Below, in pieces: positions 1-32,889 of a stretch of 32,889 nt of DNA; position 1 is the first letter of the stretch; the number at the start of each line of letters is the position of its first letter. The notes under the pieces are model-generated. The model had not been told where the DNA came from. It ran no database searches and saw nothing but the letters and a program-made list of their open reading frames with translations. The stretch is from assembly GCA_025362095.1 (NCBI GenBank), contig JANYIJ010000173.1, positions 1 through 32,889 of the forward strand, given 5' to 3'. A program made the translations under genes and the position numbers. This DNA is from Gemmatimonadota bacterium. Lineage in GTDB: Bacteria; Gemmatimonadota; Gemmatimonadetes; Gemmatimonadales; Gemmatimonadaceae.

Positions 1-1167
1 GCGGCAGTGGGCGCGCCGACGCTGCGCGCGGTGCGCACATGGGGTGGCGACCGCCCCGACCGGCTCGAACTCGCGATGGCGCGACACGCCGCCCCATTCA
101 CGGCGTGCGACACCTCAAGTGACGACGTCGCGCTCATCGCGTTCACCTCGGGGACGACCGGCGTGCCCAAGGGATGCATGCACTTTCATCGCGACGTGAT
201 GGCGATGTGCAACGGTTTCGCTGCGCAGGTGCTGCGCATCGGGCCGGCCGACCGGTGCATCGGCACGCCGCCGATCGCGTTCACATTCGGACTCGGCGGC
301 CTGCTCTGTTTTCCGCTCGCCGCGCGCGCAAGTACGGTGTTGTTGGAGCGCGCAACGCCGGAGACGTTGCTCACCGCCATCGCGGAAACGGCGGCGACGA
401 TCACGTTCACGGCGCCGAGCTTCTATCGACAGATGGCGCTGCAGATCGGCGCCCACGCCGCGCGATTCAGCACCGGTTCACTGCGCGCGAGCGTGTCAGC
501 CGGCGAAGCACTTCCCGACGCGACGCGCACGCTCTGGCGCGACACGACCGGCGTGGAGCTGTGTGATGGCATCGGTGCGACGGAGCTGATCCACATCTTC
601 ATCGCGGCGGCGGGCGACGACGTCCGGCCGGGCGCGATCGGCCGCGCCGTGCCGGGGTATGAGGTGGCGGTGCTGGACGACGATCTGCGTCCCGTCGCGA
701 ACGGCACGGTGGGACGACTCGCCGTGCGCGGTCCAACGGGGTGCCGCTATCTCGACGATCGGCGACAGACCGCGTATGTGCAGGGCGGCTGGAACCTCAC
801 TGGCGATGCCTGCGTGATGGATGACGACGGCTACGTGTTCTTCCGGGCGCGCACGGACGATCTTATCATCTCGTCAGGCTACAATATTGGCGCACCGGAA
901 GTTGAGGCCGCTGTCCTTCAGCACGAGGCCGTGATGGAGTGCGCGGTGGTCGGTGTGCCGGATCTCGAACGCGGACAGGCTGTGAAAGCTTTCGTCGTAG
1001 TGAAGCCGGGCCACGAGGGCACCCACGCACTGGCCCGCGAAATACAAGACCACGTGAAAGCGACGATCGCGCCGTACAAATATCCGCGCCACGTCGAGTT
1101 CGTGGCCTTGCTTCCCAAAACCGACACCGGCAAACTGCAACGCTTCCGCCTGAAGGAGATCCCGTGA
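1..1167 (+). CDS. AMP-dependent acyl-CoA synthetase/ligase, benzoate-CoA or 2-aminobenzoate-CoA ligase-like; 5' end truncated by the window edge
   Basis: Open frame from the window start; AMP-binding motif AFTSGTTGVPKGCMHFHRD, GDACVMDDDGYVFFRARTDDLIISSGYNIGAPEVE, C-terminal PKTDTGKLQRFRL. Confidence 0.88.
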   Translation, partial: AAVGAPTLRAVRTWGGDRPDRLELAMARHAAPFTACDTSSDDVALIAFTSGTTGVPKGCMHFHRDVMAMCNGFAAQVLRIGPADRCIGTPPIAFTFGLGGLLCFPLAARASTVLLERATPETLLTAIAETAATITFTAPSFYRQMALQIGAHAARFSTGSLRASVSAGEALPDATRTLWRDTTGVELCDGIGATELIHIFIAAAGDDVRPGAIGRAVPGYEVAVLDDDLRPVANGTVGRLAVRGPTGCRYLDDRRQTAYVQGGWNLTGDACVMDDDGYVFFRARTDDLIISSGYNIGAPEVEAAVLQHEAVMECAVVGVPDLERGQAVKAFVVVKPGHEGTHALAREIQDHVKATIAPYKYPRHVEFVALLPKTDTGKLQRFRLKEIP

Positions 1168-1568
1168 TCCATCGTACGCTGCAACCCGACGGCTGGCCGC
1201 GGCCTCGCGGATATGCGCATGGCATTTCTGCGACTGGCCGGCAGGTGTACGTCGCCGGACAGATCGGTTGGGATGCGGCAGGACGACTGGCGGGCGACGA
1301 TTTCGTCTCGCAGGCGCGTCAAGCGCTGCGCAACGTCCTCGCTGTGCTTGCCTGTGATGGCGCTCGCGCCGATCATATCGTCCGTCTCACGTGGTACGTC
1401 GTCGATCGCACGGAATACCTCGAGTGCGGGGCGACGCTCGGCGAAGCGTATCGCGAATTGATGGGAACGCACTATCCGGCGATGACCGCCGTGCAGGTGA
1501 CCGCGCTGATGGAATCCGGCGCATTGGTGGAGATCGAGGCGACGGCCGTCGTGCCCGATCTGAGATAA
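1164..1568 (+). CDS. RidA/YjgF/YER057c/UK114 family protein
   Basis: GTG start in a GTGA overlap with the upstream stop; product MIHRTLQPDGWPRPRGYAHGISATGRQVYVAGQIGWDAAGRL...AVQVTALMESGALVEIEATAVV is typical of RidA. The ORF track shows it inside the longer 939..1568 frame. Confidence 0.85.
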   Translation: MIHRTLQPDGWPRPRGYAHGISATGRQVYVAGQIGWDAAGRLAGDDFVSQARQALRNVLAVLACDGARADHIVRLTWYVVDRTEYLECGATLGEAYRELMGTHYPAMTAVQVTALMESGALVEIEATAVVPDLR

Positions 1569-1606
1569 TTCTGGCTTCGTCGTTCTGCCCCCTTTGGAGA
1601 TCCCGT

Positions 1607-4516
1607 ATGCGCCGCTCCTCAGCTATTTCGCGATTCGCGCTGCTCGCGTCCGCGCTGTTTCTGCTTGCCCCACTCGAGAGCGCGACAGCGCAAGCGCTCA
1701 AAGTTCTGAACCTGCCCGACTACGGTCGCTGGAACCGCATCACATCATCGGGCCTCTCGCCCGATGGAAAATGGATGAGCTACGCATACCAGCCCAACGA
1801 GGGCGACGCGACGCTGTTCGTGAAACAGCTCGACGGTGACAAAGTCTTCTCGATTCCCATTGGCTCCGCGCCGGCGCCTGCCGACGGCGCAGCCGGTGGA
1901 GGCGGTGGACGCGGTGGCGCTGGTGGCGGTGTGCAGTTCTCCGATGACTCGCGTTTCGTTGTGTACTACGTGAACCCGCCGGAGGCGGCCGGCCGCGGCG
2001 GCGCGGGCGGCGCGGGCGGAGGTCGCGGTGGTCGCGGGGGCGCTCCCGCAGGCGGCGCTCCAGCCGGCGCGGCGCGCCCGGTTCGTCGGCTGGAAGTGCT
2101 CGATGTCACGACCGGCGAAAAATACCCCGTGCCGAACGCGAACTCGTTCAAGTTTGCGAAAGGATCCGCGTGGCTCGCCGTGCGTCTGAACAAGGCGCCG
2201 GCCGACACAGCGTTCAAGGGATCTGATCTGGTGCTGCGCGATCTCAAGAACTCCACCACGCGCAACGTTGGCAACGTTAATCTCTACGAGTTTGACGAGA
2301 GCGGCCGGATGCTCGCGTACACGGTTGATGCCGCGGGACATTTCGGAAACGGCGTGTATCTCATGAATCTCACGGGCGGCGAGACGCGCGAACTGAACAG
2401 CTCCGCGCTCGAGTACGACCAGCTCGCATGGAGCGACGACGGCGCGGGACTCGTCGTGCTGCGCGGAGAAAAATCGCGCGAGATGAAGCAGCGCGACAAC
2501 GCAATGCTCGCGTGGACCGGTGTCGGAACGTCGAATGCGAAACAGCTCGTGCTCGAGCCAGCCAAGGACGTGTCGCTGAAAGGCATGGTCGTGAGCGAGT
2601 ACACCGCGCCGCGCTTCAGCAAAGATGGTTCGCGGATTTTCATCGGCATCAAGGAGCAGGAGGCGGAAGTCGCCGCCGCCGATTCGCTCAAGGCGAACGT
2701 CGATGTGTGGCACTGGAAAGATCCCGAGCCGCAGACGGTGCAGGTCGTCCGCCTTCAGCAGGAACGGCGCGCGACGCTCCCCGCTGCGTACCTCGTTGGA
2801 TCGCAGAAAGTCGTGCGACTCGGCGACGACGACATGCGCACCGCGACAACGACAGCGAATGGCAAGTGGGCACTGGGACGTAACGACGTTTCCTACCGGG
2901 GGACGGTCGAATGGGGCGCATCGCGCGCGGACATGTATCGCGTGAACACGGAGACGGGCGAACGCACGTTGATCGACAAGACGCTGTCGCGCACGATGGG
3001 CACATCACCCGACAGCAAGTGGTTCCTGTATTTGAAGGACAAGAAGGTTCGCGCGTTCAATCTCGAGAGCGCGAAGACTGTCGATATCGACGCGGGGCCG
3101 GCGAAGAGCTTCATCAATGAAGACGACGATCATCCGTACGAGCTGCCTGTGTGGGGCGTCGGCGGATGGTCCAAGGACGGAAACTCCGTTCTCCTCTACG
3201 ACAAGTTCGACGTGTGGCAACTCTCGCTCACGGGCGGGAAGCCGGTGAATCTCACCGCTGGCGCAGGTCGCGCTCAGCAGATCCAGTTCCGCGTCGTGCG
3301 GCTCACAGCCGGTGGCGGGCGTGGCGGACGCGGCGGCGGTGGCCGCGGCGGCGCTGCGGCGGGCGAAGATGAGGGACTCGATCTCTCGAAGCCTGTTCTT
3401 CTCTCAGCGTACGGCGATCGCACCAAGAAGAGCGGCTACTGGCAGGTGACGGCGGGGCAGGTTCCCAGGCCGCTGCTCTACGCCGACAAAGAAATCGGCG
3501 GTGTCCAGAAAGCCGAGAGCGCCGATCGCGTGATGTTCACGCAACAGACGTTCAACGAATTTCCGGATTTCTGGGTGAGTGATCCGACGTTCGCGGCGCC
3601 GCGCAAAATCACGGACGCGAATCCTATCATCAAGGAATACGCGTGGGGTTCGAAAGTTCTGATCGATTTCACGAACAGCAAAGGGAAAAAACTTCAGGGC
3701 ACGCTCACGCTCCCCGCAGGGTATCAGCCGGGCAAGAAGTATCCGATGCTCGTGTATTTCTATGAGATCATGTCGAACACGCATCACAACTTCTCGATGC
3801 CGACGTTCGACGACCGCCCGCAGATGTCGACGTACGCGAGCAACGGCTATCTCGTGTTTCAGCCCGACGTTGTCTATGAGATTGGCAAACCCGGAACGTC
3901 GGCGGTGGATTGCGTGACGAGCGGCGTGAAAAAGGTCATCGAGCTCGGCTACGCGGATCCAAAGCACATCGGATTGCAGGGGCACAGCTGGGGCGGCTAT
4001 CAATCGTCGTACATCGTCACGCAGACGGACATGTTCGCGGCCGTGGTCACGGGCGCTCCGCCGACGAACCTGATCAGCTTCTACGACGAGTTGTACAAGC
4101 AGACCGGCACCGTGCAGCAGGGCATCATGGAAGTCGGGCAGGTGCGCATGGGCGCGAACGTGACGCCGTGGAATTCGCACGATCTATACGAGCAGCAGTC
4201 GCCTGTGTACAACGTGCAGAAAATCAAGACGCCGTTCATGATCCTGCAGGGCACGGCTGACGGCGCCGTGGACTGGGATCAGGGCCTCGAGTTCTTCAAT
4301 GCGGCGCGGCGCAACGGGAAGGAAGTGATTTTCCTCTCATATCCGAATGAGCCGCATCATTTGGCAATCAAGGAAAACCAGAAGGATTTCCAGATCCGCA
4401 TGAAACAGTACTTCGATCACTACCTGCAGGGTGCGCCTGCGCCGCCGTGGATGGTTGAAGGAGTTCCGCAGACGAAAAAAGGAACGCCGAACCAGCTCGT
4501 GACGCCCAAGCCGTAG
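1607..4516 (+). CDS. Secreted S9 family (prolyl oligopeptidase-type) peptidase with N-terminal beta-propeller and glycine-rich insertions
   Basis: ATG at 1607 followed by a signal peptide (MRRSSAISRFALLASALFLLAPLESATAQA); nucleophile motif GHSWGGYQSS; downstream Asp (GTADGAVDWDQG) and His (NEPHHL). Confidence 0.9.
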   Translation: MRRSSAISRFALLASALFLLAPLESATAQALKVLNLPDYGRWNRITSSGLSPDGKWMSYAYQPNEGDATLFVKQLDGDKVFSIPIGSAPAPADGAAGGGGGRGGAGGGVQFSDDSRFVVYYVNPPEAAGRGGAGGAGGGRGGRGGAPAGGAPAGAARPVRRLEVLDVTTGEKYPVPNANSFKFAKGSAWLAVRLNKAPADTAFKGSDLVLRDLKNSTTRNVGNVNLYEFDESGRMLAYTVDAAGHFGNGVYLMNLTGGETRELNSSALEYDQLAWSDDGAGLVVLRGEKSREMKQRDNAMLAWTGVGTSNAKQLVLEPAKDVSLKGMVVSEYTAPRFSKDGSRIFIGIKEQEAEVAAADSLKANVDVWHWKDPEPQTVQVVRLQQERRATLPAAYLVGSQKVVRLGDDDMRTATTTANGKWALGRNDVSYRGTVEWGASRADMYRVNTETGERTLIDKTLSRTMGTSPDSKWFLYLKDKKVRAFNLESAKTVDIDAGPAKSFINEDDDHPYELPVWGVGGWSKDGNSVLLYDKFDVWQLSLTGGKPVNLTAGAGRAQQIQFRVVRLTAGGGRGGRGGGGRGGAAAGEDEGLDLSKPVLLSAYGDRTKKSGYWQVTAGQVPRPLLYADKEIGGVQKAESADRVMFTQQTFNEFPDFWVSDPTFAAPRKITDANPIIKEYAWGSKVLIDFTNSKGKKLQGTLTLPAGYQPGKKYPMLVYFYEIMSNTHHNFSMPTFDDRPQMSTYASNGYLVFQPDVVYEIGKPGTSAVDCVTSGVKKVIELGYADPKHIGLQGHSWGGYQSSYIVTQTDMFAAVVTGAPPTNLISFYDELYKQTGTVQQGIMEVGQVRMGANVTPWNSHDLYEQQSPVYNVQKIKTPFMILQGTADGAVDWDQGLEFFNAARRNGKEVIFLSYPNEPHHLAIKENQKDFQIRMKQYFDHYLQGAPAPPWMVEGVPQTKKGTPNQLVTPKP

Positions 4517-4575
4517 AGTTGAGCGACGCCTGCGGATTTCGATGATCAGGCGCCGGATGGGAACTACAACCGCAC

Positions 4576-4736
4576 CTGCTTAATCACGGATTTCACGGAT
4601 CAACGGCCGGATACTACAAAAACAAAACTATTGGGGGAACTGCCACTACGCCGGCGAGCGCAGTAGCAGTTCCCCCAAGTATTGTCGTTGCAGTTGTAGT
4701 ATCCGGCCGTCGATCGGTGAAATCCGTGTTAAGCAG
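4576..4736. repeat. Large nested imperfect palindrome (outer arms 4576-4619/4694-4736; inner arms 4631-4650/4659-4678)
   Basis: Outer arms CTGCTTAATCACGGATTTCACGGATCAACGGCCGGATACTACAA and TTGTAGTATCCGGCCGTCGATCGGTGAAATCCGTGTTAAGCAG are reverse complements with 2 mismatches and 1 indel. Inner arms TTGGGGGAACTGCCACTACG and CGCAGTAGCAGTTCCCCCAA pair with 2 mismatches. Confidence 0.9.
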
Positions 4737-4807
4737 TTCTGTTGCAGTTGCCGTATCCGATCGAATCTGCCGAGACGTATCAGGGGGAATCCGCGTTGAT
4801 CCGCAGA

Positions 4808-6247
4808 CTACGGAACCGTCTTCGCAACCGTCAGCATCTTCGTCAGCCGGTACAGAAACTCCTGGCCGTCGAAGTAGCTCTTCATGAGCATGCGCTCGTC
4901 GCGGCCGTGCGCGCGGACGTCTTCGGGATCACCCATCAATCCCGAGACGCCGTACGCCGGAATTCCGAGCACGCGGAACGGCGACGAGTCGGTCGCGCCC
5001 GTTCCCATGATCGGAACGACCGGGATGTTCCCGAACATTTGTTTGGTGACAGTCTCAACCGCACCCATCACCTCGGGAAGCAGTGGCGACGGCGCTGACG
5101 GACGCATCGCGGGCGCAGCGGAAACTTCAATCGCCGTGTCCGCGATCGCCCTCACGATCTGTGCGCGCACATCTGCCGGATCTGTGTTCGGCAGCATGCG
5201 GCAGTTGATCGTCGCGCTCGCCGTTTGCGGTAGCGCATTGGTCGCATGACCGCCGGTGAGCATCGTCGCGACGCACGTGGTGCGCAGCGTCGAGTTGTAG
5301 CGCGGATCGCGGCCGGACACCGCCGCTGACGCCGCGAGATCGTTCGGATTCCTGAGCAACGCGCGCATCGCGGCGGCGACGTCGGGACTCTCGATCGCCG
5401 CGGTGTGCTCGAAGTACGAGCGCGTCACCTCGTTGAACTGCACGGGGAAGTTGAAGTGCGAGAAGCGCACGAGGCCTTCGGACAATTCATAGATGGCGTT
5501 GTCGGGGCGCGGCACCGACGAGTGTCCGCCTCTGTTTTTTGCGGTGATGGTGAAGTTGGCGAATACTTTTTCGGTGGCCTGCACGTTGTTGAGAAACGGC
5601 TTGCCGTCCCGGAGCGATCCGCCGCCGCCCTCGTTGATCACGTACGCGGCATCGACCAGCTCGCGATGGTTCGCGATCAGCCAGCGCACGCCGTTGCAAC
5701 AGCCGCCCTCTTCATCGGCGGTGAGCGCGACGATGATGTCGCGATCCGGCACGTAGCCTTCTTTCTTGAGCCGGATGATGTTCGCGGCGAAAATCGACGC
5801 CATCGCTTTGTCGTCCGACGTTCCGCGTGCGTAAAAATATCCGTCGCGCTCGAGGAACTTGAACGGATCGAGATCGGGCGACCAATCGCTCTTCAGCGCT
5901 TCGACCACGTCGAGATGTGCGAGCAGGAGCAACGGTCTTGGCGCGGTCGCGCCGCCTCGCCCGTGGTAACGCAGCACGACGTTGAACTTCTCCGGCTTCA
6001 CGCCGCCGAGGAAAATATCGCCCTCGGCGAAGCCTGCGTCGCGGTAGCGCTTGGCGATTTGCTGCGCGGCGATCGTGGTGCCCGCCGTCATCACTGACGT
6101 GTTTGTTTCGAGCAGCTCTTTGTAGATGTCGCGAGCGGCCTGCTGGTTCGGAGTGAGCGGCGCCTGCTGCGCGCGCACCCGCGCGACGCCGGCGAAAGAC
6201 ATGGCGAGCGCGAGCGTTGCGAGGCGAATGAACGATGAAGCGCGCAT
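4808..6247 (-). CDS. Secreted M20/M25/M40-type metallopeptidase
   Basis: Signal peptide MRASSFIRLATLALAMSFAGVARVRA; motifs LLLLAHLDVVEA, ARGTSDDKAMASIFAANIIRLKKEGY, ALTADEEGGCCNGVRWL typical of M20. The longer ORF-track start at 6391 extends upstream of the signal peptide. Confidence 0.88.
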   Translation of the reverse strand: MRASSFIRLATLALAMSFAGVARVRAQQAPLTPNQQAARDIYKELLETNTSVMTAGTTIAAQQIAKRYRDAGFAEGDIFLGGVKPEKFNVVLRYHGRGGATAPRPLLLLAHLDVVEALKSDWSPDLDPFKFLERDGYFYARGTSDDKAMASIFAANIIRLKKEGYVPDRDIIVALTADEEGGCCNGVRWLIANHRELVDAAYVINEGGGGSLRDGKPFLNNVQATEKVFANFTITAKNRGGHSSVPRPDNAIYELSEGLVRFSHFNFPVQFNEVTRSYFEHTAAIESPDVAAAMRALLRNPNDLAASAAVSGRDPRYNSTLRTTCVATMLTGGHATNALPQTASATINCRMLPNTDPADVRAQIVRAIADTAIEVSAAPAMRPSAPSPLLPEVMGAVETVTKQMFGNIPVVPIMGTGATDSSPFRVLGIPAYGVSGLMGDPEDVRAHGRDERMLMKSYFDGQEFLYRLTKMLTVAKTVP

Positions 6248-6405
6248 CTCTGACTCCGGTTTGGCTGGTGGATCGATCAAGCTACGCCAAAGGTTTCCCT
6301 GTCGAGAAATCACATGACAGAAACATGACGGGTCAACATTATTAAAAGTGGTATCGTAGTCTCTCATTCCCCCGCAATGCGATTCCCCCATCGTCTGACA
6401 AGGCT

Positions 6406-9400
6406 ATGCCACGCACACGTATTCTCGCAGTACTGGGCGGCGCGACGGTTCTCCTCAGCGCCGCCGCGCAAGCGCAAACAATCGACTCCGCCTCAATCGC
6501 CGGCATGAAATGGCGTGAGCTCGGACCCGCGATCTTCGAAGGCCGCACATCCGACGTCGTCGGAATCCCCGGTCCTTCCAAAACGCTTTTCGCCGCAACA
6601 GCCGGCGGCGGCGTTTGGAAGACGATGAACAATGGCATCACCTGGCGGCCGGTGTTCGACGACAAGCGCGTCGTCTCGCTCGGCATGCTCGCGATCGCGC
6701 CGTCGGATACGCAGCAGGTGTGGCTCGGCACTGGTGAGCCCAACTCGCGCAACACGATCGAGGCCGGCGCTGGCATCTACAAGTCGACCGACGGCGGAAT
6801 TCACTGGACCTTCATGGGTCTAGAGAAGACGCAGCACATCGGCCGCGTCGTCGTGCACCCGCGCGATCCGAACACGGTTTACGTCGCGGCGCTCGGCGCC
6901 GCGTGGAAGTCGAACGCAGATCGCGGTCTCTACAAGACGACCGACGGCGGCACGACCTGGAAGCTGATCAAGTTCATCAGCGACAAGGCCGGGTTTGTTG
7001 ACGTCGCGATGGATCCGCGCGATCCGAATCACCTCTACGCAGCCGCATGGGAGCGCCTGCGCACGCCGTACTCGCTGAAGAGCGGCGGGCCGGGCTCAGG
7101 ACTCTGGACGTCGACGGACGCCGGCGCGACATGGACCGAAATCAAGGGCGGCGGTTTCCCGGAAGGCGTAAAGGGCCGCATCGGGCTCGCCATCGCGCTG
7201 AGCGATCCAAATTACATCTACGCTGAAGTCGAAGCAGCGGCGCCCACCAAGGACGGCAGCTACGTCCCGAGCCGCAATCCGGAAGGCACTGGACTCTACC
7301 GCTCGACGGACGCAGGCAAGATGTGGACGCGCATGAACACCGCCGACACGCGCCCGTTCTATTACTCGCAGGTGCGTGTCGATCCGAAGAATCGCGATCG
7401 CGTCTATTTCTCGTCGACGCAGATCCAGGTTTCCGATGACGGAGGCAAGACTGCACGGCCCGCAGCGCAGCAGGTGCACGTCGACGATCACGGGCTTTGG
7501 ATCGATCCGAATGATCCGGAGCGCTTTGTGCTTGCGAACGACGGCGGCATCTCGATTACGTTCGACAAGGGCGGAAATTTCATTCAGACGACGAACCTTC
7601 CGGTCGGACAGTTCTACGAGATTTCGTACGACAACGCGGTTCCATACAACGTGTGCTCAGGCGCGCAGGACAACGGCGCGTGGTGCGGCCCGAGCCGCCG
7701 CAAAGCGGGCGGAGTGCCGAATGCGTACTGGCAGACGATTTCCGGCGGCGACGGTTTCTACACGGCGCAGGATCCGACAGACCCGAGCATCGTCTATGGT
7801 GAATCGCAGGGCGGCAACGCGTCGCGGCTGAACCTGAAGACCGGCGAGCGGATGAACTTCGCGAAGCCGTCGTGGCAGGACCGCTACAAGTGGTGGGAGG
7901 ATTCGATCGCTGTCGTGCGCGGCGATCCGCTCAAGGCCGAGACCAAGCCGATGACCACCGCGCTGAATGCGCTGAAGGCGCAGCAGAAGCAGGATTCGAT
8001 CGACCTCTCGCTGCGCTTCAACTGGAACTCGCCGTATTTCCTCTCGCCGCACAATCCGTCGGTGATCTACTTCGCCGGCAACCGTGTGCTGAAGTCGATG
8101 AAGCGCGGCGAAGATTTCCAGCTGATTTCGCCGGACCTCTCCAAGAAGCAGTGGGCCAAGATCGACACCTCCGTCACGTGGACGGGTGGCGTCACGATCG
8201 ACGCGACGGGCGCCGAGACGTTCGGCACCGTGGTCGCGCTGATGGAATCGTATGTGAAGCCGGGGCTGCTCTATGCCGGCACCGACGACGGCAACGTCTG
8301 GAAGACGCACAATGACGGCGCGTCGTGGGAAAATCTCACCACGCACTTCCCGGGACTGCCGACCGATTCGTGGGTCTCGCGCATCGAGCCTTCGCATTTC
8401 GACACGCTGACGTTCTACGTGACGTTCGAAGACCATCGCGTCAACGACTTCACGCCGTATGTGTACGCGACGAACGACGGAGGAAAGACGTTCCGCTCGA
8501 TCGTGAGCGATCTCCCGAAGGATGGAGTCGCGGATTTCGTGCACGTGATTCGTGAGGATCCGTTCAATCGCGATCTGCTGTTCGTCGGTACGTCGCTGAG
8601 CGTCTATGCGTCGATCGATCGCGGCGCGCACTGGACGAAGTTCGCGTCGAACCTTCCGTCGGTCGCAGTCTACGATCTCAAGATTCATCCGCGCGATCAC
8701 GAGCTGATGGCCGCGACACACGGTCGCAGTCTGTGGGCGGTGGATATCGTGCCGATCGAGCAGTACACGGCCAAGACGCTCACCGCGTCGGCCGCGTTGT
8801 TCGAGCCGAAGACCGCGCTGCAGTACGGTGAAGGTCCGACGCTTTCCGCGCAGGGCAACGGCAACGCGCAGCAGTTCTTCTCGGTGGCGAGCCCGCCGTA
8901 CGGCGCGGAGATCTCGTATCGTCTCGCGACCGCGGCGAGCGGACCAGTTCGCATTTTCGTGAGCGATGCGCGCGGTGACACGCTCGCAACGCTCAACGGC
9001 TCGGGAACGGCCGGCGTGCACACGGTGGTTTGGAATTTCCAGGGTGCGCGTCGCGTGGCGCCGGTTGTGGAAATGCTCTCCGCGTCGGAACGCCGCGACA
9101 GCATTCTGAAGGCGGTTCGCGCGCCGATGGTTCTCGATTCACTGAAGAAGGCTGGATTCGATACCGTCGCGGTGGCGAGAGTGCGCACGCTGCTGAGCGC
9201 GACGGCTCCGGCGCCGCAGGGCGGGCGCGGCGGCGGCGGTGGAGGTGGTGGTGGCGGCCGCGGCACGATCAACTGCGACCATCCGATGACGCAGTGGGAA
9301 CCGTTCTGCGCGCGTCCGGGTGAGGGCGAAGCGGGTGGCGGCGGCGGCGGTGGTGGTTTCGGACGCGGAGGTGCGGGACCGGAGTCGGCCAACGTCGTGA

Positions 9401-9636
9401 AGATCTACGGCATCATCGGGCTGAAGGCGCCGGGTGGTGGGGGTCGCGGCGGTGGTGGTGGGGGCGGACGCGGCGGCGCAGCAGGCCGCGGGTCCGTGGT
9501 CGCGGGCACGGGTGAATATCTCGTGACGATGACGGTCGGGGGGCAGACGTTCAAGCAGGTCTTGAAAGTCGAGCGCGTGACTGGAGTAGATGATTCGGCG
9601 AATCAATTCGGCGGGGTGCCGGAAAAGCAGCCATAG
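6406..9636 (+). CDS. Sortilin/VPS10 or BNR-repeat-type beta-propeller protein, secreted, with glycine-rich C-terminal linkers
   Basis: Signal peptide MPRTRILAVLGGATVLLSAAAQAQ; repeated S/TTDGGxTW blades (KSTDGGIHWTF, KTTDGGTTWKL, TSTDAGATWTE, ATNDGGKTFRS). Confidence 0.88.
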   Translation: MPRTRILAVLGGATVLLSAAAQAQTIDSASIAGMKWRELGPAIFEGRTSDVVGIPGPSKTLFAATAGGGVWKTMNNGITWRPVFDDKRVVSLGMLAIAPSDTQQVWLGTGEPNSRNTIEAGAGIYKSTDGGIHWTFMGLEKTQHIGRVVVHPRDPNTVYVAALGAAWKSNADRGLYKTTDGGTTWKLIKFISDKAGFVDVAMDPRDPNHLYAAAWERLRTPYSLKSGGPGSGLWTSTDAGATWTEIKGGGFPEGVKGRIGLAIALSDPNYIYAEVEAAAPTKDGSYVPSRNPEGTGLYRSTDAGKMWTRMNTADTRPFYYSQVRVDPKNRDRVYFSSTQIQVSDDGGKTARPAAQQVHVDDHGLWIDPNDPERFVLANDGGISITFDKGGNFIQTTNLPVGQFYEISYDNAVPYNVCSGAQDNGAWCGPSRRKAGGVPNAYWQTISGGDGFYTAQDPTDPSIVYGESQGGNASRLNLKTGERMNFAKPSWQDRYKWWEDSIAVVRGDPLKAETKPMTTALNALKAQQKQDSIDLSLRFNWNSPYFLSPHNPSVIYFAGNRVLKSMKRGEDFQLISPDLSKKQWAKIDTSVTWTGGVTIDATGAETFGTVVALMESYVKPGLLYAGTDDGNVWKTHNDGASWENLTTHFPGLPTDSWVSRIEPSHFDTLTFYVTFEDHRVNDFTPYVYATNDGGKTFRSIVSDLPKDGVADFVHVIREDPFNRDLLFVGTSLSVYASIDRGAHWTKFASNLPSVAVYDLKIHPRDHELMAATHGRSLWAVDIVPIEQYTAKTLTASAALFEPKTALQYGEGPTLSAQGNGNAQQFFSVASPPYGAEISYRLATAASGPVRIFVSDARGDTLATLNGSGTAGVHTVVWNFQGARRVAPVVEMLSASERRDSILKAVRAPMVLDSLKKAGFDTVAVARVRTLLSATAPAPQGGRGGGGGGGGGGRGTINCDHPMTQWEPFCARPGEGEAGGGGGGGGFGRGGAGPESANVVKIYGIIGLKAPGGGGRGGGGGGGRGGAAGRGSVVAGTGEYLVTMTVGGQTFKQVLKVERVTGVDDSANQFGGVPEKQP

Positions 9637-9652
9637 CAGCACGACTGAACTG

Positions 9653-9688
9653 AACGCTCTCACCTGACACCGCTCTGGTGAGAGCGTT
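9653..9688 (+). terminator. Possible Rho-independent-type terminator hairpin after the beta-propeller gene
   Basis: AACGCTCTCACC (9653-9664) and GGTGAGAGCGTT (9677-9688) are a perfect 12-bp inverted repeat with a 12-nt loop, followed by a weak T tract (TAGTTTAA). Confidence 0.6.
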
Positions 9689-9737
9689 TAGTTTAAGCGC
9701 ATCAGACGTTCACCTCGCTCTCTATCCCGACAGCCAA

Positions 9738-10124
9738 ATGGCTCTGCCCACGCCGCAGCCCTGGTCCACCGTCAAACTCGAAGAGCTCACCCCGCTTCTC
9801 TCCCGCCGTGTGTTGACGGCGGAAAAGACGATGATCGCGCAGGTCTATCTGAAAAAGGGGGCGATTGTCAAAGCGCACGAGCACCACAACGAACAAATCA
9901 CCTACATCCTCGAGGGCGGGCTTCGCTTCTGGCTCGGCGAAAACGCGGACAAAGCGCCGAACGCACCGTATGTCGATGTGATGGCCGGCGAAGTGCTGCT
10001 CATTCCCGGCAACCTGCGTCATCAGGCAGAAGCGCTGGCGGACACGCTCGATCTCGACGTGTTCAACCCGCCGCGCGAAGACTGGCTGAAAGGAACCGAC
10101 GCGTACATTCGCGAGCAGAAATAG
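9738..10124 (+). CDS. Cupin domain protein
   Basis: MALPTPQPWSTVKLEELTPLLSRRVLTAEKTMIAQVYLKKGAIVKAHEHHNEQITYILEGGLRFWLG...GEVLLIPGNLRHQAEALADTLDLDVFNPPREDWL; HEHHNEQ metal-binding cupin motif. ORF-track start at 9678 overlaps the upstream hairpin. Confidence 0.85.
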   Translation: MALPTPQPWSTVKLEELTPLLSRRVLTAEKTMIAQVYLKKGAIVKAHEHHNEQITYILEGGLRFWLGENADKAPNAPYVDVMAGEVLLIPGNLRHQAEALADTLDLDVFNPPREDWLKGTDAYIREQK

Positions 10125-10134
10125 GAATAGAAAA

Positions 10135-10923
10135 ATGGATCTCGGACTTTCCAATCGAGTCGCGCTCGTCTGTGGCGCGAGCAAAGGGATCGGCTACGCT
10201 GTTGCCGAGCAGCTCGCGCGCGAGGGGGGGCAGGTCGCGATCGTCTCGCGCGATGCAAAATCGATTGCGGACGCGGCAGCGCGGCTCTCGACGATCGGCA
10301 AGAAGGTTTTTCCGATCATCGCCGATCTCAGCACGAGTGCAGGCACCTCGGAAGCCGTCGCGAAGGTGCTCGAACATTTTGGCTCTGTCGATGTGCTTGT
10401 CACGAACACCGGCGGCCCTACTCCGGGGCCGTCGCTCTCGCATGACTGGGCAGCGTGGACGACCGCCACGGAATTGCTGCTGCGCAGCGCGGTGGAGCTG
10501 ACGCGCGCGCTCGTTCCTGGCATGCAGCAGCGCAAGTGGGGGCGCGTGATCGGCATTACGTCGATCGCGGTGAAGAAACCGGTGCCGAGTCTCGTGCTCT
10601 CGAACAGTCTGCGCGCGGCGGTCACGGGATACTATCGCACGCTCGCAGATGAAGTCGGAATCGACGGCGTGACGGTGAACACCGTGCTCCCGGGGTACGT
10701 CGCAACCGAGCGACTCGAGCAGCTCGCCGATGCGAGTGCCAAACGAACAGGCGCATCAAAGGAAAGCATCTTCGATTCGTACAAGACGGGAACGCCGGTG
10801 GGGCGGGTGGGAACGCCGGATGAGATCGCGGCAGTGGTGGCGTTCTTGGCGTCGGAGAAGGCTTCGTTTGTAACGGGGCAGGCAATACTCGTTGATGGAG
10901 GGAGATCAGGCACTCTCTTCTAG
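10135..10923 (+). CDS. SDR family oxidoreductase
   Basis: Rossmann motif ALVCGASKGIGYAVAEQLAREG, NTGG, and terminal VAFLASEKASFVTGQAILVDGG typical of SDRs. The canonical YxxxK appears altered (VLSNSLRAAVTGYYRTLADEV). Confidence 0.9.
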   Translation: MDLGLSNRVALVCGASKGIGYAVAEQLAREGGQVAIVSRDAKSIADAAARLSTIGKKVFPIIADLSTSAGTSEAVAKVLEHFGSVDVLVTNTGGPTPGPSLSHDWAAWTTATELLLRSAVELTRALVPGMQQRKWGRVIGITSIAVKKPVPSLVLSNSLRAAVTGYYRTLADEVGIDGVTVNTVLPGYVATERLEQLADASAKRTGASKESIFDSYKTGTPVGRVGTPDEIAAVVAFLASEKASFVTGQAILVDGGRSGTLF

Positions 10924-10938
10924 ACTACAGACGGTAGG

Positions 10939-11048
10939 GGGGAGGCAACTACGGCGAATCGTGAGTGGGCATTGGCGAGAGCGTGGTGACTTGCAAGTGG
11001 CCACGCTCTCGCCCATTACGACTCGCGATTCGCCGTAGTCGCCTCCCC
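10939..11048. repeat. Large imperfect intergenic palindrome (arms 10939-10986 and 11001-11048)
   Basis: GGGGAGGCAACTACGGCGAATCGTGAGTGGGCATTGGCGAGAGCGTGG versus the reverse complement of CCACGCTCTCGCCCATTACGACTCGCGATTCGCCGTAGTCGCCTCCCC; the loop contains the perfect 10-bp palindrome ACTTGCAAGT. Confidence 0.88.
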
Positions 11049-11076
11049 TCTCTCATCAATGCAGTTCCGTTAGATT

Positions 11077-12447
11077 GTGGTCTTACCTCAGTCCGGAACC
11101 CAATTGTCGTTTAGCTCCCTCCAGCTCCACCCCAGCCTCCACAAAGGCCTCAAAGAACTCGGCTACACCCGCCCCACTCCCATTCAGGCTGACGCCATTC
11201 CGCCGGCGCTCGAAGGGCGCGACGTGCTCGCCTGCGCCATGACTGGCAGCGGCAAGACAGCAGCGTTCGTGCTCCCGATTCTGCACAAGCTTATGGACCG
11301 CCCGCGTGGAACCACGCGCGCGCTCGTCATCACGCCGACGCGCGAACTCGCGGCACAGATTCTCGAGAGCATCAACGATCTCGCGGTGCACACGCCGCTC
11401 ACCGGCGCTGCGGTGTTTGGCGGCGTCGGCATGGGCCCGCAGGAACACGCCTTCCGCAGCGGTGTCGATATCATCGTCGCCACGCCGGGGCGGCTGCTCG
11501 ATCACTTTCGCTCGCCGTACGCGAAACTCGCCGGCCTCGAATACCTCGTGCTCGACGAGGCCGATCGCATGCTCGATATGGGTTTTCTCCCCGACATCCG
11601 CCGCGTGATCAAGCATCTGCCGCCCAAACGTCAGACGCTTTTCTTCTCTGCCACGATGCCGCCGCCGATCGCGGCGCTCACCCGGGAGATGCTGCACAAT
11701 CCCGTCACGCTGAACGTCGAGCGTGAGTCGAAGCCCGCGGTGGGAATCACGCAGGCTGTGTATCCGGTCACGCAGGATCTCAAGTCTGCGCTCCTGCTCT
11801 CGCTGCTCACGCGGGGCGACATGAAAGAAGCGCTCGTCTTCACGCGCACCAAGCATCGCGCGAACCGCATCGCCGAGTATCTCGTGCGGCACGGCATCAA
11901 GGCGGAGCGCATCCATGGTAACCGTTCGCAGTCGGCGCGCACTGCGGCGCTCGCGGGATTTAAGGACGGCACGTATCGGGTGCTCGTCGCGACGGATATC
12001 GCAGCGCGTGGAATCGACGTCGAAGCGCTCGGCCACGTCGTGAACCTCGACGTGCCGGCTGTTCCCGAGGATTACATCCATCGCGTGGGCCGCACGGCGC
12101 GCGCCGAACTCAAGGGCGACGCGTTCACGTTCGTCGCGCCGGATGAAGAGGCAGATCTGCGCAATATCGAGAAGGCGATCGGACGCCGGCTGCCGCGGGT
12201 GACCGTGCCGGATTTCAACTACAACGCCAAGCCGGAAGGAAAGCTCGAGATTCCGCTCGCGGAACGTCTCGCGAAGCATCGCGCGAACAAGTCGGGCGAT
12301 CGCGCGCGCGCCGCGGAGAACGCGAAACGCCGCGCGAGCTCGCCGCATGGCGGCGGACGCCGCGGTCCCGGCGCTCCCGGCGGTTCGAGCGGGCAGGGCG
12401 GATCCGGCGGGTCGCGTGGCGGACGCGGCGGAGGCCGCGCGCGCTGA
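11077..12447 (+). CDS. rhlE: DEAD-box RNA helicase, RhlE-like
   Basis: AMTGSGKTAAF, PTRELAAQ, VLDEADRMLDMGF, FFSATM, ATDIAARGIDV, HRVGRTARA; Gly/Arg-rich C-terminal tail. GTG start; a TTG at 11104 is an alternative. Confidence 0.92.
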   Translation: MVLPQSGTQLSFSSLQLHPSLHKGLKELGYTRPTPIQADAIPPALEGRDVLACAMTGSGKTAAFVLPILHKLMDRPRGTTRALVITPTRELAAQILESINDLAVHTPLTGAAVFGGVGMGPQEHAFRSGVDIIVATPGRLLDHFRSPYAKLAGLEYLVLDEADRMLDMGFLPDIRRVIKHLPPKRQTLFFSATMPPPIAALTREMLHNPVTLNVERESKPAVGITQAVYPVTQDLKSALLLSLLTRGDMKEALVFTRTKHRANRIAEYLVRHGIKAERIHGNRSQSARTAALAGFKDGTYRVLVATDIAARGIDVEALGHVVNLDVPAVPEDYIHRVGRTARAELKGDAFTFVAPDEEADLRNIEKAIGRRLPRVTVPDFNYNAKPEGKLEIPLAERLAKHRANKSGDRARAAENAKRRASSPHGGGRRGPGAPGGSSGQGGSGGSRGGRGGGRAR

Positions 12448-13817
12448 GCCGCATATCGCTTATCGGGCTCCTCGGCGTCGCGCTCGCACCGATCGGCGCG
12501 CGCGCGCAGCAGGCGGGAAAGGCAGTTCCCAAGGATTTTGCCGCGATCGTCGGCGTCGTCGACGACAGCATTCACGGCGGCCCGCTCAAGGGCGCGCTCG
12601 TCACAGTCGTAGGCACGAAACGCCAGGGCGCGACGAACGCGGCGGGGATGTTCATCATCGATAGCATTCCGCCGGGCGAGCATCGCATCGTCGTCACGCA
12701 TCCGTTGCTCGACACACTCGGTCTCACGGTGCTCTCTGCGCCGTTCACCGTCACCGGCGGCACGCAGTGGCAAATCGGCGCGCACACGCCGACGTTCGAA
12801 GAAGTGCGCGCGAAGGCTTGCGCACGCGGTCCGGTCTCCGGCGGCAGCGCGATTCTTGTCGGGCGCGTGCTTCAGGCCGACACCGATCAGCCGGCCGTCG
12901 GGGCAGCGGTGTCGTTGCTGTTCAAGGATCTCTCGACGACTAATCCCGTCGACAAAGTTCGCACCGGCCGGTCCGGTGCCAATGGCGCGTTCGCGATCTG
13001 CGGCTTGCCGCCGTCGTTCAGCGGAAATCTTCAGGCGACGCAGGGTGGCGTGACGACCGCCGACCTTCCGCTCAAGACGAATGATGTCTCGATCACGACG
13101 GCCATTCTCTCTATTGGCGGGAACGGCGCGGGCAACGCGGTGCTCAAGGGAACTGTGAAGGCGCGCGGCGGCGGACCCGTCGCGGGCGCGCAAGTGACTG
13201 TCATCGGCACGCCGACCGTGGTGATGACTGCGGACGACGGCACGTTCACGCTCAGCGGCCTTCCGTCTGGCACGCACGAGGCCGTCGTACGGAAAATTGG
13301 TTTCGCGAAGGTCTCGGAGATCGTGAATCTCGCCGCGCGCGCGCCTAGCGAAGTCGCCATCCTGCTCGAGCAGGCGACGGTGCTCGGCACCGTGCACATC
13401 GTCGGCAAGATGGACGACGGTCTGAGCAAAATTGGGTTCCTCGCGCGCAAGCAGCAGGGTCGCGGCATCTACTTCACGCCCGAGCAGATCGCCGATAGGA
13501 ATCCGGCGGTGATGACCGACCTGATCCGCATGTCGGCCGGAGTCCGCGTGATTCAGGCGAGTGGCGGACGTTTTATCACGTCCACGTCGAGCGCCGGTTC
13601 GACAAAAGACGGATGCATGAACGTCTTCATCGATCGCGCGCGCTTCGATCAGTATCAGCCGGGCGATGTCGACGACGCGCTTCCCGCAGCCGATCTCGGC
13701 GCGATCGAGTACTACAGCCAGCCGTCGTCGGTGCCGCCGGAGTTCAGTGTGCCGGGGAAAACGTGCGCGACGCTCGTGCTCTGGTCGAAGACGCTGTTGA
13801 CGACGCTCAAACCCTGA
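12444..13817 (+). CDS. Secreted carboxypeptidase-regulatory-like/TonB-receptor-plug-like protein
   Basis: Frame is open upstream of the ORF-track ATG (12648) and encodes a signal peptide LSRISLIGLLGVALAPIGARAQQ followed by FAAIVGVVDDSIHGGPLKGALVTVVGTKRQGATNAAGMFIIDSIPPGEHRI. Plug-like segment GIYFTPEQIADRNPAVMTDLIRMSAGVRV. Start codon proposed as CTG (12444); see finding. Confidence 0.78.
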   Translation: MSRISLIGLLGVALAPIGARAQQAGKAVPKDFAAIVGVVDDSIHGGPLKGALVTVVGTKRQGATNAAGMFIIDSIPPGEHRIVVTHPLLDTLGLTVLSAPFTVTGGTQWQIGAHTPTFEEVRAKACARGPVSGGSAILVGRVLQADTDQPAVGAAVSLLFKDLSTTNPVDKVRTGRSGANGAFAICGLPPSFSGNLQATQGGVTTADLPLKTNDVSITTAILSIGGNGAGNAVLKGTVKARGGGPVAGAQVTVIGTPTVVMTADDGTFTLSGLPSGTHEAVVRKIGFAKVSEIVNLAARAPSEVAILLEQATVLGTVHIVGKMDDGLSKIGFLARKQQGRGIYFTPEQIADRNPAVMTDLIRMSAGVRVIQASGGRFITSTSSAGSTKDGCMNVFIDRARFDQYQPGDVDDALPAADLGAIEYYSQPSSVPPEFSVPGKTCATLVLWSKTLLTTLKP

Positions 13818-13829
13818 AGCGAGCCGCCG

Positions 13830-14750
13830 CTACTTTCGTTTGAGCGGGTGCCGGCGATAGAAGTCCCACATCAGTCGCGATGCGTCGATTTCGTAAGTGG
13901 TCGTTCCCGTGAACCACTCCGGCAGCGGCTGGCCGCCGGGCCACGTGTGTCCGCCGCCGTTGATCGTGTAGAGCACCACTTCCGCGTCGTCGGCGCAATG
14001 CAGATACACGCGGCGAACAACATGCGGGGCGACCGCGGAATCCAACGGCCTCGGGTCGCACTGGTTTCGATTCGCATATTTTGCCGTCCAGCTCCGAATG
14101 CTCGGAAATCGATCGGTCGCGGCCCAGGAGAGTCCACCGTTGTAGGGAGCGGCCGGATCGGCGGTCCCGTGAAACGAGATCATTGGCACGGGCCGGCTTT
14201 CGGCGCACCGCGTGAACGGTACCAGATGCGCGGCCCCAACCATCCCCACGGCCGCAATGCGATCCGACATTGCGCATGAAAGCTCGAACGACATCCCTCC
14301 GCCGTTCGACAGTCCGTCCGCATAGATCCGCGATGAGTCGATGTTGTAGTGACTCTTCAGTGTGTCGATCACATCGGAGATGAACGTGACATCCCTCGCG
14401 AGTCGCGGGCTACCGTCCGCGCGCCAAATTCGCGGGCCGTCGCTGTCGAAGCCCGATGGATAGACGACGATGAAGCCTTCTCGGTCGGCCACGCGATTCC
14501 ATTGACTCGTTTCCTTCTGTGCCGCACCCCAGAGGGCGGCTCCGTGCAGGCTGATGACGAGCGGCGTCGGCTTCGTGCGATCGTAGCTCGGCGGCACATA
14601 CAGCAGATACTCTCGCTTCTCGCCGGAAGAAATCATCGCGCCATTCTCGCGATTTGCCACGCGAAATGACTCGGCCTCGATCAGCGCGAGCAGCAGCGGC
14701 GTGCTGAGGATCACCCACACCGCTCGGAGAAGAGTCTTCCTGCGCGTCAT
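13830..14750 (-). CDS. PHB depolymerase/feruloyl-esterase-like alpha/beta hydrolase
   Basis: Minus-strand start at 14750 (MTRRKTLLRAVWVILSTPLLLALIEA); REYLLYVPPSYDRTKPTPLVISLHGA, GLSNGGGMSFELSC nucleophile region, MISFHGTADPAAPYNGG, NGGGHTWPGG. Confidence 0.86.
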   Translation of the reverse strand: MTRRKTLLRAVWVILSTPLLLALIEAESFRVANRENGAMISSGEKREYLLYVPPSYDRTKPTPLVISLHGAALWGAAQKETSQWNRVADREGFIVVYPSGFDSDGPRIWRADGSPRLARDVTFISDVIDTLKSHYNIDSSRIYADGLSNGGGMSFELSCAMSDRIAAVGMVGAAHLVPFTRCAESRPVPMISFHGTADPAAPYNGGLSWAATDRFPSIRSWTAKYANRNQCDPRPLDSAVAPHVVRRVYLHCADDAEVVLYTINGGGHTWPGGQPLPEWFTGTTTYEIDASRLMWDFYRRHPLKRK

Positions 14751-16384
14751 CGATGCCGGTTCCAGTCGAGCGCCAGCGGCGCTGCGGATACTCTCGCCAG
14801 CGGAATTGCGAGAATAGCGACCAGGAGCAGAAAGTAGTGAGGAATGAGCGGCCCCGATGCGAGCCACGCGAGCAGCATGTAGAGCGTGAGGACCGAGGCA
14901 ACCCACACGGACGCCGATTGCAGAAGCGCGCGGTCGCTGAGCAGCCGGCGCTCGAAGAGCCGGGCCGCGACCCCCGCGGCGGCGAGGACTTTGAGCACGC
15001 TGAGCACCGCGAGAATCGCTGGCAATTTGACCCAGATCCAAGCCTGTGCAGTCTTGTGAGTGTCAACGTACTGAGCGACCGGTCCCAGGATCACGACGAA
15101 GATCACGGCGACAAGCACACTCGATCTGATTATCCATGCGCGACCGGTCAGTCCGATGCACATACTCTGCACCAACTGCCTCCACGTCGTTGCGATCAGT
15201 CCGCACAGAAGCAACAGTGCGAACACGATCGCGCGCGGAGCCCCGAGACCCTCGATCGCACGAGTTACGCGAACCAGCACCAAGGGCCAAGTGCCGGAGA
15301 GGCCGAGAGCGAGCGGCACCGCGACGATCACGAGCAGCCACGCGGCGAGGGTACTCCAGACGGCCGCCTGCAACTTTGCGGAGATCAGCGCGACGCTCGT
15401 CAACGGCCGCGTCGCGATGAAAGGGGAAACGCCGTAGGAATCGCGCGCCTCCGGATTCGCCTTGCTGTACGTCGTGGCAACGAACGCGGCCAAAAGGGGC
15501 GGAGTGAGCGAGACGATGACGAGAATCAGCTCGACGAGTGGCTCCGCGTCTTTCGCGAGCCAGAGCAACGCCAGCTGGAACGGTAGGAGCATGGCAACAA
15601 CTCCCGGCAGCGACCGTCCTTGACGACGCCACTCGAGCCAGAGCTGCGCGCGACCCGGAGATGAGAATCTTTCCAACTCTCGCTTCGGCGTCTTCGCGTT
15701 GCTCGCCTTGCGCGCGAAGCCGCCACGCCAATCGGGCACATCGCCGCGCCTGGCGCGCGTGACAGCGGAGTGGGCGACGAGATACGCGAGCGGAAGTTGT
15801 GGCGCGAGGATTGCGATCATCAGTCCTTCGCCGGCCTTGTAGTGAACCGCCAGGATGACGATGGCATCCAGCGCCGCGAGCCACAGCACCGTGACGATCA
15901 CGCGCATTCCCGGCAGGCCATACGGCATCCATGTCAGCGCCTGCGTCCACGCGAGAAATCCGGCGAGGAGGAATGCGGGCCAGATGAGCGGAACGTCGAT
16001 TCCCCATGGCCAGCGCGCGAAGAGCGCCGGCACCAGCCAGAGGAGTGCCCCGGTCGCCATTCCGTAGAGCATCGGCGCACCCACGAGTGTCGACGTCTTC
16101 ACCGGCAGCGCAAACATTCGCGGTGGGAAGATTGATTGGCGCGCCGAGAGATCTCCGGCGAAGCCGAAGCTGAACACGGCGAGATAGTAGAAGTACGTTG
16201 TCGAAAGCGGCGCGATGATCGCCGCGGCTCGTTCATCTGGCGGCACAAGCGTGATGTGCGCAATCGACCCGAACCCGAGAACTTTTACCGCCGCAAGTAA
16301 CAGGCAGTAGACAACGATTCCGATCAGCGGCCAGGGATACCGGCGCCGAAATTCCCACCCGATCGCATGCGCGGCGGATCGCAC
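14747..16384 (-). CDS. ABC transporter permease-like integral membrane protein
   Basis: Multiple hydrophobic segments; immediately downstream of an ABC ATPase gene, with a 4-nt overlap to the esterase gene. Confidence 0.75.
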   Translation of the reverse strand: MRSAAHAIGWEFRRRYPWPLIGIVVYCLLLAAVKVLGFGSIAHITLVPPDERAAAIIAPLSTTYFYYLAVFSFGFAGDLSARQSIFPPRMFALPVKTSTLVGAPMLYGMATGALLWLVPALFARWPWGIDVPLIWPAFLLAGFLAWTQALTWMPYGLPGMRVIVTVLWLAALDAIVILAVHYKAGEGLMIAILAPQLPLAYLVAHSAVTRARRGDVPDWRGGFARKASNAKTPKRELERFSSPGRAQLWLEWRRQGRSLPGVVAMLLPFQLALLWLAKDAEPLVELILVIVSLTPPLLAAFVATTYSKANPEARDSYGVSPFIATRPLTSVALISAKLQAAVWSTLAAWLLVIVAVPLALGLSGTWPLVLVRVTRAIEGLGAPRAIVFALLLLCGLIATTWRQLVQSMCIGLTGRAWIIRSSVLVAVIFVVILGPVAQYVDTHKTAQAWIWVKLPAILAVLSVLKVLAAAGVAARLFERRLLSDRALLQSASVWVASVLTLYMLLAWLASGPLIPHYFLLLVAILAIPLARVSAAPLALDWNRHR

Positions 16385-16387
16385 GAT

Positions 16388-17140
16388 TTACGGCTCAGCC
16401 GCCTGCGACGCAGCACCGCCGACGTGAATCACAAAAATTTCGTCGAGCGTGGGAGCCCGTCCGTTCACGCGGTGCGATTCCTTCATCGAGCCGAGCGGCG
16501 CGCTGAGGACGATTTCGCCTTTGCGGAGCATCGTGACGTGGTCGGCCACGAGCTCGACCTCGTCCAGTAAATGGGACGAGAACAATACCGTGCGCCCTTC
16601 GCCTGCGATCGTGCGGAGGATTGCGCCGAGAATGTCACGGCGGACGATCGGGTCGAGCCCGGACGATGGTTCGTCGAGCACAAGCAGCTCCGGTCGATGG
16701 GCGAGGGCGACGAGCAGTCCTGCCCGCGCTTTCTGTCCCTTCGAAAGGCTCTTGATCTTCGCCGCGCTGTCGAGCGCGAACATCTCTCGCAATTCTTCCG
16801 CGTACGCATCATCCCACGCCGGATAGAACGCGCGCGAATAGCGGATGAGCTCGTCGACGCGCATCCAGCCGGGGAGATCGTTCTCTTCGGACAAGTATCC
16901 GATGCGGGACAGCACACCGACGGGATCCGCGACAGGATCGAGGCCGAAGACGCGCACCGATCCACTCTCCGCGCGCAGCAGCCCCAAGATGTGCTTAATG
17001 AGCGTCGTCTTTCCGGCGCCGTTCGCCCCGACTAGGCCGTAGACCGCCCCGCGCGGGAGCGCAAGGTTGATCGCGGATAGCGCCGTTGCCGCGCCGAACC
17101 GGCGCGTCAGCTCCGAGATCTCAATAACCGGTTCATTCAT
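16388..17140 (-). CDS. ABC transporter ATP-binding protein
   Basis: Start MNEPVIEISELTRRF; Walker A GANGAGKTT, signature-like SLSKGQKARAG, Walker B ELLVLDEPSSGLD, SSHLLDEVE. Confidence 0.92.
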   Translation of the reverse strand: MNEPVIEISELTRRFGAATALSAINLALPRGAVYGLVGANGAGKTTLIKHILGLLRAESGSVRVFGLDPVADPVGVLSRIGYLSEENDLPGWMRVDELIRYSRAFYPAWDDAYAEELREMFALDSAAKIKSLSKGQKARAGLLVALAHRPELLVLDEPSSGLDPIVRRDILGAILRTIAGEGRTVLFSSHLLDEVELVADHVTMLRKGEIVLSAPLGSMKESHRVNGRAPTLDEIFVIHVGGAASQAAEP

Positions 17141-18164
17141 GCCGCGCCCCCGATGCATGCTGCCCCAGCAGTGCTGCGGTGAAGAGCAATAATGCTCCTG
17201 CCTGGTGCGCGACGCCAAGCCACACGGGAACGCTCTGCAACAGGGTCGCGATCCCAAGAGTTACTTGCAGCAGCACAGCGCCGAGCAGCAGCCGCGTTGC
17301 GCGCACGAGCCGCTCGTTCGGCGAGCGACGCGCTCGATACCAGATCCAGAGCGCAAGCGCGAACGTGACGGCCGCGATCAGTCGGTGATTGAACTGCACC
17401 GCCGCCGGGTTCTCGAACAGGTTCCGCCAAAACGGAGTGAGCTGACCGTACTCTGGCGGCACGAGTCCCGTGCCCATCAGCGGAAAGGTGTTGTAGATCT
17501 TCCCTGCGCGAAGCCCTGCGACGAACGCGCCGCTCGCCGCGGTGAACGGGACGAGCAGCGACAGCGCCATCAGGCTCGATCGCGCCGAATCATGGCCTGC
17601 GACCGGTCGCGAGGCGCGCGGCGCGATCAGCTCCGCCGCTGTCCATACCGTGAACGCGTACAATGCGAGCGCCGTCACGAGATGCGCCGCGAGCCGGTAC
17701 TGACTCACGCTCGTGCGCACGCTCAATCCGCTCTCCACCATCCACCAGCCGAGTGCGCCCTGCAACCCGAGCAGCACGAGCAATCCGATGAGCCGCGGCC
17801 AGAGTTCGCGGGGCAGGCGGCGACGGATCGCGAACCAGAGCAGCAGACCCGCGAGCGCAACGCCGACCAGCCGCGCCCAGAGGCGATGGGTGTATTCCCA
17901 CAGAAAAATCGTCTTGAACTCGCCAATCGACATGCCCTGATTGAGCAGCCTATACTGCGGAATTCGCTGGTATTTCTCGAATTCCGCCGCCCACTGTGCG
18001 TCGTTCAGCGGGGGAATCGCGCCGGTCATCGGCTTCCACTCGGTTATCGACACGCCGCTCTCGGTCAGGCGCGTGGCGCCGCCAATCAAAACGAGCAGCG
18101 CGATCATCGCGGCCCACACCGCGAGCCAGCGGCCGATTTCGCGCGCGTCGGCGGCGTCGGTCAC
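17133..18164 (-). CDS. ctaA: Heme A synthase, COX15/CtaA family
   Basis: LIGGATRLTESGVSITEWKPMTGAIPPLNDAQWAAEFEKYQRIPQYRLLNQGMSIGEFKTIFLWEYTHRLWARLVG is diagnostic of COX15-type heme A synthase; several TM segments. Confidence 0.93.
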   Translation of the reverse strand: MTDAADAREIGRWLAVWAAMIALLVLIGGATRLTESGVSITEWKPMTGAIPPLNDAQWAAEFEKYQRIPQYRLLNQGMSIGEFKTIFLWEYTHRLWARLVGVALAGLLLWFAIRRRLPRELWPRLIGLLVLLGLQGALGWWMVESGLSVRTSVSQYRLAAHLVTALALYAFTVWTAAELIAPRASRPVAGHDSARSSLMALSLLVPFTAASGAFVAGLRAGKIYNTFPLMGTGLVPPEYGQLTPFWRNLFENPAAVQFNHRLIAAVTFALALWIWYRARRSPNERLVRATRLLLGAVLLQVTLGIATLLQSVPVWLGVAHQAGALLLFTAALLGQHASGARHE

Positions 18165-19123
18165 GGGATGTCGCCGCTGAGGATCGTCGCGAGTTTTTTC
18201 GTGTCGATGTTTCCGCCGGAGATCACGCAGACGATTTTCTTCGCGCCGATTTCATTGGCGAGCGCAGCCGCAACCGACGCCGCGCCCGCGCCCTCGGCCA
18301 CGACCCGCGCGCGCTCGACAAGCAGCTTCACGGCGTCCGCGACTTGCCGCAGCGTGGCCTGTAACGATCCCGCGAGTTCCTGCTTCGCGAGCGGCCACAT
18401 CTCGGCGAGTACGCTCTTGCCGCCCATGCCGTCGACAAAACTCGCCGTATAGTCGATGCTCACCGGCCGGCCCGCCGCGAGTGAGGCCGCAAACGGCGCG
18501 CGCCCTTCGAGTTCCACGGCGTACACGCGCGTGTCAGGGCGAACCGAGTGCGCGGCGCACGCGATGCCGCACGCGAGTCCGCCGCTGCCGTATGGCACGA
18601 GAATGGCTCCCGCATCGGGAAGATCTTCGAAAATCTCCAGTGCGATCGTCCCATTGCCAGCCATGACCATTGGATCGGCGCCGGGATGAATGAACGTGCC
18701 GCGTTCGCCCGGCACGCTGTGCTCGAGAATCGCCTGCCACCAATCGGCGAACGGCACGAGTTGCACGCTCGCGCCGAGTCGTTCGATTGCCTCCAGCTTG
18801 GTTCGCGGCGCGTGATCGGGCGCGACGATGCGGCACGGCACGCCGAGCTCACGCGCCGCCCATGCGAGTCCCTGCGCCATGTTGCCCGCGCTTGCCGTGT
18901 AGACGCCTTGTGCAAGACGTTCCGGTGGAAGCGCTCGCATCGCGTTCAGCGCGCCACGGATTTTGAACGAACCGATCGGTTGAAGTGTCTCCAGTTTCAG
19001 GTAGAGCTCGCTCGGAGAATCCACCTGGAGGCGCACGAGCGGCGTGCGAAAGGCCGTCCCCGCGATTCTCGCGCGCGCGGCCTGGAATTCGGTCAAAGCG
19101 ATGGGGGCGAGCGGTTCGCGCAC
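18161..19123 (-). CDS. PLP-dependent threonine/serine dehydratase (fold type II)
   Basis: TPLVRLQVDSPSELYLKLETLQPIGSFKIRGALNAM (PLP lysine motif SFKIRGA), TASAGNMAQGLAWAARELGV, LVPYGSGGLACGIA. Start assigned to GTG at 19123; TTG at 19144 is an alternative. The ORF-track upstream extension to 19717 overlaps the divergent gene and is unlikely. Confidence 0.88.
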   Translation of the reverse strand: MREPLAPIALTEFQAARARIAGTAFRTPLVRLQVDSPSELYLKLETLQPIGSFKIRGALNAMRALPPERLAQGVYTASAGNMAQGLAWAARELGVPCRIVAPDHAPRTKLEAIERLGASVQLVPFADWWQAILEHSVPGERGTFIHPGADPMVMAGNGTIALEIFEDLPDAGAILVPYGSGGLACGIACAAHSVRPDTRVYAVELEGRAPFAASLAAGRPVSIDYTASFVDGMGGKSVLAEMWPLAKQELAGSLQATLRQVADAVKLLVERARVVAEGAGAASVAAALANEIGAKKIVCVISGGNIDTKKLATILSGDIP

Positions 19124-19276
19124 GGAAGCCGGGAAATCTGTCAAGAGTCTGTAAACTGATTCGATTGCGTGAGGGTACTCAACAAACAGCCCCCTGCGGG
19201 TGTTAATAGATGATGCGGTGCTGATCCGTACGCCAACCTGCACCAATCCCGCCGTCTTTACAATTTCACCTCTCTG

Positions 19277-21613
19277 ATGGCGAATCCGCTCGGCGCGCTG
19301 TTCGCGTTCTTCTTCAAGTACCGGCCGGCGGTCTTCCAGCAGGGAGATTTCGCATTTGGCGCACCCGCGCCGATCGCGATTCTGCTGCTTGTCGGCGCGG
19401 CAATCACGGTGCCGGCAATGCTGAGCTATCAGCGCGTGCGCGGCAAGAGCTCTGAGCGGGACCGGTGGATTCTTCGCGGCCTGCGCATCGCGGCGCTCGC
19501 CGTGCTCCTCGTGTGCCTCCTGCGGCCGATGCTCCTGCTCAACGCCGCGGTGCCGCAGCGCAACTACGTCGGCGTGCTCATCGACGATTCTCGAAGCATG
19601 CAGATCGCGGATCGTGGCGGTCGTCAGCGCGCGGACTGGATTCGAGACTCGGTCTCGGCACCGAAGGCCGCGCTCATCGCCGCGCTGCGCGAACGCTTTC
19701 AAGTGAAGCTGTTTCATTTCGGCGCGAGCGCCGAGCGCATCGACGACGCCGGCGGCCTCAAGTTCGACGCGAACGAAACGAAACTCGGCGGCGCGCTTGA
19801 AGCCGCGAGGCGCGAGCTGGAGATGGTTCCGGTTTCCGGTCTGGTGCTGCTGACGGACGGCGCGGATAATTCCCGCGCGCCTATTGCGGACGAACTGCTC
19901 TCGCTCCGCGCGAAGCAGGTGCCCGTGTTCACCGTGGGAATCGGGTCGGAGCGCTTCTCTCGCGATATCGAAGTTCGCCGGGTGGAAGCGTCGAGCGCGG
20001 TGCTGAAGGGAAGCACGCTCGTCGCCGACGTGCTGGTGCGGCAGCGCGGATTTAATGGAGCGAAAGTGCCGCTGATGATCGAGGATGACGGGCGGCTGAT
20101 CGGACAGTCCGAGATCACGCTGCCACCAAACGGCGACGTTGCACCGGTGCGCGTGCAGGTGCGGATGTCGAGCCCGGGCGCGCGCCTGCTCACTTTTCGG
20201 ATTCCGCTTCAGCAGGGCGAGCAGGTCACACAGAACAACGCCCAGCAGGCGCTCGTGCGCGTGCGCAACGCGCGTGAGAAAATTCTATACGTCGAGGGTG
20301 AGCCGCGCGAGGAGATGCGCTTCATCCGCGCGGCCGTCGAAGCCGATTCGAATCTTCAGCTCGTCGCGCTCCAGCGGACGGCCGACAGGAAATTCCTGCG
20401 GCTGAACGTCGATGGTCCCGAGGAACTCGCCGCCGGCTTTCCCATCACCCGCGGCGAACTCTACGCGTATCGCGCGATCGTGCTCGGCAGCATCGAGGCG
20501 AGCTTCTTCACGCACGCGCAGCTCGCGATGCTCGCGGATTTCGTGAACGTGCGCGGCGGCGGCCTGCTGATGCTCGGAGGCCGGCGCGCGTTTGGTGAAG
20601 GAGGCTATGCGGGCACACCGCTCGCGGACGTGATGCCGGTGGTGATCGAAGGGAACGCGACGGGCGACAGCGTGTCGTTCCTCGCGGATCTCACCGCGTC
20701 GCTGACACCGGGCGGGGCCTCGAACGCCGTCACGCAGGTGGCGGGGGAATATTTGAAATCCGCGGAGCGCTGGAGAACGCTGCCGGCGGTGACATCGGTG
20801 AACCGCATTCGCCGCGTGAAGCCCGGCGCTGTCACGCTCGTCGATGGCAAGGTTCCGAAGGGCGGCCGCGCAGGCGTGCCCGCGGGAGAGCAGCTTCGCG
20901 GATACGAGCAGCCGCTGCTGGTCTATCAGCGATACGGGCGCGGTCTCTCGGTGGCGATGCCGATTCAGGATTCCTGGACCTGGGCGTTCGCCGCGGAGAT
21001 TCCCGTGGACGATCCGACGTTCCCCACGCTCTGGAAACAGCTGCTGCGATTTCTCACCGCGGATGTTCCGGGGCGCGTGACGGTGCACGCGCAGGCGGAT
21101 CAGGTGAACCCACGCACGCCCGTGGACCTGCGCGCGGAGGTCGCGGACAGCGCGTTCCTCACGGTGAACGACGCGCAGGTCGTGGCGCACGTTGCGGGGC
21201 CGGCCGGGCCGGTGCGCGATGTGCCGCTCGAGTGGGCCGTCGATCGCGATGGCGAGTACCGCGCTTCGTTCACACCCGAGACGCCGGGGATTTACACCGT
21301 GCGCATCGACGCGATGGCTCGCGATGGCAAGATCACGAGTGACTCGCTGTTCGTGCGCGTCGCGGATCTCAACGCGGAGTATGTGGACGCCGAGATGCGC
21401 GCGGCGCTGCTCCAGCGGCTGGCGCGCGAAACCGGCGGCCGGTTCTACACTCCCGAAACCGTGGGCACGCTCGCAGCCGATGTCGCGATGAGCAAGCGCG
21501 GCGTGACGGTCGCGAACGAGATGGATTTGTGGGACATGCCGGTGAACTTTCTGCTGCTCGTGACGTTGCTGAGCGCGGAATGGGGCTATCGAAAGCTGCG
21601 GGGCCTCGCATGA
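19277..21613 (+). CDS. Membrane protein with VWA domain and GATase1-like domain
   Basis: N-terminal TM helices; MIDAS-type motif LIDDSRSMQ (DxSxS) and LLTDGADNS; GATase-like VNVRGGGLLMLGGRRAFGEGGYAGTPLADVMPVVIEG; C-terminal TM. Confidence 0.82.
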   Translation: MANPLGALFAFFFKYRPAVFQQGDFAFGAPAPIAILLLVGAAITVPAMLSYQRVRGKSSERDRWILRGLRIAALAVLLVCLLRPMLLLNAAVPQRNYVGVLIDDSRSMQIADRGGRQRADWIRDSVSAPKAALIAALRERFQVKLFHFGASAERIDDAGGLKFDANETKLGGALEAARRELEMVPVSGLVLLTDGADNSRAPIADELLSLRAKQVPVFTVGIGSERFSRDIEVRRVEASSAVLKGSTLVADVLVRQRGFNGAKVPLMIEDDGRLIGQSEITLPPNGDVAPVRVQVRMSSPGARLLTFRIPLQQGEQVTQNNAQQALVRVRNAREKILYVEGEPREEMRFIRAAVEADSNLQLVALQRTADRKFLRLNVDGPEELAAGFPITRGELYAYRAIVLGSIEASFFTHAQLAMLADFVNVRGGGLLMLGGRRAFGEGGYAGTPLADVMPVVIEGNATGDSVSFLADLTASLTPGGASNAVTQVAGEYLKSAERWRTLPAVTSVNRIRRVKPGAVTLVDGKVPKGGRAGVPAGEQLRGYEQPLLVYQRYGRGLSVAMPIQDSWTWAFAAEIPVDDPTFPTLWKQLLRFLTADVPGRVTVHAQADQVNPRTPVDLRAEVADSAFLTVNDAQVVAHVAGPAGPVRDVPLEWAVDRDGEYRASFTPETPGIYTVRIDAMARDGKITSDSLFVRVADLNAEYVDAEMRAALLQRLARETGGRFYTPETVGTLAADVAMSKRGVTVANEMDLWDMPVNFLLLVTLLSAEWGYRKLRGLA

Positions 21614-22617
21614 TTGTTACCGCTCGCCGCTATCAGCTCCTGCTCACCGCATTCGGTTTTTCCTTTGCGGTTTGCAGTCTTCACGCTCAAACGCGTGTGG
21701 TCATCGTCTCCGGACTCGGCGGCGAACAGCAGTACTCGACGCAGTTCGCAGCACAGGCGCAAACACTCGCTTCTGCGCTGCACGATCGCTTCGGTGTGCC
21801 CGACTCGAACATCGTCTGGTTCGGCGAAGACAGCGTCAGCCGCGCGCGCTATTTCCGCGGGCAGTCCACCAAGCCGATCGTCGAGAAAGCGATCTTGGGC
21901 GTAGCGGCGCGTGCAGAGCCGGCATCGCAGTTCGTCCTCGTGCTGATCGGCCACGGCGCGGGTGAAGGTCCACAGACTCGAATCAGCATTCCCGGCCCGG
22001 ACCTCGACGGAAATGATTTCGCGCGTCTCCTCGCCGCGTTTCCCACGCAGCGCGTCGCGTTCATCAACCTCACGAGCGCCAGCGGTGACATGATCGCCAC
22101 CGTCGCCGGCGCGCACCGCGTGATCATCACTGCCGCGAAGACGGCGTTTGAGCGCAACGAGTCGCATTTCGCACAGTACTTCGTGGAGGCGTTCGCGAAG
22201 GATGGCGCCGACAGTGACAAGGACGGCCGCGTCTCGCTGCTCGAGGCGTTCCGCTACGCCGCGCTCGAGACGAAGCGCTTTTACGATAAAGGCGGCCTGA
22301 TGCAGACAGAGCACGCCCAGCTCGCGGACGATGGTGCCAAGGAGGGGAGTGGTGATCCCACGGGCCGGGCGGGCGACGGCGCACTCGCGCGCCGGTTCTT
22401 CATGGACGGCGGCAAAGTTGCGACGCTCGCGGCCGGCAGTGATCCGCGCCTCTCCGGCCTGTACGCCGAGGAGTTCACGCTGCAGGAACAGATCGACCAG
22501 CTGCGGGCGAAAAAAGCGCAGATGCCTTCGGACGCGTACGATGCTGCGCTCGAGCCCTTGCTCATTTCGCTGGCGCGAAAGGCGCGCGAGATTCGCGCGC
22601 TGGAGGGGCGGCAGTGA
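21610..22617 (+). CDS. Secreted caspase/legumain-fold-like protein lacking a catalytic Cys (predicted pseudoprotease)
   Basis: ATGA overlap with the upstream gene; signal peptide; caspase-like order: VVIVSGLGG, ALHDRFGVPDSNIVWFGED, FVLVLIGHGAGEG (His-Gly), VAFINLTSASGDMI (position of the DxCxSG Cys), FAQYFVEAFAKDGADSDKDGRVSLLEAFRYA. Confidence 0.7.
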   Translation: MIVTARRYQLLLTAFGFSFAVCSLHAQTRVVIVSGLGGEQQYSTQFAAQAQTLASALHDRFGVPDSNIVWFGEDSVSRARYFRGQSTKPIVEKAILGVAARAEPASQFVLVLIGHGAGEGPQTRISIPGPDLDGNDFARLLAAFPTQRVAFINLTSASGDMIATVAGAHRVIITAAKTAFERNESHFAQYFVEAFAKDGADSDKDGRVSLLEAFRYAALETKRFYDKGGLMQTEHAQLADDGAKEGSGDPTGRAGDGALARRFFMDGGKVATLAAGSDPRLSGLYAEEFTLQEQIDQLRAKKAQMPSDAYDAALEPLLISLARKAREIRALEGRQ

Positions 22618-25034
22618 GGGCGCACGCAATGATCGCAGCACTGGCGGCGCTGCTCCCGGCTGCCGCGCTCGGCGCGCAGAACGCGCTCGGAGAATCGCTG
22701 CTCTCGCACGGCAGGATCGCTGCGGCCGAAAGCGCGTTCGTCCGCGCGATCGCCGATCACGCGCCCGACAGCCTCATGGCATCGGTGAATCTCGCGCGCC
22801 TTCATTTCAATCGCGGCGAGCGCGACCGCGCGATGAAGGAGTTCGACCGGTTCATCGACGTCTACAACAACGCGGGCGGAACGCTCACGAGCACCGAGTT
22901 GACCGCAGTCGGCATCGCGTGCCAGTACCTCGGCCGCGATCGGCCCGACCTGTTCAAGGACGCACTTAAGGCGTTCGATCGCGCGATCATGCTCGATCCG
23001 GCGAACCTCCATGCGAAAATTGCGGTCGGCGAGCTCTTCCTCGAGAAGTACAACAGCGCTGACGCGCAGACGGCGTTCGAGGAGGTGCTCGCTGCGAACC
23101 CGAAGGAGCCGCGCGCACTGCTCGGCGAAGCCAAGCGCCGTATCTTCGATTCGCGGCCCGGCGTAGACTCGTTGATCAGCCGGGCGCTCGAAATCAATCC
23201 GAATTTTTCGGAAGCGCACATCCAGCGAGCGCAGATGCTGCTGGAGATCGAGGAATACGCGCCTGCACAGAAGGAAGTGGAGCGAGCGCTCGCAATCAAC
23301 CCGGCGAGTTCTGAAGCGCTCGCAGTTCAAGCGGCCATCCGGTATGTGACGGGCGACACGAAGGGCTACGAAGAGACGCGTCAGCGCGCGCTCGCGCTCA
23401 ATCCGGCGAACGCCGAGTTCTATGTCACGATGTCGTCTGCGGCGAGCCGGATCCGTCTGTACGCGGTTGCCGCGTCGTTCGCGCTGCAGGGCATCGAAGC
23501 TGATCCCAAGAATTGGGAGGCGCATGCCCTGCTCGGCATGAACCAGCTGCGGCTCGGCAAAATGAAGGAGGGTCGCAGCAGCCTTGAGGCGTCATTCCTC
23601 GGCGATCCGTACAGCGTGTGGATCAAGAATACCCTCGACTTGCTCGACACCTTCGGCAACTATGATGAAGTCGCCGACGGCAAGTACACGACGATGATCG
23701 AGAAGAGCGAATCCCAGCTGTTCTCGATCTATTTGCGCGATCTGTCCGAGCGCGCGTACGCGACGTTCCAGCAGCGTTATCAGTTCACGCCGCCACCGCC
23801 GATTCGCATCGAGGTGTATAAGAGCCACGCGGATTTCTCGGTGCGAACTGTAGGTCTCGCGGGACTTGGCGCGCTCGGCGTGAGCTTCGGGACCACGCTC
23901 GCCTTCGATTCGCCGGCTGCTAAAGACGCGGGGCCGTTCAACTGGGGCTCCACCGTTTGGCACGAACTCGCGCACACATTTACACTCGGCCTCACCGAGC
24001 AGCACGTGCCGCGCTGGCTGTCAGAAGGATTGTCGGTTTACGAAGAGCATCACGCGCGTCCCGGCTGGGGCTCGAACGTGAGCGTCGAGTTCCTCGACGC
24101 GTTTACCGCCGGGAAGCTGGTGCCCGTGAGCCGGATGAACGACGGATTCATGCGCCCTGCGTATCCGGAGCAGGTGATTCTCTCATATCATCAAGCATCG
24201 GTGGTGTGCGATCTCATCGCGCGCGATTACGGTGAGAAGGCGCTGCTGCAGATGCTGCTCGAGTACAAGGCCGGACACACCACGGCAGAGGTGTTCCAGA
24301 AGGTCTTCGGCATGGATCTCAAAGCGTTCGACAAGAAATTCGACGCGTACATGCGCGAGCGATATGCCGGACCGCTCGCCGCGCTGAAGGATTCGTTGAA
24401 GGCCGGAACCGAAACCCCGGCGGCGGAGCTGCTCGCTCAGGCGAACGCATTGCCGCGCAGTTATCGCATTCAAATGTTGGCCGCCGTCACGCTCGCGAAA
24501 GCGGGGCAAGTGGACGCCGCGATCACGCTGCTCGAGCGCGCACGCGATCTTTTTCCGGAGTATGGCGGCACCGACAGCCCATACGCCGGCCTCGCTGCGC
24601 TCTACACCACGAAGGGCGACACCAAGAAGGCAACGGAGGCGCTCTCGCAGTACGTGCTGCACAACGAGACAGACTATCCGCTGCATCTCGAACTGGCCAA
24701 GCTCAGGACCGCTGCGGGCGACAAGGCGGGCGCCGCCGATGCGCTCGATCGCGCGCTGTACATCGATCCATACGACATCGCGGTGCACCAGCAACTCGCT
24801 GAGCTGTTTCAAGGGGTTGGCGACAAGGCGAAAACGGTGCGTGAGCGCCGCGCGGTAGTCGCGCTTGTTCCTGCCGACAAATCGGAGTCGTACTACCAGC
24901 TCGCGCTCGCGTATCATGAAAACTCAGAAGATCTGAACGCGCGCAAGACGCTGCTTCGCTCGCTCGAGGAAGCGCCGAACTATGTGAAGGCGCAGGAACT
25001 GCTGCTGCAGATCGTCGATGGAAAGAAACCCTAA
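22614..25034 (+). CDS. Secreted TPR-repeat protein with gluzincin (peptidase MA-like) domain
   Basis: GTG start overlapping the upstream stop (ATG at 22629 alternative); several TPR-like units; HELAHTFTLGLTEQHVPRWLSEGLSVYEE = HExxH plus downstream WLSEG Glu. Confidence 0.82.
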   Translation: MRAHAMIAALAALLPAAALGAQNALGESLLSHGRIAAAESAFVRAIADHAPDSLMASVNLARLHFNRGERDRAMKEFDRFIDVYNNAGGTLTSTELTAVGIACQYLGRDRPDLFKDALKAFDRAIMLDPANLHAKIAVGELFLEKYNSADAQTAFEEVLAANPKEPRALLGEAKRRIFDSRPGVDSLISRALEINPNFSEAHIQRAQMLLEIEEYAPAQKEVERALAINPASSEALAVQAAIRYVTGDTKGYEETRQRALALNPANAEFYVTMSSAASRIRLYAVAASFALQGIEADPKNWEAHALLGMNQLRLGKMKEGRSSLEASFLGDPYSVWIKNTLDLLDTFGNYDEVADGKYTTMIEKSESQLFSIYLRDLSERAYATFQQRYQFTPPPPIRIEVYKSHADFSVRTVGLAGLGALGVSFGTTLAFDSPAAKDAGPFNWGSTVWHELAHTFTLGLTEQHVPRWLSEGLSVYEEHHARPGWGSNVSVEFLDAFTAGKLVPVSRMNDGFMRPAYPEQVILSYHQASVVCDLIARDYGEKALLQMLLEYKAGHTTAEVFQKVFGMDLKAFDKKFDAYMRERYAGPLAALKDSLKAGTETPAAELLAQANALPRSYRIQMLAAVTLAKAGQVDAAITLLERARDLFPEYGGTDSPYAGLAALYTTKGDTKKATEALSQYVLHNETDYPLHLELAKLRTAAGDKAGAADALDRALYIDPYDIAVHQQLAELFQGVGDKAKTVRERRAVVALVPADKSESYYQLALAYHENSEDLNARKTLLRSLEEAPNYVKAQELLLQIVDGKKP

Positions 25035-25046
25035 CCGGAAAATCAC

Positions 25047-26078
25047 GTGGCCGCGAACGATACGAGCCCAGCTCTCGAGTCCTCCGACGACATTGCGCAT
25101 GCTGACCGGCTGAAGGCCGGCTGCGATCAGATCCGCACGGAACTGCGCAAACTCATCGTCGGTCAGGAGGGCGTGATCGAGCTGATCCTGCTTTCGATCC
25201 TCACCGGCGGCAACAGTCTGGTGATCGGCGTGCCGGGTCTCGCGAAAACGCTGTTGATCAACACGTTCGCGAAAGCGCTCGATCTCAAATTCGCGCGCAT
25301 CCAGTTCACGCCCGATCTGATGCCGAGCGACATCACCGGCACGGAGATCATTCAGGACGATCCGGAGACCGGGCGGCGTCACATGGTATTCGTGCCCGGC
25401 CCGATCTTCGCGAACATCGTGCTCGCCGACGAAATCAACAGAACGCCGCCAAAAACGCAGGCGGCTCTGCTCGAGGCGATGCAGGAACATCGCGTGACGG
25501 TGCAGGGGCAGACGTACACGCTGAAGGAACCGTTCTTTGTGTTCGCGACGCAAAACCCGATCGAGCTCGAAGGCACGTATCCGCTTCCTGAAGCGCAGCT
25601 TGACCGCTTCATGTTCGAAATCGTGATCGACTACCTCACCGAGAATCAGGAAGTGGACGTGGTGCTCTCGACCACATCGGTGCAAAAGCACGAGTTCAAG
25701 CACGCGGTGACGGGCGCGGACATCGCTGCGTTCCAGCAGCTCGTGCGCCGCGTGCCAGTGGCCGACGCCGTTGCGCGATACGCGGTGAACATCGCACGCA
25801 CGAGCCGTCCAGGGCCGAACGCGCCTGATTTCGTGAAGCAGTGGGTCTCATACGGCGCGAGCGTTCGCGCGCCGCAGCACCTGATCCTCGGCGGCAAGGC
25901 GCGCGCGCTGATGCAGGGCCGCTATCACGTGAGCTTCGACGACATTCGCGCGCTGGCAAAGCCGGTGCTACGGCACCGCGTGCTGCTGAACTTCCATGCC
26001 GAATCTGAGCGTATCACATCTGATGTTGTGATCGACAAGCTGCTGGCGGCAGTGCCGGTGCCGCGGTCGGGGATGTGA
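25047..26078 (+). CDS. MoxR-family AAA+ ATPase
   Basis: IVGQEGVIELILLSILTGGNSLVIGVPGLAKTLLINTFAKAL, RIQFTPDLMPSDITGTEI, VLADEINRTPPKTQAALLEAMQEHRVT, FATQNPIELEGTYPLPEAQLDRFMF. Confidence 0.96.
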   Translation: MAANDTSPALESSDDIAHADRLKAGCDQIRTELRKLIVGQEGVIELILLSILTGGNSLVIGVPGLAKTLLINTFAKALDLKFARIQFTPDLMPSDITGTEIIQDDPETGRRHMVFVPGPIFANIVLADEINRTPPKTQAALLEAMQEHRVTVQGQTYTLKEPFFVFATQNPIELEGTYPLPEAQLDRFMFEIVIDYLTENQEVDVVLSTTSVQKHEFKHAVTGADIAAFQQLVRRVPVADAVARYAVNIARTSRPGPNAPDFVKQWVSYGASVRAPQHLILGGKARALMQGRYHVSFDDIRALAKPVLRHRVLLNFHAESERITSDVVIDKLLAAVPVPRSGM

Positions 26079-27022
26079 GCGCAGAGACGCTGCTCGACCC
26101 AAGCGTTCTCGCCCGGATCGGCAATTTGGAGCTCCTGGCGCGCACGGTGGTGGACGGATTCGTGAACGGCCTGCACCGGTCGCCACATCTCGGCTCGTCC
26201 ACGGATTTCGCCGAGCATAGGTCGTACATGCCCGGCGACGACATCCGCGGCATTGATTGGCGGCTGTTCGCGCGGAGCGACCGCTATTACGTGAAGCAGT
26301 TCGAGGCGGAGACAAACACGAACTTTGTGGTTCTGCTCGACGTTTCGCCGTCAATGCGCTATCGCGGGGCGACCGAAGGACCTGGCAGCGTGGGCAAGCT
26401 CGACTACGGCATTTATCTGGCTGCGGCCCTCACGTATTTCTCGAGCAAGCAGCGCGATCGTGTAGGACTGGCGACTTTCGATGACGATATAGTCGAGTAC
26501 GTGCCGCCCTCGGCGAAGCACCTGCGGCTCGTGCTGCACGCGCTCGAGCGGACCACCACTCGCGCGGAAGCCGTTGCTGCTCCGGAGGCCGGCAAATCCA
26601 CGCGCTCCTTCACGCTCGAGGAACCGCTCAAGAAGCTGTCGGAGTCGCTGCGCCGCCGGAGTATCGTACTGCTGATTTCCGATCTGTACGAGGAGCCCGA
26701 CGCCGTGATTTCCGCGCTGGCGAATGTGCGCGGCCGCGGCAACGACGTCATCATCTTTCACTTGCTTGACCGAACCGAACTCGATTTTCCATTTTTGGAC
26801 GCGACGAACTTCGTCGATCTCGAGACCGGCGAGAAAATGCCGGTGATACCCGAATATCTGCGGACGCAGTACCGTGAGGTCGTCGCGACGCACACGGCCA
26901 CGCTCGCCCGCCGCATGCAGGAGCAGCGGCTCGACTACGCGCTGTTCGACACGTCCAAGCCGCTCGACAAAGCGCTCTTCACTTACCTGCTGGCGCGCGA
27001 GCGCTTCAGCACCGCGCGCTAA
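26075..27022 (+). CDS. DUF58 domain (VWA-like) protein
   Basis: HLGSSTDFAEHRSYMPGDDIRGIDWRLFARSDRYYVKQFEAETNTNFVVLLDVSPSMRY is diagnostic of DUF58; GTG start overlapping the moxR stop. Confidence 0.95.
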   Translation: MSAETLLDPSVLARIGNLELLARTVVDGFVNGLHRSPHLGSSTDFAEHRSYMPGDDIRGIDWRLFARSDRYYVKQFEAETNTNFVVLLDVSPSMRYRGATEGPGSVGKLDYGIYLAAALTYFSSKQRDRVGLATFDDDIVEYVPPSAKHLRLVLHALERTTTRAEAVAAPEAGKSTRSFTLEEPLKKLSESLRRRSIVLLISDLYEEPDAVISALANVRGRGNDVIIFHLLDRTELDFPFLDATNFVDLETGEKMPVIPEYLRTQYREVVATHTATLARRMQEQRLDYALFDTSKPLDKALFTYLLARERFSTAR

Positions 27023-27030
27023 AGACGAAC

Positions 27031-29130
27031 ATGGGACTGCTCGCGCCGGCATTTCTCGCAGGCCTGCTCGCGATCGGAATTCCGATCGCCATTCACTTGA
27101 TCAATCGCGAGCGGCGCGTGGTGGTGCAGTTCCCGTCGCTGATGTTCCTGCACAAGATTCCGTACCGTTCGATCCGCCGGCAGAAACTCCGGCACATTCT
27201 TCTTCTCGCGATGCGCTGCCTTGCGCTCGTGCTGCTGGTCGCGGCATTCGCGCGGCCTTTCCTGCAGCGGCACAGCGCCGGAACATCGTCGCTCCTCGGC
27301 GCGCGCGAGCGGGTCGTGCTCGTCGACCGCTCGTACAGCATGGGCTATTCCGACCACTGGAAGCGCGCACTCGATGCGGCCCGTGCCGCGACGCGCGGCC
27401 TCGCCGGGAATGACCGCGCTACGATCGTGTTCTTTGCGAACGATCCAGTCGCGGCCACCGAGCCGACCGCGAATCCGGCGCGTCTCGAGCGTGCCATCGC
27501 GGCGGCGAAGCTCAGCTCTGAGGGAACCCGTTACGAGCCCGCGCTGAAACTCGCCGCACAGATTCTCTCGGCGTCGAATCTTCCGCGGAAGGAAGTCGTG
27601 ATGATCAGCGACTTTCAGCGCGTGGGGTGGGGGCGGCGTGACGACATCCAGCTTCCCTCCGGCGCCTCGATGACGGCCGTCGATGTCGGCGGCTCGTCGC
27701 CCGCATCCGATCTCGCGGTCACGCAGGTTTCGACGGACCGCGACCGCGTAGGCGAGCGCGATCGAGTCACCGTCACCGCGCGCGTCACGAACGTCGGTGC
27801 AGTGGCGCGGACCGTAGACGTCACGCTCGATCTCGGCGGTCGCGCGGTGGAAACGAAGAAACTCACCGTCGCGCCGAAGGGTGTTGGACAAGCGCGGTTC
27901 ACGCCGAACGCAGTTCCCACGAGCGCCACTCGCGGCACCGTGCGCATCACGCACGACTCTCTGCCGCAGAACGATGCGTTCAATTTCACACTCACGCCGG
28001 GCGAGGCAGTGTCTGTGCTGGTGGTGCAGCCGTCGAAGCCGCGCGCAAACCAGAGCTTGTTCGTGAGCCGCGCGCTCGCCATCGGCGATCGGCCGGCATT
28101 TCATGTCGATGTGAAATCCGAGGATGCGCTTCGCGCACAGGATTTCTTGGCACGATCGCTCGTGGTTCTCGACGAGGTGCCCCCACCTGCGGGAGCGCTC
28201 GGCGCGAAGCTGCGCGAGTCGATTCTCGCCGGTACCGGCCTCCTCGTGGTCCCGGGCGATCTCGCGTCGGGCCGCTGGAGCACCGAGTGGCGCCCGTTGA
28301 TGCCCGCTACGCTTGGCTCGGTGATCGATCGCACACGCGATGCGGGCGCGACCGTCGCCTCCGTGGACTACGGCCATCCTGTGTTCGAGCTCTTCTCCGC
28401 GCCGCGGAGCGGAGATTTTTCGACGGCGCATCTGTTCCGCTACCGGCAGCTCGTCGCGCGCGGCGACACAGGGGTGATCGCGCGCCTCGATGACGGCGCG
28501 CCAGCGCTCGTCGAAAAGACGGTGGGCGCCGGGAAGGTGCTCATGTGGGCGTCGTCGCTCGACGAATACTGGACCGACCTTCCGCTCCAACCCGTATTTC
28601 TGCCGTTCGTGCACGCGCTCGCGAAATACGCCGGACGTTTCGGCGACGCGCGTGGCTGGTTCGTGGCGGGCGATGTACTCGACCTCTCACGCCACGGTGA
28701 ACTCACCGCGCCTTTCGTCGCCGATGCGGGGGCCGGCGCCGCGGGCGATGCGCCGCTCGTGCTCGAATCGCCATCCGGCCACCGCACGCCGCTCACGGCG
28801 TCTGGCGCGGAGCATTTGTCGACGCTTTCGGAGCAGGGCTTCTACGAATTGCGCGGACCAGGCACTGCGGCCGGCAGCGGGCGTCCCATAGCCGTAAATG
28901 TCGATCCGAAGGAATCGGACCTCGCGCGATTCGATCCGAACGAGCTCGTGGCGGCTGTCACGGCGACGCCGGGCACGGGCGCGCCCGCATCCGGAACTGC
29001 CGCCGCACCGTCCGAGCTGGAACGCGGACAGACCATATGGTGGTATCTTCTAGTGGTCGCCTTGCTGCTGATGGCCGCGGAGACGGTTCTTTCGAATCGC
29101 CTCTCGAAGGCCGAGGTGCAGTCAATGTGA
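27031..29130 (+). CDS. BatA-type N-terminal domain and VWA domain membrane protein
   Basis: N-terminal MGLLAPAFLAGLLAIGIPIAIHLINRERRVVVQFPSLMFL...RRQKLRHILLLAMRCLALVLLVAAFARPFL typical of BatA; MIDAS-like LVDRSYSMGYSD; C-terminal TM. Confidence 0.9.
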   Translation: MGLLAPAFLAGLLAIGIPIAIHLINRERRVVVQFPSLMFLHKIPYRSIRRQKLRHILLLAMRCLALVLLVAAFARPFLQRHSAGTSSLLGARERVVLVDRSYSMGYSDHWKRALDAARAATRGLAGNDRATIVFFANDPVAATEPTANPARLERAIAAAKLSSEGTRYEPALKLAAQILSASNLPRKEVVMISDFQRVGWGRRDDIQLPSGASMTAVDVGGSSPASDLAVTQVSTDRDRVGERDRVTVTARVTNVGAVARTVDVTLDLGGRAVETKKLTVAPKGVGQARFTPNAVPTSATRGTVRITHDSLPQNDAFNFTLTPGEAVSVLVVQPSKPRANQSLFVSRALAIGDRPAFHVDVKSEDALRAQDFLARSLVVLDEVPPPAGALGAKLRESILAGTGLLVVPGDLASGRWSTEWRPLMPATLGSVIDRTRDAGATVASVDYGHPVFELFSAPRSGDFSTAHLFRYRQLVARGDTGVIARLDDGAPALVEKTVGAGKVLMWASSLDEYWTDLPLQPVFLPFVHALAKYAGRFGDARGWFVAGDVLDLSRHGELTAPFVADAGAGAAGDAPLVLESPSGHRTPLTASGAEHLSTLSEQGFYELRGPGTAAGSGRPIAVNVDPKESDLARFDPNELVAAVTATPGTGAPASGTAAAPSELERGQTIWWYLLVVALLLMAAETVLSNRLSKAEVQSM

Positions 29131-29147
29131 TGGGGAGGACGTGACCG

Positions 29148-32100
29148 ATGGATAGCGTACACGGATTCGCGGCAGAACAGGGGCAGCTCGCAGGCGTCGT
29201 GAGCGGCGTGCGCAATCGCTGGCGCCTCAAGCACGCGCTGCACGGCGCGACCATCACGGTTGCGATCGGCTTCGCCGTTCTCGCGCTCTCGGCATACATC
29301 ACGCGTGCGCTGCACTACGGCGACGCATCGCTTTGGATCTTCCGGTTGATTTCGCTCGCGGCGATCGTCGCCTGCGTCATTCGATTCATTGTGAAACCTG
29401 TGCGCGCGACACCGCGCGATGCGCAGGTTGCGCTGTACATCGAGGAGCACGAGTCATCGCTCGAAGGCGCAGTGATCACGGCCGTGGATGTGCACGCATC
29501 CGGCGCCGCCGCCGCGCGTTCTCCGGCGCTCGTGGGCCGCCTGCTGCGTTCGGCGCTCGATCGCGTGCGCCGTCTCGATGGCGGCCGCACCGTAGACGCG
29601 AACGATCTCCAGCGCACGACGATGATTTTTGCCGCAGTGACCGCGGCTGCTGTGAGCTTCGGCCTGTTCGGTCCCGCAGTGCTCCGCCACGGACTCGGTC
29701 TCATGCTCGTGCCGTGGGGCGACGCGAATCCGGCGGGTGTCTTTTCGATCGCCGTGAAGCCGGGCAATGCGACGATCGCGAAGGGCGGCGACCAGATGGT
29801 CACCGCGTCGCTCAAGGGCTTCAATGCCGCGCGTGTCGATCTTCTCCTGCGCTCCGCCGATTCTTCGGAGTGGACCCGCGTGACGATGACCGCCGACAGC
29901 GCCGGCCGATTCAATTACCGCCTTTTTGATTTGGCGAAAGTCACGGAATATTCGGTGGAGGCGAGCGGCGTGCGCTCGCCGGTGTATCGGCTCGACATCG
30001 CAGATCTCGCGTTCGTGAAGCGGCTCGATCTCGAGTATCGCTATCCGGCGTACACGCAACTTCCGAATCAGCACGTCGACAGCACGGGCGACATCGCGGC
30101 GCTGAAGGGCACGATGGTGCGAGTGCGCGTCACGCCCACGCGCGCGACGAACGGCGGCCGTGTGATCGTGCAGGGCGGCGACACGCTGCAGCTCGCGCGC
30201 ACCGCGGACGGCGCGCTCATCGCGATGATCAAGGTGGAGCGCGAGGGATTCTACAAAGTGGAACTGCAGGGTCCGGACGGCCGGATGGTCACGGGTTCGC
30301 TCGACTACACGATCGACGCGCTTCCCGATCGCCCGCCCACGGTGAGTTTCACCAAGCCGGGCCGCGACTTGAAGGTTCTCTCGGTGGATGAAGTCTTCAC
30401 CGAGGCGCGCGCGCAGGACGACTATGGCGTCGCGAAATTCGAACTCGTGTACTCGGTCAACGGAGCGGCGGAAAAAGCTCTTCCGCTTTACTCCGCCGCT
30501 GGAAAGAACTCGCGCGATATCTCGGTCGGGCACACGTTCATGCTCGAGAACGAGCACCTCGTGCCCGGCGACTTGGTCTCATATTACGCGCGTGCCACCG
30601 ACAACAACGCGGTGAGCGGAGCGCAGACGGCCACCACGGATATCTATTTCCTCCAGGTGCGCCCGTACGGTCAGGACTACCGCCAGCAGCAGGGCGGCGG
30701 TGGCGGCGGTGGCGGCGGTGGCGGCGGCGGTCGCGGTCAACAGGATCCGGGCCCGCTCTCTGAGCGTCAGCGTCAGGTGATCGCCGCGTCGTTCAACACG
30801 GCGAGGGACAGCGCGAAGCTCGCCAAACAGGCGCTCGAGGAAAACCTTGCCACGCTTCGCCTTTCACAGCAGAAAGTTCGCGAGGAAGTCGAGCAGCTGG
30901 CCAAACGTCTGGTCGATCGCGGAATCGCAGCGAGCGATTCGAGCTGGAAGAAGATTTCGCAGATCCTTCCCAAGGCTGCGGCCGAGATGGACAGCGCTGA
31001 GAAGCTTCTCTCGAAGGGCACGCCTCACGATGCGCTCGGGGCGGAGCAGCGCGCGCTGGTGCAGCTCCAGCGTGCCGAGGCCGTGTTCCGCGACATTCAG
31101 GTTTCGATGGGTGGTGGAGGCGGCGGTGGAGGAGGCGGCGGAGGCGGAGGCGCCAAGGCGCAGGATCTCGCCGACATCTTCGAGCTGCAGAAGGACAAGA
31201 TGCGGAATCAGTACGAGGCGGTGCAGCGCGGGCAGGATCAGCAGGCGCAGGAGAAGAGCGCCGCGTCGCAGGTGGATGAAACGCTCGACAAGCTCAAACA
31301 GCTCGCCCAGCGCCAGCAGCAGGAAGACGAACGGATGCGCCGCAAGGCGGACAGCCTTCGTCAGCCAGGCGCGAGCGGCGCTTCCAACGGCGACGGCCAG
31401 CGCGAGCTCGCCGCGCAGACCGAGCAGGCTGCGCGCCAGCTCGAGCGGCTCGCCCGCGAGAAACAGTCGCAGGCGCTCGCCGATGCAGCGCGGAAACTTC
31501 AGGAAGCCGCGAATTCAATGAAGCTGGCGGCGGCGAACGGAAAGAGCGGCGGCGCAGAGTCGAGGAACGCGAACGATCGTCTGGCCGATGCGCGCCGACT
31601 GCTCGAGCAGGAGAAAACTACGGGCGCGCAGCGCGGGCTGAGCGACGTGCAGAAGAGCGCGCAGAAACTCTCCGAGCAGGAGAAGCAGGTCGCGAACGAT
31701 GTCGCGAAACTCGGCGAACAGGGTGCAAACTCACAGACGCCGCAGGGCCAGCAGGAGAAGCAGGCGCTTCAGCGATCGCTCTCTGCGGAGAAGGGTGCGA
31801 TGGCCGATTCGCTGCGCGATCTCACGAAACGAATCGATCAACTCGCGGGAGAGCAGTCGCGTTCGCAGCCCGGCGCGGCTCGCGCGCTTGGCGAAGCGGC
31901 GGACTCACTGCGCTCCAAACGGATCGAAGATCGCATTCGTGCGTCGCAGCAGCAGCTCGGCCAGGCATCGCAGCAATATCTCGATAATCTCGAGCGCTCG
32001 ATCGGCGACGGCCTAAGCGATCTCGGACAGCGGTTGCAGAAAGCGGGCGAGGCGTCGAATCAGGCGTCGGGCGGGCAGCGCCAGCAGCAGGCGCTCGACC

Positions 32101-32759
32101 GGATGCGCGATCTCGTGCGAGGATTGGAAACGCTTGATGATCGCGTAAAGCAGCAGCAACAGCAGGGGCAGCAGGGGCAGCAAGGGCAGCAGGGGCAACA
32201 GGGGCAACAAGGGCAACAAGGGCAACAAGGGCAACAAGGGCAACAAGGGCAAAAGGGTCAGCAAGGCCAAGGTCAGGGTCAGGGCCAAGGTCAGGGCGGC
32301 GGCCGCGGACAAGGGCAGCAAAGCGCGCAGGGCAATGGTCGCGGCGGTGGCAACCGTCTCGGCAACGGCACCGTCGCGCAGGGCGGCCCGGGCGGCAATC
32401 GTCTTTCACAGAACGACTCGCGTCAGTTCTCCGCCGAGATGCAGCAGCGCATTCGCGACGCGCAGGCGGTGCGCGATGACCTCGCGAAGCAGGGCACCGA
32501 TGTCTCCGCGCTCGATCGCGCGATGGAAGCGATGCGCGCCGCTGCGAATCAGGAAAACCTCGCGGACGCGAAGACCGGCGGTGAACTGCGCACGCAGGTG
32601 ATCGACGGACTCAAGGCGTACGAGTTTGCGCTGCGCCGCGCGATCGAAGGGAAGGACAGCGGCCAGGTGCTCTCGGGCCGCACCGGCGATGTTCCGCTCG
32701 AATTTCGCGCCTACGTCGAGGAGTATTATCGTTCTATAGCGCGGCCCAAGCCGCGCTGA
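29148..32759 (+). CDS. DUF4175-like large membrane protein with coiled coil and Gly/Gln-rich repeats
   Basis: N-terminal TM pair, Ig-like extracytoplasmic segment (LPDRPPTVSFTKPGRDLKVLSVDEVFTEARAQDDYGVAKFELVYSVNG), long Q/K/E-rich coiled coil, poly-Gly tracts, GQQ repeat, C-terminal LEFRAYVEEYYRSIARPKPR. Position after BatA fits the family. Confidence 0.82.
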   Translation: MDSVHGFAAEQGQLAGVVSGVRNRWRLKHALHGATITVAIGFAVLALSAYITRALHYGDASLWIFRLISLAAIVACVIRFIVKPVRATPRDAQVALYIEEHESSLEGAVITAVDVHASGAAAARSPALVGRLLRSALDRVRRLDGGRTVDANDLQRTTMIFAAVTAAAVSFGLFGPAVLRHGLGLMLVPWGDANPAGVFSIAVKPGNATIAKGGDQMVTASLKGFNAARVDLLLRSADSSEWTRVTMTADSAGRFNYRLFDLAKVTEYSVEASGVRSPVYRLDIADLAFVKRLDLEYRYPAYTQLPNQHVDSTGDIAALKGTMVRVRVTPTRATNGGRVIVQGGDTLQLARTADGALIAMIKVEREGFYKVELQGPDGRMVTGSLDYTIDALPDRPPTVSFTKPGRDLKVLSVDEVFTEARAQDDYGVAKFELVYSVNGAAEKALPLYSAAGKNSRDISVGHTFMLENEHLVPGDLVSYYARATDNNAVSGAQTATTDIYFLQVRPYGQDYRQQQGGGGGGGGGGGGGRGQQDPGPLSERQRQVIAASFNTARDSAKLAKQALEENLATLRLSQQKVREEVEQLAKRLVDRGIAASDSSWKKISQILPKAAAEMDSAEKLLSKGTPHDALGAEQRALVQLQRAEAVFRDIQVSMGGGGGGGGGGGGGGAKAQDLADIFELQKDKMRNQYEAVQRGQDQQAQEKSAASQVDETLDKLKQLAQRQQQEDERMRRKADSLRQPGASGASNGDGQRELAAQTEQAARQLERLAREKQSQALADAARKLQEAANSMKLAAANGKSGGAESRNANDRLADARRLLEQEKTTGAQRGLSDVQKSAQKLSEQEKQVANDVAKLGEQGANSQTPQGQQEKQALQRSLSAEKGAMADSLRDLTKRIDQLAGEQSRSQPGAARALGEAADSLRSKRIEDRIRASQQQLGQASQQYLDNLERSIGDGLSDLGQRLQKAGEASNQASGGQRQQQALDRMRDLVRGLETLDDRVKQQQQQGQQGQQGQQGQQGQQGQQGQQGQQGQQGQKGQQGQGQGQGQGQGGGRGQGQQSAQGNGRGGGNRLGNGTVAQGGPGGNRLSQNDSRQFSAEMQQRIRDAQAVRDDLAKQGTDVSALDRAMEAMRAAANQENLADAKTGGELRTQVIDGLKAYEFALRRAIEGKDSGQVLSGRTGDVPLEFRAYVEEYYRSIARPKPR
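32151..32300 (+). repeat. 9-nt tandem repeat (CAACAAGGG-type) encoding Gly-Gln-Gln/Gly-Gln repeats
   Basis: Five identical CAACAAGGG units at 32205-32249, flanked by variant units (CAGCAGGGG, CAGCAAGGG, CAACAGGGG, CAAAAGGGT). Confidence 0.95.
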
Positions 32760-32889
32760 CATTTCGAGAGGTAAGCGCGAAATTCCACCGGCACATCGCC
32801 GGTGCGGCCGGAGAGCACCTGGCCGTTGTCCTTTCCTTCGATCGCGCGGCGCAGCGCGAACTCGTACGCCTTGAGGCCGTCGATCACCT
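32596..32889. repeat. Inverted repeat: 119-nt arms 32596-32714 and 32771-32889
   Basis: Ungapped reverse-complement alignment with 9 mismatches in 119 nt; most differences are synonymous in the encoded VIDGLKAYEFALRRAIEGKD(S/N)GQVLSGRTGDVP(L/V)EFRAY. Confidence 0.95.
32726..32889 (-). CDS. 3' end of a second DUF4175-like gene in convergent orientation (truncated by the window edge), or an assembly artefact
   Basis: Minus-strand frame VIDGLKAYEFALRRAIEGKDNGQVLSGRTGDVPVEFRAYLSKCQRGLGRAIER* open from the window edge, stop at 32726; near-identical to the C-terminus of the 29148..32759 product. Confidence 0.5.
   Translation of the reverse strand, partial: VIDGLKAYEFALRRAIEGKDNGQVLSGRTGDVPVEFRAYLSKCQRGLGRAIER

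Follow-up and report, generated by a model that had tools for sequence, protein, structure and literature searches.

A secreted clan CD-like protein that lacks the catalytic cysteine is conserved within a MoxR/VWA operon of Gemmatimonadota

What can a caspase-like protein do in an envelope operon once its catalytic cysteine is gone? The question is raised by a gene in a 32,889-nucleotide stretch of a Gemmatimonadota genome (contig JANYIJ010000173.1, analyzed whole and called the window here). The original prediction had described its product as a secreted pseudocaspase with an EF-hand-like loop, encoded among MoxR and VWA genes. We found every motif on which that proposal was built in the 335-aa translation of the plus-strand ORF (Table 1): VVIVSGLGG spans residues 30-38, FGVPDSNIVWFGED residues 61-74, FVLVLIGHGAGEG residues 108-120, and VAFINLTSASGDMI residues 149-162. 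The ORF also has a longer in-frame start, GTG at 21529; ATG at 21610 is preferred, as it yields a signal peptide and agrees with the homologues. The homologues have similar N-termini, which supports the proposed secretion. The translation also confirmed that C22, inside the signal peptide, is the sole Cys of the protein.

Table 1. Features of the cysteine-less gene and its operon (window coordinates)
Feature	Position	Strand	Basis or remarks
Membrane-anchored VWA protein	19277..21613	+	Two TM helices near start, MIDAS DDSRS, GATase1-like region
Cys-less secreted clan CD-like protein, 335 aa	21610..22617	+	Translation, profile and Foldseek searches
Signal peptide, residues 1-27, cut near LHA/Q	21610..21690	+	Read from sequence; homologue N-termini similar
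H115-G116, counterpart of catalytic His-Gly	21952..21957	+	Kept in 115/115; aligned to metacaspase/caspase-like catalytic His
S156-A-S158-G159, S156 at catalytic Cys position	22075..22086	+	hhalign; C-x-S-G in active relatives
EF-hand-like loop DSDKDGRVSLLE, residues 201-212, between two predicted helices	22210..22245	+	Pattern in 117/118 homologues
C-terminal helical hairpin, residues 279-332, Y310 and E315 invariant	22444..22605	+	
Secreted TPR protein with gluzincin peptidase	22614..25034	+	HELAH...E site intact
MoxR AAA+ ATPase	25047..26078	+	PF07726, E 2.8e-61
DUF58 VWA protein	26075..27022	+	MIDAS DVSPS
BatA-like VWA protein	27031..29130	+	MIDAS DRSYS
DUF4175 membrane protein	29148..32759	+	Pfam; syntenic

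Performing profile searches, we checked the fold. The window protein scored 16.9 bits against the Pfam family Peptidase_C13 (PF01650), below its curated cut-off of 22.8. The same family was matched by 17 of 39 diverse homologues (best E 2.4e-7), and several homologues exceeded the curated cut-off in whole-genome scans. Peptidase_C14 was matched by one of the 39, weakly, and we are unsure about placing the Cys-less protein in the C14 p20 domain. The single window sequence gave no match against the PDB by phmmer and none in an NCBIfam scan. Using the profile of the 39 homologues against the PDB, we retrieved plant metacaspase-4 (E 5.5e-4), the catalytic His-Gly of which falls on H115-G116.

AlphaFold2 models were made for two close sequences, the window protein and its relative L031. 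Their confidence was low (pLDDT 51.9 and pTM 0.47; 59.7 and 0.61 for the core domain), so atomic detail, pocket shape, and metal geometry should not be taken from models in this range (pLDDT 52-60). Even so, Foldseek placed metacaspases, legumains, and caspases first. Of the 50 best hits to the core model, 49 were metacaspases, legumains, or GPI8-type proteins (best E 1.6e-4, probability 1.00). The TM-scores on the query were modest (about 0.34-0.53), as one would expect from models this poor. The protein thus has the clan CD fold of the caspase-hemoglobinase type. The caspase/legumain-type layout first read from the sequence is the one on which profile searches, hhalign, and Foldseek with these low-confidence models agree.

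The equivalence of the active-site positions was checked by hhalign against clan CD proteins that retain the Cys; these were taken from the window's phylum and, in addition, from an archaeal plasmid. Nine caspase-like members of this set, all Cys-type and from the phylum, aligned to the family with a probability of 98.1 (P 7e-14), pairing the catalytic His with H115 and the Cys of C-x-S-G with S156. Two C13-type proteins gave the identical pairing (probability 96.4), while a reversed-sequence control scored 0.4. Both assignments made at the outset, of IGHG as the catalytic His-Gly and of LTSASG as the site where Ser or Thr replaces Cys, are therefore upheld.

We then counted residues among 118 non-redundant homologues from one class of Gemmatimonadota, 115 of which cover residue 156. 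This position holds Ser in 103, Thr in nine, Pro in two, Asp in one, and Cys in none, while H115, G116, S158, and R170 are invariant in all 115. A Cys anywhere beyond residue 40 occurs in just three of the 118. The loss of Cys is clade-wide, and the census rules out a recent loss in the window genome alone. On a maximum-likelihood tree, Ser is the common state at residue 156, and seven changes are inferred. Read from the labels of the tree, five are from Ser to Thr, one is to Pro in a clade that comprises two genera, and one, in a single genome, is to Asp; there is no change to Ala, Gly, or Cys. Judged from these sequences, a hydroxyl residue is favored at position 156, but two lineages manage without it. 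Since these keep H115, a nucleophile would be dispensable there. The sequences with Pro (L106 and L104) and Asp (L044) also retain the EF-hand-like loop and offer natural controls. Ser156 is encoded by AGY, one step from the TGY of Cys, in 97 of 103 cases; S158 is biased alike, so the codon bias at 156 is discounted as evidence. S158 was also considered as a displaced nucleophile and rejected, because in active relatives the same position is simply the Ser of C-x-S-G, and this explains its invariance without catalysis.

The EF-hand-like loop was the other unusual feature of the original prediction, which had taken it as a pointer to a Ca2+-responsive role. The canonical pattern stood. Its ligand positions 1, 3, 5, 9, and 12 are D201, D203, D205, S209, and E212, lying between predicted helices at residues 186-198 and 210-226. 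D201 and E212 are each kept in 117 of 117 homologues, while Gly at loop position 6 occurs in just 74 of 117. A strict EF-loop pattern arose in 22 of 200,000 shuffles of the window protein. The loop probably binds Ca2+. Its use as a sign of a new role did not stand: the pattern is present in eight of the 11 Cys-type relatives compared (L051, for one, has DANSNGRISARE and L163 has DTNSDGRISATE), and profile alignments place it equivalently, so the loop is inherited rather than a mark of new function. Further along, at residues 239-246 (window 22324-22347), the window protein has a degraded segment, LADDGAKEG, where relatives carry a second acidic, metal-binding-looking loop, LDDDGDGxG.

How tightly is the gene bound to its neighbors? 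The gene shares an ATGA overlap (21610-21613) with the VWA gene upstream and a GTGA overlap (22614-22617) with the TPR-gluzincin gene downstream, as first described. Comparing 20 loci of about 19 kb each, spread across the window's class, we found the VWA gene immediately upstream of the Cys-less gene in all 20. The order VWA, Cys-less gene, TPR-gluzincin, MoxR, DUF58, BatA, DUF4175 was kept, mostly or entirely, in 19. Genomes of one family (f5) have insertions between the Cys-less gene and the TPR gene, which in one case lie about 20 kb apart. The VWA gene remains adjacent despite these insertions, and this makes the VWA protein the likeliest direct partner. Among the 118 genomes of the window's taxonomic family, 53 have both genes and 62 have neither; the three with the VWA gene and no Cys-less gene show partial matches in fragmented assemblies. 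The Cys-less gene and its operon are co-inherited in conserved order.

A few loci depart in detail. A DUF4159 gene precedes MoxR in most relatives; it is missing from the window (25034-25047) and from two members of the window's clade, L031 and L052. At L112 (G198), about 3040-3483, the C-terminal half alone, from the EF-like loop onward, lies beside the TPR gene in a stretch where no VWA gene was found; this may be a half-length version that occurs naturally, or a copy in decay. Elsewhere in the window, at 1391-9636, a large Sortilin-Vps10-type protein (6406-9636) is encoded near two peptidases, an S9 prolyl oligopeptidase (1391-4516) and, on the minus strand, one of the M20 type (4808-6391); all are ordinary.

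Within the phylum, 151 of 298 genomes were found to encode a member of the family, every one belonging to the window's own class; the search at profile sensitivity was confined to this phylum, so the family may extend wider. Scanning genome contigs, we found one relative, in a Gemmatimonadetes MAG, with 82% identity, while the viral contigs searched gave none. Plasmid-borne spread was considered and rejected. The sole plasmid copy found (L164) lies on the 1.1-Mb megaplasmid of Gemmatirosa kalamazoonensis (NZ_CP007129.1), a member of Gemmatimonadaceae; this is an unusual site for a conserved envelope operon. In G016, its VWA partner adjoins it.

We propose, with a probability of roughly 0.6, that the protein is a periplasmic pseudoprotease, probably Ca2+-binding, with a binding role as one subunit of a MoxR/VWA envelope machine. 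The replacement of Cys by Ser would predate the divergence of the sampled family members, with the core, including the His, otherwise retained. The protein would consist of a periplasmic clan CD domain followed by a C-terminal helical hairpin, and its former substrate groove, braced by the inherited Ca2+-type loop, may bind a peptide or a partner protein in place of peptidase activity. As a subunit, it would keep a fixed place next to the membrane-anchored product of the VWA gene directly upstream, within a MoxR/DUF58/BatA envelope complex that MoxR may power from inside. A gluzincin peptidase would be exported too; as its HELAH...E site is intact, the TPR-gluzincin is the likely working peptidase.

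The strongest counterpoint comes from the former active site itself. The strict retention of H115, the hydroxyl at residue 156 in 112 of 115 homologues, and the five Ser to Thr changes among seven amount to a constraint that exceeds the needs of a pure scaffold. These same facts, together with the retained S158-G159 of the C-x-S-G motif and the lack of any change to Ala, Gly, or Cys, would suit an enzyme, a hydrolase or transpeptidase still active with Ser/Thr156 as the nucleophile and H115 as its activator; it would be a serine-type member of a cysteine-peptidase clan. We regard this, the chief alternative, as unlikely. Two genera carry Pro at residue 156 and one genome carries Asp, in proteins otherwise intact, which shows that a nucleophile is not universally required, and the Ser hydroxyl may persist merely for a hydrogen bond to the His. 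Moreover, we know of no clan CD member with a Ser nucleophile. The fuller claim, that a Ser/Thr nucleophile was adopted at the base of the family and that the periplasmic protein is still catalytically active, is slightly less likely again; if true, it would be the first serine-type clan CD enzyme known to us. The protein is probably a binding part of the machine and less likely a serine-based enzyme.

Two other roles were weighed. The loop might act as a Ca2+ sensor, reshaping with periplasmic Ca2+ and thereby switching the MoxR/VWA machine. Conservation of its five ligand positions (117 of 118) and the helices on both sides fit such a sensor. We still consider it distinctly improbable: Cys-type relatives have the loop at the equivalent place, the Gly at position 6 is variable, and a steadily Ca2+-rich exterior would better suit a structural site. 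Alternatively, the protein might belong to a MoxR-vWA conflict system directed against invaders, for instance one of the VMAP type, and serve there as the inactive caspase effector. Those systems also join MoxR and VWA with a dead caspase-fold component, and about 70% of the caspase domains in their effector position are inactive (PMC7159879). The present operon differs in that Pfam finds no VMAP, iSTAND, FtsH, or beta-propeller third component among its genes. The Cys-less protein is extracytoplasmic, carrying a signal peptide, and its slow-evolving core and fixed gene order across the class are unlike a hypervariable effector. PADLOC found nothing in the six operon proteins tested, on which ground the defense-system reading was set aside; we hold it to be very improbable.

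A binding subunit of this kind would bear on a long-standing question, the function of MoxR/VWA envelope operons. The protein offers a handle, being small and soluble, with a fixed partner gene and natural Ser, Thr, Pro, and Asp variants. With it, one may ask what periplasmic MoxR/bat-type machines bind, and also whether activity can ever survive in clan CD once Ser has taken the place of Cys. Dead bacterial caspases are already known, mostly as sporadic substitutions or as effectors in the cytoplasm. In the present family, a secreted form free of Cys, its His untouched, is maintained by members spread over an entire bacterial class and is locked to a MoxR/VWA envelope operon.

How does it compare with known relatives and operons? 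We know of no caspase-fold gene or TPR-gluzincin in the bat operon of Leptospira or the RL3499-RL3502 operon of Rhizobium. Peptidase family C13 (legumain/GPI8; PF01650) gives the best Pfam match and shares the core strand order, the His-Gly, and the x-x-S-G turn; its prokaryotic Cys-type members, bacterial and archaeal (L051 and L163), share the EF-hand-like loop as well. The window protein differs in lacking the catalytic Cys and in scoring under the Pfam cut-off. Pseudo-orthocaspases, which make up 858 of 9,994 orthocaspase sequences, mostly from Alphaproteobacteria and Cyanobacteria, likewise combine a prokaryotic caspase fold with a substituted His-Cys dyad, are presumed inactive, and form conserved clades (PMC6426788). 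Their hallmark is a double change, to Tyr at the His and to Ser at the Cys, and they were noted as absent from reaction-centre-bearing Gemmatimonadetes (PMC6426788). In the present family, by contrast, the His is invariant and Cys alone is replaced, and the gene, whose product is secreted, keeps to a MoxR/bat-like operon. As for the operon, MoxR and BatA-type VWA genes also stand together in the bat operon of Leptospira (PMC3557215) and in Rhizobium RL3499-RL3502 (cited in PMC3893208), for which a periplasmic complex or a role in envelope integrity has been proposed. Deletion of the bat genes in Leptospira biflexa gave no clear phenotype (PMC3557215), and the Rhizobium RL3499 MoxR protein is described, in work cited in PMC3893208, as having an important part in cell morphology and in the integrity of the membrane. 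The Gemmatimonadota operon differs from both in adding to this common set a caspase-fold gene and a TPR-gluzincin.
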